Notes under the pieces: model-generated
Database searches by the model: none
The model's input: only the letters and a program-made list of their open reading frames with translations
Told to the model about the DNA's origin: nothing
Position numbers and translations under genes: made by a program
Virus record (IMG/VR): IMGVR_UViG_3300025418_000839
Coordinates: 1-64,000 of that record
Strand: one strand, 5' to 3'
Origin: a virus
DNA: 64,000 nt
Part shown: in pieces, positions 1 through 64,000 of the stretch
How the letters are laid out: each line of letters begins with the position of its first letter
How positions within the stretch are numbered: position 1 is the stretch's first letter

Positions 1-117
1 ACCTTCTGCTTCCTCAACTGCTAGAGTACTACGCTTAATAACAGCGTCCAAGTTCAACTTAGTGTCCTTGGCGTACTCAGGCAGACCTTCTTTAAGTTGA
101 TCTACCCAGGCAGTCAT
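1..117 (-). CDS. ahpD: AhpD-like alkylhydroperoxidase, N-terminal part
   Basis: Only the first 39 codons lie in the window. The translation opens MTAWVDQLKEGLPEYAKDTK and closely follows the N-terminus of actinobacterial AhpD (…LPEYAKDIKLNL…). AhpD is a carboxymuconolactone-decarboxylase-fold protein with a CxxC pair that, in Mycobacterium, reduces AhpC; the CxxC part lies outside the window. The ATG overlaps the stop of the AhpC gene by one base (TAATG), so the two are translationally coupled as a peroxidase/reductant pair. Confidence 0.8.
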   Translation of the reverse strand, partial: MTAWVDQLKEGLPEYAKDTKLNLDAVIKRSTLAVEEAEG

Positions 118-656
118 TATAAAGTCTCTCCGCCAACTGTACGGTTGCAAGCACATAGTTCGCCAGTTTGAAGTGCGTCAAGAATACGCAAAGTTTCTTC
201 AGGGCTACGACCTACGTCCAAGTTGTTTACAGTAACGTGTTGGATTGTGTTGTCTGGATCAACAATGAATGTAGCGCGAAGTGCCGCACCAGCTGGAGCA
301 TAGAATACGCCCAACTGCTCTGCCAAGCTCAACTCACCACGCTGTGTATCAGCAAATTGGTTGTGCTTGATGTTGATCAAGTCTGGATGGCTCTTCTGCC
401 ATGCGATCTTACAGAACTCATTGTCTGTTGAACCTGTTAGCAATACTGCGTCACGGTCTTCAAAGTCTTGATTCAATTTGTCGTATGCTACGATTTCTGT
501 AGGACATACAAATGTAAAGTCCTTAGGGTAGAATACGATTACTTTCCATTTACCTTCAAAAGAAGTTTCATCAATGTTGAAGAAAGCATCTTCTGGTTGG
601 CCTGGCTTAACGCCTGTTACTACAAAGTGTTCTAATTTATCACCGATTGTTTTCAT
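117..656 (-). CDS. ahpC: 2-Cys peroxiredoxin AhpC
   Basis: 179-aa peroxiredoxin that reduces H2O2 and organic hydroperoxides in the cytoplasm. The peroxidatic site is FTFVCPTE with Cys51, and the C-terminal resolving motif is ELCACNR (Cys168, Cys170). The double-Cys C-terminus resembles actinobacterial AhpC, which is recycled by AhpD rather than AhpF, and an AhpD gene follows directly. An SD (AAAGGA) precedes the ATG. No promoter was seen in the 27-bp gap to the GIY-YIG gene, so it is probably read from the promoter at 1428-1456. The length is normal and all catalytic residues are present. Confidence 0.95.
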   Translation of the reverse strand: MKTIGDKLEHFVVTGVKPGQPEDAFFNIDETSFEGKWKVIVFYPKDFTFVCPTEIVAYDKLNQDFEDRDAVLLTGSTDNEFCKIAWQKSHPDLINIKHNQFADTQRGELSLAEQLGVFYAPAGAALRATFIVDPDNTIQHVTVNNLDVGRSPEETLRILDALQTGELCACNRTVGGETL

Positions 657-683
657 TTTGATTTCCTTTAAGTTAATATGAAA

Positions 684-1334
684 TTACTTTTGTGAATTGC
701 AGTTATAGCAAATCACTTCTAAATTGTCTTCTACGTTATTGTAGATGTCGTTGTCCCATTGTGTTACAGTTAACGGTGCTGGACGACCTTGCCATTCTGT
801 AATACCGCAGGTTTCACATTTATGACCACGCTTTTGGATAATATAATCTTGGATATAGTCCGGAACAGTTTTCCAGTTATATACACTACAATCGCTCATC
901 CATTCTTCAATTCTTTTTTCACTAAGTAATTTTTTTCTATGATTTTGCTGGCACTGATTGTTACAATATTTGCTTTGATACGATCCGCCTCTTACAGGAT
1001 TTTCTCTGTTACAGAATAAACAGTTGAATATAATTTGTCTAGAATTTAACATGTCAATTGCGTTATGAGATAATCCTTCTCCGCCTGGAGTTTTATTGTG
1101 TAATATTCCTGTATTGTTATTTTTTCTTCCATACTCGGCTATTAATTGTTTTTCTAAATTAAACGCTTCGTCTTCGCTTAAGTTATCTTTATAGAATACA
1201 ATTCTATTTTTGTCCTCCGGTGGATGAACACTTCTTCCATAACATCTTGTAGCTCGACCGTTGCGACCTTTGCCGATATAGTACGGAGTACCATCTTCTC
1301 TTAAATACCCGTAAACGTAAAAATCATTAATCAT
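684..1334 (-). CDS. GIY-YIG endonuclease with zinc-finger/HNH-like tail
   Basis: 216 aa. The N-terminal GIY-YIG nuclease domain shows VYGYLR and PYYIGKG around residues 6-22 and a conserved EYGRK near 68. It is followed by a Cys-rich finger (CLFC…YCNNQC, about 105-127) and a C-terminal HNH-like module with HKCETCG and ICYNCNSQ. The His expected in the middle of an HNH site is not obvious: the matching stretch reads TVTQWD. It is probably a free-standing homing endonuclease, paralogous in its first ~90 residues to the gene at 59294-59905. It sits between ahpC and a metallophosphoesterase gene. Confidence 0.8.
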   Translation of the reverse strand: MINDFYVYGYLREDGTPYYIGKGRNGRATRCYGRSVHPPEDKNRIVFYKDNLSEDEAFNLEKQLIAEYGRKNNNTGILHNKTPGGEGLSHNAIDMLNSRQIIFNCLFCNRENPVRGGSYQSKYCNNQCQQNHRKKLLSEKRIEEWMSDCSVYNWKTVPDYIQDYIIQKRGHKCETCGITEWQGRPAPLTVTQWDNDIYNNVEDNLEVICYNCNSQK

Positions 1335-1427
1335 TTTGATTAGCCATTTAATATTTTAAAACCAACTCTTATTTTTTGTGATGCTTTTAAAGCACTCTTA
1401 TTTTTACTTATTGCTTTATAGCAACCA

Positions 1428-1456
1428 ATTATATACGTAGATAATGGTTTTGTCAA
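1428..1456 (-). promoter_or_regulatory. sigma70-type promoter
   Basis: Reading the minus strand: TTGACA (1456-1451), 17-nt spacer, TATAAT (1433-1428). Perfect consensus with optimal spacing, about 95 bp upstream of the GIY-YIG start. It probably drives GIY-YIG, ahpC and ahpD. Confidence 0.8.
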
Positions 1457-1474
1457 AGATTTTGGTAAAACTGA

Positions 1475-2308
1475 TTAAAGTTCTATGTTGAACTCATCGG
1501 CACGGAATTGATCAGCACGTTCTTCGTAGAGATAGTAGCCCCGTGGGTTACATATCACACGAGTGTTGCCAATCATATAGTCAAACATAGTATGAGTATG
1601 TCCGTGAGTCCATAATATGATCTGTGAGTGATCTAATATAAAATTGCTTAGGTCACTGGCATAAGCGCCATTGGTCAATCGGTCACTCTGATACTGAGGA
1701 GCGATACTAGCCATGCTCGGTGCATGATGAGTTACTACTACATATTTTTTAGTAGGATCGTTTTCTACTACAGATCTAATATAAGACAATGAACGATAGT
1801 GTGTTTCCACAGTTTTCTCTGGAGTAAGTCTGTGATAGACATTCTTAACTTCATTAAACATAGTGATCTGACGATAGTCGTTCATCATTGAACGCATCTG
1901 GTACATAGTAAGATCATCCATCTTGTTCATGTCAGTCCATAAGGTAGCACCAACAAACACTACGTCATCGATAGTGTGTGTTTGATCCTCGAGCAGGGTA
2001 ACATTCTCAGGCAAGTTAGCGGCAATATGTGCATAGGTTTTTTGAAATTGAAAACCATAGTGTTCGTGATTGCCCATGACCATAACAACTTCGCGATATT
2101 TTTTACACTCTTCATTAAAGAAACGTGCATAACGATCGGGACGTTTGAGTGGATCTTCTTTGGGTAGCAGGACCATGTCTGGGTTATACATGTCTTGTTT
2201 TAGATGACGTGCTTCGCAGATATCGCCAGACAGAATTAGTACGTCACCGCCGGGTAAGGTAAGGTCAGCAAAATCGAGGTGGAGGTCAGAAATGACATTA
2301 ATTTTCAT
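1475..2308 (-). CDS. calcineurin-like metallophosphoesterase
   Basis: 277 aa with the full metallophosphoesterase signature: DLH (Asp8, His10), GD (28-29), GNHEH (79-83), THHAPS (193-198) and GHTHT (236-240), i.e. the residues binding two metal ions. The substrate cannot be told; candidates are cyclic nucleotides, nucleotides or phosphoproteins. The -10 box of the promoter at 2315-2343 ends only six bases before the ATG and no SD is visible, so the mRNA may be leaderless. Confidence 0.9.
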   Translation of the reverse strand: MKINVISDLHLDFADLTLPGGDVLILSGDICEARHLKQDMYNPDMVLLPKEDPLKRPDRYARFFNEECKKYREVVMVMGNHEHYGFQFQKTYAHIAANLPENVTLLEDQTHTIDDVVFVGATLWTDMNKMDDLTMYQMRSMMNDYRQITMFNEVKNVYHRLTPEKTVETHYRSLSYIRSVVENDPTKKYVVVTHHAPSMASIAPQYQSDRLTNGAYASDLSNFILDHSQIILWTHGHTHTMFDYMIGNTRVICNPRGYYLYEERADQFRADEFNIEL

Positions 2309-2314
2309 ATAGTA

Positions 2315-2343
2315 ATTATACTACAGAATAAATTACCAGTCAA
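2315..2343 (-). promoter_or_regulatory. sigma70-type promoter giving a leaderless start
   Basis: Minus strand: TTGACT (2343-2338), 17-nt spacer, TATAAT (2320-2315), then six bases to the ATG at 2308. It overlaps the 3' end of the upstream gene. Transcription would begin at or next to the start codon. Confidence 0.75.
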
Positions 2344-2701
2344 TGAATCTTTTTTGGCTGACTAGCCAACCGATGCTATTTATGTCCGATTCAATTTCTT
2401 CGGTCACATAGCTTTCTTCTACAAATCCAGTGAAATCAGTACCAGAGAATCCAGTACCCGAACAATACCAATCTATATAACTGTCATCTTCTCGAATTTC
2501 GGCAATCAAAGTAGCCGCATAACTCCAGGAACAGTCCCAATGAATATTTGATAAAATACCCCAAACATCCTTGGGTTGGTATTGATTGTTGCATAATGCC
2601 GCATAGAAATTTTGAGCATAGATTTCTTGCTTGCGGATTTTGGTTATGATCCAATCCGTACTTCTAACATCACGTTCTAAGTTATAAACCTTGCGTGGCA
2701 T
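2333..2701 (-). CDS. conserved hypothetical, paralogue of 5006-5383
   Basis: About 122 aa from the ATG at 2701; a longer frame opening at a TTG at 2722 would run up to the terminator at 2725-2751 and is less likely. It aligns over most of its length with the protein at 5006-5383: YAQN-Y-ALCN, QP-DV--IL, W-CSW, WYCSG, VT-EI--D. Rich in Trp, Tyr and Cys, with no recognised catalytic motif. Function unknown. Confidence 0.75.
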   Translation of the reverse strand: MPRKVYNLERDVRSTDWIITKIRKQEIYAQNFYAALCNNQYQPKDVWGILSNIHWDCSWSYAATLIAEIREDDSYIDWYCSGTGFSGTDFTGFVEESYVTEEIESDINSIGWLVSQKRFIDW

Positions 2702-2724
2702 TAATATATTTAATGCCCCCAAAG

Positions 2725-2751
2725 AAAAAGCACCGCGAACGGTGCTTTTTT
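2725..2751 (-). terminator. intrinsic terminator
   Basis: GCACCG-cgaa-CGGTGC stem flanked by A and T runs, 22 bp after the stop of the minus-strand HTH gene. On the minus strand the hairpin is followed by TTTTT. Confidence 0.8.
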
Positions 2752-2772
2752 GACAGTTTTGTTACAGTAGTA

Positions 2773-3078
2773 TTACTCTACAGAAACTAAACCTTTAGCG
2801 ATTGCAGCATAAGCAATCTGAACCATACGACGGCTAGCTTCACCATATGTATACTCAGTTACTTTAACACCGTTGCCAGCAAGGCGTTGGTTGCCGTAGA
2901 TAGCAAAACCAGCATGACGAATTTCGCTGATAGTAGCAGTTGGGTTCTTGATACCAAAACGCTTGGCGATTTGAGCAGCGCTCAATGTTTCACGTTCACG
3001 TACTAATGCGTTGAACAATTTACCCTGTTTAGTTTTTGGATCAAACTTCTTGAATTTTACTGAAATAGTTTTAGACAT
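2773..3078 (-). CDS. small helix-turn-helix protein
   Basis: 101 aa, basic N-terminus, then a likely HTH at residues ~32-58 (LSAAQIAKRFGI…ATISEIRHAG). Similar short HTH proteins (KLF-AL…LTA-QI--RFGIKNP-AT-S-LR) are common in T4-like phages. Probably a DNA-binding regulator or transcription factor. It is a monocistron with its own promoter (3127-3155), a strong SD (AAGGAG) and a terminator. Confidence 0.75.
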   Translation of the reverse strand: MSKTISVKFKKFDPKTKQGKLFNALVRERETLSAAQIAKRFGIKNPTATISEIRHAGFAIYGNQRLAGNGVKVTEYTYGEASRRMVQIAYAAIAKGLVSVE

Positions 3079-3126
3079 TATGTCTCCTTTTTAAATTTAA
3101 AAGCTGTTTACTAACAGCGTGATGTT

Positions 3127-3155
3127 ATTATGCACTAACATTCGGACATGTGCAA
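3127..3155 (-). promoter_or_regulatory. sigma70-type promoter of the HTH gene
   Basis: Minus strand: TTGCAC (3155-3150), 17-nt spacer, CATAAT (3132-3127). The leader contains a small hairpin (GCTGTT-tact-AACAGC, 3103-3118) before the SD. Confidence 0.6.
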
Positions 3156-3176
3156 GTATTATTTTAGCCAAAAACT

Positions 3177-3184
3177 TATAAATA
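3177..3184 (+). promoter_or_regulatory. T4-type late promoter (TATAAATA)
   Basis: Exact T4 late consensus octamer 31 bp before the first of three plus-strand low-complexity genes, which suggests late expression, as for virion proteins. SD AAAAGG follows at about 3201. Confidence 0.65.
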
Positions 3185-3214
3185 AGTATATCATTTATCC
3201 AAAAGGAAAATAGT

Positions 3215-3439
3215 ATGGCAAATAACATTTACAAACAAGGTGTACCAGCAGCTACTGGAGTACCTACAGCAGGTAGTTTAGGAACTCAAGGTGTAGCCGC
3301 TACTGCCGCTAGTTACCAAAATATCTATGGCCCAAACGGTGTACCAGCTACAACCGGTAAAGCAACATATTTAGGTGCAAACGGTGCTAATGGTACAACT
3401 GTAACTAAAGCCCCAGCTAAAAACACTCCACAGAGCTAA
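3215..3439 (+). CDS. small low-complexity protein (Gly/Ala/Thr-rich)
   Basis: 74 aa without Cys, Trp or predicted helix, composed of short repeats such as IYKQGVPAATGVPT and IYGPNGVPATTGKA. The IYK-GVP--GKA signature recurs in the next ORF. It follows a T4-type late promoter, so a virion or assembly role is plausible, but the family is not recognised. Confidence 0.7.
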   Translation: MANNIYKQGVPAATGVPTAGSLGTQGVAATAASYQNIYGPNGVPATTGKATYLGANGANGTTVTKAPAKNTPQS

Positions 3440-3442
3440 TGT

Positions 3443-3676
3443 ATGGCTACTAATACAACAGTTACAAACACTATCTATAAAGCAGGTAGTGCAAAAGAAG
3501 TGGTTGTTCCCGCGGCAAAGGTTGTTGTTACAGCACCGGCAGTAGTTCCAGCTAGTACTGTTAGAGCCCTTCCCGGTTCTACAACTACTACACCAGCTCA
3601 GGTTGCAGTTACCGCAAACAAAGGTACTATCTATAAGATGGGTGTACCACCTGTTGCAGGTAAAGCAAAGTACTAG
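3443..3676 (+). CDS. small low-complexity protein (Val/Thr/Ala-rich)
   Basis: 77 aa, second gene of the late trio. It carries IYKAGS near the N-terminus and IYKMGVPPVAGKAKY at the C-terminus, echoing the preceding protein. It starts 3 bp after the previous stop. Unknown function; probably structural. Confidence 0.65.
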   Translation: MATNTTVTNTIYKAGSAKEVVVPAAKVVVTAPAVVPASTVRALPGSTTTTPAQVAVTANKGTIYKMGVPPVAGKAKY

Positions 3677-3679
3677 TAT

Positions 3680-4009
3680 ATGACATACCCTGGGCAAGGC
3701 ACTCCCAGTCCTGCAATTGGTGTACCGAACCTAGTTCCTACACCAGTTGGCCCAGCGGTAGGTGTTGCTAATCGTACTCCACAGTATACACCACCACCCG
3801 TAGTTGCTCAAACTCATTCATCTGGACTACAGGCTTCTGTTCCAGCAGTGGGACAAGCAAAGCATAATCCAAATCCCTACAACAACGCAGATCCAGCGAT
3901 AGGTATTCCTAAGCATACACCAATACAAACTCCATTGGGTGTCAATCCGCATTTTGAAACACCTACACAGGATTGGTCTTGGGACTATGGCAACGGTGGT
4001 GGTTATTAA
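3680..4009 (+). CDS. Pro-rich low-complexity protein
   Basis: 109 aa, rich in Pro, Gly and Val (PAIGVPN, PAVGVAN, PAIGIPKH) with an aromatic tail DWSWDYGNGGGY. Third gene of the plus-strand late trio. Its stop overlaps the stop of the convergent methyltransferase-like gene on the other strand. Disordered; probably structural or assembly-related, but unassigned. Confidence 0.65.
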   Translation: MTYPGQGTPSPAIGVPNLVPTPVGPAVGVANRTPQYTPPPVVAQTHSSGLQASVPAVGQAKHNPNPYNNADPAIGIPKHTPIQTPLGVNPHFETPTQDWSWDYGNGGGY

Positions 4010-4596
4010 ACTCCACGACCCAGTATAGTTCCATACACCGGTTGTTCTTCAGTATACAGTACTTTAAATCCTCGATCCAACAGATATGGCACAACTGCTC
4101 CACTCTTACCCGAGTAGTGTCCCCACCATTTGTTGAACCAGGTATCATCACAAACTACCAAACAGCGTTCAGCCATGTGTGGTAGGGCTAGAATCATCTG
4201 CGACAAATGAGCACGTTGGCTATTAACATTATTCATTTCTAATCCTAATGTTGCATAACGACTCTGTTGCTCTAAGATGAAATCTGGAGTTTTATCTGGA
4301 TGCCAATCCCAATCGAAATTATCTAAATATAAAAAATCAATCGGTCGCATACTGTAGATACGTTGTCGTAGATAGTTTTCGCCAGTTGAGTTAATAATTT
4401 CAACATTGGGAAGGTCGAAACCTCGAACAAAATCGCAGTTAAGGGGATCTACATCAACGGTGATTAAATGATCACACCAACCGGAAAGGATTTTGGTACT
4501 GCCGTCATCACCATTTCGGCTAGTACCAATTTCAACAAATTCACCGCGATTGATTTGATCTAGATACTGCTCAGCTTCTAGAAATACACGACCCAT
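4006..4596 (-). CDS. SAM-methyltransferase-like protein
   Basis: 196 aa. A class I methyltransferase-like glycine loop is visible (FVEIGTSRNGDDGST, about 20-34), followed by ITVDVDP at the end of the second beta strand, LYLDNFDWDW and VVCDDTWF, a layout resembling TylF/Methyltransf_24 proteins. The substrate is unknown; sugars or small molecules are usual in that family. It is overlapped by one base with the small basic gene upstream (TAATG). Confidence 0.6.
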   Translation of the reverse strand: MGRVFLEAEQYLDQINRGEFVEIGTSRNGDDGSTKILSGWCDHLITVDVDPLNCDFVRGFDLPNVEIINSTGENYLRQRIYSMRPIDFLYLDNFDWDWHPDKTPDFILEQQSRYATLGLEMNNVNSQRAHLSQMILALPHMAERCLVVCDDTWFNKWWGHYSGKSGAVVPYLLDRGFKVLYTEEQPVYGTILGRGV

Positions 4597-4763
4597 TACT
4601 CTTTGTCACCACCGCGATTACGGCTGGTCTTCATACGACTATTGACCGCTTCAGCCAAGGCAAAACCACGAATATATTCGCGACGTTGTTTTTTATCGGT
4701 CATTGTTGCAGCTACTCGTTTGACTGATTTTGATACTTTTACTGCACGTGGATCGTATGCCAT
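4596..4763 (-). CDS. small basic protein
   Basis: 55 aa from the ATG at 4763, chosen because AAAGGA lies just upstream; the longer frame to 4811 runs into the preceding gene. Lys/Arg-rich (KVSKSVKRVAATMTDKKQRR), suggesting nucleic-acid or ribosome binding, but there is no recognised domain. Confidence 0.65.
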   Translation of the reverse strand: MAYDPRAVKVSKSVKRVAATMTDKKQRREYIRGFALAEAVNSRMKTSRNRGGDKE

Positions 4764-4764
4764 T

Positions 4765-5001
4765 TTATTTTCCTTTAAGTTGGTCCAACACCAATTGTTT
4801 ACTGCGTTCAATATCTTCTTCGGCTTCGGCTTTGACTAACCTAGGCCCTAGAATGTTAATTATATCAAGTATAGCACGATTTCCTTCTTCGGTCAAATGA
4901 CAATATTCATGTCCAATCGTTGAGTGATAAAAGTACTGTCTATCCTTAATAATTTCTTTAATACTACCAACAATCATTTTTTCAACATCGCGTCTTAACA
5001 T
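4765..5001 (-). CDS. small hypothetical protein
   Basis: 78 aa starting MLRRDVEK at 5001, just after the stop of the upstream paralogue gene and with SD AAAAGGA. It contains HSTIGHEYCHLTEEG and an acidic helical C-terminus. The HEYCH string resembles an HExxH zinc site, but the protein is too small and lacks other support for a peptidase. Function unknown. Confidence 0.65.
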   Translation of the reverse strand: MLRRDVEKMIVGSIKEIIKDRQYFYHSTIGHEYCHLTEEGNRAILDIINILGPRLVKAEAEEDIERSKQLVLDQLKGK

Positions 5002-5005
5002 TCGA

Positions 5006-5383
5006 TTAATCCTTTTCTTTAGGCCATGGACTTGGATGCCAACCCAGAGTCGCAAAATCTTCACGTATTTCATCTGTAACGGTCCCTTCCGGAACATATC
5101 CTTTATTTCTATCAGCGTCACCATTTCCTAATCCATCTCCTATACCACTACAATACCACGACATATAATCGCCACCTTCCGCTTCAAAGTTGGCTACAAT
5201 ACCCCCGGCACTACGCCAACTACACGACCACCACTCATCTTTGAGTATGGGCATAACATCAAGTGGTTGCCAACGCATATTGCATAATGCTGAATAGACA
5301 TTCTGTGCGTAGGTTTTACTTGCCCTTACCTTTTCCAAAAACCAAGGACAGTTAGAAAGCTCGTCTGCAAGATCACGATCCAT
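5006..5383 (-). CDS. conserved hypothetical, paralogue of 2333-2701
   Basis: 125 aa, ~30-35% identical by eye to the gene at 2333 with the same landmarks (TYAQNVYSALCN, CSWRSAGG, YMSWYCSGIG, VTDEIREDF, LGWHPS). The start ATG immediately follows the stop of the DNA ligase gene. Two divergent copies within 3 kb indicate an old duplication. No function known. Confidence 0.8.
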   Translation of the reverse strand: MDRDLADELSNCPWFLEKVRASKTYAQNVYSALCNMRWQPLDVMPILKDEWWSCSWRSAGGIVANFEAEGGDYMSWYCSGIGDGLGNGDADRNKGYVPEGTVTDEIREDFATLGWHPSPWPKEKD

Positions 5384-6694
5384 TTAAATCTTTTCGCCTG
5401 GCTCAAATCCACGGAATCCTTTGAAACGTGGGAATCTTAAACTGTACGATCCGTCTTGGTTTTGCGTAACTGCGTCTGCACGTACTTCCACAATATTACC
5501 GATAAGGTTATCCCTACTGGCCCAATAAGTAATGCGATTATCATCTGTAAGTCCTGATCCGACATTAGTACGAATGAGTTTACCATCATCTGTTCCTTCT
5601 ACAATTAATGCACCGAGACGTCCTAGATTTTTACCAGTACCTTCTTCGGTGCCTACTACGGTTAGTGATACTTCAATATATGGCTTTTGCTTTAACCAAG
5701 CAGTGGTACGCTTACACTCGTATGGTGCTTCAGGATCTTTGATCATGATACCTTCGTAGCCGCCTGTGATAGCGTCTGCATTGATACGACCAAAACGACG
5801 GCGTCCGCCCTGCGAATCTAAATCAACAAGCTCTTGTCCCAATACTGTGACATTGGGCATATGATCAGCTATGGGATCAAACCAAATTTTAAGTGCATTA
5901 CTGCGTTCACGTTGTGGAATTGGACTGTACCCTGCTTGAAAATCTTTTAGTGTAAGAATATCGAATAAATTAAGAACTGCATCTTTGGCCGCTACATCAC
6001 TCTTACGATGTACTTGTTTCATTAAGTCTTGAAAACTACTTGACATTACTTCGCCATCAAATACCATTGGCTCACGTAGGAGTTTGGCATGTTTGACAAA
6101 CTGCTGTTTGATGTGCTCGAAGTTTACTAGTTCCTTGCCATTACGACTATACTGATCAACATGCCCACTTGGATAGACGATAGTAATAACACGTACTCCA
6201 TCCAGTTTAACTTCAATAAGTTTCCGTCCGGAGACTTTGCTTTCATGATTAGCACCATCGTGAGCAAGTTGGCAACTAAAAACAGGTATAACATAAGTTC
6301 CATTAATTTTCTCCACTTGTTTATTGATAGTTTTTTCGCTGACACCACAGCGTAGATCTTTAATAAGAATACGACGATACCATTGATTCCATTCTTGTTC
6401 TCGGGCATTCATACGCATATGGTTCACTGCGGTAAGTGCGGCATTACCAGTTAATTGACGACCGGATAATTGTTCGGCAGTCCTCCAAAACGTATCAGGA
6501 TTTAAACCTTTCCCATCGCCCGACTTTTCTTCAACCTGTCGAATGCCATAGGTAATCATTGGATCCAGTGCAGCACGACATCCACGAAAGAATTCAGCAT
6601 TGCCAGCATCAGCTTCGCGTTTAACTACTGATTCTTTAAACAAGCGACTGTTATCGCTTTCAAGTTCAGCTATGACTTCCCAAGGTTTCAACAT
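5384..6694 (-). CDS. ATP-dependent DNA ligase
   Basis: 436 aa. Seals nicks via an enzyme-AMP intermediate. Motif I is EVKLDGVR with the adenylated Lys163; motif III PMVFDGEV; motif IV EGIMIKDP; motif V WLKQKPY; an OB-fold follows. The N-terminal RCGVSEKTINK segment matches phage-type ligases of the T4/T7 group. An SD (AGGAG) is present, and the promoter at 6718-6746 lies 24 bp upstream. Probably expressed early for replication and repair. Confidence 0.95.
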   Translation of the reverse strand: MLKPWEVIAELESDNSRLFKESVVKREADAGNAEFFRGCRAALDPMITYGIRQVEEKSGDGKGLNPDTFWRTAEQLSGRQLTGNAALTAVNHMRMNAREQEWNQWYRRILIKDLRCGVSEKTINKQVEKINGTYVIPVFSCQLAHDGANHESKVSGRKLIEVKLDGVRVITIVYPSGHVDQYSRNGKELVNFEHIKQQFVKHAKLLREPMVFDGEVMSSSFQDLMKQVHRKSDVAAKDAVLNLFDILTLKDFQAGYSPIPQRERSNALKIWFDPIADHMPNVTVLGQELVDLDSQGGRRRFGRINADAITGGYEGIMIKDPEAPYECKRTTAWLKQKPYIEVSLTVVGTEEGTGKNLGRLGALIVEGTDDGKLIRTNVGSGLTDDNRITYWASRDNLIGNIVEVRADAVTQNQDGSYSLRFPRFKGFRGFEPGEKI

Positions 6695-6717
6695 TCTGCT
6701 CCTATCTAATATTATAC

Positions 6718-6746
6718 ATTATAGCATTAACACAGTTTTGGGTCAA
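6718..6746 (-). promoter_or_regulatory. sigma70-type promoter of the ligase operon
   Basis: Minus strand: TTGACC (6746-6741), 17-nt spacer, TATAAT (6723-6718), inside the 3' end of the DUF1281-like gene. A second TATAAT occurs 7 bp downstream. Confidence 0.75.
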
Positions 6747-7371
6747 CCTTATGGGGTTCTAGTCCTTGGTCTTCGACCCCTTCTTTATACCAGCTTGTTA
6801 ATTCTTCTTCGTTTTCACGTTCATATTCAGCCATAGTTTCTGAAATACCATATGCGTCATCTAATTCCTGTGGCAACTGCTGTTGAACATCTCCAGAATC
6901 CAAGCCCGACAAATCATAGTAATCGTCATAGCCATCTTCAAAGATACCAGCAAAAGCACAGCCAGGTTCATAGTAGGTAGCATAGACAGTAAAGCCTAGA
7001 TCAATGAGCTTTTCATAGGCCGCAATGGGTGGCGACCAAGCAGAGTCAAAGTAAACAACTAAATCATGATCGGACCACGTGTTGATACCTTGACCGTTGC
7101 CTATGTCCCACTTTGTACCCCATTCATTAATGCACCAGTCATACCAAGATTCATATCCGTGCTTTTCTTTGTTAGCCTGTTTGAGTGCATCAACTGCTTG
7201 CTGTTTATCAGGATCACTGTAATGAGTAGTGGCTTCTTCGTTGAGCAAGTCTGGGGGCACCGGAATAAACTCTTGTAGGAAATTACCGTCGGCAAAGGCG
7301 TCTTTAGCACGAGCAATCATAGTAGGATCTTCGTGTGTTATAGTTAATGTATTACCACACCAGTTAGGCAT
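6727..7371 (-). CDS. DUF1281/YubB ferredoxin-like family protein
   Basis: 214 aa starting MPNWCGNTLTITH, the hallmark N-terminus of the DUF1281 (Api92/YubB ferredoxin-like) family common in phages and plasmids. The middle carries W-D-----WGTKWD and YFDSAWSPP, also typical. The C-terminus is acidic. Biochemical function unknown. Overlaps the next gene by 8 bp. Confidence 0.8.
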   Translation of the reverse strand: MPNWCGNTLTITHEDPTMIARAKDAFADGNFLQEFIPVPPDLLNEEATTHYSDPDKQQAVDALKQANKEKHGYESWYDWCINEWGTKWDIGNGQGINTWSDHDLVVYFDSAWSPPIAAYEKLIDLGFTVYATYYEPGCAFAGIFEDGYDDYYDLSGLDSGDVQQQLPQELDDAYGISETMAEYERENEEELTSWYKEGVEDQGLEPHKVDPKLC

Positions 7372-7732
7372 AAGAGTTTCCTTTCAATTGATTCCACATA
7401 TACTTCTGTTCGCATTCTTTGTAATAAGCACCGCGAGCCTCTTTGTTTACACACCAGTCAGCCACAGCTTTATAACTACCTTGACATTCACGTGGCGCAC
7501 ACTCACGAATCCACATGGCCAAACCCCAGAAACTTTGTTTATTAGCAGAGTCCGCATTGTATAAAGCACGTTCAAAGTCATAGGCAAACATAGCCTCCAA
7601 GTGCCCGCCAGGCGGCAAGCCATCAAACAAGAAACGATTTAGTGCGTCGGTGGTTTGCTCAGAGAAACGCATACCCATGTATCGGAGATTGTCGTATACT
7701 TCTCTTTCAATGTTAAGTCTAATACGTTCCAT
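7364..7732 (-). CDS. hypothetical protein
   Basis: 122 aa, not recognised. Contains several Cys (CAPREC, WCVNKEA, YKECEQK) and an Arg-rich start (MERIRLNIEREVYDNLR) that could be a short helical DNA-contact region. It is in the operon reading from the promoter at 8768-8796 and overlaps its neighbours. Confidence 0.7.
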   Translation of the reverse strand: MERIRLNIEREVYDNLRYMGMRFSEQTTDALNRFLFDGLPPGGHLEAMFAYDFERALYNADSANKQSFWGLAMWIRECAPRECQGSYKAVADWCVNKEARGAYYKECEQKYMWNQLKGNSYA

Positions 7733-8163
7733 TATGCCGGTACCTTTGCTAGTTCTTCGTGTAAAGGTTTAAACTCACCTTTTCGATCTGCAACATACCA
7801 AACACCGTAATCATACAAATAAAAGTATTCGCTGGCGCAACCTGCATAATGATCTACAAACTCCTCTTCGCTACCAAACGATTTAAACGGAGCATCTTCG
7901 CCTCGGTCACGTTGATAAAAAGTACATTGAGTAGCTGCACCATCGGGCAAGTATTCTGCACGAGCACCAAAGTCGTGTTGCTCGCCAATTGTTGCACCAA
8001 TGCTACTAAGGTCGCCCATTGAGATTAGTTTATTAACCGCAATACTGTCTTGATAGTAGACGTTTAATACCGCACCAACGTGCTCAACATAGCCATCCCA
8101 ATGGCAATAGATTGCCTTGATACGATCACCGTGTTTGATACCAATTGCTGAACGTGTTGCCAT
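7732..8163 (-). CDS. conserved phage/bacterial hypothetical (MATRS family)
   Basis: 143 aa. The opening MATRSAIGIKHGDRIKAIYC followed by HWDGYVEHVG matches a widespread uncharacterised family (MATRS-I----…YCHWDGY-E-NG). FYLYDYGVWYV near the end is also characteristic. No enzymatic motif is known. Translationally overlapped with the downstream gene at 7732. Confidence 0.75.
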   Translation of the reverse strand: MATRSAIGIKHGDRIKAIYCHWDGYVEHVGAVLNVYYQDSIAVNKLISMGDLSSIGATIGEQHDFGARAEYLPDGAATQCTFYQRDRGEDAPFKSFGSEEEFVDHYAGCASEYFYLYDYGVWYVADRKGEFKPLHEELAKVPA

Positions 8164-8164
8164 A

Positions 8165-8506
8165 TTATTGCTCCTCTACTTGTTTAACATGCTTACAATC
8201 ACCGCGAAATGTAAAACCAGGACATGTACATTGTAACGTACCTTCTATTTTCTGGACAACATATTCATTGCCTTTAGATCCAGTAAATTTCCAAGTTTCT
8301 GACGTTACTTCGTCTAGATCAATTTCACCTAGCTCTTTTACTTCTACAAAGGTACGACCGCGAGCATCAAACCGATAAGGCTTCTTAAATGTTTCTGCAA
8401 CATCTGTACCACGACGGATGTAGCCATACATCTTACTTTTATCTGTTGACAACAAGTAGACGTGATTTGGCACAGCCCATTGAGTAGTTTCTTTAAAGAA
8501 CTTCAT
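8165..8506 (-). CDS. SWIM zinc-finger protein
   Basis: 113 aa from the ATG at 8506 directly after the upstream stop; an alternative ATG at 8533 adds nine residues. The C-terminus has CTCPGFTFRGDCKH, a CxCx(n)CxH SWIM finger implicated in DNA or protein binding. The preceding ~85 residues are unassigned (beta-rich with WKFTGSKGNEY). Probably a small DNA-interacting phage protein. Confidence 0.75.
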   Translation of the reverse strand: MKFFKETTQWAVPNHVYLLSTDKSKMYGYIRRGTDVAETFKKPYRFDARGRTFVEVKELGEIDLDEVTSETWKFTGSKGNEYVVQKIEGTLQCTCPGFTFRGDCKHVKQVEEQ

Positions 8507-8507
8507 C

Positions 8508-8738
8508 TTAGAAATGTGGGTCCATGTATTCATGTTTACCTGGCATCAAGTAGCAATACTTACAACCAGTTTGGGTGTAATATACAGTACCATCTTTAGC
8601 TACTTTACGGGTATATTGACGACCAGTTTCAGTAAAAATAAAACGCTTGGTCATACGCACAATTTTACCATCATAGTAACGATCACCGCCAATACCGTGG
8701 CTAACATCATCACCAATTTTGTATTCTACTTGTGTCAT
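8508..8738 (-). CDS. small hypothetical, SH3-like
   Basis: 76 aa (IGDDVSHGIGGDRYYDGKIV…) with the pattern of a small beta-barrel (SH3/KOW-like) protein. First gene after the promoter cassette at 8768-8796, with SD AAGGAG. Function unknown. Confidence 0.7.
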   Translation of the reverse strand: MTQVEYKIGDDVSHGIGGDRYYDGKIVRMTKRFIFTETGRQYTRKVAKDGTVYYTQTGCKYCYLMPGKHEYMDPHF

Positions 8739-8767
8739 ATCTGCTCCTTATTAGTTACTATACAAGT

Positions 8768-8796
8768 ATTATACTATTTTGGCAATTTGGACACAA
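8768..8796 (-). promoter_or_regulatory. repeated promoter cassette, copy 1
   Basis: Minus strand: TTGTGT (8796-8791), 17 nt, TATAAT (8773-8768). The stretch from the spacer to the SD is nearly identical to copies at 17317-17345, 17537-17565 and 32550-32578. Confidence 0.75.
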
Positions 8797-8810
8797 CCAA
8801 AATTTACCCC

Positions 8811-8836
8811 GTAAAAAACCCCCATTTAAGGGGGTT
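8811..8836 (-). terminator. intrinsic terminator
   Basis: AACCCCC-ttaaat-GGGGGTT followed by a T run on the minus strand, 28 bp after the stop of the 8865-9179 gene. Confidence 0.8.
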
Positions 8837-8864
8837 AAAATGTGTGGCTTTTTTACAACAGAGA

Positions 8865-9179
8865 TTATTGTCCGTAACTTGAGTCCCATGTTAGGGTAGA
8901 GTCTGCCATATATCTTTCTTGGAATGTTAGATATTCTGCATCTTGTTCAACATCACTGTTGAACGTTATGGTTCTACTGTGCGGGTTATTTCTAGTAATT
9001 GTCACATTACCAGCACTTGCTGCATTTGCCCAGATTGCTCGCTGACGTGTGTGAGCTTGCGTAAAAGTTATAAACTCTTCAGCAGAAAGAGTCTCCTGTG
9101 CCCACGTATCTATACTTATCGGGGTCGAAACTCCGTCGATAATTTTTGTTGGGTCAGTAAATGTAGCGGTTATTGCCAT
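8865..9179 (-). CDS. hypothetical, probably late-expressed
   Basis: 104 aa. It contains RTITFNSDVEQDAEYLTFQERYM; a similar TITFNQD string occurs in the plus-strand protein at 17641. SD AAAGGA, a GATAAATA late-type element 26 bp upstream and a terminator downstream make it a monocistronic, probably late gene. Possibly a minor virion protein. Confidence 0.7.
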   Translation of the reverse strand: MAITATFTDPTKIIDGVSTPISIDTWAQETLSAEEFITFTQAHTRQRAIWANAASAGNVTITRNNPHSRTITFNSDVEQDAEYLTFQERYMADSTLTWDSSYGQ

Positions 9180-9204
9180 AACGTAATCCTTTATGATATA
9201 GTAT

Positions 9205-9212
9205 TATTTATC
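9205..9212 (-). promoter_or_regulatory. T4-type late promoter (GATAAATA)
   Basis: Minus-strand GATAAATA immediately after the tmRNA terminator and 26 bp before the ATG at 9179. Confidence 0.55.
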
Positions 9213-9215
9213 ATA

Positions 9216-9239
9216 CTAAACCCGCCGAAGCGGGTTTAG
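9216..9239 (-). terminator. terminator of the tmRNA gene
   Basis: Perfect 10-bp stem (minus strand CTAAACCCGC-ttcg-GCGGGTTTAG) with a stable UUCG loop, directly after the tmRNA coding piece. Confidence 0.8.
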
Positions 9240-9484
9240 GTTATTTTCTGTTACGAGGTATAACTACCCTAGGCGCTGTTAGGCTGCCAATGCGAACTGT
9301 TCGTCGTTTGCGTTTACGTTATTTGCTTTTTACGTCTACTCCTGACGTGTTGCCTTTGTCGCTATCTCACCATGTCGAAACCAAATACGGGCCCACCGAA
9401 ATATACTACACAATACACTTCGGTGGACCCGCCGGGGGTCGAACCCGGGTCCACAATGCCTTTGCTAGAAAGGAATTACAACAA
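9240..9484 (-). ncRNA. ssrA: circularly permuted (two-piece) tmRNA
   Basis: Trans-translation RNA. On the minus strand the acceptor part comes first: T arm CCGGG-TTCGACC-CCCGG (9448-9432), acceptor strand CGGGTCC (9431-9425), discriminator A (9424) and CC. A 26-nt spacer follows (9420-9395), then the 5' end of the coding piece GGGCCCG (9394-9388), which pairs over 7 bp with the acceptor strand and gives a G3-U70 wobble, the alanyl-tRNA synthetase identity element. Five bases later comes GGTTTCGACA, the tmRNA D-loop signature. A small stem ACGTC/GACGT (PK1-like) precedes the tag frame ANDEQFALAA-stop (9311-9279); the resume codon may be GTA at 9317 or GCA at 9311. The mature 5' end of the acceptor piece and helix P2 were not resolved. 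Confidence 0.92.
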
Positions 9485-9616
9485 TTACTTGACTGCTTCT
9501 GTGTGCTTGTGCTTCAAGCTCTTCTTTAGCAGTTTAAACCAAAATTTCTTAACTTTATCAAGGTTATGCTCGATTTCGGCCTTGTAAAGTTTACGAACTA
9601 ATTTTTCAACTTTCAT
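9485..9616 (-). CDS. 43-aa basic peptide upstream of tmRNA
   Basis: MKVEKLVRKLYKAEIEHNLD… with 13 Lys in 43 residues. The strong SD AAGGAGG lies 5 bp before the ATG at 9616 and the promoter at 9636-9664 lies 20 bp upstream. Its stop (9487-9485) is just before the tmRNA acceptor region, so both are on one transcript. Helical, possibly RNA-binding; not recognised. Confidence 0.7.
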   Translation of the reverse strand: MKVEKLVRKLYKAEIEHNLDKVKKFWFKLLKKSLKHKHTEAVK

Positions 9617-9635
9617 ACAGCCTCCTTAAAAGTTA

Positions 9636-9664
9636 ATTATACATTATTTATTGAATTTGGTCAA
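9636..9664 (-). promoter_or_regulatory. sigma70-type promoter of the tmRNA transcript
   Basis: Minus strand: TTGACC (9664-9659), 17 nt, TATAAT (9641-9636). It overlaps the end of the oxygenase gene at 9648. Confidence 0.8.
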
Positions 9665-10451
9665 CGGTATTTGCGTGTTTTGGACGAGTAACAAACTTTT
9701 GTCGAACTGATTCAAATAATTCATATTCTTCTGGAGTGATAACCGCCGAATCAATTTCTTTGCGAACAGCCTGATGAAATTCAAATAGTTGCTGGATGTC
9801 TGCTTCGTACTTAAAGTATTTGGTAATGTGTTTAGTATCATAAGCATCCATAATTAAATGAAATCTATCTTCATTTGAATCATTGCGTATTTGATGCCAA
9901 TCATTGACCCATACCATATACGCATTTCCCGGTTCCATATATAGGTCGGTTCCGTGCATAATAAATTTGCACTTTTCGTTAGTTATCAAAGGTATATGAA
10001 GTCTGGCCATATATTCGTGATCGCCAGAGTCTTTGTGTACTAAACTCTTTGCGCCAGCTTTTAAACAGGTTACACGAGCACGTCTCGGTGTTAGGCCAAA
10101 TGCTTCTATTTGATCAATGACTTTTGCGAACTCGCCAACACAGGCCTGAGTTGGTTTATCATGTTCGGTACTCATAGCAATACCAAAAAACTTTAGTGTT
10201 TTATAGTTATTAGCGTTCTTAGGAAAAAATATTTCTAATTCTTTGCCTTCATCGTTTTGAAAATAATCCCAACCGTCACGCCAATCGCCAGTACGAGAAG
10301 TAACGGACCAACCACCAAAGCCATGGTATGCAGGTGTTTCGTATTCTTCGCCTTGAATAACCTGTTGTCCCAATGGAAATATATGTTCCTTAAGATCCTG
10401 TACTAACTTACTATGATCGAATGTGACCATATCTAATTTTTCATAAAACAT
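9648..10451 (-). CDS. aspartyl/asparaginyl beta-hydroxylase-like 2OG oxygenase
   Basis: 267 aa. The double-stranded beta-helix iron site is HKD (His139, Asp141) with distal His186 (NDWHQIRN) and Arg196 (EDRFHLIMD) for 2-oxoglutarate, the Asp_Arg_Hydrox layout. It probably hydroxylates a protein or amino-acid side chain using Fe(II), O2 and 2OG. Last of four successive oxygenase-like genes in one operon; overlaps the previous gene by 11 bp. Confidence 0.75.
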   Translation of the reverse strand: MFYEKLDMVTFDHSKLVQDLKEHIFPLGQQVIQGEEYETPAYHGFGGWSVTSRTGDWRDGWDYFQNDEGKELEIFFPKNANNYKTLKFFGIAMSTEHDKPTQACVGEFAKVIDQIEAFGLTPRRARVTCLKAGAKSLVHKDSGDHEYMARLHIPLITNEKCKFIMHGTDLYMEPGNAYMVWVNDWHQIRNDSNEDRFHLIMDAYDTKHITKYFKYEADIQQLFEFHQAVRKEIDSAVITPEEYELFESVRQKFVTRPKHANTVDQIQ

Positions 10452-10983
10452 TTTGAATATCCTTGATCATTTCTTTTACTTCATCAAAACTGTATTTGTT
10501 AGTTGCCAATTGTAACACTTCTCGTACCGGTTTGTCAAAGTCATCGATTGACACTTCGTGTATTACCTTGTTGTCTATTAGATAAATGTCATACGGATCA
10601 GCATTAAATGTTCCCAACAGAGTCAACGATTCTTTAGAGTATATATGCCCTTCTCCGTGATCAGCATACTCAATCCCTCCAATACCCAAGTTGTTGGCAT
10701 ACATGTTGGTAGAATATCCGGCTGGTTGTACGTAGCAATTAAGTCCAGCAGTTTCTACTATGTCAGTGTGCGGCGGTATGTTATCATTTATAACTAATAA
10801 ACTAGAATAAAAATCACCGTGTACTTCCTTGGGTAATAAATTATACAATGTTTCCAATATTGTACTTGCTACATCATAGTATCTAATACCATAGAATTTG
10901 TCTGCTGGTCTGGTAGCAAACTCTATTTGCTTTTTTAAAACAGTTATAAGACCACTAGGTGCTTGACCAACGTACTTAAACAT
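10441..10983 (-). CDS. putative 2OG-Fe(II) oxygenase
   Basis: 180 aa. Shows PPHTDIV (His72, Asp74), His142 (VIHEVS) and Arg154 (PVREVLQLA), in the order expected for an Fe(II)/2OG dioxygenase. It shares layout and C-terminal helix (…VKEMIKDI) with the next upstream gene (…VYAMLNDYG), suggesting tandem duplication. Substrate unknown. Confidence 0.65.
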   Translation of the reverse strand: MFKYVGQAPSGLITVLKKQIEFATRPADKFYGIRYYDVASTILETLYNLLPKEVHGDFYSSLLVINDNIPPHTDIVETAGLNCYVQPAGYSTNMYANNLGIGGIEYADHGEGHIYSKESLTLLGTFNADPYDIYLIDNKVIHEVSIDDFDKPVREVLQLATNKYSFDEVKEMIKDIQNVL

Positions 10984-11524
10984 CTAACAGTCCGTAATCA
11001 TTGAGCATAGCGTAAACTTCTGCATAGGTCATGTCAGTACTGAGATTAAGAACAAATCTAGGATTGTCTGCTGATAATTCATCTACACTATGTATTGCTG
11101 TGGTGTCTAGTAGGTAAACATCGCCTGGATGCGCTATAAACTGCTCTTCGAAGTTTAAGTTAGTTGGCTTCATACTACATGCACACTCGCCGGCAGTAAA
11201 CTTTTCAAAGTTACAACCGTTGCAGTCTTTGGCTAACTCTTTGTAGTCACCAGAATAAAATCTAGTAGTGGCGTTATTTTCTGAAAGATAAATGTTGATC
11301 TTACACTGGATGCCTTGGTCTCTGTGCGGCACAATGCGACCACGCATGGCCAAATGTGTTAGAAAGAATCTCTGCTGATACTCTGGCGGTATAATGATAC
11401 TGCTGTCGAGATCTACATATGAATAGGTGGATAAAGTACCGGCGCAGATATATTGAGTACCAAGTAGTTTAAAGTTTTCATATTTGGCAGGGTCAATTGA
11501 TTTTAAACGAGCATGGTACTTCAT
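10976..11524 (-). CDS. putative 2OG-Fe(II) oxygenase with Cys cluster
   Basis: 182 aa. VPHRDQG (His67, Asp69), His145 (AIHSVD) and Arg156 (PRFVLNLS) form a plausible iron/2OG site. It has an inserted Cys cluster, C101, C104, C114 and C116 (CNGC…CACS), that could bind a metal. Overlaps both neighbours by a few bases, so translation is coupled. Confidence 0.65.
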   Translation of the reverse strand: MKYHARLKSIDPAKYENFKLLGTQYICAGTLSTYSYVDLDSSIIIPPEYQQRFFLTHLAMRGRIVPHRDQGIQCKINIYLSENNATTRFYSGDYKELAKDCNGCNFEKFTAGECACSMKPTNLNFEEQFIAHPGDVYLLDTTAIHSVDELSADNPRFVLNLSTDMTYAEVYAMLNDYGLLDV

Positions 11525-12174
11525 AGTAATCCTTTAATTTTGAGCATAGAATCTACCCAACTTGTTATAACTAATTTATCAGTACTGTCGTCGGTTAGTT
11601 TGTAATTAAAATCAGTAGACAAACTAACACGTAGAGAATTGCTTTTATTTGCCTTAACTCCGTGTAATACATAGGATGGAAAGAAAATTAGGTCTCCAGA
11701 CACGGGCTGTATATGTTTAATTTGAGTCTTGTGTTCTCCCACTAACCCAGTATCTAAATAATAAAGTTCTCCGCCTTCTGCGGGAGTAGTTATATAGTAA
11801 GTAGAGGCTATAGTCGAATCTGGATGTCCGTGAAATTCGATAACTTCGTCAGGTTCTTTTATATTTGGCCAACTCGATAAGGGTGTGAATATGGCCGTAT
11901 GTGTGTCGGGTAGATAGTCGTTTACTGTAAAAGTTATTACATCTACCTTAGTATCTAGTAATTCTTTTAATCGTGGGCTGCTATCAGTATAATCTAATAG
12001 ACTACTACCAACATTTTTATCTATGCCCAGTTTAATGTTGCTGGCTATATTGTACAATTCTACCAACAACTCTTGATTAAAGTTATCGTTAAATTTGGTT
12101 TTGTAAGTCCAAACAGGACTTTCCCATAGTGTTTGTTTTACACTACTTTCGTATATGCCTTTTTCATACGACAT
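11521..12174 (-). CDS. 2OG-Fe(II) oxygenase, phage type
   Basis: 217 aa. HGHPD (His117, Asp119), GGELYYLD, GDLIFFPSYVLHGV (His171) and LRVSLSTDF (Arg182) follow the typical prolyl-4-hydroxylase-like order seen in many T4-like phage oxygenases. It probably hydroxylates a protein or nucleic acid target not identifiable here. Fourth enzyme of the run. Confidence 0.8.
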   Translation of the reverse strand: MSYEKGIYESSVKQTLWESPVWTYKTKFNDNFNQELLVELYNIASNIKLGIDKNVGSSLLDYTDSSPRLKELLDTKVDVITFTVNDYLPDTHTAIFTPLSSWPNIKEPDEVIEFHGHPDSTIASTYYITTPAEGGELYYLDTGLVGEHKTQIKHIQPVSGDLIFFPSYVLHGVKANKSNSLRVSLSTDFNYKLTDDSTDKLVITSWVDSMLKIKGLL

Positions 12175-12177
12175 GAT

Positions 12178-12591
12178 TTAGTTGGTGGTTGGGATTATCC
12201 CGTTTTCTTGTTGAAATTTAATCAATGGTGCAAAGTCTAGACCTTGTTTTACAGCCAGGTCTTCTGGGAATGGGCGATTGTTTGCGGTCAACCACTCTTT
12301 GTATTCTGCTACGATCCAGCTAGGTGTATAGTCTATGCCCTCATGATGATCGGCTAAGGCTTCATAAAATTCATTACCGTAGCGTACAAAATTTGTAAAA
12401 GGTGCGCCCTTTAAAAAGAATAGTGTATCCAAAATTGGAGAATGATCAGTAATCATTTTAAAAAATTGATCTTTTTCTTCCGCTGATAGGTTATGTATGA
12501 TTCCGTTTACTTCTGTATCTAAAAAATATTTTATACAGTCGTTATATTGGTCTGGTGTTACTTCTTCAAAAATTTTATTCACGTTAGGCAT
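12178..12591 (-). CDS. hypothetical protein in the oxygenase operon
   Basis: 137 aa, helical, no motif recognised. Its start follows the Cys-repeat gene without a gap and its stop is 3 bp before the oxygenase start, so it is co-expressed with the modification enzymes. Could be an adaptor or small structural protein. Confidence 0.65.
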   Translation of the reverse strand: MPNVNKIFEEVTPDQYNDCIKYFLDTEVNGIIHNLSAEEKDQFFKMITDHSPILDTLFFLKGAPFTNFVRYGNEFYEALADHHEGIDYTPSWIVAEYKEWLTANNRPFPEDLAVKQGLDFAPLIKFQQENGIIPTTN

Positions 12592-13581
12592 TTATGCTTC
12601 CTTTAACAATTTTGATTTAACACGGCCGAATAAATTTTTAACATTGAGTATTGCCTTGCCAGTGTAGTAACTGAAATACAATAAAGATAAAATAGTCCAA
12701 GAAGTAAAGAAACCGTGTTTTCTATATTTGCGCGGCACTCTTGGAATACTACCAAAGAATTTACACAAAGGACGACCGATGGACATTAAGATACGACCAT
12801 AGTCGTTGTCTTTGTTTAGAGTACCCATAATATAGGCCATATGCTCTGACCATGGTTGGCCAACACGATATAGTATATCTGTGGCAAATTCTTTTTGTTT
12901 GAGCTTACGTTCTTCTTTGTCTAAAATCCAAGGCATAAAGTCTGGACCATGACCATCCATCCATTGAGTACAAATCTTAGCCCACTTGATGTAGCCACGA
13001 TAAATTGTTTTATCTTTTTTACGTAGAACTCGACCGTATGCTTGGTCTGCTGACCAAACTTCTTGGCTCATCATTCCCATGTCGTAGAATTTAGCACAAA
13101 CAATCTTAGAGCAGTTGCAAGCACAGTTACAGTTGTAGCTTACCAGGCCAGTATTGCAATTATAACTTACTGCACCACCGCAGTTACAATTATATGTACA
13201 GGCACAATTACAGTTGGACTGTAACCACGCTTGACCGTCGCAGTTAGCACAGTTTACATTAGTTGAACAGTTAGCACAGTTCGAACAATCACTAGGACCA
13301 GCAATAACACAATTAGTACACTGAATATTACCACAGTTACAGTTGTTGGTACAGTTGCCATTAGGGCCGCCCGATGGCGAACAGTTGCCGTTGTTACAGT
13401 TGCCTTGGTTGTTATTTTGAAAATAAGTTAAACCATAGAATCCCTGTAGGTGTGGGGTGCCGGGACGTTGCCCTGGCGTGATTAAATTGTTAAGAAAACT
13501 TAGACTAGCGGAATACCCGGGACGTCCAGTTTCTGAAAGAATTTGGCTAACTGATATAGGGCCGGATGATGGTAGTGTCAT
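12592..13581 (-). CDS. Asn/Cys-repeat protein with virion-like N-terminus
   Basis: 329 aa in three parts. Residues 1-50 (LPSSGPISVSQILSE, SASLSFLNNLI) resemble the N-termini of many phage tail/neck proteins. Residues 57-163 are built of NC units (CNCACTYNCNC and similar) with 23 Cys in about 105 residues. Residues 164-329 form a helical domain (CAKFYDMGMMSQEVWSADQA) also seen in phage structural proteins. It overlaps the desaturase gene (ATGA) and follows a radical SAM/SPASM gene. The Cys array could bind metals, form disulfides or be a substrate for modification; none is shown. Confidence 0.8.
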   Translation of the reverse strand: MTLPSSGPISVSQILSETGRPGYSASLSFLNNLITPGQRPGTPHLQGFYGLTYFQNNNQGNCNNGNCSPSGGPNGNCTNNCNCGNIQCTNCVIAGPSDCSNCANCSTNVNCANCDGQAWLQSNCNCACTYNCNCGGAVSYNCNTGLVSYNCNCACNCSKIVCAKFYDMGMMSQEVWSADQAYGRVLRKKDKTIYRGYIKWAKICTQWMDGHGPDFMPWILDKEERKLKQKEFATDILYRVGQPWSEHMAYIMGTLNKDNDYGRILMSIGRPLCKFFGSIPRVPRKYRKHGFFTSWTILSLLYFSYYTGKAILNVKNLFGRVKSKLLKEA

Positions 13582-14300
13582 AGTATAGTATTTATCTTGA
13601 TCAAATTAAGAAACTCTAGTATTTTTATATAGCACCATCCTAGGTCAATTTCAAACCAACGTTTAGCAAAATTTGCACAGGCCGGAAACTCGTGATGATT
13701 ATTGTGCAGTTCTTCACCACAGCCTAGTAGTCCCAAAGGTAAAACATTTGTACTGGTATCGGGCCTATCATAGTTCCTGTAACCAATTTTGTGCCCAAAT
13801 CCAGTGATAGTGGCATTTACAAACAGACTCACGGAAAACATGTGCACCAGCCAGGCCACAATACCTAGCCAGCCAAATAAACCAATGTTTATTGTTAGTA
13901 GTATTAACAGGCCTAATTTTGTATGGCAGTAGACATTCTTTTCTAACCAATTCTCTTTAAAATCACGACTGAAGTGTGCGGTTTCCCAATCGGTATTCCA
14001 ATATTGGTATTCTCTAAAAAAGTTAGGTATTAAACAATGTCCAGTGACCCGCCAAAAACCAGATAATAACGGACTATGCGGATCACCGTGTACATCGGTA
14101 AACATATGATGTATTCGATGTTGGGCAATAAATGGCTTGGGATAGATTCCCTCGGTTATCCAGAACAAAAAACGGAATACATGCTCGACTATAGGATACT
14201 TGATTGTATACTGCCGATGTATCAAGTATCTATGCAGATATATCGATGTTAATACTATACCAAGATGTGCTGTACATATAGTATATACAACAACGTCCAT
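13578..14300 (-). CDS. acyl-lipid/acyl-CoA desaturase
   Basis: 240 aa membrane di-iron enzyme. The three histidine boxes are HRYLIH (23-28), HRIHH (61-65) and HNNHH (199-203), with four hydrophobic segments, as in delta-9-type desaturases. It would introduce a double bond in membrane fatty acids, with electrons from the host. A second copy with the same layout is at 41153. It sits between the radical SAM and Cys-repeat genes with one-base and four-base overlaps. Confidence 0.9.
   Translation of the reverse strand: MDVVVYTICTAHLGIVLTSIYLHRYLIHRQYTIKYPIVEHVFRFLFWITEGIYPKPFIAQHRIHHMFTDVHGDPHSPLLSGFWRVTGHCLIPNFFREYQYWNTDWETAHFSRDFKENWLEKNVYCHTKLGLLILLTINIGLFGWLGIVAWLVHMFSVSLFVNATITGFGHKIGYRNYDRPDTSTNVLPLGLLGCGEELHNNHHEFPACANFAKRWFEIDLGWCYIKILEFLNLIKINTIL
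13589..13596 (-). promoter_or_regulatory. possible late promoter (GATAAATA)
   Basis: Minus-strand GATAAATA seven bases before the ATG at 13581, inside the last codons of the desaturase. It could give a nearly leaderless late mRNA for the Cys-repeat protein, or be chance. Confidence 0.4.
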
Positions 14301-15748
14301 TATGCGCTTTCTACGCGGCTTTTCCCATAAACTTCAACATCATCGATGGTACCAATTTTTTCTGCTACCACTTTAATAGGAATAATCTTCTTAACGGCCT
14401 TTTCCTTGTGTTCGTAGATAGTGCCAAAAATATCCTGGCGTTCTAATGGTAGTGCATCATTTTTAATCAGTGTAGGAATATAACCCGTTATTTTTTCTAT
14501 AGCTAGGGCAAAAAGAGCCACATTGTCTGAATAAGCATTGGCACAAGATATTTCCCAAAACTTATTGTCTAAGAACATACAAGCACCCTTACAGACATGC
14601 AACACTGGGCAACTGGGGCATTCTGCACGATTTGACCAATGTGTTGAAGTTTTGATTGCTACATTATCATAGTCATCTAATGTACCGCCTAGGTGACTTT
14701 CACCGTTTTTGCTGGTTTCTACTGCTGAGACGTTTTGACAGGTTATCACATTGCCACGCAGGTCCACAGCGATTGCACGTTGATCATCCATGCCACATTT
14801 TTGTCCTAGGGTATCTGCTTCTTGGTGTGTTAGTACACTTTTAATAAATCCGTCAATCTTACCTAATTGTCCGGTAAATCCAATACGACCTTGGGTTGAA
14901 AAAATATCCGCAAATGCAGTACGTCTAAAATCAAAATGTTCTTCTAGGGTTTGTAGACTGTTGCTCATACCCTCTTCGTCATAAGCATCAACAATAGAAC
15001 CTTCACCTAACTGTATGTCGGGATTTCCTGTTAGTTCTACAAACCAATCATAAATTGCCTTACGGCTTTTATTTTTAGCATGCAACATGGGGTTGAAACT
15101 GATGCCTTTTTTCAATCGACTCATCATGCGATAAAAACCTAATAGTCTTTTCTTTTGGTCTGGATCATCAAACGGATCTGGTCCGCGAACTGACTGCCCA
15201 GGACCGTCATGTGAGATACTAACTGAAAAATTTAGTGCCATTAACCAATCAATCATTTCGTCGGTTAGAATACTACCGTTGGTAATAACAGAAAATAATG
15301 GTTTACGTTTCCAGTCTTTAAATCTTTCTAATAGTGCTTCAGCTAGGGGTTTGAAAGTTTTCCAATAGACAAATGGCTCACCTCCCCAAAACTCTACCTT
15401 AAGTCCATCTTCTTCACTGAACTCTAATACATCCAATTTGGCAAGAAAAGCATCAATATCTTTCTTACTAGTTTCTGGAGCACGCTCTACAAATTTTTGT
15501 GAACAGTAATCACAGGTGTAGTTACAACTCAGTCCAAGTTGAATTTTTAATAGTTGAATGCCGCGGGATTTTTTAAGAGGACGGTCGCGGTCGAAAGGTA
15601 TATAAGGTTCTAGTCCCTCTATCTTGTATGAACCCTTTGGATATTCGTACAAGTTACCTTGTTCGTCTTTGAGTGTATTGGCTTGATTGTCGTAATAAAA
15701 AATACGTTTATCGTCGGTGCTGCGTTCAGCATGAATTTCAAATAGCAT
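14300..15748 (-). CDS. radical SAM/SPASM enzyme (anSME-like)
   Basis: 482 aa. The radical SAM cluster is CNYTCDYC (Cys75, 79, 82); WGGEPF follows, and the C-terminal SPASM-type region has further Cys (KCGMDD, TCQNVS, CPSCPVLHVCKGACMF, SCANAYSDN) for auxiliary 4Fe-4S clusters. The order resembles anaerobic sulfatase-maturating and peptide-modifying enzymes. A peptide or protein substrate is expected; the nearby Cys-repeat protein is a candidate. The start ATG at 15748 begins the operon. Confidence 0.88.
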   Translation of the reverse strand: MLFEIHAERSTDDKRIFYYDNQANTLKDEQGNLYEYPKGSYKIEGLEPYIPFDRDRPLKKSRGIQLLKIQLGLSCNYTCDYCSQKFVERAPETSKKDIDAFLAKLDVLEFSEEDGLKVEFWGGEPFVYWKTFKPLAEALLERFKDWKRKPLFSVITNGSILTDEMIDWLMALNFSVSISHDGPGQSVRGPDPFDDPDQKKRLLGFYRMMSRLKKGISFNPMLHAKNKSRKAIYDWFVELTGNPDIQLGEGSIVDAYDEEGMSNSLQTLEEHFDFRRTAFADIFSTQGRIGFTGQLGKIDGFIKSVLTHQEADTLGQKCGMDDQRAIAVDLRGNVITCQNVSAVETSKNGESHLGGTLDDYDNVAIKTSTHWSNRAECPSCPVLHVCKGACMFLDNKFWEISCANAYSDNVALFALAIEKITGYIPTLIKNDALPLERQDIFGTIYEHKEKAVKKIIPIKVVAEKIGTIDDVEVYGKSRVESA

Positions 15749-15768
15749 CGGGATCCTTGGGATTATTG

Positions 15769-15855
15769 TTATTGATCAGTATCAAGCCAATCTTTGACTG
15801 TGATTATTGCATAGATCAAAAGTGCAGAAAAGATTATAAAGGCTAGATATGTCAT
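15769..15855 (-). CDS. 28-aa membrane micropeptide
   Basis: MTYLAFIIFSALLIYAIITV then KDWLDTDQ: a single transmembrane helix with a polar tail. The ATG at 15855 has no clear SD; AATAAATA lies just upstream on the minus strand. Too short to assign; membrane-modulating peptides of this size are common in phages. Confidence 0.45.
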   Translation of the reverse strand: MTYLAFIIFSALLIYAIITVKDWLDTDQ

Positions 15856-15862
15856 AACAATA

Positions 15863-15901
15863 TTTATTAATAAGTGCTAACCAGTAACACTTATTAATAA
15901 A
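15863..15901. repeat. 14-bp perfect inverted repeat, AT-rich
   Basis: TTTATTAATAAGTG and its exact complement separated by 11 bp. The arms contain AATAAATA, so one arm may be a late promoter. It lies between a terminator and the micropeptide ORF. Confidence 0.65.
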
Positions 15902-15934
15902 TGGGGTCTAATACGCTTCCCAGCGAAGCCCCAT
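15901..15934 (-). terminator. putative terminator
   Basis: Nested stems ATGGGG/CCCCAT and GCTTC/GAAGC, followed by TTTATT on the minus strand, immediately after the stop of the 15939-16265 gene. Confidence 0.55.
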
Positions 15935-15938
15935 GTTA

Positions 15939-16265
15939 TTACTCAGCTACAGCTTCTTTAGATTCAGCACGTGCTTTAATAGCTTCGAGGCTTGGCTTAA
16001 CTTTACCAGCTTTAGCTTTAACTACGCCATTGTACTTAGCATCAGCCGCATCAATAGCAGCTTTGTAGTCAGCATTAGCATACAATTCTGTAGACTTCAA
16101 GAAAGTTACTAACTCTGGCTTAGTCATTGCTTTTGGCAACTCAAGCAAATTAATGTCTGAGTTATTTTTAGCCAAAATCTTAATACGAGTCATGTCGTTT
16201 GCGAAACGTACTTTGTATTGACCATTATTTTTAGAAACACCGCCAACTTTAAACAACTTATCCAT
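15939..16265 (-). CDS. hypothetical protein under strong promoter
   Basis: 108 aa, Lys/Ala-rich with a helical, charged C-terminus (YKAAIDAADAKYNGVVKAKA). Monocistron: consensus promoter at 16333-16361, SD CGGAG, terminator downstream. The layout suggests abundant early expression. Family not recognised. Confidence 0.75.
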   Translation of the reverse strand: MDKLFKVGGVSKNNGQYKVRFANDMTRIKILAKNNSDINLLELPKAMTKPELVTFLKSTELYANADYKAAIDAADAKYNGVVKAKAGKVKPSLEAIKARAESKEAVAE

Positions 16266-16332
16266 TTTTAATACTCCGTTTTTAAGTTAAAAAATACTAC
16301 AATTTAATACAGACACACTCTGTATATTCCAT

Positions 16333-16361
16333 ATTATAGTTTATTTCGAATTTGCTGTCAA
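16333..16361 (-). promoter_or_regulatory. sigma70-type promoter
   Basis: Minus strand: TTGACA (16361-16356), 17 nt, TATAAT (16338-16333); fully consensus. Confidence 0.8.
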
Positions 16362-16388
16362 CCATAATATGAAATTCCGTTTACCAAA

Positions 16389-16517
16389 TTATTTGGCTAA
16401 TTCTTGGCTTTGGGTTTTGACTGTTTCGACACCCTTGTCCAACATTTTGGCAATACCACTAAAGCCAACGGTTGCAAGGATTAAACCAAAAACAGTACCC
16501 AGAATAAATGATCGCAT
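16389..16517 (-). CDS. 42-aa membrane micropeptide
   Basis: MRSFILGTVFGLILATVGFS… then a charged helix. One transmembrane segment with Gly spacing. SD AGGAG upstream; TAATG overlap with the preceding ORF. Function unknown. Confidence 0.65.
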   Translation of the reverse strand: MRSFILGTVFGLILATVGFSGIAKMLDKGVETVKTQSQELAK

Positions 16518-16657
16518 TATGCACTCTCCTCTTCAAAAATTCTAACTACATCTTCCATACTAACATAATCTTTCCAATAAATGTAAATATCATTGATAGT
16601 ATGCCCACGGTGAATCATACTTCTAATGTCTGCATCAATTTGACTAAAAGAACCCAT
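16517..16657 (-). CDS. 46-aa hypothetical
   Basis: MGSFSQIDADIRSMIHRGHT…, helical, ends in …EEESA. Linked by TAATG overlaps on both sides; the same GGAGAGTGCATAATG junction occurs at both ends, so the last codons double as the next SD. Function unknown. Confidence 0.65.
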   Translation of the reverse strand: MGSFSQIDADIRSMIHRGHTINDIYIYWKDYVSMEDVVRIFEEESA

Positions 16658-16935
16658 TATGCACTCTCCAACATATTTGCAGGTACACGATATAAACCAA
16701 CAGGGGTACGGACTACTACATTCTTCCTACCTACCCGTTCAACCACACCGTTATATCGCTGACCGTTGCGGTTGCTTGTAAACTTAACTACACTACCTTT
16801 AACAAATTGTCCAGTATTACGAAGTGCCAATTGATTGCGTGCAAATGTCAAGGCCTGCTGGATAGAATCCAAATCTGCATTGGTCATATGACCCGATACA
16901 ATCGCACCTCGAATATCAACTAAATCCGGAATCAT
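16657..16935 (-). CDS. small hypothetical with KOW/SH3-like C-terminus
   Basis: 92 aa: an N-terminal helical half, then a beta-rich segment GSVVKFTSNRNGQRYNGVVE resembling an SH3/KOW-like fold that often binds nucleic acid. Operon with 16946-17287 and the two micro-ORFs downstream. Confidence 0.65.
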   Translation of the reverse strand: MIPDLVDIRGAIVSGHMTNADLDSIQQALTFARNQLALRNTGQFVKGSVVKFTSNRNGQRYNGVVERVGRKNVVVRTPVGLYRVPANMLESA

Positions 16936-16945
16936 TGTTATCTCC

Positions 16946-17287
16946 TTAGTCTAAACGTGAACCAGCATAAGCGGTAAAACCATACTTTTCAAAAACCTTG
17001 GCAGCTGCTCTGGCACCTTCTTCTAGAGTGTCAATGTTTTGGCAACCATACCCACTTGGGTTCCAAATCTGAAAACCACCAGTGTAACTCTTACGAACAC
17101 CTGCGGCCTTAAGAGCACGTCCTAAACGAGTGTTACCTTTGATGCCAAAAATATCTACCCAAGCAAAACCACATGAGTATTTGTCCTCACCACCCAATTT
17201 TTCTTTAAAAAACTTATCAGCGGCCAAGTAAGCTTCATGTTTAGCTTCGGCAATAATTGTTTGAATTTGTTCTTTAGAGTAGTCCAC
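16946..17287 (-). CDS. conserved hypothetical
   Basis: 113 aa with GFAWVDIFGIKGNTRLGRAL, KSYTGGFQIWNP and a C-terminal FEKYGFTAYAGSRLD. Resembles small conserved proteins of tailed phages without known role. Headed by promoter cassette copy 2, SD AGGAG. Confidence 0.7.
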   Translation of the reverse strand: MDYSKEQIQTIIAEAKHEAYLAADKFFKEKLGGEDKYSCGFAWVDIFGIKGNTRLGRALKAAGVRKSYTGGFQIWNPSGYGCQNIDTLEEGARAAAKVFEKYGFTAYAGSRLD

Positions 17288-17316
17288 GTCAGCTCCTAAT
17301 TAATTACTATACAAGT

Positions 17317-17345
17317 ATTATACTATTTTGGCAATTTTGGGTCAA
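17317..17345 (-). promoter_or_regulatory. repeated promoter cassette, copy 2
   Basis: Minus strand: TTGACC (17345-17340), 17 nt, TATAAT (17322-17317). Spacer and downstream region are nearly identical to copies at 8768 and 32550. Confidence 0.8.
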
Positions 17346-17351
17346 CCAAAA

Positions 17352-17507
17352 TCAAACACCGCAGGCCGCATAAAAACGGGTACGATCAAAGTTATTATTG
17401 TGCTGTCCAGCGGCATTTGCCACAGCAAGAGCGGCTAATTTACGGGCAGTTAGGTCACTGATATAGCTGATTTCTTGGGCTAAAGTAATAAAGTGTTTAC
17501 GGCTCAT
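17352..17507 (-). CDS. 51-aa conserved small protein (MSRKHF family)
   Basis: MSRKHFITLAQEISYISDLT… ending FDRTRFYAACGV. The N-terminal MSRKxF and C-terminal FDRxRFxxACG signatures are shared by a widespread uncharacterised family of small phage/bacterial proteins. SD AGGAG; promoter cassette copy 3 upstream. Confidence 0.8.
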   Translation of the reverse strand: MSRKHFITLAQEISYISDLTARKLAALAVANAAGQHNNNFDRTRFYAACGV

Positions 17508-17536
17508 TTCAACTCCTTGTTAATTACTATACCCAT

Positions 17537-17565
17537 AGTATACTATTTTGGCAATTTTGGGTCAA
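17537..17565 (-). promoter_or_regulatory. repeated promoter cassette, copy 3
   Basis: Minus strand: TTGACC (17565-17560), 17 nt, TATACT (17542-17537). The spacer is identical to copy 2. Confidence 0.75.
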
Positions 17566-17605
17566 CATTTTGGTTGTGGCATTTTTACAACATTTTTTCG
17601 ATACG

Positions 17606-17613
17606 AATAAATA
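17606..17613 (+). promoter_or_regulatory. T4-type late promoter (AATAAATA)
   Basis: Plus-strand octamer 28 bp before the ATG at 17641, followed by an AAGGA Shine-Dalgarno sequence. Confidence 0.5.
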
Positions 17614-17640
17614 TATGATAACAACAAGGAATTTTATCCC

Positions 17641-18228
17641 ATGAACGCTACAATTAGCACAGTTAGAACTCGTCCAAATACTGATACTCCATTTTTTGCC
17701 AATACAGCGGTTAGATCGTTGTTAGATTCATTGGTTACTGCTGGAAGTGTTACCATTAACAGCGGAGATACTTCAGGCCTATCATATACAGAAGATAAAA
17801 TCTTTAACAATGTATCAGATTTAGAAACCTATTTAAATCTACAAGAAGGACTACAGATAAAGTCCGATTATCGAGATTTTATTTCTGCTAATCCTGGATA
17901 CAACACCTCTAAAACCATTACTTTTAACCAAGACGGTGCATCATCAATTACAGCCAATGTTGCTGTAACCTATTCTTTTGCTAGCGGCACAAATGTAAAT
18001 TTTTTAATATTAAATTTAGTTTATGATAACACAGAAGTTGCGTCAGACCCAATAGTCACCGATACATCATTGGTTCGATACTTTGAATGGTCATCCAATT
18101 CTAGTTCACTGGCTGTTGGATTCGATTCTTCCGTCCTTAATTATTTTATTACTGATTCCTCAATAGCAAAACAATTAATCTCAAACGGGATAGATAGACA
18201 AATTACATTAAATGTAACATCCAGTTAA
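17641..18228 (+). CDS. hypothetical, probably virion-associated
   Basis: 195 aa, Ser/Thr/Asn-rich beta-type sequence with no Cys. KTITFNQDGASSITANVAVT resembles a TITFNSD stretch in the 8865-9179 protein. A late-type promoter precedes it and a bidirectional hairpin follows. Composition and expression suggest a virion component; family not recognised. Confidence 0.65.
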   Translation: MNATISTVRTRPNTDTPFFANTAVRSLLDSLVTAGSVTINSGDTSGLSYTEDKIFNNVSDLETYLNLQEGLQIKSDYRDFISANPGYNTSKTITFNQDGASSITANVAVTYSFASGTNVNFLILNLVYDNTEVASDPIVTDTSLVRYFEWSSNSSSLAVGFDSSVLNYFITDSSIAKQLISNGIDRQITLNVTSS

Positions 18229-18260
18229 TAGTGTAGATAAAAACAATAATACATCAATTA

Positions 18261-18283
18261 AAAACCCGCCTAGTGCGGGTTTT
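18261..18283. terminator. bidirectional terminator
   Basis: AAAACCCGC-ctagt-GCGGGTTTT between convergent genes (17641-18228 plus, 18289-18888 minus); T runs in both directions. Confidence 0.8.
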
Positions 18284-18288
18284 GTGTT

Positions 18289-18888
18289 TTATACAGATTC
18301 GTTAGTGCGCTGATATTCCGAAGCTCGACCGTCAAGGCTAACATGCCAAGCATAGAATTTGGTATTGGGGTACTCCTTCTTTAGGGCCACAAAAGACTCT
18401 AAATTAGGAACAGCATCATCATACATGATGGCTTTGCTATAAGGATGTTTCTTTAACAGTTCGCTGATGATGAGTTGTTTCTTGGTTTCTGTGGGTATAC
18501 GATCTTTGATGTTACCCGCACGATACACGTGTACACGACTCATATCTATACCATACTTACGGAAGGTATCCAAGAACAGCTCACGGTCATTGAAATCTTC
18601 GCGTGCCGTGACCATGACCACTTTGTTGCCGGTATTGATGTCCTGTTTGAGTTGATTGATCATTGGTATGATTGGACGTGCTTTTTCAAAGAATTCGCGT
18701 GCATCACGGAAGTCGCCAAAGTCAAATGATTCTCCAGGCTGTAGTTTATAGTGTGTGAATTCGTGGCTGTTGAGACTTTTAACAACTCGACCGCCTTTGA
18801 TCACGTGTACCTTGGTCTGAGTATGAACCAGAGTATCATCAATATCAAAGATCACCAGTTTTGTTGGCTGTATTTCTTGAGCTCTCAT
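18289..18888 (-). CDS. HAD-superfamily phosphatase with CTS-like N-terminus
   Basis: 199 aa. HAD motif I FDIDDTLVHT (nucleophile Asp15, Asp17), motif II VMVTARE and motif III/IV region AIMYDDAVPN. The arrangement resembles polynucleotide-kinase 3'-phosphatase/acid-phosphatase HADs. The N-terminus MRAQEIQPT resembles those of the other three operon products and T4 capsid-targeting peptides. Last gene of the amidoligase operon, with an ATGA overlap. Substrate unknown. Confidence 0.8.
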   Translation of the reverse strand: MRAQEIQPTKLVIFDIDDTLVHTQTKVHVIKGGRVVKSLNSHEFTHYKLQPGESFDFGDFRDAREFFEKARPIIPMINQLKQDINTGNKVVMVTAREDFNDRELFLDTFRKYGIDMSRVHVYRAGNIKDRIPTETKKQLIISELLKKHPYSKAIMYDDAVPNLESFVALKKEYPNTKFYAWHVSLDGRASEYQRTNESV

Positions 18889-20333
18889 CTGGCGCTCGCT
18901 ACAAAACGCAGGTCTCTACTGATAGAGCCTAGTTCCCGTTTCATCTTAGGACCAGCCCGTTTTACCGTGGCACGATCCACATGTGTATCGGGTTCGTCTT
19001 CGGGATCAGCTGATACATTTACTGGTTCATCGGTACGTGTATCAAAGCCGTGTATGTTTATCTCTTTACCGTAGCGACGTTGTAATTCTTGCCACACACG
19101 ATAGCCACCTTCGCTTTGTTTGTAGTCGCTTACCAGTGTTAAGCCGCGATTTAAAATCAAAAAAGCGTACAGGTCTGCGGCTCGGTAACGATTCTTAGGT
19201 CCGGAATAAACACCGTGTATGACAAAGCTGTCACGGTTTGTAGAGTAAGGACGGCCTGTAGTGCCAAGTTGGCAACGACGTGTTTCGGTATCAAAAACAT
19301 AGTAAGTAACGGTACCGTGGCTGGTCCATGACCATAGTTGAAAACCATCGCCCATTTCTGCTACTAGATCGCCAAGGTAGTCCGACTCTTCGCCTCGCGG
19401 TATAGGCCGACCTTCGTTGGGCATGACATCCAGGTGTTCACGTTTGCGTTTAACAATGGTAGGAACTTTGGTTATTTCCATGATACCTGTGCTACGGCGT
19501 AAGCGTAGATCAAAGTCTCGATCACTTTCGTACTTCTGGATATACTGTTCATAATAACGACGTGCTTGCTCAGGCGTATCAGCTTCAAAGCGATCCACTA
19601 TCTGGTTACTACCAGCAGGGCGATCAGCATGGTAAATTTCATAGCCTCGGTTGAGACGATCACGCACACGAGCCATGTGATCCATGCGACGACTAACGTG
19701 TTGATCAGCACGGTCAAGATAACTGCGTCTTAATTCGTCGCTGATTTCATCAACTCGATCTTCCCATACTTGTTTTTGTCCACGATTCTTTTGCCAAAAA
19801 TACTGACCAGCCGGAGTTTGTTCTGAGCTACGACGGATTTGATAACCCAACTCTTTGGCCCAGTCATACATGACGGCCGCAATGCCCTGGCCGCGAACAT
19901 CGGGGTTGACTGATGTATCAAAACTTTCAATATTTTGGCCTGTGCGATCAAAGTGTGCGGCAGCTATTTCTTTGCCACCACGATCATAAGCATATATGCT
20001 GATGCCTTTGTCATCTGATCGGGCTTCTAAATCTAACCCACCTCTGTGTGCTCGAACACTTTGGATTGTTTCGTATATGTCATCATACAAATCACCATCA
20101 AACTCATCGTCACTGATCACATACTCTTGACCTGCGCGATTTTTGAGTTGGACATAATCATAATCCACCTGTTGAATAGTCCAGCCCAACGCGGCCAATT
20201 CTTGGGCATACTCCGCTTGTTTGTCGCCACCATTCCACCATAGGTTGGCCAACCGATGCAGATGTGGAGGAACCGCGTCTCCGTCGGAGTCGTCTCTAGG
20301 ATTTGCGGTAGGAGCAAATTCTAAGAATCTCAT
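18885..20333 (-). CDS. multidomain protein with GNAT acetyltransferase core
   Basis: 482 aa from the ATG at 20333 (TAATG overlap with the amidoligase stop); the upstream extension belongs to that gene's frame. A GNAT signature occurs near residues 142-152 (VNPDVRGQGIA, the acetyl-CoA pyrophosphate loop). The flanking ~100-residue N-terminal and ~300-residue C-terminal parts are unassigned, acidic/basic and rich in Tyr/Arg. The start MRFLEFAPT is CTS-like. It probably acetylates or conjugates a product of the neighbouring amidoligase, by analogy only. Confidence 0.7.
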   Translation of the reverse strand: MRFLEFAPTANPRDDSDGDAVPPHLHRLANLWWNGGDKQAEYAQELAALGWTIQQVDYDYVQLKNRAGQEYVISDDEFDGDLYDDIYETIQSVRAHRGGLDLEARSDDKGISIYAYDRGGKEIAAAHFDRTGQNIESFDTSVNPDVRGQGIAAVMYDWAKELGYQIRRSSEQTPAGQYFWQKNRGQKQVWEDRVDEISDELRRSYLDRADQHVSRRMDHMARVRDRLNRGYEIYHADRPAGSNQIVDRFEADTPEQARRYYEQYIQKYESDRDFDLRLRRSTGIMEITKVPTIVKRKREHLDVMPNEGRPIPRGEESDYLGDLVAEMGDGFQLWSWTSHGTVTYYVFDTETRRCQLGTTGRPYSTNRDSFVIHGVYSGPKNRYRAADLYAFLILNRGLTLVSDYKQSEGGYRVWQELQRRYGKEINIHGFDTRTDEPVNVSADPEDEPDTHVDRATVKRAGPKMKRELGSISRDLRFVASAR

Positions 20334-23317
20334 TATGTACTCATCAGTGGACGGCAACTGAACGCACTAGGATCCTCTGCACCAATATCGCGTACATAGC
20401 GTTGTGCGGTCGCCCACGCACTAGTCTGATCGTGATCAGCAAAGGTATGGATAACATGCCCCGAATCACGTTCATATACTTGCCACATAGGAACACCATT
20501 TGGTGCTGTGGCCTGAACAGGATCGCCTGAACGGTATTGTACAAATGCGTCATCGCGACCAGTTAGATCATTAACGTATTGTTTAGCAACAGTAGCAATA
20601 TTTTGTATCTGTGCTGTGTGTCCTGGCATGGTTGGCAAGAACCCATAGATTCTATTGTCACTGCCGCCGCGTACTTCATAGTAGTCTCCGGTAGCAGGAC
20701 GTTGTGTTATAAATCCTTGGGGTGGTTGATTGACCACTGGATTGTGTTCTTGACGATCACGATAGCGTTGTTCACTATCAGCTGTAGGTACAGTACGCAT
20801 ACGAACGCTGTCATCTGGGTGACCGTATCTGCGTACAAGATCTCTACGCACCTCTTCAGCTTGACTGCGTGATGCATTATCTACAGTATCAATTACTGCA
20901 CCAGTTTCGGCACGATAAAATTCCCACTTATGTGGCTCATCCATTATATCCGTGTCTTTGGGTTCAGACTTTGCTCTAACTTCTAAATCGTCGGCGTTTT
21001 CAAAGTCGTGTAATTTAGCAACGTGTTTTAATAGTTCCTGTGCTCGAGTTTTGTCAACTTTAAGGATATTATCAATTACGCGACCAGTTGGAACATAAAC
21101 GACATCCCAGTCTTGTTTTTGTTTATCTGGATCCAAAGGAATTTCTTTGATAGCAAGACGACCTTGTGGTAATTTTTGCTCACGTTCAAACTTACGCATG
21201 GCTTGAACTAAGTTACTCTTACGACCTTCTTGTTCGTAGTGTACTTCACCGGTCTTAGTGTCGTATACCCGCCAGTTTTTAATCTCTTCTTCTGGAGCCG
21301 CTTTAATATTTTTAGCAAGTCGCTCGCGTTTACTCAATGGCTTTTCTGGTTCTTCAGGATCAGCCGGACGTAGATTAAATGCAATGCCTTGGTCAGTCAC
21401 ATACTTGTCGTATACTGCATCAGCGGCTTCGCCTTTGGTTGCATAGCCATGTAGTATTTCTAAAGTTTCGCCGGTATCATTGTTGTATACTTCCCAATCA
21501 CCAGTGGTACTCTTCATTGGTAATACTCGATATTCCTTTTGGAAACCTTCCATACTGCCGCCGGGACTCAGTTTCTTTTTAGCACGTTCCCATACTTCAG
21601 ATTTTGTATAACCGTGATAGTCCTGTCCGATAATATACTTGCCATTGGCATCGTACACTTTCCAGTCGCCCTTGGGCTCCGATTCCAACTGCTTCTCCGC
21701 CCAGGCCTTTTTAAGATCTGTACTTGAAATTTCACCTGTAGCAAAGCGACTAAACAAATCGATTGCAGGATCACCTTCTGGTGGGCTAATGAGCTTGTAT
21801 AACTTCTTGTAGTATTCGTTACGTTCGGCTGCTGGGTTAGCTGCCACAGTCATTGCTTTAGCATAACGCAGGAGTGTGTTCTTTAATTTGTCAATGTCTT
21901 CAAAGTAATTTGAGCCACCAGCTGAGCGGAACTCAATATATTTGGCACCTTTTTCTTTAGCTGGATTAGTTGAGTCTACTCCACCTTTAGGATTGATACT
22001 AGTATATTTGCCAAAGCCATGATTATTAATCTCAAGTGCTTTTTGTGCTAGTTCTAACAAGTTACTACGCATTAGTGTAAGCGCACCGCCGACAGCATCT
22101 GGATTACCTTTGACTCTACCACGAATCTTTTTCATTGCGGCTTCGCAGAAGTGATTACCAGCACGACCAAACTCTTGTAGCACATGCTCATCACCCAAGA
22201 ACAAGGCTAGTTTCACATAGTCAACATCACCGCCACGGTGTGGCAAGCTAACACCCATATGGAAACCGGTTGAACTGTTACTGTAAGCACCATTCTCTTC
22301 AGCCCACTCAAAGAAGTCTTCCATCATGCTCAAACAAGTTTCTAATGGCATCGGAGGACTAACAATCTCCATGGCCATGTTGTCTTCGTCATCTGAGTCA
22401 AGACTTGAGTCAGGTTCAAAAATCCAAGTTTTGTCGTCACGAGTGGCTGAATGGTAACCGCCCGATACTTTGGTCTTAACACCCAAACGTTCGTGTAGAT
22501 CGTCGGCGAGACGTTCAGCTTCATCTTCATTCCAACCGCCGCCACTGCTAGAGCCAGTATAGGTCATAACTGGCCAACTTAAATCAAATTCGTTAGCTAC
22601 ATCACTCATCCAACGTAGACCTACCTCATCAAAGAAACCACTATCATCATCTACATAAAAACTGTCACGGAAATCATCTAGAGCTGAATCGTAGTAGCTG
22701 TCCTGTTTGTTAATACTGGTTTCAACGTCTTCTTCAAGAATTTCTTCTGCGTCACTAACTGCATCAATATAAATTTGGTAGTCGGGGTTTTTTTCAATAT
22801 AGGCTTCTTGTTCTTTAGAGCTGGTAAATTTAGGTGCTGCTTCACCCACAGCCTGAATGCGATCGGCCACTTCATCAGTGAGATCCATACCATCAACAAG
22901 TACAGCATGTACACGTTCATCCATTGGACGTTCATCTAACCATACTTTGCGTATCAAATCTTCCTGTTCATCACGGAAGGCTTCCCACATCTGTTCATCT
23001 TGCCACTCGTAATATTTTTCATCTAAAGATTCACGCAGTCGATCTGCTTGACGTGGAGTTAATCCCCAACCATACTCATCGTTTTCAAAGAATTCTATAA
23101 CTTGATCAAGTGTACGGCAACGTTCATCCGCATCGTAGTCGGGTTCTGGATCTTCGTCATATTCGGGTTCACCGCCTAGGCCTGTAAATACTAGTTCAGC
23201 TTCAAAGCCAGCCATGATGCCTTCAGCTTCCGGGCTCTTAGCAAATTGATTTAGACTCTTAGGATTCATTCTAAGTTCGTCTAATTGTTCCTCGGACAGT
23301 AAGTGTTTATATCGCAT
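20333..23317 (-). CDS. amidoligase with seven C-terminal W-VY/TG repeats
   Basis: 994 aa. Residues ~35-480 fit the amidoligase_2 (COOH-NH2 ligase) family: FEAELVF (38-44), EPDSSL, EIVSPP (317-322), TGFHMGV (350-356) and FCEAAMKKIRG. Such enzymes join a carboxylate to an amine with ATP. From 551 to 994 there are seven repeats of 50-75 residues starting W-VYD---G (near 551, 607, 681, 736, 797, 878, 944), probably a binding array. The N-terminus MRYKHLLSEE resembles a T4 capsid-targeting peptide. It lies 3 bp after a gamma-glutamylcyclotransferase gene, suggesting gamma-glutamyl amide chemistry. Confidence 0.8.
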   Translation of the reverse strand: MRYKHLLSEEQLDELRMNPKSLNQFAKSPEAEGIMAGFEAELVFTGLGGEPEYDEDPEPDYDADERCRTLDQVIEFFENDEYGWGLTPRQADRLRESLDEKYYEWQDEQMWEAFRDEQEDLIRKVWLDERPMDERVHAVLVDGMDLTDEVADRIQAVGEAAPKFTSSKEQEAYIEKNPDYQIYIDAVSDAEEILEEDVETSINKQDSYYDSALDDFRDSFYVDDDSGFFDEVGLRWMSDVANEFDLSWPVMTYTGSSSGGGWNEDEAERLADDLHERLGVKTKVSGGYHSATRDDKTWIFEPDSSLDSDDEDNMAMEIVSPPMPLETCLSMMEDFFEWAEENGAYSNSSTGFHMGVSLPHRGGDVDYVKLALFLGDEHVLQEFGRAGNHFCEAAMKKIRGRVKGNPDAVGGALTLMRSNLLELAQKALEINNHGFGKYTSINPKGGVDSTNPAKEKGAKYIEFRSAGGSNYFEDIDKLKNTLLRYAKAMTVAANPAAERNEYYKKLYKLISPPEGDPAIDLFSRFATGEISSTDLKKAWAEKQLESEPKGDWKVYDANGKYIIGQDYHGYTKSEVWERAKKKLSPGGSMEGFQKEYRVLPMKSTTGDWEVYNNDTGETLEILHGYATKGEAADAVYDKYVTDQGIAFNLRPADPEEPEKPLSKRERLAKNIKAAPEEEIKNWRVYDTKTGEVHYEQEGRKSNLVQAMRKFEREQKLPQGRLAIKEIPLDPDKQKQDWDVVYVPTGRVIDNILKVDKTRAQELLKHVAKLHDFENADDLEVRAKSEPKDTDIMDEPHKWEFYRAETGAVIDTVDNASRSQAEEVRRDLVRRYGHPDDSVRMRTVPTADSEQRYRDRQEHNPVVNQPPQGFITQRPATGDYYEVRGGSDNRIYGFLPTMPGHTAQIQNIATVAKQYVNDLTGRDDAFVQYRSGDPVQATAPNGVPMWQVYERDSGHVIHTFADHDQTSAWATAQRYVRDIGAEDPSAFSCRPLMST

Positions 23318-23320
23318 ATT

Positions 23321-23755
23321 TTAAAATTCTTTTAGAGCACGTTTAATTTGATCCAATGGTAAGTCGTGTTCTTTATATCCTTTGACCATTGCTTGTATGT
23401 ATTTTTCTGTTGGTGCACCCGATAAGCCATTTGTAGGATCCATTACGTAGACCATGCATGTAATCCATCTATCATCAACTTTTACTTCTAACGGAATCCT
23501 GTCATAATTCTTGTGTAGTGCTTCGTGACTATCTAGTACACTAAAATCTCGTTGCCGTACTTTCCAAACTACTCCATAAACATCATTGCCATGACTGCTT
23601 TCGATATTAGCAAATCGATGAAATGTTAATTTAAAGTTTTCTAATTTTCCTACCCCAACTAACTCTGCATCTGGAGCTAAATCATGCAAATGCTCGGATC
23701 TGCTTAAATGTCCATATGAAAAATAATATGCAGATCTTAGTTCGTGTAATCTCAT
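23321..23755 (-). CDS. gamma-glutamylcyclotransferase-like (GGCT/AIG2)
   Basis: 144 aa. It shows the GGCT fold order: YFSYGHLS near the N-terminus, LENFKLTFHRFANI, VYGVVWKV, LDSHEALHKNY with the expected catalytic Glu, and YIQAMVKGYKEHDLP. GGCT enzymes cleave gamma-glutamyl amides, releasing 5-oxoproline. It heads the amidoligase operon, so the pair may make and break the same bond. Starts MRLHELRSA, CTS-like. Late-type element upstream. Confidence 0.8.
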   Translation of the reverse strand: MRLHELRSAYYFSYGHLSRSEHLHDLAPDAELVGVGKLENFKLTFHRFANIESSHGNDVYGVVWKVRQRDFSVLDSHEALHKNYDRIPLEVKVDDRWITCMVYVMDPTNGLSGAPTEKYIQAMVKGYKEHDLPLDQIKRALKEF

Positions 23756-23771
23756 TAAAAGCTCATAAAAA

Positions 23772-23795
23772 TAGGGTAAGTTTTACCTTACCCTA
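23772..23795 (-). terminator. terminator of the nuclease gene
   Basis: 9-bp stem TAGGGTAAG/CTTACCCTA with a 6-nt loop and a TTTTT run on the minus strand. Confidence 0.75.
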
Positions 23796-23796
23796 G

Positions 23797-23804
23797 TATT
23801 TATC
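23797..23804 (-). promoter_or_regulatory. T4-type late promoter of the amidoligase operon
   Basis: Minus-strand GATAAATA; its start point would fall in the adjoining terminator stem, giving the operon a leader of about 35 nt. Confidence 0.5.
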
Positions 23805-23823
23805 AGTATGTTACTTTAACGGA

Positions 23824-24660
23824 TTAATCGTCTGAAGCGTTAGCACCACACTTAGCACGTTTAGCGTTAGTTAGTGCACCAAAGTCTACTTTCCATTCTT
23901 GTCCTGGCTGTAGCTCTTTAGCACCTGCTGGAATAGCAAATTTCACACCAGCTTGTTGTTCAATCTGTGCAATTGGCATACGGAACTTAGTCAAATCATT
24001 ACCCAAGTTAGGATATGGAGCAACGTGTGGGAACATCCAACCAGCGGCTTCGCCAGTTTGATTGTTAACTACAATCTTGTAGAAAGCGTGTGGAACAACT
24101 ACACCCTTACCAATTGTTTTGTCTTGTTGATTGTAGATACCACCAGCAACTACCCAGTATGATTGGTTACGCTGTACTGCCCAACCACGTACTGAAGTTT
24201 CTAATAGTTTCCAAATACCACGATTTAAACTACCTGCTTGTGGACTCATGTTAGTCATTAAGAATGACTCATACTCTACTTGTGGGTCCCAAGATAAGTC
24301 ACCGTCTGGTGCCATGTGGCCCTTGTCGTAGCCTGTGCCAGCATAGTCAGCTGGAACAGCACCGTTAGGTACAAATTGGTTTGGAGCAAATGCGTTGGTA
24401 CGTGCTACACAACCTAGGGCGTTTTGTGGTAGTAGTTCATACATAACAAAACGTGGTAATTTTGCTGGAGCATCATAACCTACTAGATATGCTTGCTGGC
24501 AAATTGGTTGTACTGCGCCCTGCACTTGTGGGAAGCCATACGGGGCATGTGCCTTACATTGGTCTACTGGAAATGGTGCTCGTTGTGTCCAAGCATTGGC
24601 TGAGGTTGTTACTGTTAAGCCCGCAAATGCTAAGGCTAGAATTGCTAATAATCTTTTCAT
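23824..24660 (-). CDS. secreted DNA/RNA non-specific endonuclease
   Basis: 278 aa from the ATG at 24660 (SD AAGGAG); the frame extends upstream but lacks support. Signal peptide MKRLLAILALAFAGLTV…SANA. The nuclease motif is YDKGHMAPDGD (His115; DKGH instead of the usual DRGH) with downstream TNMSPQAGSLNRGIWKLLE supplying the metal-binding Asn. It should act in the periplasm or outside the cell, for example on incoming phage or environmental DNA. The translation start is under a hairpin (24671-24698). Confidence 0.9.
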   Translation of the reverse strand: MKRLLAILALAFAGLTVTTSANAWTQRAPFPVDQCKAHAPYGFPQVQGAVQPICQQAYLVGYDAPAKLPRFVMYELLPQNALGCVARTNAFAPNQFVPNGAVPADYAGTGYDKGHMAPDGDLSWDPQVEYESFLMTNMSPQAGSLNRGIWKLLETSVRGWAVQRNQSYWVVAGGIYNQQDKTIGKGVVVPHAFYKIVVNNQTGEAAGWMFPHVAPYPNLGNDLTKFRMPIAQIEQQAGVKFAIPAGAKELQPGQEWKVDFGALTNAKRAKCGANASDD

Positions 24661-24670
24661 GGTTGAAAAT

Positions 24671-24698
24671 CTCCTTGTATAATATTTAGTACAAGGAG
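24671..24698 (-). promoter_or_regulatory. RBS-sequestering hairpin with possible late promoter in the loop
   Basis: Minus strand: CTCCTTGTA-ctaaatatta-TACAAGGAG, 10 nt before the nuclease ATG. The 3' arm is the SD, so transcripts from upstream are masked. The loop side holds ACTAAATA, six of eight matches to the T4 late consensus; initiation there would give an unmasked RBS, as known for T4 genes e and soc. Confidence 0.65.
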
Positions 24699-24704
24699 TT
24701 GGTA

Positions 24705-25259
24705 TTAGCCGTAAATTTCTCGATACAACCAAGTACTGTTTTGTAGGAATGTGTGGAACACGTTGCGCTGACGTATACCCACTTCTTTGGTAACAGTCAT
24801 CCACGTTGGCGGATCCAATTTGATCTGTACTTCTGCGTCGTCGTAGGCATTACGGGGTTTTAACCCATGTTTACGACATAGATGCTGTATAGGCTTGTTC
24901 CAGCCTAGGCAATGCATAAACAACTCTCGATAACCTCGATTCTGTGCCCAGACCAGGGCTTCTTCAAGCATTATACTAGCAATACCTTCACCACGACGTT
25001 CGGGGTGAACAATAAGTCCAAATTCTACAGTAGTGCCATCTACAGCAATATGTAGTGTGCCTGCCCAAGAATCTCCATCTCGAGCTACTAGGATCCAGTG
25101 ATCATCGGGAAATGAGTTTATACGATCCATTAAATGATCGATTACGTGGTCATTGCCGGCTACACCAAAATACAGCTCACGTGTTTCTGCATCTTGGCTT
25201 TTTAACCAATCGCTGTATTCATTGAATCGGCGGAAGGATAAAAATTCTGTGACTATCAT
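24705..25259 (-). CDS. GNAT-family N-acetyltransferase
   Basis: 184 aa single-domain GNAT. The acetyl-CoA loop is RRGEGIA (88-94), preceded by EFGLIVHPE and followed by an NRGYRELFMHCLGWN strand. Substrate unknown. The first residues MIVTEFLSF look like a T4-type capsid-targeting peptide. It follows three overlapping micro-ORFs. Confidence 0.85.
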   Translation of the reverse strand: MIVTEFLSFRRFNEYSDWLKSQDAETRELYFGVAGNDHVIDHLMDRINSFPDDHWILVARDGDSWAGTLHIAVDGTTVEFGLIVHPERRGEGIASIMLEEALVWAQNRGYRELFMHCLGWNKPIQHLCRKHGLKPRNAYDDAEVQIKLDPPTWMTVTKEVGIRQRNVFHTFLQNSTWLYREIYG

Positions 25260-25260
25260 T

Positions 25261-25353
25261 TTAATACCAGTGGCCGTCTACCATACGTGCTTTTACTGTG
25301 GCTTGACGTGCTTCAACCCAAGCAGCATAAAGTTCTTGAAAAAAACGACGCAT
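25261..25353 (-). CDS. 30-aa micropeptide
   Basis: MRRFFQELYAAWVEARQATV…, amphipathic basic helix. Strong SD GGGAGGT; overlaps the 29-aa ORF by TAATG. Unknown function. Confidence 0.6.
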   Translation of the reverse strand: MRRFFQELYAAWVEARQATVKARMVDGHWY

Positions 25354-25442
25354 TATAGACCTCCCATGTATGAGTCATGGCGGCAAGTTTTACCGGCGTA
25401 TTTGTTTAAAAAATTAAAGATTTTTGAAATTAGTAATAGCAT
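25353..25442 (-). CDS. 29-aa micropeptide
   Basis: MLLLISKIFNFLNKYAGKTC… short hydrophobic start and Cys/His-containing tail. TAATG overlaps with both neighbours and a GGGAGA SD support translation, although its size keeps this tentative. Confidence 0.45.
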   Translation of the reverse strand: MLLLISKIFNFLNKYAGKTCRHDSYMGGL

Positions 25443-25606
25443 TATAATGTTCTCCCGCAGATTCCGCGATTAATGTACTGTTGTGTGAGACGTTCTACAT
25501 CAGCTACTGACTGTGGCCCTTTGCTTGCAATATAAGCATCTAGGCCGCGGCTAACGCTGTCTGTAAGACTAAAAAACTGGGTAAGTTTTTCTAATAGTTT
25601 TGTCAT
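25442..25606 (-). CDS. 54-aa conserved small protein
   Basis: MTKLLEKLTQFFSLTDSVSR… with ASKGPQSVADVERLTQQY. Start at 25606 chosen for AAGGAG upstream. Resembles small bacterial/phage proteins in which a short amphipathic N-terminus is followed by IASK-P-S-ADVE. First gene of a micro-ORF operon. Confidence 0.7.
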   Translation of the reverse strand: MTKLLEKLTQFFSLTDSVSRGLDAYIASKGPQSVADVERLTQQYINRGICGRTL

Positions 25607-25653
25607 TGTGTGACTCCTTTTTGATATAATCATTAGTAGTAGTACTATCAGTG

Positions 25654-25682
25654 ATTATACTGATATTTATCACGCAATGCAA
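25654..25682 (-). promoter_or_regulatory. sigma70-type promoter overlapping a late-type element
   Basis: Minus strand: TTGCAT (25682-25677), 17 nt, TATAAT (25659-25654). The spacer also contains GATAAATA (25670-25663). Confidence 0.6.
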
Positions 25683-25702
25683 CAAATTATATTAAAGTTT
25701 TA

Positions 25703-25957
25703 TTACGATTTTGCCGGAATCAGTAACCAGCCTTGTCCGGAATGAGTGTGGTACCAAGAATAAAATGGTGCAGGTATAGTTAAGATGCCATCTTGAGCAA
25801 GATAGTGATATTTTGGTAATATTTCGTAGCCGTTGATGGTTACTGTTTGGTTGACGTCTAAGACAATAGTATCATATAAATTATAGAGTGTTTCTACACC
25901 ATTTACTGATACTGCTAATTGTGCCTTAGTAGCCAGCAGATCTGAGAAGTTCTTCAT
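25703..25957 (-). CDS. small hypothetical, beta-rich
   Basis: 84 aa; WYHTHSGQGWLLIP at the C-terminus resembles small phage proteins of unknown role. Overlaps the downstream part of the radical SAM gene by 32 bp. Confidence 0.65.
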   Translation of the reverse strand: MKNFSDLLATKAQLAVSVNGVETLYNLYDTIVLDVNQTVTINGYEILPKYHYLAQDGILTIPAPFYSWYHTHSGQGWLLIPAKS

Positions 25958-27200
25958 ATTCGGGCAAGTACCTTAGTATACTGTTATTCCTACTGGATTC
26001 TAACAATTTGATATAGTTAACCAAATCAGGTAATCGTTCCGATTCATCTGGTTGATTTTGTAAGTAATCTACGTAACTGCGAGCATCTTGTATAATTTGT
26101 TGTTGAGCAAATGCAGGGTGTCTGGTGTTTATGATCTGTTCTGTTGGTGTATGTTCATATCTATTAATCCAATCAGATAATCTAGCAATCACTTGAGATC
26201 TGACTGACATGGGCAACACGCTGGGTCGCATGAACGCAGGATCGTTTAAGAAATTACAACTTTCAACTGATATATTTCGTTGATAAGCATACTCATAAAC
26301 TGTGGCAAGGTGCCACATGGTAAAGATAGTGGGCGTTGTTCTTAATTGTACTAACCAATTGGAATTTTTAGCAACGTCTAACCACTGTTCCATAATCTCC
26401 AGAGTTTGATCAATGTTGCTACCATACCTAACATAGTCATTTAGGGGATGAATGCATTCAACACTTAACCCAAGATTTACCTGTTCAAACTGTGTGAGTA
26501 AGTCAACTACCGTTTGATCCCATACTGTGAGATTGGTTGTAAATCCCACAGTAATTTTTTTATGTAGATTTTCTTCTACCAAAGTTTCTAGTATGCGTTT
26601 AAATGCTGGAGTAATTAGTGTTTCACCGCCAATGAAATGCAAGTACTTAGTGGTCTTACTTTCTCTTAGAGAATCTAAAAAGAAATTAAATTTTATAGGA
26701 TTCTCGCACCAACTGGCCTGTGGCACTTCATTAATTATTCCTATGCGTTTAAATTCGTTGGCAAGTCTACTGCTACTGTTAGGTTCACAAAAAATACAAG
26801 CACTATTACAAAAATTACCTAGATCAATTTGCCAGTCTTGTGGAGTTAGTGTAGTTTCTGTTTTTTTAAATTCTTCTAGCCAAGGACTACTTAACATGGT
26901 ATTTGTAAAGTCATCTAAACGAATTCCTGTTTTAAGTAGTTGCCGTTGTCGTCCACTTACCTTGCCACGTGCTTCCATTTGATGACATTCTCTGCAAGTG
27001 TCCAATAATTCACCATTGAGTAAACTTTGTCGTATGGATGACATACCCTGCTGAAAAAAGTGTAGTGGTGTTTGCTCCTGTATATCGGGCAAGTTATTCC
27101 GGTCTTGCTTTGTGGCCCAACGACAATATTCGTAATGCCCAGAGTTATTGATCCGCATATGGAACCAAGGACTCGAACAAAATCGATCTTTAAATGTCAT
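25926..27200 (-). CDS. twitch-type radical SAM protein
   Basis: 424 aa. The cluster motif CNSACIFC follows LGNFCN near residue 130 and is preceded by an N-terminal Cys region (FCSSPWFHM…CRECHQM) typical of twitch-domain radical SAM proteins. HFIGGE corresponds to the GGE SAM-binding motif. Reaction unknown. It overlaps clpP by 4 bp; a related enzyme lies on the other side of clpP. Confidence 0.85.
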
Positions 27201-27787
27201 CGTTTGGTAATGATCTCATCAATGAGTCCATAGGCCAATGCTTCTTCAGCACTCATAAAGAAATCACGTTCCATGTCTGCCTCAAACTCGTCGTAGGTTT
27301 TGCCTGCAGAGTTGTGTTTGACGTAAATCTCTGTTAGGTAGCGTTTCATCTTCAAGATTTCTTGCGCTTGAATTTGAATGTCTGTAGCTTGTCCACGTGC
27401 TCCGCCCGATGGTTGATGAATCATATGACGTGCATGCGGTAACATTAGTCGCTTGCCTGCAGCTCCAGCTGTGCTAAGAAGACTTCCCATAGAGCAGGCC
27501 TGACCCATAACAATGGTACTAACATCGGGTTTGATAAACTGCATTGTATCGTAGATAGCCATGCCCGCTGTAACTGAACCGCCGGGACTATTAATGTAGA
27601 ATAGTATGTCTGCATCAGGATTTTCGCTTTCTAAGAATAATAACTGTGCTACCAACAAACTGGCAGAGTGTTCATTGACATCGGTATCTAACATGACAAT
27701 ACGGTCCTTGAGTAGTCGACTGTAAATGTCATAAGCACGTTCGCCATTGGCTGTTTTTTCTAATACTGTTGGTACAAAGTTTGGCAT
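27197..27787 (-). CDS. clpP: ATP-dependent Clp protease proteolytic subunit
   Basis: 196 aa, full-length ClpP. Catalytic triad: Ser99 (GQACSMGS), His124 (HMIHQPSGG) and Asp175 (MERDFFMSA); INSPGGSV forms the oxyanion strand. It forms tetradecameric chambers with host ClpA/ClpX. A phage ClpP could alter turnover of host or tmRNA-tagged proteins. Flanked and overlapped by two radical SAM genes. Confidence 0.97.
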
Positions 27788-28896
27788 TTTTCACCTAATA
27801 GTTGATATAATTCTGTAAATGTTTTGGCAAAGTTTTGTGATCTTTGCTTGTCTAATATTGTAACATATTTTATTGTAGTGTCAAGTAAGTGACTGTCATC
27901 TCTTGCCCACATGGCCTGTACAATAGGTTCCAATTGTTTGTGTGTTTCAAATTTTTGTTCAATTGCCTTTTTAGTATCGGTTGGTAAAACTGTAATATTG
28001 TAGTAATCGGGGCGACTTACTAGACCCATATATGGTTCTGGTAAATTATTTTTGGCGCACCAATCTAAAAACTCGGGTAAGTAATAAACAGTGAACACGC
28101 TAACGCTATGACTAATACTTAATTGTATATTTGTGTTTTTTTCACGTAACTCTAAATACTTTTTAGTATTCATCAATACTGTCGACCATTCTGCTGGCCA
28201 ACGATTATATTCAAACTGTTCTCCAAAACCGTCCAAACTAAGTTGTATATCAATCTTTTTAAACTTCTCCCATGTACTTAAGATTGTGCTGCTGGGAAAT
28301 TTAGTACCATTTGTTATATAGTGTAAGCTGATATTTTCAGGGAAATAATTTGACAATTCCGTTAAGAATTTACTATGAAGTTCTTGATCGGCGTAGAATG
28401 GTTCGCCACCAGGAAACTCTACATGTTTGATTGTTTTTATTCTGTCAACCAGATCTTTTAAAAATTTAGGGTCTTGATAAAATTTACTGTGCTGATTAAT
28501 CACAATGTCGGGAAAATGATGTTTAAGTTTACGTTCTTCAACTGCCCAGCGACTACTTGAATAGCTATTACAAATTCTACAGGCAAGATTACAAGTGTTA
28601 CCAAAAGGTATACTTAATACCTTAATACCATCAAAATTTGGTATTTGATCTTCAAAAGTGTATTTGTTGTCTAGAGTGCGTTTACTAGGTAGACCAGCAT
28701 CTTCGTCGCGCCAGCACCTAATGCACCCAGCAGGTTTCTTGCCGGCTTTAAATTCGGCTTTTAGCTCAGCCAACTCTGTACTATTTTCGTAATCATGTAG
28801 ATTAGTAGCAATACTAGTTGAGTATTTACAACAGGGTTTAAATTCACCCTGGGGGCTAATATCCAATCCTACCCAAGGATGGTAACACATTTTCAT
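27760..28896 (-). CDS. twitch-type radical SAM protein
   Basis: 378 aa. CNLACRIC (after FGNT, near residue 104) binds the 4Fe-4S cluster; FPGGEPF is the GGE motif; the N-terminal [16 protein letters not shown] and CIRCWRDE form an additional Cys region. Related to 25926-27200 but clearly divergent. Its 3' end overlaps clpP by 28 bp. The ATG is six bases after a TATAAT box, hence possibly leaderless. Confidence 0.85.
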
Positions 28897-28902
28897 TTAG
28901 TT

Positions 28903-28931
28903 ATTATAACAGGAAAGTTAAGATTAGTCTA
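28903..28931 (-). promoter_or_regulatory. putative promoter giving a leaderless start
   Basis: Minus strand: TAGACT (28931-28926), 17 nt, TATAAT (28908-28903), then AACTAA and the ATG at 28896. The -35 is only partly consensus. Confidence 0.5.
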
Positions 28932-29417
28932 GCACTTGTACCAGTTTTGATGTTTGAGCCAACGCTTCATACCATACGCTGTTTTTAAACGAAGACCATA
29001 ATGGGCGAAACGGTCACGGAATTGGAAAAAATCTGGACCATGTGCACCACTTAACTTTACATAGTCGCCATTGTACTCTTCGAAACGTATGATATCCCAC
29101 TGATATTGATGTACCATTTCATGTGCCAGAGTTTGTACAAACCACTGCGGGCAAAACCATTTATCCATTAGTCTAATAGTACACCAACTGCCGGTATCTT
29201 GTAATTCATCTTCCCATTGGCAGTAGCCCCAAGTTTTACGACGTGTGCCCTGCTCAATCACAGGCTTGCGTAAGCGGTTATCAAATAGATAGCGATTGCA
29301 GATATTATATACGTAGTTAATGTCTTTGTACGTAGGACGGAACTGTAGCCTACGTTGATAAGTAAGACTTGGAAGTTCAGCTTCCATAATTGCCCGAATT
29401 GGATTTGGTCTTGCCAT
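28929..29417 (-). CDS. SprT-like zinc metalloprotease
   Basis: 162 aa. HEMVHQYQ (His99, Glu100, His103) with the third ligand His126 in GAHGPDF. SprT/SPRTN-family proteins cleave DNA-protein crosslinks; the basic C-terminus fits DNA binding. Expressed from a T4-type late promoter buried in a hairpin (29424-29461). Confidence 0.85.
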   Translation of the reverse strand: MARPNPIRAIMEAELPSLTYQRRLQFRPTYKDINYVYNICNRYLFDNRLRKPVIEQGTRRKTWGYCQWEDELQDTGSWCTIRLMDKWFCPQWFVQTLAHEMVHQYQWDIIRFEEYNGDYVKLSGAHGPDFFQFRDRFAHYGLRLKTAYGMKRWLKHQNWYKC

Positions 29418-29423
29418 GAAAAA

Positions 29424-29461
29424 GCCCTCGCTAAGGTATTTATATCATACCCCGCGAGAGC
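29424..29461 (-). promoter_or_regulatory. hairpin with exact late promoter TATAAATA in its loop
   Basis: 8-bp stem, GCTCTCGC/GCGAGGGC on the minus strand, loop 29453-29432 containing TATAAATA (29444-29437). The 3' arm includes GAGGG, the SD of the SprT gene, and is followed by TTTTT. Early readthrough RNA would terminate or be masked; late RNA would start inside and be free. Confidence 0.65.
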
Positions 29462-29497
29462 TATATTACTACTTTATTACGGAATTAACTGGGTAGT

Positions 29498-30229
29498 TTA
29501 TTCTACGCTAGTTTGACCTACCACAGCACCAGGTTTTTTGAGTGCAGCAGCACGACGAGCTTTGTACTCGTCGTTTTCAACCGGCATCAAATTCAACGTA
29601 CCACTGGTACCGTCGGGTTTGACCACACTAATTTCATCACCCTTTTTTGCGTTTGTGGGAGTTGGATCAGTATCGTTAGTCACAGGTTTGTTGCCAGTAA
29701 TTTCATCTAACTCTTTAAATGCTTCTTTGGCTGAACGTTTAGCGTCTTGTTGACTATGAGCAGTCTTGCTTAGAGCCACTAGCACATAGGTACGGATACG
29801 TGTTCCTTCAGCAATATGCTTCATCTCCACAGTTTCTACACCAGAGATATCAATGTCTGGGCAGATGTTACGGATTGCCATTTCACTTTGTTCTACAGTA
29901 CTGGTGCCATTATCTTGTGTAAAGACCTTGGTCTGACTGCGAACCTTACCGCCCGCGGCTGTACAAATCTTAGCATAAGCAATAGATTTAGCCTTCATAT
30001 CTGCTAAAGCAAAGTCTCCGGAAGTAGCGGTACCATTTTCAAATACCATACCATCAACCTTGGGCAACTTAAACATCCACTCAGGTGCCTGATTAATGGC
30101 CGTTTGCATACTAGCAGATTGCTGAGCAAATTGTTGTTGAGCTTGATTGGAATAACTCGATTGAATCGAATTAGTACCACAGGCACTCAATAAACCTGCT
30201 ACACCAACTACAGTCATTAAACGCTTCAT
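29498..30229 (-). CDS. LPP20-like outer-membrane lipoprotein
   Basis: 243 aa. Lipobox LLSACG (Cys17) after a short signal peptide. PEWMFKLPKVDG and alternating A-A-I helix segments (DMKAKSIAYAKICTAAGG) resemble the LPP20 lipoprotein family. The C-terminal third is Lys/Pro-rich and probably disordered. It may modify the host surface or help in lysis. Own promoter at 30264-30292. Confidence 0.75.
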   Translation of the reverse strand: MKRLMTVVGVAGLLSACGTNSIQSSYSNQAQQQFAQQSASMQTAINQAPEWMFKLPKVDGMVFENGTATSGDFALADMKAKSIAYAKICTAAGGKVRSQTKVFTQDNGTSTVEQSEMAIRNICPDIDISGVETVEMKHIAEGTRIRTYVLVALSKTAHSQQDAKRSAKEAFKELDEITGNKPVTNDTDPTPTNAKKGDEISVVKPDGTSGTLNLMPVENDEYKARRAAALKKPGAVVGQTSVE

Positions 30230-30263
30230 TTTTACTACTCCTTGGTTAAATTACTACTATAAC

Positions 30264-30292
30264 AGTATAACATATTGGCTAATATTTGTCAA
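30264..30292 (-). promoter_or_regulatory. sigma70-type promoter
   Basis: Minus strand: TTGACA (30292-30287), 17 nt, TATACT (30269-30264), upstream of the lipoprotein gene and overlapping the end of the gene before it. Confidence 0.75.
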
Positions 30293-30848
30293 TCACTCGC
30301 CATTTGGATTTTGGTGTGGTATCAATCCTGCAAATCACACCCTGGTACAACCATAAATTAGTATTCTTTGCGTCCTTTTCCACAAACATACGACATTGAG
30401 TACGCTTATACCAAAAGTCTTTCCGTTCGCTAGGAATGGTGTGCATGTCCACTTCACTTTGATAAATGACGTCACCAATCTTCACAGGATGCACTTGAAT
30501 GTCTGGTAAATCACTACAAACCATTTGGCTATCGGCTTTGATAGTCTGAGGTTTCACTTCTAATAGTGCGTGACCTCGATCAACTTCTACAGCTAGGGCA
30601 CAGGCTCTAGCTTCGGTTCCAGCACGACCAATACCTTCTAAAGTTTGCCAACTGTTATCAACCTGAACACGATAACGAGCTGAACACACATATCCTTTAT
30701 CATCAGGAGTAACCAACTGTTCTATGTCGACTGGCTGAGTTTGAATTGTTTGCCTAGACATTGTAGTACTTGAACGCATATAACATTCAGCCTGAACATT
30801 GCTGTAAATACTCAGGCCTATTAGTGTTAATACTGTAGTCAATTTCAT
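30279..30848 (-). CDS. secreted Cys-containing protein
   Basis: 189 aa with signal peptide MKLTTVLTLIGLSIYSNVQA and six Cys in the mature part (CYMRS, YVCSARY, ACALAV, MVCSDL, QCRMF, VICRID), suggesting periplasmic disulfides. ATGA-coupled to the preceding small lipoprotein. Function unknown. Confidence 0.7.
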   Translation of the reverse strand: MKLTTVLTLIGLSIYSNVQAECYMRSSTTMSRQTIQTQPVDIEQLVTPDDKGYVCSARYRVQVDNSWQTLEGIGRAGTEARACALAVEVDRGHALLEVKPQTIKADSQMVCSDLPDIQVHPVKIGDVIYQSEVDMHTIPSERKDFWYKRTQCRMFVEKDAKNTNLWLYQGVICRIDTTPKSKWRVIDKY

Positions 30849-31144
30849 TTGTATCTATTGGGATTATTGCACCCAATCCTTAGACTCCAAATTACTACTT
30901 TGGCTCGACTGTTATACCGACGATCTTCGTCAGTGGCTAAATCTTCAGGATTTTTTCCAAGAAATCCTTTGAGTTGCAGTTGCCTATACATTTCGTTAAT
31001 CAGGGCGTCTGGATTTTGGCAGTCACGGCTGTCAACTACTTTAATGCGTTCTACTTCTTGATAACTCATTGGTTGAGCTTGGCGTGGTACTGTAGAAGCA
31101 CACCCCGCCAAGCTGGCCGCAACAAGAACAGCAAGTAGTTTCAT
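30845..31144 (-). CDS. small lipoprotein
   Basis: 99 aa from the ATG at 31144 (ATGA overlap with the upstream stop). Lipobox SLAGCAS, then a charged helical domain. A possible spanin-type outer-membrane lipoprotein, given the SleB-like endolysin just upstream, but it lacks a clear Pro-rich or coiled-coil o-spanin character. Confidence 0.65.
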   Translation of the reverse strand: MKLLAVLVAASLAGCASTVPRQAQPMSYQEVERIKVVDSRDCQNPDALINEMYRQLQLKGFLGKNPEDLATDEDRRYNSRAKVVIWSLRIGCNNPNRYK

Positions 31145-31500
31145 TGTGCTCGGGCTAGACGTTGGGCACGATGGCGATCCCAACTTTCATTGAGTCTAGT
31201 AGACAATCCCATGTCATGTAGTTTGTCAGACAATATCTGTTCAATTCCGATAGTTGTTACTGGCTCTTCAGACCGCTCACAAAAATCGTAATTAATAGAC
31301 CAGCGCGGAATTAAGGTTACTTGTGCATCACCATCATGCAAGATCGGAAGCTGGCGCCATTGGAACATTAGTCTATCAATGTTTTGTTGCCAATAATTTT
31401 TGGACCAAGCATTTTTAGAACGTGCTAGTGCATCACGAGCCGCATCTAAACGCTGACCCAATACTTCCATTTCTTCACCAAAAAAACGATAGTTCTTCAT
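31141..31500 (-). CDS. hypothetical protein
   Basis: 119 aa, helical N-terminus (GEEMEVLGQRLDAARDALAR) and Trp-rich centre. First gene after the promoter at 31524-31552; SD AAGGAG. Co-transcribed with two exported proteins. No family recognised. Confidence 0.65.
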   Translation of the reverse strand: MKNYRFFGEEMEVLGQRLDAARDALARSKNAWSKNYWQQNIDRLMFQWRQLPILHDGDAQVTLIPRWSINYDFCERSEEPVTTIGIEQILSDKLHDMGLSTRLNESWDRHRAQRLARAQ

Positions 31501-31523
31501 AGTAACTCCTTAAACAAAAATAT

Positions 31524-31552
31524 ATTATACATTAAATCGAATTTAGGGTCAA
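31524..31552 (-). promoter_or_regulatory. sigma70-type promoter
   Basis: Minus strand: TTGACC (31552-31547), 17 nt, TATAAT (31529-31524), in the 3' end of the endolysin gene. Confidence 0.8.
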
Positions 31553-32068
31553 CGTGCTACCACGTGCTTGATCGTAAAATACATGGTTACCAATTTGACC
31601 TACTGCTCGGCGGGGATCTACCCATTTTGGATCTTTGATATAGACTGCGTGATAAAACAAACTCTTAGTCAACCCACGTACACGATGTCCTGCCAATACC
31701 TTACGAGCAACATCTTCTGATTCAGCCCACAACCGACTATCTGGGCGTGGTAATTTTTTGGCCAAGGTCCACGAAAATTGTTTCTTGGCATATACCACCT
31801 TGCAAATTGAATTCCCCCAATACCCTGTCTTGAGTCGGTTAATGGTTACATGAGCCACGGCAAACTTTCCCACTTTGGATTCTACGCCAGCCTCATAATA
31901 AATGTTTCGAGTTAGGCAATCCAAATCATTTTTGGTGTATTTAATATGTTCTTTGACCTGTATAACATCATCTAGCTTTTCCTCGATCATGTCCATACGA
32001 AGCTCTTGACGTATCAAAAGCATACCTAATAAACTACAAGCAATAATCGCTAGCGTACGATTTGACAT
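31532..32068 (-). CDS. SleB-like cell-wall hydrolase (endolysin)
   Basis: 178 aa. Hydrolase_2/SleB signature: CLTRNIYYEAGVES with catalytic Glu59, FAVAHVTINR, SICKVVYAKKQFSW and LFYHA. A hydrophobic N-terminal segment (TLAIIACSLLGMLLI) without a cleavage site suggests a signal-anchor type endolysin delivered by Sec. It cuts peptidoglycan, presumably at lysis. Overlaps the upstream acidic gene by one base. Confidence 0.85.
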   Translation of the reverse strand: MSNRTLAIIACSLLGMLLIRQELRMDMIEEKLDDVIQVKEHIKYTKNDLDCLTRNIYYEAGVESKVGKFAVAHVTINRLKTGYWGNSICKVVYAKKQFSWTLAKKLPRPDSRLWAESEDVARKVLAGHRVRGLTKSLFYHAVYIKDPKWVDPRRAVGQIGNHVFYDQARGSTLTLNSI

Positions 32069-32304
32069 TATCTATCCTGATCATAATCATGGTCGGCTTC
32101 GTCATCGAACTTGTCAAAAGCCAATTGGTTGATCATTTCACCATTCTCATCACCAAGCTGTTCGAGCTCTTCGTCTGACAACGGTGTTCCATCTTCATAT
32201 TCAGCATAGCTAAAAAACGCATCACAGAAGTCTGGGTAGTCACTACCATCTACCCCATCAACTTCAGCATTCTTTACAGTACGGCCATTTAATTGCATAT
32301 TCAT
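32068..32304 (-). CDS. acidic small protein
   Basis: 78 aa with about one third Asp/Glu; NGRTVKNAEVDGVDGSDYPD then DAFFSYAEYEDG…. The NG--V---VDG-D-PDF-DAF pattern recurs in phage proteins of unknown role. Confidence 0.7.
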   Translation of the reverse strand: MNMQLNGRTVKNAEVDGVDGSDYPDFCDAFFSYAEYEDGTPLSDEELEQLGDENGEMINQLAFDKFDDEADHDYDQDR

Positions 32305-32307
32305 TCC

Positions 32308-32520
32308 TTAGATAAAATCGTAAGCATATTCGCCGGTGTCGCCGATTGGGCTAACAATAACCTTGCCTAACCCAAAAGTCTCAGCTAATCTATGGAATAC
32401 TGTACGAGCTTGCGTTTCGGTAATTGTGCGAACAAACAGAGTGCCATTGAAAAACTCTGTGGTCACAGGCTCGTTAGTAAGAGTTACTTTAACCAATTGA
32501 TCTACTAGTGTTTCAAACAT
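32308..32520 (-). CDS. small hypothetical
   Basis: 70 aa; alpha/beta pattern (TQARTVFHRLAETFGLGKVI) with no assigned motif. First gene after promoter cassette copy 4. Confidence 0.6.
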   Translation of the reverse strand: MFETLVDQLVKVTLTNEPVTTEFFNGTLFVRTITETQARTVFHRLAETFGLGKVIVSPIGDTGEYAYDFI

Positions 32521-32549
32521 ACCAGCTCCTTATTAATCACTATACAAGT

Positions 32550-32578
32550 ATTATACTATTTTGGCAATTTTGGCACAA
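32550..32578 (-). promoter_or_regulatory. repeated promoter cassette, copy 4
   Basis: Minus strand: TTGTGC (32578-32573), 17 nt, TATAAT (32555-32550). Same spacer as copies 2 and 3. Confidence 0.8.
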
Positions 32579-32595
32579 CCAAATTTTGGTCGTAA

Positions 32596-32621
32596 AAAAA
32601 GCCCTATTTCTAGGGCTTTTT
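32596..32621 (-). terminator. intrinsic terminator
   Basis: AAAAGCCCTA-gaaa-TAGGGCTTTTTTT on the minus strand, after the phasin-like gene. Confidence 0.85.
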
Positions 32622-32644
32622 GAGTGTTGCTTTTTTACAACAGA

Positions 32645-32863
32645 TTATTTAACTGCAAACATCTTAGTAAAATCTACAGATTTTGTAGCTTCAACTACTT
32701 GCTTAGATAGCTCTAAATTTGTTTCATATACAGTCTTAGTAAAGTCTGCATAAGAATCTACTAGAGTTTCTAGGTTTGCACGGATGGCTTTGTCTTCAAC
32801 GTATGTTAACGGTGTCTTTGTTGCTGTTGCTATTTGATCTACGATTGATTTAAAATTAAACAT
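32645..32863 (-). CDS. small helical protein, phasin-like
   Basis: 72 aa, all helical: IRANLETLVDSYADFTKTVY and ELSKQVVEAT resemble short phasin helices that coat polyhydroxyalkanoate granules. The match is weak and compositional. Monocistronic with SD AAGGAA and its own terminator, suggesting high expression. Confidence 0.5.
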   Translation of the reverse strand: MFNFKSIVDQIATATKTPLTYVEDKAIRANLETLVDSYADFTKTVYETNLELSKQVVEATKSVDFTKMFAVK

Positions 32864-32999
32864 TTTATTTTCCTTTATTAAGCGAAATGTTATACAAGAC
32901 CCAAACCATTCGGCATCTTGCGTTATACTGTGTTCTTAGTATACATTTATTTATGCTGTGGTGCAACATTTTTATTATTTTATTTTACCAAAAAACCCA

Positions 33000-33007
33000 A
33001 CTAAATA
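33000..33007 (+). promoter_or_regulatory. possible late promoter (ACTAAATA)
   Basis: Six of eight matches to TATAAATA, 30 bp before the ATG at 33037. Confidence 0.3.
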
Positions 33008-33036
33008 ATACTATCCAAACCTATAGGAGATTCAAA

Positions 33037-33285
33037 ATGGAATTAATCGTATTTCTAGCAGTAGGTGTTGCTATTGTTTATGCACTATACAAAGCGTATG
33101 GTCCAAAAAAATCTGAGGCACCTAGTGTAACAGAAGTTGTAGAAAAAGCAGAAACTGTAGTTGCTGAAACTCAAGTTGAAACTGCTGTTGCTTTAGACAA
33201 ACCAGCTAAGAAGCCAGCGGCTAAAAAGAAACCAGCTGTTAAAAAAGCAACAACACGCAAACCAAAGGCACCTGCTAAGAAGTAA
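33037..33285 (+). CDS. membrane-anchored histone H1-like basic protein
   Basis: 82 aa from the ATG at 33037 (SD GGAGA). One N-terminal transmembrane helix (LIVFLAVGVAIVYALYKAYG), an acidic middle, then an AKKPAAKKKPAVKKATT tail like the Lys/Ala/Pro tail of histone H1. It could tether DNA or ribosomes to the membrane. No known homologue recognised. Confidence 0.7.
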   Translation: MELIVFLAVGVAIVYALYKAYGPKKSEAPSVTEVVEKAETVVAETQVETAVALDKPAKKPAAKKKPAVKKATTRKPKAPAKK

Positions 33286-33288
33286 TCA

Positions 33289-34359
33289 ATGGTAGATGGC
33301 CGTATAGGGGTATTCGTTACTGAAGAAACGGATGCCCTTTTCTTTTATCACTTTAATAAATGTAACCTAACTAACTCAATCAAAGTATTCAACGATATAG
33401 ATAAGTTTCGCAGTAGTCCCATTAAACATAAAATTAGTTGTTTACAAATGCCGTATCCTGTACGAGCAGAGTTTGATTCCTTAGTTGATGATTTAGTTAA
33501 ATGTTCCGATCATGTGTTAATACTCATGAGCGAACTGCACGACCGTACTGTGGAAATTGTACAACGTCATGACGACCCTAAGGTCAGTTATTTTATCTGT
33601 GGAGAATTTAACTTTGAATTAACTCACAGCCCCCTACACAAGTTTTATGATTGGTTTACAACCACTGTACACTTTTATAAACATGTTAGACCCCAAACAC
33701 TCGACGTTCTTACTCCCTACAATACCAAATCATTTAACTTTGATTGCTTACTAGGACGTAAGAAAGCTCACAGAGATTTTGCTTACGATCGTATCAAGGC
33801 ATGGCCCAATAATGTGTTAACTTACCTCGGAGATCATACTTGCAATTTTGATGATCCAGAAAAGTGGTTATGGGAAAGCAATGGGTTAGAAATAGATCGT
33901 CCGGTGGAGTGGACTGTGGATCGTGTACCGTACTACGGACATCGTATGAGTATCAGTCAAATAGTACCCTTACAAATCTATAATCAAACTGCTTATACAT
34001 TAGTAGCAGAAACAAACTATAGTAATCACTACACATTCTATACAGAAAAAACTGTTAAGCCCATACTAGGTTGTAGATTGTTTATAGCATTAGCTGGGCA
34101 AGGACATCTTGCCAATTTACACCGTATAGGGTTTAAAACATTTAATGGTATCATTGACGAATCATATGATACTATAGCCGATAATGAAATTAGATGGCAA
34201 ACAGCCCTAGAACAAATGCAGGGATTGTCTAAGACACCTCAAGAAGAAATTCTAGACAAAATAAAACCAATCTGCGAACACAACTATAAAGTCATGATCG
34301 AAACAGATTGGTATGGTGATTACTTCTTACCTGCGTTTGTCAGCTACTTTAATCAATAA
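33289..34359 (+). CDS. glycosyltransferase-like protein
   Basis: 356 aa. The C-terminal motif FYTEKTVKPILGCRLFIALA…GFKTFNGIIDESYD is shared with the protein at 38991 and resembles the donor-binding end of GT10/exostosin-like phage glycosyltransferases. The N-terminal half is unassigned. It probably glycosylates a surface polymer or virion protein. Its last 11 bp overlap the convergent fibre gene. Confidence 0.55.
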   Translation: MVDGRIGVFVTEETDALFFYHFNKCNLTNSIKVFNDIDKFRSSPIKHKISCLQMPYPVRAEFDSLVDDLVKCSDHVLILMSELHDRTVEIVQRHDDPKVSYFICGEFNFELTHSPLHKFYDWFTTTVHFYKHVRPQTLDVLTPYNTKSFNFDCLLGRKKAHRDFAYDRIKAWPNNVLTYLGDHTCNFDDPEKWLWESNGLEIDRPVEWTVDRVPYYGHRMSISQIVPLQIYNQTAYTLVAETNYSNHYTFYTEKTVKPILGCRLFIALAGQGHLANLHRIGFKTFNGIIDESYDTIADNEIRWQTALEQMQGLSKTPQEEILDKIKPICEHNYKVMIETDWYGDYFLPAFVSYFNQ

Positions 34360-35614
34360 TACCAAAGTTAGCCCAAGTAGCATTACCTAAACTTACCCAA
34401 CCCAACGGACCACCAAGACTAGGATTTGAGTTAAACACTACAGTACCTTTGGGACTGTCTGTAGTAGGTGGAGCACTAGCACTAGACATAGTAATAAATC
34501 CTAAGGTAAGTTGATTTACTGCTACACCCCCATCAGGTGTTAGTGTTAGGTTGTTTTTGTTGTTAGTACTAATGATTAATGTTTGATTACGAGACGAACC
34601 GATTATACCGGTGTTGTTGGATAATTTACCAAATCCAATTTCAACTTCTTGATCCCATACACTTAAGGCCTGGGTAGGTTCGATAGTGTTAATACCAACA
34701 CGTTGTCCAGTTGTGTATAAGGTTTGACTTAAAAGTGTTTCTCCTGATACTTGTAGTTCACGTAACTGTCCAACCTTTTGTAAATTACTTTCTGTAATTA
34801 GATTGCTTAACGAACTACCAACAACAATATCTTGACCATTTAAACTGATCTGTGCTAGGTCAAGACCTTTGGCCTTGATTTGATCAAATACCATGTCAGC
34901 GTATGATTGGAATACCACTTGATCTAAACTTGTACGAACATTGTTTGTTGCGGCCGATACCATCTGTTGGTAAGCAGGACTTGATTCAGGAATAGTTCCG
35001 GTGATAATTAAATCACCTTCTACTGTTGCTGTTCCCTTGACTGTTAAATCTTTAGTGAGTAAATTATTTTCAACTACAGTTACATCATCCATAACTGTTA
35101 ATTGGCAAGCAGTGGCTTTATCATCTATACCTGTGCTACCAAAGTTTTGTATAATTCCGCCGTTGATTGAGTTTCCAGACAATACTAAATTAGTAGTGTC
35201 AATGGCTGTACCAGGAATACTGGCATCGGGATATTTAATTGATTGTGTTTGAATTGCACTGGTTAGAGTTGACTGCAACATCTGTGCAAAATCAATTCTA
35301 GCAATTTGTGTCTTTATAGCTTCAGTAGTTAATTTTATACTCTGAGCCTGCACTTCTCCTGCTACTGCACTACCCAAATTATCTAATCGAGCGTAGAGTT
35401 GTGATTCAATACTTTTTGTATCGATAGGTAGCTGGCTTATGCGACTGTCAAGTTTTTTACTCAACTGGTCAGCTAACATTGATGTGGTATCAAGGTTTGC
35501 GACAATTTCTGAAATCTTTTGATCGATTTGAACAGCTACCTGTTGTTGAACTTGTGCTGTTATCTGTGAAATTATTGTTTGTACTATACCACTTACGTGA
35601 TTGTCTATATCCAT
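34349..35614 (-). CDS. tail-fibre/virion protein
   Basis: 421 aa. N-terminal coiled-coil heptads (about 1-130, Gln/Ile-rich), then beta-repeats such as LTKDLTVKGTATVEGDLII and a phage-fibre-like C-terminus (RVGINTIEPTQALSVWD, GTVVFNSNPSLGG). Typical of trimeric phage fibres. Last gene of the 38988-34349 operon. Confidence 0.7.
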   Translation of the reverse strand: MDIDNHVSGIVQTIISQITAQVQQQVAVQIDQKISEIVANLDTTSMLADQLSKKLDSRISQLPIDTKSIESQLYARLDNLGSAVAGEVQAQSIKLTTEAIKTQIARIDFAQMLQSTLTSAIQTQSIKYPDASIPGTAIDTTNLVLSGNSINGGIIQNFGSTGIDDKATACQLTVMDDVTVVENNLLTKDLTVKGTATVEGDLIITGTIPESSPAYQQMVSAATNNVRTSLDQVVFQSYADMVFDQIKAKGLDLAQISLNGQDIVVGSSLSNLITESNLQKVGQLRELQVSGETLLSQTLYTTGQRVGINTIEPTQALSVWDQEVEIGFGKLSNNTGIIGSSRNQTLIISTNNKNNLTLTPDGGVAVNQLTLGFITMSSASAPPTTDSPKGTVVFNSNPSLGGPLGWVSLGNATWANFGIID

Positions 35615-35615
35615 T

Positions 35616-36353
35616 TTACTCGAATTGTATGCTAACTACGTGTTCGTAGTTCTTTTTGATTAAACTCTTATACATTAAGTTTTTGTGGACGAGGAAATTC
35701 ACGGCTCCTGCATCCATACTAAATTTTGCTAACTGCTTAAAAAACATTGTACGGCGCTCAAACTGCCCATATGTTACTAAACTACTTGTGGGCTCAGTTA
35801 TTTCGTAAACCATTGTATTCCAACGTGTACGATCTTTTAGATCCCAGTCGTGATTTTCTAAAAATATCTTAGACTCTGTGCCGTTTCTAACCATAGCAGG
35901 AGTACTAAATTCGCGTTCTTTAAAATCTTGATTTTTGTAATCACGTATTGTACTTATCACAAATGCCGTGGCTAAATTACAAATTTTAGCAATGGCATCT
36001 TGTTGTGCTTGATCGCTGCCAGCAAAGGTAAAATACTCGTCCATAGCAATCACACAATCAAATTGTTTACGGTATTGATCCAATTTGGCAGGATCAATAT
36101 ATGTGTACTTAACTTTACGGCTTTTTAAGAATGTCTGTGCTGTGTCACTAATTTCCGTGACTGCAATATTTTTAGCACGGCAGGCTAGTATTGCTGGATT
36201 GAATCCAACAAATAATATGTTTTGTGGTTCTAAATTTTCAACACGATACACCCCGTCGAGTATTTCTTGTTTACGGGTCACTTGATCATCTAATTTAGGA
36301 TTAAACATTAATGCGGACAGTACCGCATCAGTATACGAAGCAAAATTGTTCAT
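35616..36353 (-). CDS. methyltransferase-like protein
   Basis: 245 aa. NILFVGFNPAILACRAKNIA followed by VTEIS matches a Rossmann motif I with an acidic end of strand 2, and DCVIAMDEYFTF a motif IV-like region. Similar SAM-dependent methyltransferase-like proteins occur in T4-like cyanophages. Substrate unknown. Confidence 0.5.
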   Translation of the reverse strand: MNNFASYTDAVLSALMFNPKLDDQVTRKQEILDGVYRVENLEPQNILFVGFNPAILACRAKNIAVTEISDTAQTFLKSRKVKYTYIDPAKLDQYRKQFDCVIAMDEYFTFAGSDQAQQDAIAKICNLATAFVISTIRDYKNQDFKEREFSTPAMVRNGTESKIFLENHDWDLKDRTRWNTMVYEITEPTSSLVTYGQFERRTMFFKQLAKFSMDAGAVNFLVHKNLMYKSLIKKNYEHVVSIQFE

Positions 36354-36357
36354 ACAC

Positions 36358-37278
36358 TTATTTATTGCTAGTTCGTAATAAATCTAACGTCACACAATGA
36401 AATCCGCCTCCTAAGGTGCGACTATGACGTAATTCCAAGGGTATAACTGTAAATCGATGATGTTCTAGTGTTGATATTAACTGTTGTTGATGCCGATCCA
36501 CTATGACTGTGTTGGGATCAATTACCAGCATATTCATAGCAATCCATTTGCTAGCATACGGGTATTGGTAAAAGTCCTGTGCTGCAACTTCGTTAACCCA
36601 AATCTTTTCCCAGGATTTTAAACATTCAGGTACTGTTGCTTCTGTTACACGACTAGCATTAAGCATTACCAATCCCTCACGTAAAGGAACAATGGTTGAG
36701 TCAATATGTACGCCAGCATAGAAGTTACATAATTCAATGGTAACCCCGGGAAACTGATCGCACAACCATTCGTATGCTTTACGATTGCCCGATGCCGATT
36801 CTAAAAATAACCAAGTGTCATTTAAACGACATACGTTAGCTGCATCAAGTATCATCCCTTGATCTCTGGGCATACGCCTAATGTCGTGTGACTTGTGCGT
36901 TACTTCATTTAAAGTAACTATTTCTTGATCGCGACAAGGATACATCATTGCAGGATCTACAATAGTATTGCCCCAGATTAAGAGTCTGTCACGGGGACAA
37001 TAATTGTACATACCGCCGGTTACTGGGTAGTTGCGTGGGCTAGGACGTATAACGTCTATACCAAGACTATGTAGTGTACGTGCTAACTCATTTAAATCTT
37101 CGTTAGCTTCGTCTACAATAAAGTCTGGTACTGGACCACTAGGAACAGGTGTTTCTTTCCACAAAGTTTTTTCTGACTCTTGTGCAAACACTGGATCATC
37201 AGATGGCCAGTTTGCATATTTGGCACTACCCACTACTACTGAACGTAATGGATCCCATTCATTATAACTTGATATCAT
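36358..37278 (-). CDS. amidinotransferase-family protein
   Basis: 306 aa. YNEWDPLRSVVVGSA at the N-terminus and GGGFHC (Cys295) at the C-terminus are typical of the glycine/inosamine amidinotransferase and arginine deiminase superfamily; GVHIDSTIVPL supplies the catalytic His. It would transfer an amidino group from arginine. Operon with a sugar dehydrogenase suggests modification of a sugar or surface compound. Confidence 0.8.
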   Translation of the reverse strand: MISSYNEWDPLRSVVVGSAKYANWPSDDPVFAQESEKTLWKETPVPSGPVPDFIVDEANEDLNELARTLHSLGIDVIRPSPRNYPVTGGMYNYCPRDRLLIWGNTIVDPAMMYPCRDQEIVTLNEVTHKSHDIRRMPRDQGMILDAANVCRLNDTWLFLESASGNRKAYEWLCDQFPGVTIELCNFYAGVHIDSTIVPLREGLVMLNASRVTEATVPECLKSWEKIWVNEVAAQDFYQYPYASKWIAMNMLVIDPNTVIVDRHQQQLISTLEHHRFTVIPLELRHSRTLGGGFHCVTLDLLRTSNK

Positions 37279-37793
37279 AGGTGCCCGGTTATTTGAAGAG
37301 TGTATCTAGGAGTAGAACCCATATTAGCTGCCATATGCGGAGTATCGTAAGTCCATTCCACAGTATCACCGGCGCACCAATCGGTATACGGTACATCTAG
37401 GTATTCGGCATAGTGTCCAGGTTGCCAATCTTCTAAGAAAATTACTGCACGTCTAATCAACTGTTCCTGGCCCCGTAAGTTGAAAAGTTCTATATATTTT
37501 AAATATAGATCAGAATGTGTAGGAAGTATAGTTCCGGGCATCATACGATAGTAACTGCTACAAACGTCCTTCCATCCTTCAGCTTCATAAGAAGCTATGA
37601 TAAGATTGTTCCACCGGGGTTGAGGACTGCGCATATCGCACATATCACCAGTAAACTTTCCTGGGAATCCTAACTCTAACCAACGAGCAACATTGGGATC
37701 ATCATTGAAAGGTTCGTTAGTATAGTTCAACGACTTATATTTGTCATCCCAAATTTTGGAAATATTATACTTAACTACCACGGGTGTTACCAT
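37275..37793 (-). CDS. putative 2OG-Fe(II) oxygenase
   Basis: 172 aa from the ATG at 37793; a frame extension overlaps the dehydrogenase gene. Iron site THSD (His93, Asp95), His153 (TPHMAANMG) and Arg163 (PRYTLQITG). Resembles Asp/Asn-hydroxylase-like phage proteins. ATGA overlap with the amidinotransferase gene. Confidence 0.65.
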   Translation of the reverse strand: MVTPVVVKYNISKIWDDKYKSLNYTNEPFNDDPNVARWLELGFPGKFTGDMCDMRSPQPRWNNLIIASYEAEGWKDVCSSYYRMMPGTILPTHSDLYLKYIELFNLRGQEQLIRRAVIFLEDWQPGHYAEYLDVPYTDWCAGDTVEWTYDTPHMAANMGSTPRYTLQITGHL

Positions 37794-38988
37794 AGTGTAT
37801 GACTTTGAGGTTTCCGTTTTGTGGATATCGACGCCATGGATCAATGATGATACTACCTTGATCAAAAATACAATACGCAGGTTGATTATCAGTAACGCCA
37901 GCATATCCGTAGGTTACAATTTGATTGTGTGCTAACAAGATACAACCTTTGACTACTGCTGGATTAGACTCTTCTGTCAAGGGATCGATGTAGACGGGAT
38001 CGATTCCCATTTCTTTTAAGTAACTGCCAACTAATAAACTGTAACTGCCTTCTAGATAGTCTACATTGGGTTTATAGGCTTTGCCGTGAATATAAACAGG
38101 GAGACCTTCGCGATTGTCGTAAATAAATCTGGCCATGTTCTTTGCTTGTTGCTCACGTGCTTTCATAATAGTATCAAAAATATCATAACCTAAGTCTAAA
38201 TTTTCTGCTAGGTAACGCAAGGCAATGTTGTCACGTGGATGACAAGGTCCTGCATCGCCCATGCCTGCTGTCATATACTTAGGTCCCATAATACGCATAG
38301 TTGATTTTGCTAGCGCATCAGTTACTACGTCTACATTAATGTTGCCTTGTTTAATTGCTACGTCTTGAATCATATTCACCAAGCCAATCTTGGCACTAAT
38401 GAATGTATTGTAAAACACTTTGATACATTCTACTTCATCCCATGTACCAACTACGTAACGTGGGTCATTCTCCATTATTGTTTTATAGAAGTCAATCAGC
38501 TCACGGGCATCGCCAGTTTCACTACCATCTTCCGTACCAATCATAACCATCTCGGGGTTAACCATGTCCCACTCTACTGAACCCATAGCAATCAAGTATG
38601 GGTTATAAATGAAACGTGCATTGGTAATGTTGTTCCTCAGTTCACGCCGTGTAGTGCCAGGAAGAACTGTTGAGATAAGGACTACTAATTGTTCAGGTTT
38701 TGCGTATTGGTTAACATCTGCTAATACTTGATTTACGATTGTGTAATCAAAGTCTTTATTCTTTAAATGGGTGATTGGTTGATCACCACCATAAATTGGA
38801 TCATGTGGTGTTTGTACAGCAATAAAGATTAACTCTTTACCTTCTACTGCTTCTTGTAAAGTGGTAGCAATCTTAATTTTGTCGCTAGTACGTGGATAAA
38901 TATCATATCCAACAACATTATGTTTGCTTGCCATAGTTTCAGCACAAGCCATTCCCAATTTGCCAACTCCAATAAATCCTACATTCAT
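37771..38988 (-). CDS. nucleotide-sugar dehydrogenase (UDP-glucose/GDP-mannose DH family)
   Basis: 405 aa. N-terminal GFIGVGKLG NAD loop, STVLPGT, Lys190/Asn194 and catalytic Cys249 in GDAGPCHPRDN. It oxidises a UDP- or GDP-sugar to the uronic acid. First gene of an operon with an oxygenase, amidinotransferase and methyltransferase-like gene; may feed glycosylation by the neighbouring glycosyltransferase-like proteins. SD AAGGA lies within the divergent gene. Confidence 0.9.
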   Translation of the reverse strand: MNVGFIGVGKLGMACAETMASKHNVVGYDIYPRTSDKIKIATTLQEAVEGKELIFIAVQTPHDPIYGGDQPITHLKNKDFDYTIVNQVLADVNQYAKPEQLVVLISTVLPGTTRRELRNNITNARFIYNPYLIAMGSVEWDMVNPEMVMIGTEDGSETGDARELIDFYKTIMENDPRYVVGTWDEVECIKVFYNTFISAKIGLVNMIQDVAIKQGNINVDVVTDALAKSTMRIMGPKYMTAGMGDAGPCHPRDNIALRYLAENLDLGYDIFDTIMKAREQQAKNMARFIYDNREGLPVYIHGKAYKPNVDYLEGSYSLLVGSYLKEMGIDPVYIDPLTEESNPAVVKGCILLAHNQIVTYGYAGVTDNQPAYCIFDQGSIIIDPWRRYPQNGNLKVIHYGNTRGS

Positions 38989-38990
38989 TT

Positions 38991-40202
38991 ATGTTTTCCT
39001 TAGATAAATTTTATAATATTCTTCACAACAACTTAATTTCTAAATTCAAAAATGGAAATAGTGCCTACTTTTATCCATTTGGTACATATCAAAATATCTT
39101 AACTTTAGGAAACGAAGATTCTGATATGGCTGTTGGGTACCCCCATTTGGGAAAAATATTTTTACATTGTTATTTCTTTGATCAAGAACCCTACGACGAA
39201 AATAGCTTACCAATTTTAAAAAACTCAATCGCAAGACACGACTATACCTATAGTCCCAATCGAATCAGCATACTTGCTAATAGTGAAAAATCTCTTGTTA
39301 AAACCAACTTTATAAATTCAGAAAAACTTTACGATTGGTATTATTTTTATCACGGTTTTGCAGCATTGGATTGGTATAGAGATTTTCAATATATTGAACC
39401 ACAATCATTTAATCGATTTGACAAAGTATTTATATGTTACAATCATCTTATCTCAAATTATCGTTCCTATCGTCTACACCTGGTCAGCAATCTAATAGAA
39501 CAAGACTTAGTTAAACATGGACATGTCAGTTTATTTTTAAAAGATCAATACGGGACCTGGGAAAATACTATACAGAATCCAACGACTCCCCTGGATTCTC
39601 GTGCTCGTGTAAAAATATATAAAACATTAAAAAATATTACTGAACCGTTGATCATTGACACAGAAACTCCTGATGGTACCTTAAGTGCTAATATAAATTT
39701 TAAAGATTTAACCAGTGCTTTATTCCACGTTATCACGGAAACGGTATACTTCTTACCTAAGCTACACCTTACTGAAAAAGTGTTTAAGCCTATTGTTAGT
39801 TGTCGCCCTTTCTTTTTAGTAGCGGCACCAGGTAATCTAGCATACTTAAAAAGCTACGGATTTAAGACTTTTGATCGCTGGATAGACGAAAGTTACGATG
39901 ATGAACCAGATCATTATATACGTATAGAAAAGATCACATTTGAGATTGCCAAACTATGTGCCATGCCGCCGGCACTACTCGAACAGATGTACAAAGAAAT
40001 GCAAGAAACATTAGAATACAATTTTAATCACTTTTACGGTGAATTTAAAGATATTATTGTAGATGAAATGATTGATAACTTTGAACATATATTATATCAG
40101 ATAAACAATGGTCGCCAACCAGGAAATCACAGTCGTTATCACCAGCGTTTTGATTTATCACATGACTACTTACAGGAAGTAAAAACCCGTCTCAAGCAAT
40201 AA
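38991..40202 (+). CDS. glycosyltransferase-like protein
   Basis: 403 aa. LTEKVFKPIVSCRPFFLVAA…GFKTFDRWIDESYDD aligns with the gene at 33289. The central part is rich in Tyr and Phe. The start codons of this and the divergent dehydrogenase gene are two bases apart, so each promoter must lie inside the other gene. The start is uncertain. Confidence 0.6.
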   Translation: MFSLDKFYNILHNNLISKFKNGNSAYFYPFGTYQNILTLGNEDSDMAVGYPHLGKIFLHCYFFDQEPYDENSLPILKNSIARHDYTYSPNRISILANSEKSLVKTNFINSEKLYDWYYFYHGFAALDWYRDFQYIEPQSFNRFDKVFICYNHLISNYRSYRLHLVSNLIEQDLVKHGHVSLFLKDQYGTWENTIQNPTTPLDSRARVKIYKTLKNITEPLIIDTETPDGTLSANINFKDLTSALFHVITETVYFLPKLHLTEKVFKPIVSCRPFFLVAAPGNLAYLKSYGFKTFDRWIDESYDDEPDHYIRIEKITFEIAKLCAMPPALLEQMYKEMQETLEYNFNHFYGEFKDIIVDEMIDNFEHILYQINNGRQPGNHSRYHQRFDLSHDYLQEVKTRLKQ

Positions 40203-40205
40203 ATA
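40198..40205 (+). promoter_or_regulatory. T4-type late promoter (AATAAATA)
   Basis: Overlaps the stop codon of the preceding gene; 47 bp before the ATG at 40252. An AAGGAG Shine-Dalgarno sequence follows. Confidence 0.45.
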
Positions 40206-40251
40206 CTTGTACATTAAGAGCAGTTAAAACTGTCGTGTTCAAGGAGCTAGT

Positions 40252-40533
40252 ATGGGTGAAATTTTTAAAATTCTCGGAGATTTAGGTGTGCCAGTTGCGG
40301 CAGCACTTGCCGGCGGATACTTTGTATTTTTAACTATCAAATTATTATTACAGGGTGTGCTAAGTTCTGTTAAAGGCATGGCCGGTATTATCACTGCATT
40401 AGACAATCGTGTTAAAACTATGAATCACGACGTTATCCGTATTGATACCGTTGTTAGTAATGCTCTTGGCCTACGTCCAGACGTAGAACGTATTAGTCGT
40501 GCTGATGGCAAAACAGATGCGAGACGTGACTAA
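40252..40533 (+). CDS. holin-like small membrane protein
   Basis: 93 aa: MGEIFKILGDLGVPVAAALA begins a hydrophobic hairpin, then a charged helix (NHDVIRIDTVVSNALGLR). Paralogous to 40830-41144. Size and topology are compatible with a holin or tail-tube-associated membrane protein; not proven. Confidence 0.6.
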   Translation: MGEIFKILGDLGVPVAAALAGGYFVFLTIKLLLQGVLSSVKGMAGIITALDNRVKTMNHDVIRIDTVVSNALGLRPDVERISRADGKTDARRD

Positions 40534-40721
40534 TGAAATACTACGACTACGAGTGGGATATATATCCTAATATGATTTTATTAGATGCAGAACTTAACAC
40601 AGATGCATTAGGTTGGAAAGGCGGAGATTATTTTAAATTAGTCAATGTCAATGGTCAAGTAATGTTAAAAAAAGTAGATCCGCTAGAAAAGTTTTTAGAA
40701 GATGGAAAAGCCGGTGAATAA
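40533..40721 (+). CDS. small hypothetical
   Basis: 62 aa, Tyr/Asp-rich (MKYYDYEWDIYPNMILLDAE), one-base overlap with the preceding holin-like gene. Unknown function. Confidence 0.65.
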   Translation: MKYYDYEWDIYPNMILLDAELNTDALGWKGGDYFKLVNVNGQVMLKKVDPLEKFLEDGKAGE

Positions 40722-40830
40722 ATTTGATCCAAATCGGTTACCAATTGCACAGATCTGGACTGACCGGGATCTAGCCAAGTTTGCCTTGATAGCATTTGTA
40801 GCAGGACTAATTATAGGATACATTCTTTAA
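40702..40830 (+). CDS. 42-aa membrane peptide
   Basis: MEKPVNKFDPNRLPIAQIWT… then LAKFALIAFVAGLIIGYIL, a single C-terminal transmembrane helix. Overlaps the previous ORF by 20 bp and the next by TAATG. Holin-operon context. Confidence 0.65.
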   Translation: MEKPVNKFDPNRLPIAQIWTDRDLAKFALIAFVAGLIIGYIL

Positions 40831-41144
40831 TGGGCGATATCAACGAAGTTATTACTAAATTTGGATTTCCAGTAGTCATGGCTGTGGGCATGGGCTATAT
40901 CATTCACTACGTATGGGAATGGGCTACCAAAGAAGTCAAACCAGTTATCAGTGACGCCAATACAGTTCTTATTGCTCTTATTGATCGTATTCGCATGTTG
41001 GACAATGATCTAATCAGACTAAATCAAAAGGTCAACACAGTTCTACACTTACGTGGTAAGTCAATTGAACACGAACGTGTAGCCGCTGAAGCACAAATCA
41101 ATAGAACCGACGAAGATAACGAAGCTGCTAGCGGTAACAGCTAA
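40830..41144 (+). CDS. holin-like small membrane protein (paralogue)
   Basis: 104 aa: MGDINEVITKFGFPVVMAVG with one or two hydrophobic segments, then ALIDRIRMLDNDLIRLNQKV…LR, matching ALDNRVKTMNHDVIRIDTVV…LR in the gene at 40252. Duplicate pairs such as holin/antiholin are common; that role is only inferred. Confidence 0.6.
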   Translation: MGDINEVITKFGFPVVMAVGMGYIIHYVWEWATKEVKPVISDANTVLIALIDRIRMLDNDLIRLNQKVNTVLHLRGKSIEHERVAAEAQINRTDEDNEAASGNS

Positions 41145-41152
41145 GTATATTA

Positions 41153-41869
41153 ATGAACATAATCATAACAACCTTGGTAATGGTTCAAATTACCATAGCC
41201 TGTGTTACCCTTTACTTGCATAGAGGGCAAGCACACAGAGCAGTCACTTATCATCCTGCGGTAGAACATGTTATGCGTTTTTGGCTTTGGCTAACTACTG
41301 GCATGGTCACTCGTGAATGGGTAGCTATACATCGTCGTCATCACCAGGGTAGCGACACCCCGGGTGATCCACATAGTCCACAGATATACGGTATCTGGAC
41401 CGTGATGTTCAAAGGTGCCTGGCTGTATCATCAAGCCAGTAAAGATCAGGACCTGGTCAAACGATTGAGCATTGGTTGTCCTGCGGATTGGGTTGAACAA
41501 AACATTTATTCTGCACACAGCAAACTAGGTGTTACACTAATGGCTGTAATTGACATCGCTGTATTTGGCTGGTGGGGCCTGGCAGTATGGGCCGTACAGA
41601 TGTTGTGGATTCCGCTCTGGGCCGCTGGTGTTATCAATGGCTTGGGTCACTGGTGGGGATATCGTAATACTGAGACTACGGATACCAGTACAAACCTAAT
41701 ACCGTGGGCCTTATGGATTGGTGGAGAAGAACTGCACAACAATCATCACGCCGATGGTGCCAATGCTTGCTTTCGTCAACGCTGGTGGGAAATAGATCTA
41801 GGTTGGGTTTATATTAGTTTACTTAGACGTGTTGGGCTTGCACGAGTTCGCGGACTTGACACCGTTTAA
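41153..41869 (+). CDS. fatty-acid desaturase (second copy)
   Basis: 238 aa with the same topology as 13578-14300. His boxes HRGQAH, HRRHH and EELHNNHH are complete, and DTSTN-(L/I)-P--L is shared. Its two Trp-rich membrane segments differ from the first copy, so the two may act on different chains. Last gene of the plus-strand holin-like operon. Confidence 0.9.
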   Translation: MNIIITTLVMVQITIACVTLYLHRGQAHRAVTYHPAVEHVMRFWLWLTTGMVTREWVAIHRRHHQGSDTPGDPHSPQIYGIWTVMFKGAWLYHQASKDQDLVKRLSIGCPADWVEQNIYSAHSKLGVTLMAVIDIAVFGWWGLAVWAVQMLWIPLWAAGVINGLGHWWGYRNTETTDTSTNLIPWALWIGGEELHNNHHADGANACFRQRWWEIDLGWVYISLLRRVGLARVRGLDTV

Positions 41870-41896
41870 ACTAAACGACGCCATAAACTTTTCAAG

Positions 41897-41917
41897 ATCC
41901 CCGGCTTGTTCGGGGAT
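41897..41917 (+). terminator. terminator of the plus-strand operon
   Basis: ATCCCCG-gcttgtt-CGGGGAT followed by a T-rich stretch, 28 bp after the desaturase stop. Confidence 0.7.
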
Positions 41918-41984
41918 TCTGTATTTTGCAAAATACAAATTTAACCAGTACCATACACAGTAATCAATCCAAAGATCAACAAGG

Positions 41985-44036
41985 CTATTTTTCATGAGCT
42001 ATGAATTCCCCCGACCAGTTGTCTGGTAGGTCTTGTTGCTTCATAAAGTCACAACGTTCAATCCATATCTTGTAGTATTTGTCCATCTGTCCGCCAAAGT
42101 TGCCTATTAGCTTCTTGCACATGGCGGCGGCTTCATCGAATTTTTTCTGTTTATATAAGGCATGCATGGCATCATGCTGTTGTTTTTCTTTGGTGTAATC
42201 TTCACCCCGAGTACGCAGTACTGTATAGATCAAATCTGCTACAGTTTTGCCTTTTGGTTGTAGGTTATCTAACAGTAAGAAAAAGAAATCATCTTTTGTA
42301 CGGTTGTATGTTTCGGCGCCAACAATGTTTAAGACCCCGTATGCTTTACAACGTGCTTCTAAGCGAGCAGCAGTTGATACCATGTCACCCAGGATGTCAT
42401 AGCTGTGTCGTTCTGTCGAACCCATCTCACCAATAAAGCCAATACCTGTGTTACAGCCCCAGCCCATTGCGGCTGGAGGTAAACCCTGTGCTTCCATTAG
42501 CTTAGTGTACTCATCAACAGCGTCCAACATATCTAGGCCAACTTGAATGATAGTGTGTGCATGGTTGGCGTCATCAATCGGAGCACCGTGTATGTGCATA
42601 CTTGCATCACCTACATACTTGATAACCATACCTTTGTTATCTAGAATAGGACGACTAATACTATCCATATAGCCGTTCATGTATTTTGTAAGTCCAGCTA
42701 CGTCATCACCATAGTGTTCCCCAATTGGAGTAAAGCCGCGCAAGTCACTGAACATAACCGACACGTCTTTGCGTACACCACGTTTGATTAGTTCTGGATC
42801 TTTTTGTAATAGTTCTACAACTTCTTTAGAGCAATAACCAGCAAACTGTTTCTTGATTGCTTGCTTTTGCAGGAATTCGCTTACGAATTTAACCCCATAA
42901 GTATGTAGACAAACCAATACGAGACCACCAACAACCATAGAAACGTCAACGAGCCAAGCATGACTTCTATACAGATAACCAGAAACAGGAATGATCCCGC
43001 CAATAATAACAACGCTTGAAAAAATGCCAACATAAGTCCACCTTGATAAGAAAATTAATATAATACCTAGAGCTACTAACAGCAGAACTTCTCCGCCATC
43101 TGCCCAATCTGGTCTAGTAATAACAGGTCTATCTTTGTTAGCTATTACAGTTCCTAATACGCTTGCTTGTAAATCTTGTGGCAACATTTCGCCCAAACTT
43201 GTAGCAACAGGATTAGCTAGTCCCTGTGCCGAAACTCCAACAATAACTATGTCGCCTTCAAAATCCTTAGGTAAGTCAGTCATACTATAGTGTTCTGGAA
43301 CTAACGACCAGTCAATCCAGATGCGACTCAAGCTGTCTGTAGTAATAGGACCAAACTTTGGAATACGCATCTTTTCAACACCATTCTCGTTTACCTTGAC
43401 CTGAAAGGTTGTGTCTGCGCCGGCTACACGTAAGGTCTCCATAGCAAGACTTGGATACAGCTTGCCGTCATGTGCGGCAACCATTGGCATACGACGCACA
43501 ACGCCATCTACTTCGGGAAGTGTATTAACAAGTCCTACACCAGCAGCTGCAGATTCTACAGCAGGTATGTTAGCAACAATGCCAGGATATGTTACAAAAG
43601 AATCCAGGCCATAAGGTCCAATAACAACAGAGCCTGGGTTTCGTGCTTCATTCCTATTACCTGTTGACCCAACTGACGGAAGAATTGTTGGATATTGTCG
43701 GAGTGCTTGTACGTATTCCACGTCGTGACCCATGCGATCTCGATCAGGAGTAAGAACATTGAACACCACAAGACCAGCATTACGAGAGTATAAGTCTCGG
43801 ATGAACTTAGCATATACATCTCGAGAGAACGGAAATTGTCCATATTTTTCTAAAGCCTTTTCGTCGATATTTACTACACTTACACCTATTGTTTCGGGTG
43901 CCTTACTAGTTACCAGAGTATCAAAATAACGCAATCGAACTGATTCGACAAAAGTAGGATCGGCTATGCGTAGAGCAGTAACAAGAGCTAGTGTTAGTAG
44001 AGCAGTCCAAGGACTAGTAAGTATTTTTTTGAACAT
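41985..44036 (-). CDS. CHASE2-domain class III adenylate cyclase
   Basis: 683 aa. Signal-anchor, periplasmic CHASE2 sensor (about 30-300: VSVVNIDEKALEKYGQFPFS, WIDW, VIVGVSAQGL), three transmembrane helices (310-385), then a class III cyclase. Metal Asp are in MFSDLRGF and KYVGDAS; the substrate-specifying Lys and Asp (YDILGD) indicate ATP. The usual transition-state Asn of the V-N-x-A-x-R motif is Ser (MVSTAARLE). The C-terminal ~50 residues (AMCKKLIGNFGGQMDKYY) resemble the protein at 51883. It ends the curli-linked gene cluster; CHASE2 cyclases often lie beside FecR-domain genes in bacteria. Confidence 0.9.
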   Translation of the reverse strand: MFKKILTSPWTALLTLALVTALRIADPTFVESVRLRYFDTLVTSKAPETIGVSVVNIDEKALEKYGQFPFSRDVYAKFIRDLYSRNAGLVVFNVLTPDRDRMGHDVEYVQALRQYPTILPSVGSTGNRNEARNPGSVVIGPYGLDSFVTYPGIVANIPAVESAAAGVGLVNTLPEVDGVVRRMPMVAAHDGKLYPSLAMETLRVAGADTTFQVKVNENGVEKMRIPKFGPITTDSLSRIWIDWSLVPEHYSMTDLPKDFEGDIVIVGVSAQGLANPVATSLGEMLPQDLQASVLGTVIANKDRPVITRPDWADGGEVLLLVALGIILIFLSRWTYVGIFSSVVIIGGIIPVSGYLYRSHAWLVDVSMVVGGLVLVCLHTYGVKFVSEFLQKQAIKKQFAGYCSKEVVELLQKDPELIKRGVRKDVSVMFSDLRGFTPIGEHYGDDVAGLTKYMNGYMDSISRPILDNKGMVIKYVGDASMHIHGAPIDDANHAHTIIQVGLDMLDAVDEYTKLMEAQGLPPAAMGWGCNTGIGFIGEMGSTERHSYDILGDMVSTAARLEARCKAYGVLNIVGAETYNRTKDDFFFLLLDNLQPKGKTVADLIYTVLRTRGEDYTKEKQQHDAMHALYKQKKFDEAAAMCKKLIGNFGGQMDKYYKIWIERCDFMKQQDLPDNWSGEFIAHEK

Positions 44037-44048
44037 ATATTATTTAAC

Positions 44049-44074
44049 AAAAAAGCACCCGAAGGTGCTTTTTG
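44049..44074 (-). terminator. intrinsic terminator
   Basis: AAAAGCACC-ttcg-GGTGCTTTTTT on the minus strand, 18 bp after the autotransporter stop. Confidence 0.85.
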
Positions 44075-44091
44075 TTGTGAGTTAAACTCAA

Positions 44092-46116
44092 TTAAAAGTT
44101 GATGCGTGCCCATGCTTGTATGGCATTGTTTACACCAGAATTAGTTTGCTGAGTAATTGCTTTTAGCAGTATGCTTGAGTTATCAGTTGTCTTATAACTT
44201 AAACTAATCAATTCTGTTTTTTGTTGACGATTGTTAGCACTTAACTCGCTACCAATTGACCAGTCCTTGTCTAATTTTAAGTAATATGCCACACCTGCTT
44301 CACTGGTCCATGTGTGTGAGTTAGTTGGATCATAGGTCATAGCAGTTAATGGGCTGCCAGATTCGGTAACACCATTCATTTGATCATGCTCATAACCTTG
44401 CCCAACAAATGCACGTAGACCACTTAACCAGTCATCTACATTTTTAGCATCTGGTGTGTATAGTCGAGCTGATCCAAAATAGTCATGACCGTTAGTTGTA
44501 CTACTATTACCAAGGCCTAGCGCAGGTAATGTATGATAAGAACTATATTGATTCATAGCATAGCCTAGGTCAAACTTAACTAACCAATCATCTATACTTT
44601 GAATACCATAGATGCCAAACATATCTTTGTATTCGCTACCACCGGCCGAATCACCAGACATATTGCTGTTAGCACGGTTATATTGCCAACCTAATAATAA
44701 ATCACGATCTACAATAAAATCTGCACCAACACCAAACATACCTGTGGTTGCTTTATAGGTATTAATGTTATTAGTCTGCATACCTGTACCGATAATATAC
44801 ACATCAGTATCCTTACCATTACGTAGGCTAATAGCACCATCGTTGATACGAGCACGGCTTAATGGGTCACTAGTCATAGCAGAGTTGATTTGGCTATTAA
44901 CTGTGCTTAACTGATTATACATATCAATACGTGTTGAATACTGTTGGCTTGCTTGACTTGTTTGTTGATTAACAGAATCAACTACTACTGTTGCCACTTG
45001 ATTACCGCCCGTAGTTTGTGTAGTAACAATAGGAGAGCCAGCACTTGTAGTAGTTACAGGAGTACCGTTTGTAGTTGTAGTTGAATTATCACTATAAGTT
45101 GTTACTGTAGTTGGAGTGGTAATAGTAGTAACTGTTACAGGTACGGTAGTAGTTGTTACGGTAGTATATGGAGTTGTTGTAACTGTAGTTGTCTGGACTG
45201 GAGTATAGACATTTGTAGTTACAGTTTTTGTTATCGGCAATGTTGCAGAGGCCTGTCCACGAGCATACGCTGTGTCTTGTGCTGTAGTTGGTGTACCATT
45301 TACACTTGTGCTTGCCACAGCAGATGCACCATAACTAGTTTGGCTAGTAATAACAGGTGCACCATTAGTACTAGTTGTAGTCACGATAGGGGTACCGGCG
45401 GCTGTACTCACTACAGTTGGAGCACTTGGTGCACTTGGTGGTACCGGAGGAGCCGATGGATTACCAGCATTAACCGTTTGATTTGGCTGTGCTATTGGAG
45501 TAAATCCTGCTGAACTAACAGGTACACAAGCACTTGCGGCTAAAGTTACGTTATTACAAGCACCAGCATATACACCAATAATAGCTTGTTGTAAAGAACT
45601 AGCTTGGCTGGTTGATAGTGCATTAAATGAAACGGTATAGGTTATACCAGAACTAACAGTAATACCCTGATAGATACCGTCATAAGATCCAACAGCACCA
45701 TCGTACCATTGACCAGACTGCCAAGTGCCTGCCGCAGCTGGATAAGTACCATTTTGATACCATACACCCCAACCTGTTGGTGCTTGAATAGTTTGTGTTC
45801 CATTATTCGTTGTAACTTGTACCGCACCACCTGCTGACAGACTAGCATTAGTTAACAGGTTTGCGGAACTGCCCGCGGCTGTTACACTAGGATTAGTAAA
45901 AGACCAAAATGCTGGATCTTGTCTAAATGCAAATCCAACATAGTCACTGCCAGAGTTGGCAGCAGTAAATGAGAATGTGTAAGAGTTGTTTACACCTGTT
46001 GCTGGATTTCCTACGTATCCAATGTAACCTGTGGGTAGGTTGCCTAGGCTTTGTGAGTGTGCCGCGAAAGATAGACACACTGAAATGGCCAAGAAGGCCC
46101 GTTTGATTAATTTCAT
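44092..46116 (-). CDS. autotransporter-like outer-membrane protein
   Basis: 674 aa. Signal peptide (MKLIKRAFLAISVCLSFAAHS), an N-terminal beta-rich adhesin-like region (1-210), a Pro/Thr-rich linker of TVTTTT-type repeats (220-400) and a C-terminal ~240-residue region with alternating strands ending in the aromatic ARINF, as in autotransporter/OMP barrels. It could display the N-terminal domain on the cell surface. SD AGGAG; palindrome and late-type element upstream. Confidence 0.75.
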   Translation of the reverse strand: MKLIKRAFLAISVCLSFAAHSQSLGNLPTGYIGYVGNPATGVNNSYTFSFTAANSGSDYVGFAFRQDPAFWSFTNPSVTAAGSSANLLTNASLSAGGAVQVTTNNGTQTIQAPTGWGVWYQNGTYPAAAGTWQSGQWYDGAVGSYDGIYQGITVSSGITYTVSFNALSTSQASSLQQAIIGVYAGACNNVTLAASACVPVSSAGFTPIAQPNQTVNAGNPSAPPVPPSAPSAPTVVSTAAGTPIVTTTSTNGAPVITSQTSYGASAVASTSVNGTPTTAQDTAYARGQASATLPITKTVTTNVYTPVQTTTVTTTPYTTVTTTTVPVTVTTITTPTTVTTYSDNSTTTTNGTPVTTTSAGSPIVTTQTTGGNQVATVVVDSVNQQTSQASQQYSTRIDMYNQLSTVNSQINSAMTSDPLSRARINDGAISLRNGKDTDVYIIGTGMQTNNINTYKATTGMFGVGADFIVDRDLLLGWQYNRANSNMSGDSAGGSEYKDMFGIYGIQSIDDWLVKFDLGYAMNQYSSYHTLPALGLGNSSTTNGHDYFGSARLYTPDAKNVDDWLSGLRAFVGQGYEHDQMNGVTESGSPLTAMTYDPTNSHTWTSEAGVAYYLKLDKDWSIGSELSANNRQQKTELISLSYKTTDNSSILLKAITQQTNSGVNNAIQAWARINF

Positions 46117-46127
46117 TATAGCTCCTG

Positions 46128-46165
46128 TCGATTATAATCGATCTTATTATGTACTACTATTTATT
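46128..46165 (-). promoter_or_regulatory. late-type promoter plus 14-bp palindrome leader
   Basis: Minus-strand AATAAATA (46165-46158) precedes a palindrome TCGATTATAATCGA (46128-46141) just before the SD of the autotransporter gene. The palindrome could bind a regulator or fold at the RBS. Confidence 0.45.
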
Positions 46166-46324
46166 GCGACGCAAACGTTCTTTTTGTTTGCTTATTTCTT
46201 CTTGATATCGGTTGTGTTCAATTAACTCAAGTTGACGTTCGCGACGTTCAACAAAGTAGTACATGGTATAGGCCGTGGCAATACCAAACAAACCACCCGC
46301 TATCTGTGCTAGACTAGTATACAT
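46157..46324 (-). CDS. 55-aa single-TM protein
   Basis: MYTSLAQIAGGLFGIATAYT… hydrophobic helix, then a basic coiled coil (RRERQLELIEHNRYQEEISK). Strong SD AGGAGG; overlaps the preceding gene by 11 bp. Role unknown. Confidence 0.7.
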   Translation of the reverse strand: MYTSLAQIAGGLFGIATAYTMYYFVERRERQLELIEHNRYQEEISKQKERLRRNK

Positions 46325-46505
46325 AAGCAACCTCCTCTAAGAATGGATATTTAATTAAGACAAAATCTCTATACTCTTGTGGTACATAAAATTCTACAAC
46401 GTAACGCTGTATTTCAAAATAGCCACCACAGTCCTGTACATATAAGCTGACTTCATCTAGATTTTCTTCATAGTATTTGTATTTGTTTATGGTAAAGGAT
46501 ATCAC
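46314..46505 (-). CDS. small hypothetical
   Basis: 63 aa, GTG start with GGAA upstream. Tyr/Val-rich beta pattern (YFEIQRYVVEFYVPQEYRDF). Sandwiched between the PA14-curlin gene and the 55-aa ORF. Unknown. Confidence 0.55.
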   Translation of the reverse strand: MISFTINKYKYYEENLDEVSLYVQDCGGYFEIQRYVVEFYVPQEYRDFVLIKYPFLEEVAYVY

Positions 46506-46506
46506 G

Positions 46507-47979
46507 TTAGTTTCCTTGACGAACTGTTACTGTACCGCAAGCAGTAGCACATGATTGTGTTACTGAATAATTCTGTCCGCCTGTTTGTGTTAAGTTTACT
46601 GATGCTGGCGCTCCGTTATTAATCAATGTAATACTAGCATTATTAGCACCTGTGGCTCCTGTATTGCTTTGATTTACTACCGCAGAGTTGCCATTGCCAC
46701 TAGAATTAATATTGATATAACCAGTACTAGTTCCTGTTTGGCTAGTAGTTATTGTATTACTATTACCCGATACTGTGGCAAACAATTGATTACGAGCCGT
46801 GCCTGACTGTGTTATACCTACTGTGTTTAAGTTACCAACTACAGCTACACTAGAGAACTGTCCTGCTCCAACTGTGGTATTTTCCTGTACCACCGTCAAG
46901 TTATTTCCTGTGCCATTTACGTAATCAAATTGATAGTGTCCGCCAGTATCTAAGCCAGTTGAGTTACCATTACTATCTGTACCTTGATTTAGATTAAGTG
47001 TATTATTACCACCCGTTGCCGCAAGATCAATCAAGTTGTTGTTTGACTGTTGACGCACCGTAATGTGATTACTGCCTCCTGTGATAGGCGCAACTGTAGT
47101 GTAACCCGGACCGTTACTAGTACTAGTAGCACCATCTATTCGGTTACCTGCTCCCGTTTGTTTAATATTGATAACATCACTATTACCTGTTTGATTTATA
47201 TAAATGCTGTTGTCGCCCAAACCAGGCATTCTTGCTGATACCGCATTAATCATTTGTTGTTGTGTGCCAGTGATGGTTGAAGAACCACCTGTGTCAGTTG
47301 TGCTGATTAGAGTAGCGGCACCATTGTTGGCAGTAGTCTGACTACCATCACTATAATAAGTAATGGTCACAGGCTGGCTGTAGGTAGATGTCACAGATCC
47401 CGATGTCGATGTAGTTGTAACGGTTCCGCTACCTGTTCCTGTGACCCTGGGCCCCCAATAACTAGCACTAGTAGCCATCATACTAGTTGGTACAATTTGC
47501 CAACTACCATTGGTATACCAATAAAATTGTACTGCGGCACCGCCACCGTTTTCATAATACCAAATATCCGCGGGTACTATTTGCCCTGCTGTGAGATATA
47601 TACTACCCGATCTAAATGTAGTTCCTTGCTCACACCAACAAGCAGTTACCACGGTATTATTGATAGTTAATTGGTTACCGTCGTCACTGGCCACTCCAAA
47701 TTGATAAGTTCCTGTGGTAGGAGCCTGTAGATATCCTTGAAAGTGTATGATAACTCCATCATACAAACCACTATCTAAAACTAATCCACTACCCCAGTTG
47801 TAGTTAATTGATGTAGTTACGCCTGTGGTGTCTACAGTCCTATTGCTTGTACTAGGACTTGGGCCTCCGGCATAATAGGTAGTATAGTTCCAGCCAGCTA
47901 CTCCAGCAGAGTGTGCTCGATCGCAATAACCAAGTCCAGCAATTAAAACAGCAGAGAGTAAGTAGGCAACAAATTTCAT
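46507..47979 (-). CDS. PA14-domain protein with curlin-like repeats
   Basis: 490 aa. Signal peptide; residues ~28-180 form a PA14-like beta-barrel (GLYDGVIIHFQGYL, YQFGVASDDGNQLTINN); then a Ser/Thr linker; residues ~270-490 carry curlin-type strands (NSIYINQTGNSDVINIKQTG, NTVGITQSG). It looks like a fibre-tip or adhesive minor curlin with a carbohydrate-binding-type head. Secretion presumably through the CsgG pore encoded upstream. Confidence 0.75.
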   Translation of the reverse strand: MKFVAYLLSAVLIAGLGYCDRAHSAGVAGWNYTTYYAGGPSPSTSNRTVDTTGVTTSINYNWGSGLVLDSGLYDGVIIHFQGYLQAPTTGTYQFGVASDDGNQLTINNTVVTACWCEQGTTFRSGSIYLTAGQIVPADIWYYENGGGAAVQFYWYTNGSWQIVPTSMMATSASYWGPRVTGTGSGTVTTTSTSGSVTSTYSQPVTITYYSDGSQTTANNGAATLISTTDTGGSSTITGTQQQMINAVSARMPGLGDNSIYINQTGNSDVINIKQTGAGNRIDGATSTSNGPGYTTVAPITGGSNHITVRQQSNNNLIDLAATGGNNTLNLNQGTDSNGNSTGLDTGGHYQFDYVNGTGNNLTVVQENTTVGAGQFSSVAVVGNLNTVGITQSGTARNQLFATVSGNSNTITTSQTGTSTGYININSSGNGNSAVVNQSNTGATGANNASITLINNGAPASVNLTQTGGQNYSVTQSCATACGTVTVRQGN

Positions 47980-47980
47980 G

Positions 47981-49138
47981 TTAATTCTGCTTTATTGTTA
48001 TGTAGGTATTGCTACCAGCATTGATGCGGTTCTTGATGGCAACGTTTTCACTTTGATTTTGTATGATGGTGCTATTTTGTTCTTTAGGTGTTGTGATACA
48101 GTTTGTATTTGACGCAGAATCTGTACGACATAGCTGTACACTAACAGCATCTACTGTGGCTACTACCCCAGTTTCTTTTTTATAGTCCGGTAGTAGACTA
48201 TTTGTTTTTGGTGCCAACAAGTTTCCAAACTCTGCGGCTAACTGTTCGTTTAATAGTGTTAACACGTTGGCCAGGAAGTCCTGGTCTAAGAAGTTACGTT
48301 CCAATGAATTACTTAAAAACGTGGCATTTTGCGCAGCTAGTACGCTACCTAAGTCAACACCTTGTAGGAAGTTCTGACTAAGTGCTGTAACAGCCATTTG
48401 TTTTTCTTCTTCACGTTGTTTGAGTGCATTTTTGATTTCTTGAGGGGGTGTTAAAATTAAGATGTTACTAATACCATCTTCATTTAAGTGTAGTATTGCA
48501 GGTCGAGTTGGGGGTATATTACGTGCTGTTACTTTAGTACCTTGAAATGGTTGATCCAATGTAACTGTACCAGCATCATTGATAACATCAATCTTACCAG
48601 TCTTACACAGTCTTTCTATTTCATCGGGCATCATATCCTTACGTGGACACGATGGTAAAAGGATTACTGTACTTTCACCCAGTTCGTCAACAGTAGCAGT
48701 AAAATCAGTACCGCGAACAGCAACGGTTGCAGTAGGAGTGTTAATAGCAACCTTGTTAGGATTGTTGTGAGCAATCGCCCCTGATGCGTAGCGGACTGTG
48801 CCGCTAGCCATGTTAAGAGCCAGTTTGCCAGCGTCTTTATTTTTTGGATCATAAACAAATTCGTCAATGACCAGTTTGGAGTTTTCATTTACTTGTACTT
48901 TGGTGTCATCAGCAAATACTATGCCAACTTTACCCCTTGTTGTGTTGATACTGTCGGCCATCTCCACCCCGGTCCCTTTGGTCCCAGTTAGAGTCGTCTT
49001 CGATCGTTGTATCGAAGGCGGGGTGTTCACTTGCTCTGTAATTGTTCCAACGGCCGCTACGCAATTCGTGGAGATACTCACAAAGCCTACGCATAGTATT
49101 GTTCTCCATTTTAATCTCCTTGCTTGAACCAATAACAT
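47981..49138 (-). CDS. FecR-domain exported protein with curlin-like tail
   Basis: 385 aa. Signal peptide, FecR domain (about 30-200: TTRGKVGIVFADDTKVQVNE, INTPTATVAVRGTDF), helical middle and a C-terminal curlin-like strand pair (NSTIIQNQSENVAIKNRINA). The ATG at 49138 lies inside the previous ORF and lacks an SD; a better SD serves a 59-codon frame at 49109-48930, so the N-terminus is uncertain. Probably a periplasmic regulator or nucleator of fibres, perhaps signalling to the CHASE2 cyclase. Confidence 0.75.
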   Translation of the reverse strand: MLLVQARRLKWRTILCVGFVSISTNCVAAVGTITEQVNTPPSIQRSKTTLTGTKGTGVEMADSINTTRGKVGIVFADDTKVQVNENSKLVIDEFVYDPKNKDAGKLALNMASGTVRYASGAIAHNNPNKVAINTPTATVAVRGTDFTATVDELGESTVILLPSCPRKDMMPDEIERLCKTGKIDVINDAGTVTLDQPFQGTKVTARNIPPTRPAILHLNEDGISNILILTPPQEIKNALKQREEEKQMAVTALSQNFLQGVDLGSVLAAQNATFLSNSLERNFLDQDFLANVLTLLNEQLAAEFGNLLAPKTNSLLPDYKKETGVVATVDAVSVQLCRTDSASNTNCITTPKEQNSTIIQNQSENVAIKNRINAGSNTYITIKQN

Positions 49139-49284
49139 TTTTGCAAATCTCGCATTAGTTGATCTTTAGGCACACGAGTCAATTGATGTGCCAACTCTAT
49201 AAAGTCTACCGATCTACTACCAACATTAGACTGACCATCGCTCCACTGTTGGTATACATTTTGCAGGAAACAAAGATCGGTCAT
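49111..49284 (-). CDS. 57-aa small protein of the curli locus
   Basis: MTDLCFLQNVYQQWSDGQSN…; start at 49284, two bases after the curlin stop. Two Cys, helical. Overlaps the FecR gene by 28 bp. Too short for CsgE and without a signal peptide; unassigned. Confidence 0.55.
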   Translation of the reverse strand: MTDLCFLQNVYQQWSDGQSNVGSRSVDFIELAHQLTRVPKDQLMRDLQKCYWFKQGD

Positions 49285-49285
49285 A

Positions 49286-50212
49286 TTAATGATGTTGGTT
49301 AATAGTCCAAGTGTTGTTACTACCATTAGTTTGTATGTTGGCTGTATTATTGCCGCCAGCAGCATTTTGTGTAATACCAAATGTATTACTGCTACCAGTT
49401 ACACCAAGAACTAATGTATTATCATTGCTACCTGTTTGTGCGATTGTATAGGTATTACTGTTACCAACTGCTGCGCCACTTACATTAGTACCGGTAGCAT
49501 TGTAACCGCCAATAGTAACAGAGTTACCATTAGTACCGCCATCCTGTGTAATACCATAGGTGTTGTTAGCACCAACACTTGATACGTTTACATTAGTACC
49601 TGCAACTACAGGTGTAGTTCCACCCTGTGTCAATGTCATTGAGTTACTTGCACCACCAGTCATACTAATTGTATCATTAGTACCAGCACCTTTAACGGTA
49701 GCAACTACAGAGTTACTTGCACCACCACTGGTTGTTGCTGTAAAGTTGTTATTTGATCCCAACACATTAACATTCAAGTTAGCACTATCACCAGTTTGAT
49801 TAACAGTAACATTGTTACTAAGGCTTGCACCTGCTGTACCAGTATTGTTACTATTGATAATCGCTGTTGCATTACTACCTGTCACATTATAGGTAAAGTT
49901 GTTACCTGAATTGTTACCAGTATTTTGTCCTGAGTTAGCTGTGCCTGTTTGTAGGCCTAACTGTAGGGTATTACTGGAACCAACTTGGCTCACATTTACG
50001 GTATTGTTGTTACCGGTAATTACTGCGGGTGTAGTTGGACCCGATCCAGTTGTCTGTATTCCTTCAACAACGTTGCTGGCACCGTTCTGGGTCATGTTAA
50101 TTGTCGAATTACTACCTGTTTGATTAATGTAGATAGTGTTATCAGCACTATAAACATTTGTACATACAAGACCTAGCACTACTGTTATAATCTTAGCTAG
50201 TCTATATTTCAT
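49286..50212 (-). CDS. curlin-repeat amyloid subunit (CsgA/CsgB-like)
   Basis: 308 aa from the ATG at 50212 (SD AAAGGA). Signal peptide MKYRLAKIITVVLGLVCTNV…SA, then a long Asn/Gly/Thr/Ser sequence of 20-23-residue units such as NTIYINQTGSNSTINMTQNG and NNTYGITQDGGTNGNSVTIG, matching the Sx5QxGx4Nx5Q curlin rule. Expected to pass the outer membrane via CsgG and form amyloid fibres. Immediately downstream of csgG. Confidence 0.88.
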   Translation of the reverse strand: MKYRLAKIITVVLGLVCTNVYSADNTIYINQTGSNSTINMTQNGASNVVEGIQTTGSGPTTPAVITGNNNTVNVSQVGSSNTLQLGLQTGTANSGQNTGNNSGNNFTYNVTGSNATAIINSNNTGTAGASLSNNVTVNQTGDSANLNVNVLGSNNNFTATTSGGASNSVVATVKGAGTNDTISMTGGASNSMTLTQGGTTPVVAGTNVNVSSVGANNTYGITQDGGTNGNSVTIGGYNATGTNVSGAAVGNSNTYTIAQTGSNDNTLVLGVTGSSNTFGITQNAAGGNNTANIQTNGSNNTWTINQHH

Positions 50213-50255
50213 TTTAATCTTCCTTTGGCCCTTGGCCATTGTCCTGCGACTCATA

Positions 50256-51314
50256 CTACTTCGCCGGTGCTACTCCTTCTTTTACTGCTTGATCTTCTGG
50301 AACATCATCCTTTTTAGAATTGCCCAAAGGAATTGTTGGTTCCTTGGCTGTTGGCGATGTTTTTGTGGGATCAATATTTTTTACTCCTACTACTGGTACT
50401 GCTTTTACTTCTTGAGTCTGCGGTTTGTCTTGACCAAAGTTGTACCAAGCCCGTTCAGGAGCCATTGGATATTTGTAATCCCATACTCCTTTACGCTGGC
50501 CTTCTTTAATCAATTCTACTACAGCACTTTCAACCGCGGCCTTAAGTGCTATAGTTGTTGCTTCGTTAATAGTGATTCCTGATTCAAATTGGAATATACC
50601 AGCAATGGAACTTTGACTGCCAGTGTTTGGTGCACCAATTTGTTTTACCATGCTACTTAGGCTACCTGGATCAATACTCTTAAAGATTGCAATAGCGTCT
50701 CCAGTTGAATAAACTGTTTTTGTTACAGATATTGCTGCCAGTATCTTACCAGTGTTTACACTCACAGCACGCAGGCTGATTGTAATCACGTCTTTACTAT
50801 ATTGTGTAGTAGGACCAATACCCAGGAAGTTATATCCCACTCCACCAGATTCTAATCCCGAATCGTAACCAATGATACCACCTTCAATGATCATTCCAGC
50901 AAACTGCAATGGCATTAGTTTCTGTGCGTTTTGTCCTTCGTAGGCCTGACGCATCTGTGTAATAATTAAGCGTTCTTTGGTTAAGTTATCTAGACCACCA
51001 CGCTCAACTACATCAAACCAAGTACCGTGTCCTACGTCTTGTAGTGCGCGAATTAATAACGCATCGCCGCCTTGTGTGACTGCTGTACTAAAACTTGCTA
51101 CACCCGGAGTTGCTTTACGTTGTCCAGTTTTATCGTTAAACTGATATACTGCTACGGTTAAACGACCAGCAGCTGGCGGAGGAACCGAATCTAATTCCTT
51201 GACCATTTCGTTTTTCATTAACTTTGGTTTTTCTTCCAGGATTCCAGCTTTTTGACTAATAGCACAACCAGACAGTAGAAGAATTACGGTAGATAATATT
51301 AATAACTTTTTCAC
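50256..51314 (-). CDS. csgG: CsgG-family curli secretion channel
   Basis: 352 aa. Lipobox LLSGCAI (Cys17). Core CsgG features: VAVYQFNDKTGQRK, FSTAVTQGGDALLIRAL, WFDVVERGGLDNLTKERLII, EGGIIGYDSGLESGG and GIGPTTQYSKDVITISLR. The ~60-residue Pro/Lys-rich C-terminal extension (after ~290) is beyond the usual family length. It forms the nonameric outer-membrane pore of type VIII secretion. Confidence 0.93.
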   Translation of the reverse strand: MKKLLILSTVILLLSGCAISQKAGILEEKPKLMKNEMVKELDSVPPPAAGRLTVAVYQFNDKTGQRKATPGVASFSTAVTQGGDALLIRALQDVGHGTWFDVVERGGLDNLTKERLIITQMRQAYEGQNAQKLMPLQFAGMIIEGGIIGYDSGLESGGVGYNFLGIGPTTQYSKDVITISLRAVSVNTGKILAAISVTKTVYSTGDAIAIFKSIDPGSLSSMVKQIGAPNTGSQSSIAGIFQFESGITINEATTIALKAAVESAVVELIKEGQRKGVWDYKYPMAPERAWYNFGQDKPQTQEVKAVPVVGVKNIDPTKTSPTAKEPTIPLGNSKKDDVPEDQAVKEGVAPAK

Positions 51315-51315
51315 G

Positions 51316-51789
51316 TTAATGTCCTGCCGTAAACTGGCCCATGGGCACGTTAACAGTTGTAGTATTCATTCCATCAAATACCTGTAGTTGTATACCCGAA
51401 GTACCATCTTTTAGAATAGTTTGGCTCCAAGTAATATTTCCAGCACCAAATGCTATTTGCCCAGGCTGTACTTGGCCAGGAGTGCTGAACATACTAGTAG
51501 CTACGTTTTGACTGATTTGTGCGTAGATTCTTGACTCTAAGTTAGTCAAAAACTGCTGTAAAGGAGTATTTGCGGCAGCACTTGCTGCCTGTTGTGCGGC
51601 CGCTTGTATGGCCTGTTGAACTGCTTGTTGACGTTGGTATTGTTCGTTTTCTAAGCCAAGTTGGAAAGCTCCGTAACCAGAACCGTTTAGGCTTGGGCTT
51701 TTGAAACTGTAGTCGTTCATCGGCGTCGCTAGTACAGTCGTAGCGTACAGCGATACCCCAGTTAAGATAACCTTGTTGAAAAACTTCAT
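51316..51789 (-). CDS. csgF: CsgF-like curli assembly factor
   Basis: 157 aa. Signal peptide; the mature start has NDYSFKSPSLNGSGYGAFQL, equivalent to the CsgF motif FRNPNFGG that plugs into CsgG. It is followed by an Ala/Gln-rich helix and FLTNLESRIYAQISQNV, the matching LDNFTQAIQSQI region. Anchors the nucleator at the pore. Located directly before csgG, 1-bp gap. Confidence 0.82.
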   Translation of the reverse strand: MKFFNKVILTGVSLYATTVLATPMNDYSFKSPSLNGSGYGAFQLGLENEQYQRQQAVQQAIQAAAQQAASAAANTPLQQFLTNLESRIYAQISQNVATSMFSTPGQVQPGQIAFGAGNITWSQTILKDGTSGIQLQVFDGMNTTTVNVPMGQFTAGH

Positions 51790-51819
51790 AACTTCTACCT
51801 CTTTTATTATTATTATCGG

Positions 51820-51838
51820 TAGAGTCGTGGCGACTCTA
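51820..51838 (-). promoter_or_regulatory. leader hairpin of the curli operon
   Basis: Perfect 8-bp stem TAGAGTCG/CGACTCTA with a 3-nt loop, about 30 nt upstream of the csgF ATG. No T run follows. The minus strand upstream has GTTAAATA (weak late-type match). Confidence 0.5.
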
Positions 51839-51882
51839 GCTCCTATTAGTATTTAACGGGAACTAGAATAAAAGTTATCTGG

Positions 51883-52185
51883 CTATTTTTTAATGCGGGT
51901 TAGGATTTCTTGATAAAATGAGTCAAGTTCGCCGCCAAACTTGCCCATTAAGTGCTCTGCAATATCCTCGCAGAGTTTGTAGTCGTTGTTGTTAAGAGCT
52001 TGGATAAATCCTTGATGTAGCTCTTTGTAGCGGTCAATTGAAGATAATTCAAATACTATTTTTTCAGCTGGTACTACACAGTAGGTCTTGACTGGAGAGC
52101 CACTGACTTCAAAAGTTTCTAACTCAAGTAGGGTATGAGTTTCCTGTAAGCGTTTGACTGCTTGTTGGTCCCAAACTATTTGCAC
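51883..52185 (-). CDS. hypothetical, related to cyclase C-terminus
   Basis: 100 aa, GTG start. C-terminal YKLCEDIAEHLMGKFGGELD (then FYQEI) matches the tail of the CHASE2 cyclase (GNFGGQMDKYYKIW). Short helical proteins with this GKFGGELDSFY end occur in T4-like phages. Perhaps a protein-protein interaction domain. Confidence 0.65.
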   Translation of the reverse strand: MQIVWDQQAVKRLQETHTLLELETFEVSGSPVKTYCVVPAEKIVFELSSIDRYKELHQGFIQALNNNDYKLCEDIAEHLMGKFGGELDSFYQEILTRIKK

Positions 52186-52187
52186 TA

Positions 52188-52718
52188 TCAGTCCTTGGAT
52201 ATTTTTAAACGATGATAGATTTCTTGTACACCCTGTGCTTGGCTAATACAATCTTCTAAAGCATTGTGCAGGCCAGCTTTGTTCTTTTCACGTGGGTCAC
52301 CGTGTACACCAAATAGTGTGCGGCTATCACGTATTTGCCAAAACTGCCAGGGAGTCGGCCAACCCATCTGACGATAAATGTTTTCTAAGATAACAATGTC
52401 AAATGCAGGACCTTGACACCAAATGTTAGTTGCTCCTACCAGGAAGCGATTCAGCTGTCGATACATAGATTCTAAGCTGACACGATCCCGTTCATCAAAG
52501 GCTTCTTCGTAAACATCAGCACTTTGATTAGCCCACCATTTGAGAGTATCTTCCTGTGCTACACGTCCTAGTGCTAGTTGCTCGTCCACATCAATACGGA
52601 AGTAAAGACTATCACCAAACGAGTCTACTGTATAGGGATCAAATTTTACTGCGCCAAGGGTGAGTATGGCACAGTCTGGGCAAGTACCCAGGGATTCTAA
52701 ATCCAACATTACGTCCAT
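52188..52718 (-). CDS. DEDDh 3'-5' exonuclease
   Basis: 176 aa, RNase H-fold DnaQ-like. ExoI motif DLES (Asp6, Glu8), ExoII QGPAFDIVIL (Asp), ExoIII HNALEDC (His, Asp). Similar to phage exonucleases that degrade or trim DNA/RNA. TAATG overlap with the nucleotidyltransferase gene. Confidence 0.88.
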   Translation of the reverse strand: MDVMLDLESLGTCPDCAILTLGAVKFDPYTVDSFGDSLYFRIDVDEQLALGRVAQEDTLKWWANQSADVYEEAFDERDRVSLESMYRQLNRFLVGATNIWCQGPAFDIVILENIYRQMGWPTPWQFWQIRDSRTLFGVHGDPREKNKAGLHNALEDCISQAQGVQEIYHRLKISKD

Positions 52719-53194
52719 TATTTTGCCTTGAGTAATTTCATTGATTCAGCTTCCACTACTCGAGTACGCAAGCCCGAGCTAGAGAATGAATGATCACGAC
52801 GGTTAAAGATACACTCGATGCCACGCATAAATCCTTCACGCTTGCCTGTGTATTCTGATTGCTCATACTCAACTCCTAACATACGAACATCAATAGGAAG
52901 GATTAATAACAAGTCCACTAAGTCCTGTTCTGTTTGATAAACTACTACTTCATCTACATAACGGCAAGCAGCTAGTTGAATCTGCCGTTCAACAATGCTC
53001 TGCACAGGTTTGTTTTTAGTATCAGGACGATCGATAGTGGGATCTGTTTGCAAGCCAGCAATTAGGTAATCGCAATGATTCTTTGCTTCGGCCAGCATGG
53101 CAATGTGCCCTGCGTGCAACATGTCAAATGTTGAAAAGGTGATGCCAATACGTTTACCGTCGTCTTTGAGTTTACGAATGTGATTGAATATCAT
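52718..53194 (-). CDS. cytidylyltransferase-like nucleotidyltransferase
   Basis: 158 aa. TFSTFDMLHAGHIAML contains the HxGH nucleotide-binding motif; SSSGLRTRV corresponds to the TSTT/ISSSxIR end motif. Related to glycerol-3-phosphate cytidylyltransferase (TagD) or HldE-type enzymes. It would activate a phosphate compound with CTP or ATP. ATGA overlap with clpS. Confidence 0.82.
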   Translation of the reverse strand: MIFNHIRKLKDDGKRIGITFSTFDMLHAGHIAMLAEAKNHCDYLIAGLQTDPTIDRPDTKNKPVQSIVERQIQLAACRYVDEVVVYQTEQDLVDLLLILPIDVRMLGVEYEQSEYTGKREGFMRGIECIFNRRDHSFSSSGLRTRVVEAESMKLLKAK

Positions 53195-53508
53195 GTGTCT
53201 TGTTCAATTTTAACTTGTAAAGGGAAACCATTGTTACGTGCTAACATAGTAACTTCGATGCCTTTTTGTTCAGCTAATTCGTATGGTAGTACTGCTACTA
53301 CTGCTGAACCTTCTTCGTGTACTTTCATGGTAATTGCTTCTGCAGCACCTTCGTCATAGTTAAATATGACCTTTAGTGTTTCAACCACAAACTCCTGTGT
53401 AGTAGTTTCGTCGTTGATATAAATCACGCGATACTGTGGAGGTTCAGGTATATTATTTTTTGGCTCGATGCGTGGACGAACTTCAATATGTGTTTTAGTT
53501 TTGGACAT
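53191..53508 (-). CDS. clpS: ClpS adaptor
   Basis: 105 aa. YRVIYINDETTTQEFVVETL, AITMKVHEEGSAVV and ELAEQKGIEV are diagnostic for ClpS, the N-degron adaptor of ClpAP. The NDD-T-MEFV core reads NDETTTQEFV, so the gatekeeping Met is Gln and one Asp is Glu; specificity could be altered. Promoter at 53555-53583. With phage ClpP it could redirect host proteolysis. Confidence 0.92.
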   Translation of the reverse strand: MSKTKTHIEVRPRIEPKNNIPEPPQYRVIYINDETTTQEFVVETLKVIFNYDEGAAEAITMKVHEEGSAVVAVLPYELAEQKGIEVTMLARNNGFPLQVKIEQDT

Positions 53509-53526
53509 TGTTTTCTACGATAAAAA

Positions 53527-53555
53527 TAAAGGGGTAAAATTACTCTACCCCTTTA
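53527..53555 (-). terminator. terminator after hsp20
   Basis: TAAAGGGGTA/TACCCCTTTA 10-bp stem with a 9-nt loop and TTTATTTTTAT tail on the minus strand, between hsp20 and clpS. Confidence 0.75.
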
Positions 53556-53583
53556 TTATACACACAAATTAATTATTTTGCAA
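53555..53583 (-). promoter_or_regulatory. sigma70-type promoter of clpS operon
   Basis: Minus strand: TTGCAA (53583-53578), 17 nt, TATAAT (53560-53555); its start lies inside the terminator stem. Confidence 0.6.
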
Positions 53584-54025
53584 ATGTAATTTGAATTTTT
53601 TTAGCCTTTTGTTCTTCAGGAATTACCTGCTCTAGAGCAACGGCCAAAATACCATTTTTTACTGTAGCACCACGTACTTCAATATGCTCAGCTAATGGGA
53701 AAGTACGAGTAAAGTTGCGGGCTGAGATGCCTTTGTGCAAGTACTCAACTTCTTCATCTTTTTTGGATTGTTCACCTTTGACTGTTAGAACGTTTTCTTT
53801 TAGTTCAACGTCAATTTCGTCTTCGGCAAAACCGGCCACAGCTACTTCGATAACATAGTGAGTGTCATCTAATTTAACTACGTTGTGTGGAGGGTAGTTA
53901 TCGCTTTTGCTGTTGGCAAAGTTACGATTTAGCTGTTCGAATAAACTGTCAAAGCCAATGGCTTGGCGATGAATTTGGTTCACGAATGTAGGTAAATCAA
54001 GGGTGTGGATTTGTAATTGTGTCAT
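53573..54025 (-). CDS. small heat-shock protein Hsp20
   Basis: 150 aa alpha-crystallin-domain chaperone: NYPPHNVVKLDDTHYVIEVA, VAGFAEDEIDVELKENVLTV, NFTRTFPLAEHIEV and GILAVAL, with a C-terminal helix. Hsp20 is widespread in T4-like phages. Holds unfolded proteins, probably during virion assembly. SD AAAGGAG; compound promoter at 54091-54121. Confidence 0.95.
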   Translation of the reverse strand: MTQLQIHTLDLPTFVNQIHRQAIGFDSLFEQLNRNFANSKSDNYPPHNVVKLDDTHYVIEVAVAGFAEDEIDVELKENVLTVKGEQSKKDEEVEYLHKGISARNFTRTFPLAEHIEVRGATVKNGILAVALEQVIPEEQKAKKIQITFAK

Positions 54026-54090
54026 TTTATATCTCCTTTATTAAGCAAAATATGACTAAGTGTGTAGCCCGACTATCGGCACTACAAATA

Positions 54091-54121
54091 TATTTATACT
54101 ACAAAATTATGAAATTGTCAA
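54091..54121 (-). promoter_or_regulatory. overlapping sigma70 and late promoters of hsp20
   Basis: Minus strand: TTGACA (54121-54116), 17 nt, TATAAA (54098-54093); the -10 is part of TATAAATA (54098-54091). Could serve early and late. Confidence 0.6.
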
Positions 54122-54124
54122 TGA

Positions 54125-54376
54125 TTAGTACAATTTTTTGGGTAACGATTCAGAAGCTAATTTTTTACGCCAACGGTTCTTGGCCGCTGCTTTAGCTTTT
54201 TTACGTGCTGTAGTGGGTTTTTCGTAGGTCTCACGTTCTTTAAGTTCACGAAGCAAGCCTGATTCCAGGACTTTCTTTTTGAATTTACGTAGAGCTTTTT
54301 CTACAGGTTCACCGTCACGTAATGTAACTGTGTTACCTCTACAAACAACTGGACCGCCTTTTTGATGATATGCCAT
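54125..54376 (-). CDS. rpsU: ribosomal protein bS21
   Basis: 83 aa. EPVEKALRKFKKKVLESGLL and RETYEKPTTARKKAKAAAK match bS21, the small-subunit protein near the anti-SD. Phage copies of bS21 are known in large phages and are thought to bias the ribosome towards phage mRNA. Confidence 0.95.
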   Translation of the reverse strand: MAYHQKGGPVVCRGNTVTLRDGEPVEKALRKFKKKVLESGLLRELKERETYEKPTTARKKAKAAAKNRWRKKLASESLPKKLY

Positions 54377-54405
54377 AAGTTTATTTAGTTGATTAACTCG
54401 GGTTA

Positions 54406-55965
54406 TTAATTTTTATTCAAATACTGTTTAATTTGCTCTTGTTCTACATCAGTTAGAGTATCTGGATCATAACGACCAGCTTCTAATTCTTCTACTAAAT
54501 GTCGAATATACGCTTCTTCATAAGCATACACGTCTGTTTGACGTTTGTCAACCTCTATCCAACGATTTCCGTTGTATTTGAACAAACGATTTGGTAAGTA
54601 ATCTGTCCGAAGATACACATCGCCCTTACCAGGATTAGCCGGGAAAGTATTACCAAAATCCGAATGGCTGGCTTTACCCAAATTGGGTGTGTTATCTGCT
54701 TGTGCTACCAAATGTGTGTGCATGACTCCGCGGTTGCGTCCAGGTGCTGCTTCTAAGTTTACTCGGGGTGGAGGAGTTGGTTCTGGTACAGGCTCCGGTG
54801 TTGGCTCAGGTTCTGGTGTTACCTGTAGATCAACGTTTGATTCTGGTACCGCTATACGAGTAATAAGAACGGGTTCTTCATCGACTTCTTCTACTGTTTC
54901 TTCTTTGGGTTTGCCAAAAACGCTGGACATTGGGAAACTAAATCCTGACCAAAGAGGCTTTGTTTCTTCTACTGGTAATTCTTCTTCGGGTTCTGGGTCA
55001 TTATGTACTACTAGTGCACCTTCTGAATAATCAGTCCAATCTGGAATTTCTGTTTCACGATCAAATACAGGTTCAAGATCTTCGTAGGTAGTTACAAATG
55101 AAGAGTCTAGCTCAAGTTCAGCAACGGTTTTCTTTTTAAAACGATCACGGATGCGTGCTAAAAACTTGGGCAGTTTAATTTCTGTTTTTGGTTCTTGTTT
55201 AAGTTGTTCACCACGCGACCATGCAAAGGTCATCTGACTTGCTAACAACATAATAACTGCCAATGGATCAAATACAATAACAATAAGGATAATGATCCAG
55301 GTCACTGCACGTTCCAGCATTGATGCATCTGGAGTGGTACCATACACAAATGCAGCAATGTATTTGATGGGTCCTACCTCGGCATCTACCTTACGCACTT
55401 CAGCACGTATGGGAGCGGCTTCATCGTTTAACTTACTGATGATTGTTTGGTTAGCTTCAATGTCTCGAGCCAAGGCCGCACGATCACGCTTTTGGCTGTT
55501 GCGAATAGCATTAGCCTTGTCAGCACCCGTTTCACTTGTGCTTCGAGCCAAGACCTGATCCACTGCGGCATCCATTTGTGATAACTGCTTACGATCGGCT
55601 TCGATGTTGCCACGTGCTGTGGTGATCTTTTCATCGTATATGGCAATTTTTGATTGTACATCACCCGACACCAGGTTTTGGTCATTGTGTGCTTTGGATA
55701 AGAAACCAAAAATACCCATACTTGTGATCAGCATCAAGACCGTAACGGCTGTGACCATATAGGTTTTCATTAGGCGTGGTACACGGCTCCAGTACTGTTT
55801 GATCCAGGTGGCACAGACCAATTTGGCCACTTCCAGACTCACACCCATAATCATAATAGGTACTGCCGCGGCAGAGAAAATTGCGGTAAGACCCACTACA
55901 CTATAGTAGATTGCAACAGAACTTATGGTAAGACCGGTTAAGAGTAATAGGTACGCAAGTATCAT
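54406..55965 (-). CDS. coiled-coil membrane protein
   Basis: 519 aa. Three or four transmembrane helices in residues 1-95 and 220-250 flank a ~115-residue coiled coil (YDEKITTARGNIEADRKQLS…). An acidic, Pro-rich cytoplasmic tail follows, with PEPEPTPEPVPEPTPPP, then a beta-type end (GDVYLRTDYLPNRLFKYNGN). Similar membrane/coiled-coil proteins occur in T4-like marine and freshwater phages. Possibly virion-associated. Confidence 0.7.
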   Translation of the reverse strand: MILAYLLLLTGLTISSVAIYYSVVGLTAIFSAAAVPIMIMGVSLEVAKLVCATWIKQYWSRVPRLMKTYMVTAVTVLMLITSMGIFGFLSKAHNDQNLVSGDVQSKIAIYDEKITTARGNIEADRKQLSQMDAAVDQVLARSTSETGADKANAIRNSQKRDRAALARDIEANQTIISKLNDEAAPIRAEVRKVDAEVGPIKYIAAFVYGTTPDASMLERAVTWIIILIVIVFDPLAVIMLLASQMTFAWSRGEQLKQEPKTEIKLPKFLARIRDRFKKKTVAELELDSSFVTTYEDLEPVFDRETEIPDWTDYSEGALVVHNDPEPEEELPVEETKPLWSGFSFPMSSVFGKPKEETVEEVDEEPVLITRIAVPESNVDLQVTPEPEPTPEPVPEPTPPPRVNLEAAPGRNRGVMHTHLVAQADNTPNLGKASHSDFGNTFPANPGKGDVYLRTDYLPNRLFKYNGNRWIEVDKRQTDVYAYEEAYIRHLVEELEAGRYDPDTLTDVEQEQIKQYLNKN

Positions 55966-55971
55966 AGTATG

Positions 55972-56024
55972 TATTTATTGAGTTTGAGCTCAGTAATTGT
56001 ACTATAATGCAGGATCAATGTCAA
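55972..56024 (-). promoter_or_regulatory. sigma70 promoter and late-type octamer
   Basis: Minus strand: TTGACA (56024-56019), 17 nt, TACAAT (56001-55996); then AATAAATA (55979-55972) six bases before the ATG at 55965. Confidence 0.6.
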
Positions 56025-56033
56025 GAGATTCGG

Positions 56034-59000
56034 TTAACTAATAGATTTAACCACGGCAAAGTTTATAACCAAAGCATCATTATGCCCGGCACCAGTGGCG
56101 TTATAAACATAAATGATAAAACTGCCTGCGGCTACTGCACCCACTGTTACCAAATATGTGGCGGCGGTTACCGGAGTCTGTAAATTTACAATGATTGAAT
56201 CATTTGAATTAACATAGCTATTATTAACTGTAAACGCATTAATAGTATAAGCACCAATGGTACCAGAGGCCATTGTAATTTGACCAGTGGCTCCATTGGC
56301 CGTTACCGCGGTTGTTTTGTTTGTTGATTGAGTTACACCACCGGCGGTATTGGACAATATCAAGTTACCGCCAACTTTGACATTACCAGTTACAGTAACC
56401 GTGCCGCCAACCGTTTCGTTAAGGGCAATGGCTACGTTACCAGCGGCGATGTTGCCTGAATACGTTGGCAAGTAAGAAGCCACGTTGGCGTTGGTATACA
56501 CTTGAGTTTGTAGTGTGGCAATGGCCGCATTGGCCGCTGTCACGTTGCTGTTGATTGAGTTGATCTGCGTTTGCTGTGTGCCTGCGTTGGCAGTCCATGC
56601 AGTAGAGACAGCATCCACATACCCCTTCATTGCAGTATTGGCTGTAACTATTGCGGCATTGGCACCAGCCACATTTGCCGCCATGGCCGAATTCAATGTG
56701 TTGACATAACTTACTACTGCTGAGTTGGCAGTGACTATTGCCGCATTGGCCCCAGTAATTTGATTTTGTAAACCAGCAACATTGGCATTGGCAAATAACT
56801 CGTAAGCACCTACGTTGGCCGATAGGGTTTGCATGGTGTTATTAACAGTAGTAATCTGACTATTAACATAACTGACCACATTGGTATTGGCTGTGGTAAT
56901 TGTGGTGTTAAGTGTTGATACTTGACCATCAACATAACTCTTTAAGCCAGTATTGGCAGTGACTATTGCCGCATTGGCACCCAAAATACTATTGTATAGG
57001 CCTGCGGTATTGGCATTGCTGAACGTCTCAAATGCACCTACATTGGCTGATAATGTTTGTACTGTAGATGCTGTAGCAAATGTAGCATTGGCATAAGTCT
57101 CAAATGCACCTACATTGGCCGTGATAGTTTGCAATGAGTTGTTGATGTTGGTAAACTGTCCGGTTGCGGCCGAGATAGTTCCGGTGCCAGCCGAAACGTT
57201 GCCAGCTGTGACATTGCCAGTGACACCCAAACTGGTCAAGGTACCAACCTGTGTGATGACAGATTGTATGGCATTGGTCACTGTGCCGGCTGTACCTGCC
57301 GAGGTTGCGGTTCCGTTCAAGGTGGCTGTTATGGTATTGGCATTGAAATTGCCCGACGCATCGCGACTCACAATGGTACTGGCTGTATTGGCACTGGTAG
57401 CATCTACACTTATAGTGATAGCACCGGTGGGTTGGTTTACTGATAGGTGTGTGCTGGCTGTCAGGCTGGTAAACAGGCCTGTGGGTGGAACATAGCTCCA
57501 GACCGAACCGTTGTAGATAACAAATCCGCCTTGTGCGTAGGCTTGATTACCAGCACCCAGATTCTGTGTGCCTGCTGTGCTGATTGAATATTCCCAACCT
57601 GCTGTGCCCGAACCATTGGCCAAATTTGGCGTGTTGGTGCTGGCGTCCCAGGCACCTTTGTAGACCACTCCGCCGGTTAAGCTGGGTGGAATCTGTGCGG
57701 CGGTCAAGTATCCGTTTGAGTCCAGGGTGGCCACACCCAAGCCAGAACCTTTTTGTGTGAGTGGAATACCGGCTGTGGTCTGTACCGAATTGTCTGTGGT
57801 GAATGTGAAAGCATTACCAGTAAAGCCTTGCCAGTCGATCGATCCTGAATTTACTGTACTAGTTGTGCCGGGCTGTGTGGTCCAGAAGTGTATGTCTGAA
57901 CCCTTGGCAGTATTGGTGTAGTTTTCTGTGGCACGGAAATCAATTCTGCTGCCACCCTGTGTGCCTAGTGCGGTATCAAAGGTGTTGGTACCGTAACCGG
58001 CACCGGCCACACGCAATAACACATCGCCGGATTGTGTAGCACTGGGGCTGGCGACATTGCCACGGGCCGAACGACCTTCGTATGTGGGGAACACACCAGT
58101 TCCAAATGCATCGTTAAGGTGTATGCCATTGTAGCCCGGAACTGCCACTGTGTGGAACAAGGTGTTGGTGTATTCGGTGGGCACGGTATTGGTCAGGGTG
58201 CCGTTGATGAGTAGTGCTGACTGAGTGTTCAAGTTTTGTGTACGGATTCGTACTGTACGACCAATGTCCAAAATGCCAGAGTCACCGGTGTTGCCAATTT
58301 GTATGTCTGTGCTGGGTGTTATGGATGTTAGAGTGGTGTTCAGGATAACCAAATTGCCCACGGCCAAGTTTTGTACACCGTTGATATATAAGGTTCCGTT
58401 GTTAACGCCCAACTGCACTTCGGCGTTGGTTACCGAATCGGCCAGCCACAGGCCACCTTGTCCGGCATAGACATTTTTCCAACGAAGAGTAGCAGTACCT
58501 AAATTGTAGGCCTGATCTGAAATGGGAACCACGTTGGCGGCATTGCTGATACCAGTGGATGCAATGGTCATACTGGGCACCGAGGCGTCACTACCCAAGG
58601 GTGTGGTATAAAATTGTACGCTGGTACCCAGCGTGGTAGCTGTTTGATCTTCCAGGGCCACAAAGTCCATGCGGGCTGTGGAGATTGAGGGCCAACCGGT
58701 GTTGCTGTAGGGTGTGGCACCGTACCGAGCAATAATATTGCCGCTTAGTACCTGTGTGGGTGCGTCAGCTGTGCCATTGTAACGACGACCAATGAATGCG
58801 GCATAGTTGTTGACCGAGTCATTGTAGATACGAGCCGGCAGGCTGTCCTGTCCGGTCAGGTGCAACAACACACCGGTATTTTGCGGAACAACTATCGCTC
58901 CATCGGCCGATCCAATAATGTCAATGGCACTATCAAAACTGATGTTGGGCACATAAAAGTTTAGTGTACCATTTTGTAGTGTTTCAATAATGGTACGACC

Positions 59001-59291
59001 TGAAGTGGTCAATGCGTTGAATGCACCAAGAATGTTTACGTTACCTGTGCCGTTGGTATCAAGATTTAGATCTTCATTGGTGTTGGCTGTGCTGATTGTG
59101 GCACCAGTAATCACAAGGTCACCAATGTTGGCATTGGTTACTGCTACCGCGGCAGCTTGTCCGCCTGGTGTAACTCCGTCGCTGATACGGAATCCTTTGA
59201 CGGGATCGTACCAGATACGACCTTTTTCGCCCACGTAGGCATTGGTGTTTCCGGCTTTGCTTAAACTTGTGAATAGTTTTTGAATTGCCAT
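56034..59291 (-). CDS. large tail-fibre protein
   Basis: 1085 aa, Ala/Asn/Thr/Val-rich. Begins KLFTSLSKAGNTNAYVGEKG with a beta-structured N-terminus (SDGVTPGGQAA); the central part has fibre-like collar repeats; residues ~660-950 have heptad-like units around NANVGAFETY, TANTGLKSYVDGQ and ANAAIVTAN. Low-complexity trimeric fibre. Long open frames on the opposite strand are shadows of the repeats. Followed by a homing-type GIY-YIG gene upstream in transcription order. Confidence 0.78.
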   Translation of the reverse strand: MAIQKLFTSLSKAGNTNAYVGEKGRIWYDPVKGFRISDGVTPGGQAAAVAVTNANIGDLVITGATISTANTNEDLNLDTNGTGNVNILGAFNALTTSGRTIIETLQNGTLNFYVPNISFDSAIDIIGSADGAIVVPQNTGVLLHLTGQDSLPARIYNDSVNNYAAFIGRRYNGTADAPTQVLSGNIIARYGATPYSNTGWPSISTARMDFVALEDQTATTLGTSVQFYTTPLGSDASVPSMTIASTGISNAANVVPISDQAYNLGTATLRWKNVYAGQGGLWLADSVTNAEVQLGVNNGTLYINGVQNLAVGNLVILNTTLTSITPSTDIQIGNTGDSGILDIGRTVRIRTQNLNTQSALLINGTLTNTVPTEYTNTLFHTVAVPGYNGIHLNDAFGTGVFPTYEGRSARGNVASPSATQSGDVLLRVAGAGYGTNTFDTALGTQGGSRIDFRATENYTNTAKGSDIHFWTTQPGTTSTVNSGSIDWQGFTGNAFTFTTDNSVQTTAGIPLTQKGSGLGVATLDSNGYLTAAQIPPSLTGGVVYKGAWDASTNTPNLANGSGTAGWEYSISTAGTQNLGAGNQAYAQGGFVIYNGSVWSYVPPTGLFTSLTASTHLSVNQPTGAITISVDATSANTASTIVSRDASGNFNANTITATLNGTATSAGTAGTVTNAIQSVITQVGTLTSLGVTGNVTAGNVSAGTGTISAATGQFTNINNSLQTITANVGAFETYANATFATASTVQTLSANVGAFETFSNANTAGLYNSILGANAAIVTANTGLKSYVDGQVSTLNTTITTANTNVVSYVNSQITTVNNTMQTLSANVGAYELFANANVAGLQNQITGANAAIVTANSAVVSYVNTLNSAMAANVAGANAAIVTANTAMKGYVDAVSTAWTANAGTQQTQINSINSNVTAANAAIATLQTQVYTNANVASYLPTYSGNIAAGNVAIALNETVGGTVTVTGNVKVGGNLILSNTAGGVTQSTNKTTAVTANGATGQITMASGTIGAYTINAFTVNNSYVNSNDSIIVNLQTPVTAATYLVTVGAVAAGSFIIYVYNATGAGHNDALVINFAVVKSIS

Positions 59292-59293
59292 AA

Positions 59294-59905
59294 TTAAATT
59301 TCTTCTCTTAACATTTTACATTTTTCAAAGTGATATTGTTTCATCTGCGGCAATCCACCAATTTTATTGCAATGAGGACATTCAACTTTGGGTTTTGGCT
59401 TTTTCAATTTATTACGCTCTAATTCAGTCCAGACTCTGCCAGGTTTCCCTGCATTAACACCTATCAATGATTTTGAAACTTTTTCCTTGTGCCACTCTGC
59501 TAAAGGTCTGCCTTTAAGTGGACTTGGTTTACCTAATTTTTTTAGTGTCTTTAATCTTTTAGCAATAGATTTTGAAAGTTGTTTTCTACCTTTAAGGGTA
59601 TTTGAAATCTTATTACGGAGTTCTTCTGTTAAAATTCTACCAGAACACCCTTCGCCACCATTAGTCATATTTCTTAATATACCAGTACCTAAATCTTTAC
59701 GACCATATTTTTCTATTAGATTTATTTCTAATTCAAAAGCATCAATTTCACTTAAATTTTCTGCTAATATTTTAATTTTAGATTTATCTTTCGGTACTAC
59801 AACCGAATGTTTATGATCCCAAGCTCGATTGCCCTTTCCTTTACCAATATAGTAAGGTGTGTCGTTGGATTTTCTTAAATAGGCATAAACGTAATACGTG
59901 TTCAT
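59294..59905 (-). CDS. GIY-YIG homing endonuclease
   Basis: 203 aa from the ATG at 59905 (MNTYYVYAYLR); a TTG start at 59926 would overlap the upstream gene. GIY-YIG motifs VYAYLR and PYYIGKG, then two NUMOD3-like repeats (ISNTLKGRKQLSKSIAKRLK and GKPSPLKGRPL) that bind DNA, and a C-terminal Cys-His finger (CPHCNKIGG…HFEKC). Free-standing mobile gene between a fibre gene and a core gene. Confidence 0.88.
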   Translation of the reverse strand: MNTYYVYAYLRKSNDTPYYIGKGKGNRAWDHKHSVVVPKDKSKIKILAENLSEIDAFELEINLIEKYGRKDLGTGILRNMTNGGEGCSGRILTEELRNKISNTLKGRKQLSKSIAKRLKTLKKLGKPSPLKGRPLAEWHKEKVSKSLIGVNAGKPGRVWTELERNKLKKPKPKVECPHCNKIGGLPQMKQYHFEKCKMLREEI

Positions 59906-59915
59906 GTTATCTATT

Positions 59916-60308
59916 TTACGATTCAAAAGGTTCGTCTTCGTCAGCTATAGCGATAACTGCTGGTTTGATTCCTGCGTTCTGACGCATGATTGCAAGTTCG
60001 TCTGGCTCGCACTCGCATGGTTCGCAACCACAAGCAGAACAGTGACCTTCATCACCGTCAATGGCAACATCAGTGTGTGGAACTTCTACACCAGCTAGTT
60101 TTTTCATTAAATCTAATTTCTGTTGCAGGGGAGCAACCATCGAACGGGTATTAACCTGTGCTTGACCTTCAATACCATGAGTGTCAACGGGTTCACTAAC
60201 TTCAACGTCAACAACTTCTGGACGGTTAGTAACTTGTGTTTGGCTTTGGCCTGAGTCTTTAGCATCAATTACATCTGCTAGTTTACGTAGAATTTCACTT
60301 GCTCTCAT
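59916..60308 (-). CDS. hypothetical with CTS-like N-terminus and Cys motif
   Basis: 130 aa. N-terminus MRASEILRKLADVID resembles the capsid-targeting motifs discussed for the amidoligase operon. The C-terminal half has HCSACGCEPCECEPDE, a small Cys cluster. Acidic, disordered centre. Possibly an internal head protein or scaffolding-associated protein. Confidence 0.6.
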   Translation of the reverse strand: MRASEILRKLADVIDAKDSGQSQTQVTNRPEVVDVEVSEPVDTHGIEGQAQVNTRSMVAPLQQKLDLMKKLAGVEVPHTDVAIDGDEGHCSACGCEPCECEPDELAIMRQNAGIKPAVIAIADEDEPFES

Positions 60309-60320
60309 ATCGTTCTTTCA

Positions 60321-60650
60321 TTAACCTGCTGTATATACGTTACCAGTTTTGGCTGTTGTGTTACCCGCCGCAAAATCGTTTACATATCCGCTAGCGGCCA
60401 CGTTGCCAACTTGGGTAATTGTAATAGCTGCTGAGGCACCGCCTACTGGCAACAAGCTCAGAGTATTAAATAGGCCCTGCATATTGATATCGTTTTTTCT
60501 ATTAGGTAAAACGCTGACAGGGTTGGACTGTGTAGCTGAGCCATTGATATTAGCATAGCAGGCCACGTTAGAAAATACAGTAACTTTAGTACTGTTAATC
60601 TGCGGTGTGGTGATAGCAGTCGATGTATTGTATGTTAAGGTGTATGCCAT
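60321..60650 (-). CDS. virion-type small protein
   Basis: 109 aa, beta-rich, Thr/Ala/Asn-rich (TITQVGNVAASGYVNDFAAG). Late-type octamer at 60676-60683 and SD AGGAA upstream. Typical of small fibre-associated or head-decoration proteins; not assigned. Confidence 0.6.
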   Translation of the reverse strand: MAYTLTYNTSTAITTPQINSTKVTVFSNVACYANINGSATQSNPVSVLPNRKNDINMQGLFNTLSLLPVGGASAAITITQVGNVAASGYVNDFAAGNTTAKTGNVYTAG

Positions 60651-60675
60651 TCTTTAAATTCCTAGGTATTAGTGT

Positions 60676-60683
60676 TATTTATC
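60676..60683 (-). promoter_or_regulatory. T4-type late promoter (GATAAATA)
   Basis: Minus-strand GATAAATA 26 bp before the ATG at 60650. Confidence 0.6.
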
Positions 60684-60685
60684 TG

Positions 60686-62548
60686 TTAGAACCCTGCTGC
60701 TTTAAGTCTTGCGGCCAGCTGATCCAGTGCTGAACTAACTGTGGTAACGTTGCTGGTCCAGTTTCTATAGTTGCCCATGGTGTATAGTATGGAAGCAATA
60801 TTTGCAGTACCAGAACTTTGAATATTTCCCAGAGATGCTGTAAAATAAACCACGGCCGTATTTGCTTGTAAACTACCTGCTTCAACTAGGGGACTTTGGA
60901 TACTAGTATTTGATATAAAGAATGCCGGAGTAAATGCGTTGCCTGTTAGATTAATATTACCAGCTGAAACGTTACCACTATTGTGTAGCAGATAGCTAGA
61001 TACGTTTGCGTTGCTGTATGTTGTAAATGTAGCATTAGCATAAGTTTTAAATTGACTTAGGTTAGCATTTATTCCAACGATAGTTGTATCTGTTCCTGCG
61101 GCCAAGTAACTTGCTACATTGGAGTTTGCATATACTGTACTAGTTGTAGCAAACGCGGTGTTGGCATAATTTTTAAATTGTGTTAGATTAGAATTAATAC
61201 CAATAATAGTAGCATCTGATCCTGCGGCCAAATAACCAGCAACTCTGATATTGGCGTATACAATATTATCATTGTTGCCTGACCAATGTGCTCCTCCGGT
61301 AATAATAATATTACCAGTATTGACATTACCAAATGTACCTACCCCAGTAATTGTAATTGGACCTGTGGTTAAATTAGCTGATAAACTGGTAATAGCTGAT
61401 GTGTTATTAGCAATCGCAAGATTAGCGGCCTTAAGGTTAGCGTTAATCAAATTAACATTAGCGACCACAGCTGAATTTAAAGTGTTTACATAACTGACTA
61501 CGGCAGCATTGGATGAAACTATTGCGGTATTAGCAGCAGTAACGTTGGCATTGAGTAAATTAATTGCTACAGTATTATATTGACCGTTTACTGTGGCTGT
61601 ATAAATTGCACCATTGGCCGCTGTAACATTGGCATTCACCAAATTGATTAGATTTGCAGTATATGTTTGATTGTATGTATTGGCTGCAGTAATTAGTGAG
61701 TTAGTTGTTGCTACGTTAGCATTGACAGAGGATATTTGTCCTGCTTGGCTAGCGGCGTTAGCAAATAAAGCTGTAATATTCGCAGTTGCCAGACCAAGGT
61801 TAGCATCCAATGTTTGGATGTGTAGGTTTGCCGCTGTGATATTATTACCTAGAGTTACTTCATTTGCATTATTGGTTTGTATATCACTGTATAGTACTGC
61901 GGTATTTGATACCAGTGCAGCAATGGCCACATTAGCAGCGGCCACATTGGCGTTTACTGCTGGCAAACTGGTATTAATGATTGTTGTAATGTTATTACCC
62001 AATCCAGTGACATTGTTATTTGTATTAGATAGACCTGAGGTTAATGTAGATACATTACCTTGCAGGATAGTGATGTTAGCAGAGTTATTGTTAGTGTTAC
62101 CAGTAACTGAGTTAAGATGTGATTGTAAATTACCAGTATTAGCAACTAAGTTAGCAACGCCTACACTGAGTACACCAACGTTGGCATTGAGTGAATTAAT
62201 TTCTGTTTGTATTACAGAAACGTTAGCATTAGCAAAAGTTGAAGCTACACTGACCACATAAGCATTAGCCGCATTGGTAGCAGCTACTACGCTGGCATAA
62301 CTTGCAGCGCCCGCTACGTCATTGATAGTTAGTTGAACGGCGCCAGTTCTACCTGCTACACTAGTGACACCAGGATTATAGTATGCAGTAACATTAGCAT
62401 TACCGCTGGCAAATACTATAACATTAGCATTGGCAAAAGTTGCTAGATTAGCAAAGTTTTGATCAATTATTTGAAATGCGTTGCGTAAGGGTGTGCCGGT
62501 TCCATCGTTTGGGTGAGCACCGGTATAGACGTTAGCAAAAATACTCAT
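60686..62548 (-). CDS. tail-fibre protein with NANV repeats
   Basis: 620 aa. N-terminus MSIFANVYTGAHPNDGTGTP and LRNAFQIIDQNFANL, a common phage neck/fibre opening, then repeats of LNANV, AANTAI and YVNTLNSAV heptads, and an LSAN-beta tail. Shares the repeat grammar of 56034-59291. Late promoter at 62572-62579. Confidence 0.75.
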   Translation of the reverse strand: MSIFANVYTGAHPNDGTGTPLRNAFQIIDQNFANLATFANANVIVFASGNANVTAYYNPGVTSVAGRTGAVQLTINDVAGAASYASVVAATNAANAYVVSVASTFANANVSVIQTEINSLNANVGVLSVGVANLVANTGNLQSHLNSVTGNTNNNSANITILQGNVSTLTSGLSNTNNNVTGLGNNITTIINTSLPAVNANVAAANVAIAALVSNTAVLYSDIQTNNANEVTLGNNITAANLHIQTLDANLGLATANITALFANAASQAGQISSVNANVATTNSLITAANTYNQTYTANLINLVNANVTAANGAIYTATVNGQYNTVAINLLNANVTAANTAIVSSNAAVVSYVNTLNSAVVANVNLINANLKAANLAIANNTSAITSLSANLTTGPITITGVGTFGNVNTGNIIITGGAHWSGNNDNIVYANIRVAGYLAAGSDATIIGINSNLTQFKNYANTAFATTSTVYANSNVASYLAAGTDTTIVGINANLSQFKTYANATFTTYSNANVSSYLLHNSGNVSAGNINLTGNAFTPAFFISNTSIQSPLVEAGSLQANTAVVYFTASLGNIQSSGTANIASILYTMGNYRNWTSNVTTVSSALDQLAARLKAAGF

Positions 62549-62571
62549 TATTTTTTAACCTTGTTATTGAG

Positions 62572-62579
62572 TATTTATC
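62572..62579 (-). promoter_or_regulatory. T4-type late promoter (GATAAATA)
   Basis: Minus-strand octamer 24 bp before the fibre gene ATG at 62548; SD AAGG follows. Confidence 0.6.
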
Positions 62580-62588
62580 TAAAAAGAA

Positions 62589-62613
62589 GAAAGCCCGCAT
62601 AAAGCGAGCTTTC
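62589..62613 (-). terminator. terminator of the uvdE operon
   Basis: GAAAGCTCGC/GCGGGCTTTC 10-bp stem (one G-T pair) with a 5-nt loop and a T-rich tail on the minus strand. Confidence 0.75.
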
Positions 62614-62650
62614 CGGGTACTCCAAAGTGCCGTTCGGCTTACAAGTATAT

Positions 62651-63727
62651 TTACAAGTTTAACTCTTTTGCTTGCTCATATAGGGCAAAACTAGCTAGAT
62701 TTTTACCTTTTGATTCGCATTGTATATCAAAGTATGGCCAAAAACTCAATGCCCACTCGTTAACCTGACGATTCCAGTAAAAGTCTGAATGTGCTCGTAA
62801 CTTTGCTTTTTTGTAACCTTCTACCAAAAGTGCCGAGTGGTTGGGGGCAGTGAGTGGATCATGTCCCACAAGTACATCTTCGCGGCTGACACTATAATGC
62901 ATAGCAGGACGAACACCACGCCAGCTATCAATAACTCTCGCAACACGTTCGTCCCGTGGGCTAATGTACTCGCCTTCGCGTATCCAGTGATGATGAATAT
63001 CGAGCACAATAGGTACAATATCAGAAATGGTAAGACAATCATTTAACCCCCATGCGTTTTCTTCGTTTTCGATAGTGATACAATTACGGGCTTCTGGCGA
63101 TAGTCGCTGGTATGCACGGCGGATGCCATCTGGACCTTCTCTACCGGCAATATGTACGTTGATCTTAAAATCTTGGAATTCTTTGCCATAACCCATCCAA
63201 CGGGCCATATTGGTGTGATATTCGAACTCCTCTATGGACCTATCCACGATCCCAGGATTACTCGATGCAAGCACAGTAAACTGGCCAGGATGAAAACTAA
63301 GCCTAACATTCCGAGCCTTAGCAATAGCCCCCACTCTCGCAAACGCTTGTTCGGCGTATGATACAACAGAAGAATTGCGCCAAAAGTTAGAAAAATCACT
63401 ATGGGTATAGCAAGGAAGAATATCACTGCTAAGACGCACCATACGTAGAGACTCTGGGAGCTCACTGACCCGCTCCACTAGTAATCTTGTTGATTCGATG
63501 TTTTGAACCATTAGGTCCCATAATCGTTGCTCCGCTACTTCCCTTGTTTGATTATTTAACCATCTGACGGTGGTTGTTCCAGTATTATACTTACGTGCAT
63601 CGTCTTTGGGTTTAAGACCCCCAGTTTGATCAGGACGATCAATCCATTTGCAACAGAAGCCTATTCGTTTAGTGAATGCTTGGATTTTCAATCTCCCAGT
63701 AAGTTGAACCACGTTGTTCTGTTGCAA
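62651..63727 (-). CDS. UV damage endonuclease (UvdE/UvsE)
   Basis: About 345-358 aa. TIM-barrel UvdE: IGFCCKWIDR, LSSDILPCYTHSDF, SFHPGQFTVLASSN, INVHIAG, ITIENEENAW, LDIHHHWI and HYSVSRED with metal-binding His/Glu residues. Nicks DNA 5' of pyrimidine dimers. The open frame starts at a TTG at 63727; another TTG at 63691 is equally possible, so the N-terminus is uncertain and overlaps the upstream gene. Confidence 0.88.
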   Translation of the reverse strand: MQQNNVVQLTGRLKIQAFTKRIGFCCKWIDRPDQTGGLKPKDDARKYNTGTTTVRWLNNQTREVAEQRLWDLMVQNIESTRLLVERVSELPESLRMVRLSSDILPCYTHSDFSNFWRNSSVVSYAEQAFARVGAIAKARNVRLSFHPGQFTVLASSNPGIVDRSIEEFEYHTNMARWMGYGKEFQDFKINVHIAGREGPDGIRRAYQRLSPEARNCITIENEENAWGLNDCLTISDIVPIVLDIHHHWIREGEYISPRDERVARVIDSWRGVRPAMHYSVSREDVLVGHDPLTAPNHSALLVEGYKKAKLRAHSDFYWNRQVNEWALSFWPYFDIQCESKGKNLASFALYEQAKELNL

Positions 63728-63953
63728 TTATAGCATCTTCAAATCCCTGTTGCAAGTCTTGGCTACGTAGATCTATGGCTTGATCTAATACTTCAAGCAT
63801 AGCAACACCCACTTCATGATTTTCGGTATCTAGTAGGCTTTCACCGATGGCAACCAATTCATCAATCACAGCATCCAATTCTTGTACTGTGAGATCTTTG
63901 ACTGCTATAGTATTGTCAAGTACTCCGCGAATTATAGTTTCAGTATCTCTCAT
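63669..63953 (-). CDS. hypothetical acidic helical protein
   Basis: 94 aa, acidic helices (TVQELDAVIDELVAIGESLL…). Coupled to the partial upstream gene by ATGA and to uvdE by an overlap. No family recognised. Confidence 0.7.
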   Translation of the reverse strand: MRDTETIIRGVLDNTIAVKDLTVQELDAVIDELVAIGESLLDTENHEVGVAMLEVLDQAIDLRSQDLQQGFEDAIIATEQRGSTYWEIENPSIH

Positions 63954-64000
63954 TTTAAACTCATAATATGTTTTATCACGTCATTGGCTTCTGGAAATCC
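63950..64000 (-). CDS. C-terminal fragment of an upstream gene
   Basis: The final 16 codons (GFPEANDVIKHIMSLK) and TGA enter from the window edge and overlap the next ATG (ATGA). Product unknown. Confidence 0.5.
   Translation of the reverse strand, partial: GFPEANDVIKHIMSLK

What the first reader, a model, noticed from the sequence alone, without database searches (positions are those of the whole stretch)
9240..9484. Circularly permuted two-piece tmRNA gene in a phage
Acceptor part precedes the coding part: T arm and acceptor strand at 9448-9425, then a 26-nt spacer, then the 5' end at 9394. The two strands form a 7-bp acceptor stem with G3-U70, the GGTTTCGACA signature follows at the normal distance, and a tag frame ANDEQFALAA-stop is present. 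Permuted tmRNAs are established for alphaproteobacteria, some betaproteobacteria and cyanobacteria; one in a phage-like genome, with its own promoter and UUCG terminator, appears unusual.
Basis: partly seen in the sequence, partly recalled or inferred. Interest (0 to 1): 0.92.

Follow-up and report, generated by a model that had tools for sequence, protein, structure and literature searches.

The report
Two-piece tmRNA gene in a phage
This virus of bacteria carries an intact gene for a ribosome-rescue RNA whose two halves are in swapped order; such genes were already known in phages, but this one belongs to a large, little-described phage group in which the gap between the halves sometimes holds a tiny protein gene.

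Summary
Window 9531-9214 (minus) is a full-length match to Rfam beta_tmRNA (186.9 bits, cut-off 84) and tmRNA_permuted (132.1, cut-off 47). ARAGORN calls the same permuted tmRNA with tag ANDEQFALAA. The window lies in a 128,884-bp IMG/VR virus record with 16 tRNAs and no SmpB. What looks new: (1) The gene belongs to a mostly phage group of beta-type permuted tmRNAs. Its tag occurs in 17 of ~85,000 bacterial species genomes, 16 of them one-piece; the 17th is probably a phage contig. (2) The gene is led by a sigma-70 promoter and a conserved 43-aa basic protein gene that stops 1 nt before the acceptor piece; at least 16 other distinct phage junctions show this layout. (3) In relatives, not in the window, the intervening segment often holds a small protein gene (DUF2061 in two, E ~1e-20; an ORF43 homologue in one) under purifying selection, while the acceptor stem stays fully paired. 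The window's own segment is a 27-nt hairpin. No expression data exist.

The parts
9636..9664 (-). sigma-70-type promoter TTGACC-17-TATAAT (11 of 12 consensus)
   Evidence: the same kind of site lies in front of some homologous ORF43 genes (L467, L514, L530)
9485..9616 (-). ORF43: 43-aa basic protein MKVEKLVRKLYKAEIEHNLDKVKKFWFKLLKKSLKHKHTEAVK with an AAGGAGG ribosome-binding site; stop codon 1 nt before the tmRNA acceptor piece
   Evidence: 30-member gapless family; at least 16 other distinct phage junctions with the same abutting layout (which lists 17 including the window's own copy); homologue inside the intervening segment of L446; two predicted helices, no significant fold match
9422..9483 (-). 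acceptor (tRNA-like 3') piece: strand UGUUG (9483-9479) that pairs with CAACA 9352-9348, T arm 9448-9432, acceptor 3' strand 9431-9425, encoded ACC 9424-9422 (then G, not A)
   Evidence: Rfam alignments, ARAGORN, acceptor covariation
9395..9421 (-). intervening segment (27 nt) expected to be removed; hairpin that continues the acceptor stem (20 pairs over 9431-9388); no ORF
9388..9394 (-). 5' strand of the acceptor stem GGGCCCG, start of the coding piece
9373..9382 (-). GGTTTCGACA signature (D-loop region of the tRNA-like domain)
9279..9311 (-). tag reading frame GCA AAC GAC GAA CAG TTC GCA TTG GCA GCC TAA = ANDEQFALAA-stop
9216..9239 (-). UUCG-capped hairpin at the 3' end, terminator-like, weak U tail
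   Evidence: matches the 3' hairpin of RF01850

Best explanation
It is a complete beta-type permuted (two-piece) tmRNA gene of a phage, transcribed with a 43-aa basic protein gene (ORF43) from a sigma-70 promoter. Expected working, inferred from the tmRNA family: the precursor folds with the 27-nt intervening hairpin on top of the acceptor stem; host RNase P and 3' nucleases remove it; the host CCA enzyme completes the end; AlaRS charges it through G3-U70; host SmpB (none was found in the phage record) carries it to stalled ribosomes, where ANDEQFALAA is added as a ClpXP-type degradation tag. The likely benefit is to keep ribosomes free while mRNA is being destroyed. Shown here: gene anatomy, pairing, covariation, phage context, ORF43 linkage. 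Inferred: transcription, cleavage, charging, tagging. The gene belongs to a phage-dominated lineage in which the intervening segment varies widely and in about a fifth of cases holds a small protein gene; this window lacks that.
For: (ARAGORN and two Rfam models, full length). (7/7 acceptor pairs, G3-U70 in all 23 distinct phage acceptor stems, compensatory changes at pairs 4-7). (virus record, phage genes, 16 tRNAs). (no SmpB; control genomes positive). Searches (quick tree: phage-only clade of 94, SH-aLRT 99; beta-type apart from alpha and Melnitz, 98/96). (tag common in virus contigs; 17 bacterial species, 16 one-piece). (promoter, ORF43 linkage).
Against: No transcript or processing data. 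The encoded 3' end is ACC-G, so the last A must be added. The terminator U tail is weak. The record is a metagenome-derived virus contig with unknown host, so compatibility with host SmpB and AlaRS is untested. The phage-only clade was not resolved in the careful 48-row tree; bacterial beta permuted genes were sampled mainly from 250 genomes of one order.
Confidence: 0.9

Rival explanations
1. Interfering tRNA-like RNA: the phage RNA titrates host SmpB or competes with host tmRNA instead of tagging, as proposed for the tag-less tmRNA of mycobacteriophage DS6A.
For: DS6A precedent (PMC4131195; PMC11915505). No SmpB was found in the phage record.
Against: Tag frame, resume region and stop are intact here, and relatives found without reference to the tag keep a tag frame, often the same tag or a near variant such as ANDEKFALAA or ANDSQFALAA; a decoy needs no tag.
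Confidence: 0.07
2. Host gene or pseudogene carried by accident: a captured bacterial ssrA (island attachment site, misassembly or prophage edge) with no phage role.
For: ssrA is a common integration site and fragments occur in prophages (PMC9004378, PMC12595487). The beta type is found in some Burkholderiales.
Against: Complete gene 9 kb inside a stretch of phage genes; an identical second contig L092 covers 13,084 bp; nearest relatives are all virus contigs, and grouping the window with bacterial beta genes is weakly disfavoured (AU p 0.042); conserved ORF43 layout; covarying acceptor stems.
Confidence: 0.03

Closest known systems
beta_tmRNA (Rfam RF01850), two-piece tmRNA of betaproteobacteria
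   Same: Full-length covariance-model match, permuted order, 3' UUCG-type hairpin, ANDE-type tag, short intervening segment (25-43 nt in the bacterial ones sampled)
   Different: Lies in a phage; no TATAAT directly before the acceptor piece, because that place is taken by ORF43; encoded end ACC-G; highest identity is to phage sequences (80%, L021 or L138), not bacteria
Two-piece tmRNA of Methylophilales phage Melnitz (PMC9004378)
   Same: Phage-borne permuted tmRNA in a 141-kb myophage; the window phage also shares an adenylate/guanylate cyclase with Melnitz at 44% identity
   Different: Melnitz's gene is alpha-type, with tag ANDNYVPVDYALAA and a 142-nt intervening segment, and is reported with a glutamine riboswitch; the window's is beta-type
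tmRNAs of mycobacteriophage Bxz1 group and Bacillus phage G (PMC4131195)
   Same: Complete phage-encoded tmRNA with tag
   Different: Not permuted, as far as my own knowledge of these phages goes (not tested here)
Permuted tmRNA with a tRNA gene in its intervening sequence (PMC11915505, nominally archaeal MAG)
   Same: Shows that another gene can sit in the intervening segment
   Different: RNA gene, single case; phage relatives found here hold protein genes of many families

Membership tests
permuted two-piece tmRNA (RF04321) | covariance-model match above gathering score with acceptor part 5' of coding part | tested here: met
   132.1 bits against 47, 1-213/213
permuted two-piece tmRNA (RF04321) | 7-bp acceptor stem across the intervening segment with G3-U70, T arm | tested here: met
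   7/7 pairs and G3-U70 in the window; 23 distinct covarying stems in phage relatives
permuted two-piece tmRNA (RF04321) | resume region and tag frame ending in a hydrophobic degron and stop | tested here: met
   ANDEQFALAA-TAA
permuted two-piece tmRNA (RF04321) | mature RNA in two pieces after removal of the intervening segment, 3' CCA, alanine charging | not testable with these tools
   needs RNA from infected cells; ACC-G is encoded, so A must be added
beta-type tmRNA (RF01850) | full-length match, better than alpha and cyano models | tested here: met
   186.9 bits against 84; best of its clan
beta-type tmRNA (RF01850) | groups with bacterial beta permuted tmRNAs rather than alpha | tested here: met
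   beta-type (phage plus bacterial) versus alpha 98/96; position relative to bacterial beta genes unresolved, AU p 0.042
tmRNA-SmpB system of its own (phage-borne pair) | SmpB gene in the same genome | tested here: not met
   PF01668 absent from the 128,884-bp record; controls ring; record may be incomplete
phage genome | virus record with phage hallmark genes | tested here: met
   IMG/VR record; virion/tail proteins, ligase, helicase, ribonucleotide reductase, tRNA cluster; no terminase or capsid gene was sought

The most novel reading that the evidence does not exclude
In this phage lineage the permuted tmRNA gene doubles as a landing site for microprotein genes: the intervening segment excised during tmRNA maturation is itself a mini-mRNA. 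Its Shine-Dalgarno sequence sits just after CCA, inside the stem that joins the two ends of the segment, and its stop codon lies 1 nt before the 5' acceptor strand, so tmRNA processing and microprotein translation compete or are coupled. ORF43, directly upstream of the tmRNA in the window and inside the segment in L446, would be a tmRNA-associated protein, perhaps an RNA-binding partner.
Probability: 0.4. Interest if true: 0.82.

Novelty: new variant of a known kind. Interest (0 to 1): 0.56.

Why it matters
It corrects the impression that a phage two-piece tmRNA is exceptional, and points to a widespread phage lineage of beta-type tmRNAs with a tag that bacterial permuted tmRNAs almost never carry. 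The environmental tag that ARAGORN labels 'Uncultured U02' may therefore come from phages (inference). Nested protein genes in the intervening segment, if expressed, would be a new kind of gene-within-an-RNA-gene and could give a reason why a permuted order is kept in phages. It also makes testable whether phages bring tmRNA to keep ribosomes free, and whether the linked 43-aa protein takes part.

Tried and rejected
blastn of the gene against 50,697 GenBank phages gave only short partial matches, so no isolate with a close relative was found; megablast of 25 kb found none. Search for SmpB in the phage: none. Pfam and PHROGs on ORF43: none; AlphaFold two-helix model, no significant PDB match. 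The single permuted ANDEQFALAA gene in a bacterial genome (L244) was rejected as bacterial: 3-kb contig with five tRNAs, in a MAG whose own tmRNA is one-piece with another tag, and it falls among phage rows. A first regex for the GGTTTCGAC motif missed many phage forms because they vary there; ARAGORN coordinates were used instead. Papers on protein genes in tmRNA intervening sequences: none found in the held library, which is not a full literature search; Sharkady and Williams 2004 is not held.

Full report
What is there. On the minus strand, window 9531-9214 matches Rfam beta_tmRNA over the whole model (186.9 bits, gathering 84) and tmRNA_permuted over its whole model (132.1, gathering 47); ARAGORN independently calls a permuted tmRNA with tag ANDEQFALAA. 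Read base by base: ORF43 stop 9487-9485; UGUUG 9483-9479; T stem 9448-9444/9436-9432; acceptor 3' strand 9431-9425; ACC 9424-9422; intervening segment 9421-9395; acceptor 5' strand 9394-9388; GGTTTCGACA 9382-9373; CAACA 9352-9348; tag 9311-9279; UUCG hairpin 9239-9216. The acceptor stem is 7/7 with G3-U70. The intervening segment is a hairpin that lengthens the acceptor stem to 20 pairs (z -4.3).

The promoter (TTGACC-17-TATAAT, 9664-9636, 11 of 12) lies before a 43-aa gene, not directly before the tmRNA. The encoded end is ACC-G. The terminator-like hairpin lacks a good U tail.

Whose gene. The window is part of a 128,884-bp IMG/VR record, 40% G+C, with phage-type ligase, helicase, ribonucleotide reductase, GroEL, virion and tail proteins and 16 tRNAs, no SmpB. 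No close isolate was found in 50,697 phage records; one protein matches the adenylate/guanylate cyclase of Methylophilales phage Melnitz at 44%. Host unknown; a beta-proteobacterial host is a guess.

Lineage. In a quick tree of 151 mature permuted tmRNAs the window sits in a phage-only clade of 94 (SH-aLRT 99) with bacterial beta genes outside. A careful tree of 48 rows separates beta-type (phage plus bacterial) from alpha-type plus Melnitz (98/96) but leaves the order inside the beta-type open; joining the window to the bacterial beta genes costs 41 log units, AU p 0.042. The tag ANDEQFALAA occurs in only 17 of the ~85,000 species genomes, 16 of them one-piece; the one permuted case, L244, is probably a phage contig in a MAG. 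Beta permuted tmRNA above cut-off was seen in 9 of 250 genomes of the order of Uliginosibacterium. So the gene looks long owned by phages rather than freshly taken from a host; bacterial sampling is limited.

ORF43. Of the 80 kept, 34 carry an ARAGORN permuted tmRNA nearby; in most of those the ORF ends right at the acceptor piece as in the window, in the rest it lies about 40-760 nt upstream or, once, downstream. The abutting set has 17 distinct junctions, the window's own copy included. In 18 of 20 further loci tested with Rfam no tmRNA was found near ORF43, some of them short contigs, so the link is strong but not obligatory. In L446 a homologue (alignment score 105, shuffles at most 38) lies inside the intervening segment.

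Nested protein genes in relatives. Among 226 phage permuted tmRNAs, 57 hold a ribosome-site-led ORF of at least 20 aa inside the intervening segment, none of 38 bacterial ones; all 57 keep 7/7 acceptor pairs. That set is enriched by a search for such genes; in the set found by tag alone it is 17 of 75 distinct segments against 2.6 expected from shuffles (maximum 6 in 100 rounds). In 41 of 57 the stop codon ends exactly 1 nt before the 5' acceptor strand. Coding evidence: DUF2061 over its full model in L137 and L153 (E 3.5e-20, 3.7e-21); dN/dS 0-0.33 in all but one of the homologous pairs printed, the exception 0.62, with changes concentrated at third positions in most. Ends of a segment pair better with each other than with ends of other segments (-13.1 against -8.8 kcal/mol with ORF, -13.4 against -5.3 without), which would place the ribosome site in a stem; the test is weaker for ORF-bearing segments (12 of 47 in the best 5% of swaps), perhaps because their ends resemble one another. 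Many nested peptides are single hydrophobic stretches (inference: membrane peptides). L333 and L335, near relatives, share the 3' flank but have a 175-nt segment with an ORF and a 62-nt segment without. None of this is in the window's own gene.

Mechanism. The chain from transcription to tagging is inferred from tmRNA biology. The phage must borrow SmpB, AlaRS, RNase P and the CCA enzyme. The most likely use is to keep ribosomes recycling while mRNA is degraded; a decoy role as in DS6A is less likely because the tag is kept. Interest: the finding itself is a new member of something known; the lineage context (ORF43 pairing, nested genes) makes it a new variant worth follow-up.

Noticed in passing
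L137:3150-3572 (-), L153:6913-7335 (+): Permuted phage tmRNA (104-106 bits) whose 220-nt intervening segment holds a complete DUF2061 membrane-protein gene (Pfam E 3.5e-20 and 3.7e-21); dN/dS 0.11 between the two.
   Followed up: yes
L446 intervening segment; window 9616-9485: A homologue of the window's ORF43 lies inside the tmRNA intervening segment in L446, but directly upstream of the tmRNA in the window.
   Followed up: yes
L137, L153, L127, L152, L220: Several phage permuted tmRNAs have a changed D-loop signature (e.g. GGATCGATTGGG instead of GGTTTCGACAGGG) and unusual T loops; might reflect altered SmpB or synthetase contacts.
   Followed up: no
L016, L034, L035, L037, L103, L393, L397: Phage permuted tmRNAs with very long tags (about 24-31 aa, e.g. 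ANADTFDFSAMSFTGNTVRGAANESRFALAA), far longer than the usual 10 aa.
   Followed up: no
L279 (G254:C1:892359-892683): In a 5.3-Mb bacterial genome, a permuted tmRNA-like match with tag GNQPSNLQVMQQFDVPTPANGDQYLNVA and a 5-nt segment groups with phage rows; perhaps a prophage.
   Followed up: no
window 8740-8803, 17289-17352, 17509-17566, 32518-32644; record 65027-65087: A ~60-bp sequence is dispersed in several copies (82-100% identity) through the phage genome.
   Followed up: no
window 41985-44036 and 25926-27200, 14300-15748, 62651-63727, 44092-46116: Unusual phage cargo: adenylate/guanylate cyclase related to Melnitz, two radical SAM proteins, UvdE UV endonuclease, autotransporter beta-domain protein; GroEL at L269:49-1668.
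   Followed up: partly

What the first reader, a model, noticed from the sequence alone, without database searches (positions are those of the whole stretch)
18289..23755. Amidoligase, gamma-glutamylcyclotransferase, GNAT and HAD operon
Four genes joined by 4-bp or shorter overlaps encode a bond-forming amidoligase, an enzyme that cleaves gamma-glutamyl amides, a GNAT-domain protein and a HAD phosphatase. Amidoligase families are predicted to make peptide modifications or tags. This could be an unreported phage peptide-modification pathway acting on virion, host wall or small molecules.
Basis: partly seen in the sequence, partly recalled or inferred. Interest (0 to 1): 0.85.

Follow-up and report, generated by a model that had tools for sequence, protein, structure and literature searches.

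The report
Jumbo-phage enzymes with capsid-targeting-like leaders
Four neighbouring genes of a giant freshwater phage encode enzymes that all begin with the same short peptide, a look-alike of the label T4 uses to load proteins into its head, so they are probably shipped inside the virus particle and injected into the bacterium rather than forming one chemical pathway.

Summary
The four genes are real, and two annotations are solid: amidoligase (PF12224, active-site residues kept, predicted glutamine-synthetase fold) and gamma-glutamylcyclotransferase (PF06094). GNAT and HAD are weaker. They form one apparent transcription unit in a T4-superfamily jumbo phage whose near-complete relatives are 354-374 kb. 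The "pathway" reading fails a survey: among 76 related amidoligase loci, GGCT and this HAD each occur once; neighbours are swapped for unrelated enzymes. What stays constant is the N-terminus. All four start M-R-x-x-[E/H]-[F/I/L]. In the amidoligase islands 129 of 566 non-redundant gene starts carry this leader against 7 of 3656 internal methionines, across about 28 unrelated clusters. Most leaders continue into [L/I/V]-x-E, the gp21 prohead-protease site. Relatives encode an S77 prohead protease and a capsid protein with the same type of site. A related Agrobacterium jumbo phage carries its amidoligase inside a mass-spectrometry-defined virion gene cluster, and a family encoded beside these cargo genes is a detected virion protein in phage CBB. 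Best reading: head-packaged, probably injected enzyme cargo with a T4-type capsid-targeting leader. Virion location of the window's own four proteins, and the amidoligase substrate, are inferred; in the window only the amidoligase keeps the full cleavage site.

The parts
23321..23755 (-). GGCT / AIG2-like protein, 144 aa; leader MRLHELRSA before the domain
   Evidence: PF06094 E=5.8e-14, over cut-off, domain from residue 11; phrog_2520 E=7e-20; catalytic Glu region LDSHEALHKNY
20333..23317 (-). Amidoligase, 994 aa: leader MRYKHLLSE|E, glutamine-synthetase-fold core (about residues 17-510), C-terminal ~50-aa repeats
   Evidence: PF12224 E=1.7e-6; 40-sequence alignment A3 with invariant E39 E41 E301 D303 S305 E317 T350 H353 K369 R385 E462 R464; AF2 model pLDDT 80, VIA Z up to 12.6 to glutamine synthetases
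23291..23317 (-). leader of the amidoligase, MRYKHLLSE, with an [LI]-x-E cleavage-like site
   Evidence: relatives MRYKELLSE|Q, MRALEFLNE|T and others; residues 1-11 are the disordered start of the model
23729..23755 (-). leader-like extension of GGCT, MRLHELRSA (no E at position 9)
   Evidence: PWM score p=0.006 against internal Met
18885..20333 (-). GNAT-domain protein, 482 aa: leader MRFLEFAPT, GNAT domain, a W/Y..G..v repeat like those of the amidoligase, conserved C-terminal domain (18888-19460)
   Evidence: GNAT below cut-off, E=0.0012; the C-terminal domain is also found on a deaminase-like protein and others in relatives
20307..20333 (-). leader-like extension of the GNAT protein, MRFLEFAPT (no E at position 9)
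   Evidence: same MRFLEFAP start in L006; PWM p=0.006
18289..18888 (-). HAD phosphatase, 199 aa, leader MRAQEIQPT then KLVIFDIDDT
   Evidence: phrog_415 polynucleotide kinase E=1.7e-11; 49% identical homolog in L202 with its own leader MRLLEVKQG
18862..18888 (-). leader-like extension of the HAD, MRAQEIQPT (no E at position 9)
   Evidence: PWM p=0.0008; leader positions also kept in the L202 homolog
23772..23795 (-). hairpin with T tail between the upstream nuclease and the GGCT gene; a GATAAATA box (one mismatch to the T4 late promoter) lies at 23804-23797
   Evidence: scan counts do not exceed shuffles, so weak
18261..18283 (+). hairpin terminator between the end of the HAD gene and the convergent gene at 17641-18228
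   Evidence: likewise weak as a scan result

Best explanation
The genes encode head cargo of a T4-superfamily jumbo phage. Each enzyme starts with a short leader, M-[R/K]-x-x-[E/D]-[F/I/L], usually followed by [L/I/V]-x-E. It works like the T4 capsid-targeting sequence (IPIII: MKTYQEFIAE|A): it binds the enzyme to the prohead core, and the gp21-type S77 protease cuts after the Glu where that site is present. The enzymes stay in the head and are ejected with the DNA. In the host the amidoligase, a glutamine-synthetase-fold ligase, would use ATP to join a carboxylate to an amine on a still unknown substrate, probably with GGCT acting on related gamma-glutamyl bonds; the GNAT and HAD proteins act independently. 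Shown here: shared leader, its statistical excess, protease-like site, S77 protease in relatives, swapped partners, intact amidoligase active site. Inferred: packaging, cleavage and ejection of the window's four proteins, and the substrate.
For: Leader excess in amidoligase islands: 129/566 non-redundant starts against 7/3656 internal Met; given M[RK], 125/213 against 7/443, so a K/R bias from ATGA overlaps cannot explain it. About 28 unrelated clusters carry it. 101 of 144 distinct leaders have [LIVFM]-x-E ending at residues 8-14, against 98/851 other starts. Same slots, different enzymes, same leader. Relatives G009, G010 and G011 have S77 prohead protease (E about 1e-25) and capsid protein KMLAE|NASAGATQAGN; small leader proteins repeat that junction (MKIREIME|NASAGSTGSGA). 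T4: ipII/ipIII MKTYQEFIAE|A, gp24 MAKINELLRE|S, gp23 SFLTE|AE. CTS biology: PMC9026906. Atu_ph07: amidoligase is CDS 196 by my count, inside virion-rich cluster CDS 170-215, two genes before the portal; N-terminal LxE in 32/137 cluster genes against 16/227 outside, p=1.2e-5. CBB: the g104 family matches CBB_298 (E=8e-15) and the next gene CBB_299 starts MRFSQITE|D; both were detected in CBB virions.
Against: No virion proteomics exists for this phage. In the window only the amidoligase has E at position 9; GGCT, GNAT and HAD have only the first half of the motif, with modest individual scores. In Atu_ph07 the strict M[RK]..[EDH][FILMVY] form is not enriched in virion clusters (6/137 against 6/227, p=0.27); only the LxE test is. 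I could not read the supplementary table naming the Atu_ph07 virion proteins, so CDS 196 itself is unconfirmed. The window's record is a fragment in which no head protease or portal was found. The PWM training set includes the amidoligase's own relatives.
Confidence: 0.68

Rival explanations
1. One reading: the four enzymes form one peptide-modification pathway in which the amidoligase adds an amino acid or peptide, GGCT removes or cyclises it, and GNAT and HAD tailor the product.
For: Amidoligase-GGCT fusion in L231; amidoligase and GGCT close together in C. clostridioforme prophages; gene order and spacing in the window; a HAD near the amidoligase in several loci, of two families.
Against: GGCT and the window HAD each in 1 of 76 loci; slots filled by GIY-YIG, GP88, NMNAT-like, cell-wall hydrolase, nucleotidyltransferase and others. 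An amidoligase-GGCT pair alone remains plausible.
Confidence: 0.12
2. The leader is an address or docking peptide for something other than the head core, for example a replication complex or another assembly platform; the proteins act late in the producing cell.
For: Several leader genes lie beside the replicative helicase gene; many leaders, including three in the window, lack the cleavage residue.
Against: The site matches T4 gp21 specificity and the phage's own capsid protein; helicase-adjacent neighbours are virion proteins in CBB.
Confidence: 0.15
3. The N-terminal likeness is an artefact of overlapping start codons and gene calling, and the operon is ordinary accessory metabolism.
For: ATGA overlaps favour K/R at residue 2.
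Against: After conditioning on K/R at residue 2 the E5-[FILMV]6 pair is still 59% against 1.6%; leader kept in diverged HAD homologs with different intervening residues.
Confidence: 0.04

Closest known systems
T4 internal proteins IPI-III and Alt with capsid-targeting sequences, processed by gp21
   Same: 10-20-residue N-terminal leader, basic residue 2, acidic-hydrophobic core, [LI]-x-E cut site; unrelated cargo behind one leader; T4-type head genes in the near-complete relatives
   Different: one residue shorter between K/R and E; cargo here are many enzymes (amidoligase, GGCT, GNAT, HAD, nucleotidyltransferases and more); packaging not shown
Polyvalent effectors and head-packaged ARTs (Iyer et al. 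2017; PMC9503650)
   Same: virion-associated multidomain enzymes predicted to be injected; relatives here reach 2560 aa
   Different: here mostly separate genes unified by a short leader, with no fusion to MuF or portal; an amidoligase as cargo was not reported in the text I could search
Phage amidoligases of LUZ24-like, tf, UFV-P2 and phiEco32 (Iyer et al. 2009)
   Same: PF12224-type ligase
   Different: there with GATase, ATP-grasp and COOH-NH2 ligase among early genes; here with a leader, C-terminal repeats or an N-terminal nucleotidyltransferase, and changing partners
Amidoligase + GGCT genes of C. clostridioforme prophages (PMC11318856)
   Same: phage amidoligase (phrog_2443) near GGCT (phrog_2520)
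   Different: temperate phages of a Gram-positive host; leaders not examined

Membership tests
Amidoligase_2 (PF12224) | profile score over the curated cut-off | tested here: met
   28.6 bits against 22; also in four relatives and Atu_ph07
Amidoligase_2 (PF12224) | conserved active-site Glu, Asp, His, Arg residues | tested here: met
   invariant in 40 sequences; their catalytic role is taken from family knowledge
Amidoligase_2 (PF12224) | glutamine-synthetase-like ligase fold | tested here: met
   Z 12.6, rmsd 3.8 over 202 residues, the listed rows are glutamine synthetases; Foldseek E only 0.02
GGACT / AIG2-like (PF06094) | profile score over cut-off, YGxL motif and catalytic Glu | tested here: met
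   53.1 bits against 22.8; YGHL and LDSHEALHKNY
GNAT acetyltransferase | profile score over cut-off | tested here: inconclusive
   19.6 bits against 27; RGQGIA motif present
HAD phosphatase / PNKP-like | DxDxT motif and profile match | tested here: inconclusive
   DIDDT present; Pfam matches below cut-off, phrog_415 E=1.7e-11
T4-type capsid-targeting sequence | short N-terminal leader shared by unrelated proteins | tested here: met
T4-type capsid-targeting sequence | [LI]-x-E prohead-protease site after the leader | tested here: inconclusive
   101/144 leaders in the family, but only the amidoligase among the window's four
T4-type capsid-targeting sequence | S77 prohead protease encoded by the phage | tested here: inconclusive
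   present in three near-complete relatives; not found in the window's own incomplete record
T4-type capsid-targeting sequence | protein found inside the head, leader removed | not testable with these tools
   needs virion proteomics

The most novel reading that the evidence does not exclude
A large group of T4-superfamily jumbo phages uses one readable N-terminal label, M-[R/K]-x-x-[E/D]-[F/I/L]-[L/I/V]-x-E, to load dozens of unrelated enzymes into the head and inject them, including a glutamine-synthetase-fold amidoligase that would be the first injected bond-forming protein-modifying ligase of this kind; the label would let the injected proteome of uncultured phages be read from sequence.
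Probability: 0.5. Interest if true: 0.83.

Novelty: new variant of a known kind. Interest (0 to 1): 0.69.

Why it matters
Most jumbo-phage genes have no assigned role. A short leader that marks head cargo would turn many orphan genes into testable injected effectors, explain why unrelated enzymes sit side by side in swappable islands, and point to the amidoligase as an early host-modifying enzyme. It also makes a long-standing question directly testable: which proteins, besides DNA, giant phages deliver at infection.

Tried and rejected
Four-gene pathway: rejected as a unit by the neighbourhood survey. AF2 model of the conserved C-terminal domain of the GNAT protein was too poor to use (pLDDT 55), so its fold is open. 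T4 portal and S77 protease searches in the window's record and partial relatives found nothing; near-complete relatives supplied the protease. tblastn of the C-terminal domain and of g104 in annotated phages found nothing. PDB sequence search with the amidoligase profile gave only one weak hit outside the ligase family (9r2o, E=0.007). T4 late-promoter scan: consensus boxes before portal and some head genes of relatives and before one G009 amidoligase, but only a one-mismatch box before the window operon; not used as evidence. XacN1 virion enzymes: the lipase and M23 peptidase start without the leader (chitinase not checked); too few for a test. Supplementary tables of the Atu_ph07 and RaK2 papers could not be opened.

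Full report
What is there. The four ORFs exist at the stated coordinates on the minus strand. The order of transcription is GGCT, amidoligase, GNAT protein, HAD. Junctions are a 3-nt gap, a 1-nt overlap and a 4-nt overlap. Hairpins with T tails lie on both sides (23795-23772 and 18261-18283), so the genes probably form one unit, separate from a predicted secreted nuclease upstream (PF01223, E=7e-40) and a convergent gene downstream; the scan itself does not exceed shuffles. Amidoligase_2 and GGACT score over their Pfam cut-offs; GNAT and HAD do not, although their motifs are readable. The window belongs to a 128,884-base IMG/VR record with T4-type replication proteins.

The amidoligase. A family profile reaches 76 loci on contigs up to 364 kb. 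An alignment of 40 sequences keeps E39, E41, E301, D303, S305, E317, T350, H353, K369, R385, E462 and R464. The predicted structure (pLDDT 80) superposes on glutamine synthetases at Z about 12 over about 200 residues, the fold expected of COOH-NH2 ligases. Residues 1-11, the leader, are the disordered start of the model. Many relatives (1389-2560 aa) carry an N-terminal polymerase-beta-type nucleotidyltransferase fused in front, which matches 39 of the 76 loci. One relative fuses an amidoligase to a GGACT domain (L231). The C-terminal ~50-aa repeats of the window protein vary in copy number between close relatives.

The partners are swapped. In L006 the flanking slots hold a 151-aa protein and a short DGNHR-motif protein; in L007 and L008 a 5'-nucleotidase-like HAD fused to a DGNHR-motif domain, and in L007 a nucleotidyltransferase; elsewhere GNAT proteins, GIY-YIG, GP88, NMNAT-like, DUF6267 ligase-like and cell-wall hydrolase proteins. 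Among 76 loci GGCT and the window HAD each occur once, GNAT domains 13 times, Dps-like proteins 16 times (the window HAD homolog in L202 is 49% identical). A conserved four-enzyme pathway is therefore unlikely, while an amidoligase-GGCT link has some support.

The constant feature is the leader. The four window proteins begin MRLHELRSA, MRYKHLLSE, MRFLEFAPT and MRAQEIQPT; in GGCT and HAD this lies in front of the domain boundary (GGACT match from residue 11). In the amidoligase islands 129 of 566 non-redundant gene starts match M[RK]xx[EDH][FILMVY], against 7 of 3656 internal methionines. Conditioning on K/R at residue 2, to remove the bias of ATGA overlaps, leaves 125/213 against 7/443. Single-linkage clustering puts the leader proteins in 28 unrelated groups. 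In L202 nearly all genes from 3104 to 11247 carry it. The consensus over 144 distinct leaders is M-[R/K]-[A/I/L]-x-E-[F/I]-[L/V/I]-x-E, and 101 have [LIVFM]-x-E ending at residues 8-14, against 98 of 851 other starts.

Why this looks like capsid targeting. T4 sends IPII and IPIII into its prohead with MKTYQEFIAE, cut after the Glu by gp21, whose rule is [L/I]-x-E; residues 4 and 7 carry targeting and 8 and 10 processing, and a variant that blocks cutting is still targeted (PMC9026906; sequences read). gp24 starts MAKINELLRE, close to the leader MKINEVIQE found in this genome. Near-complete relatives (354, 374, 357 kb) have a T4-type head cassette with an S77 protease and a capsid protein with KMLAE|NASAGATQAGN; small leader proteins repeat this junction, for example MKIREIME|NASAGSTGSGA.

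Contact with experiment, through relatives. Atu_ph07 has 131 virion proteins by mass spectrometry, mostly in CDS 31-76, 170-215 and 284-329 (PMC6102473). Counting features, its amidoligase (MRWQDISS...) is CDS 196, two before the portal, CDS 198. CDS 31-76 contains an array starting MRWEQLTE, MKWHQLTE and so on; the first member has a zeta-toxin kinase domain and others look like ADP-ribosyltransferases by eye. LxE near the N-terminus is enriched in the three clusters (32/137 against 16/227, p=1.2e-5), although the stricter leader pattern is not (6/137 against 6/227). In phage CBB, the homolog of g104 (G000 77498-78193, MRLSEM...) is CBB_298 (profile E=8e-15) and the next gene, CBB_299, starts MRFSQITE|D; both are in the published virion list (PMC5259590). 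In relatives such as L033 the cargo genes run on into the g104/g103 homologs, and the g103 family keeps the full leader in nearly all of 68 homologs.

Limits. No virion data exist for this phage. Three of the window's four leaders lack the cleavage residue, so packaging of GGCT, GNAT and HAD is less certain than for the amidoligase. Ejection is inferred from T4. The amidoligase substrate is unknown; my working guess is a gamma-glutamyl or isopeptide adduct on a host macromolecule early in infection. The literature check covered open PMC papers only.

Noticed in passing
window 47981-51314: Sequences resembling a curli system by eye: CsgG-like protein (50256-51314), curlin-like repeat protein (49286-50212), FecR-like protein (47981-48961), conserved in relatives.
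   Followed up: no
G001 113560-115062, G003 4523-6019; TctC-like genes in L007 15215-16195 and L008 14713-15687: Relatives encode TctA-like membrane proteins and several TctC/Bug-type periplasmic receptors, seemingly a phage-borne tricarboxylate transporter set (by eye only).
   Followed up: no
window 14300-15748, 25926-27200, 27760-28896: Three radical-SAM/SPASM-like proteins in one phage window; the first two match PF04055; the function of the set is unclear.
   Followed up: no
window 9188-9513: tmRNA gene with tag ANDEQFALAA in a phage genome that also carries ClpP (27197-27787).
   Followed up: no
L253:39484-50592 (Atu_ph07): Array of about ten paralogous ~255-aa proteins with leader M[RK]WxQLTE and R-S-E-like motifs suggesting ADP-ribosyltransferases, plus a zeta-toxin-domain protein; a candidate array of injected phage effectors.
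   Followed up: partly
L240:8792-9004, L042:8906-9109, L225:93-1211, CBB_293: Proteins, mostly ~50-96 aa, whose sequence after the leader mimics the mature N-terminus of the major capsid protein (E|NASAG-T-AG).
   Followed up: partly
L041:2978-3412, L231:4506-4946, L225:3775-4215: Dps/ferritin-like proteins recur in these cargo islands (16 of 76 loci), possibly packaged with the DNA.
   Followed up: no
window 23824-24660: Endonuclease_NS with a signal-peptide-like start sits directly upstream of the operon and is present in 11 of 76 related loci.
   Followed up: partly
window 59916-60308: Another leader-like start, MRASEILRK, on a 130-aa protein of unknown function; a homolog with the same start exists in G009 (238410-238811).
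   Followed up: no
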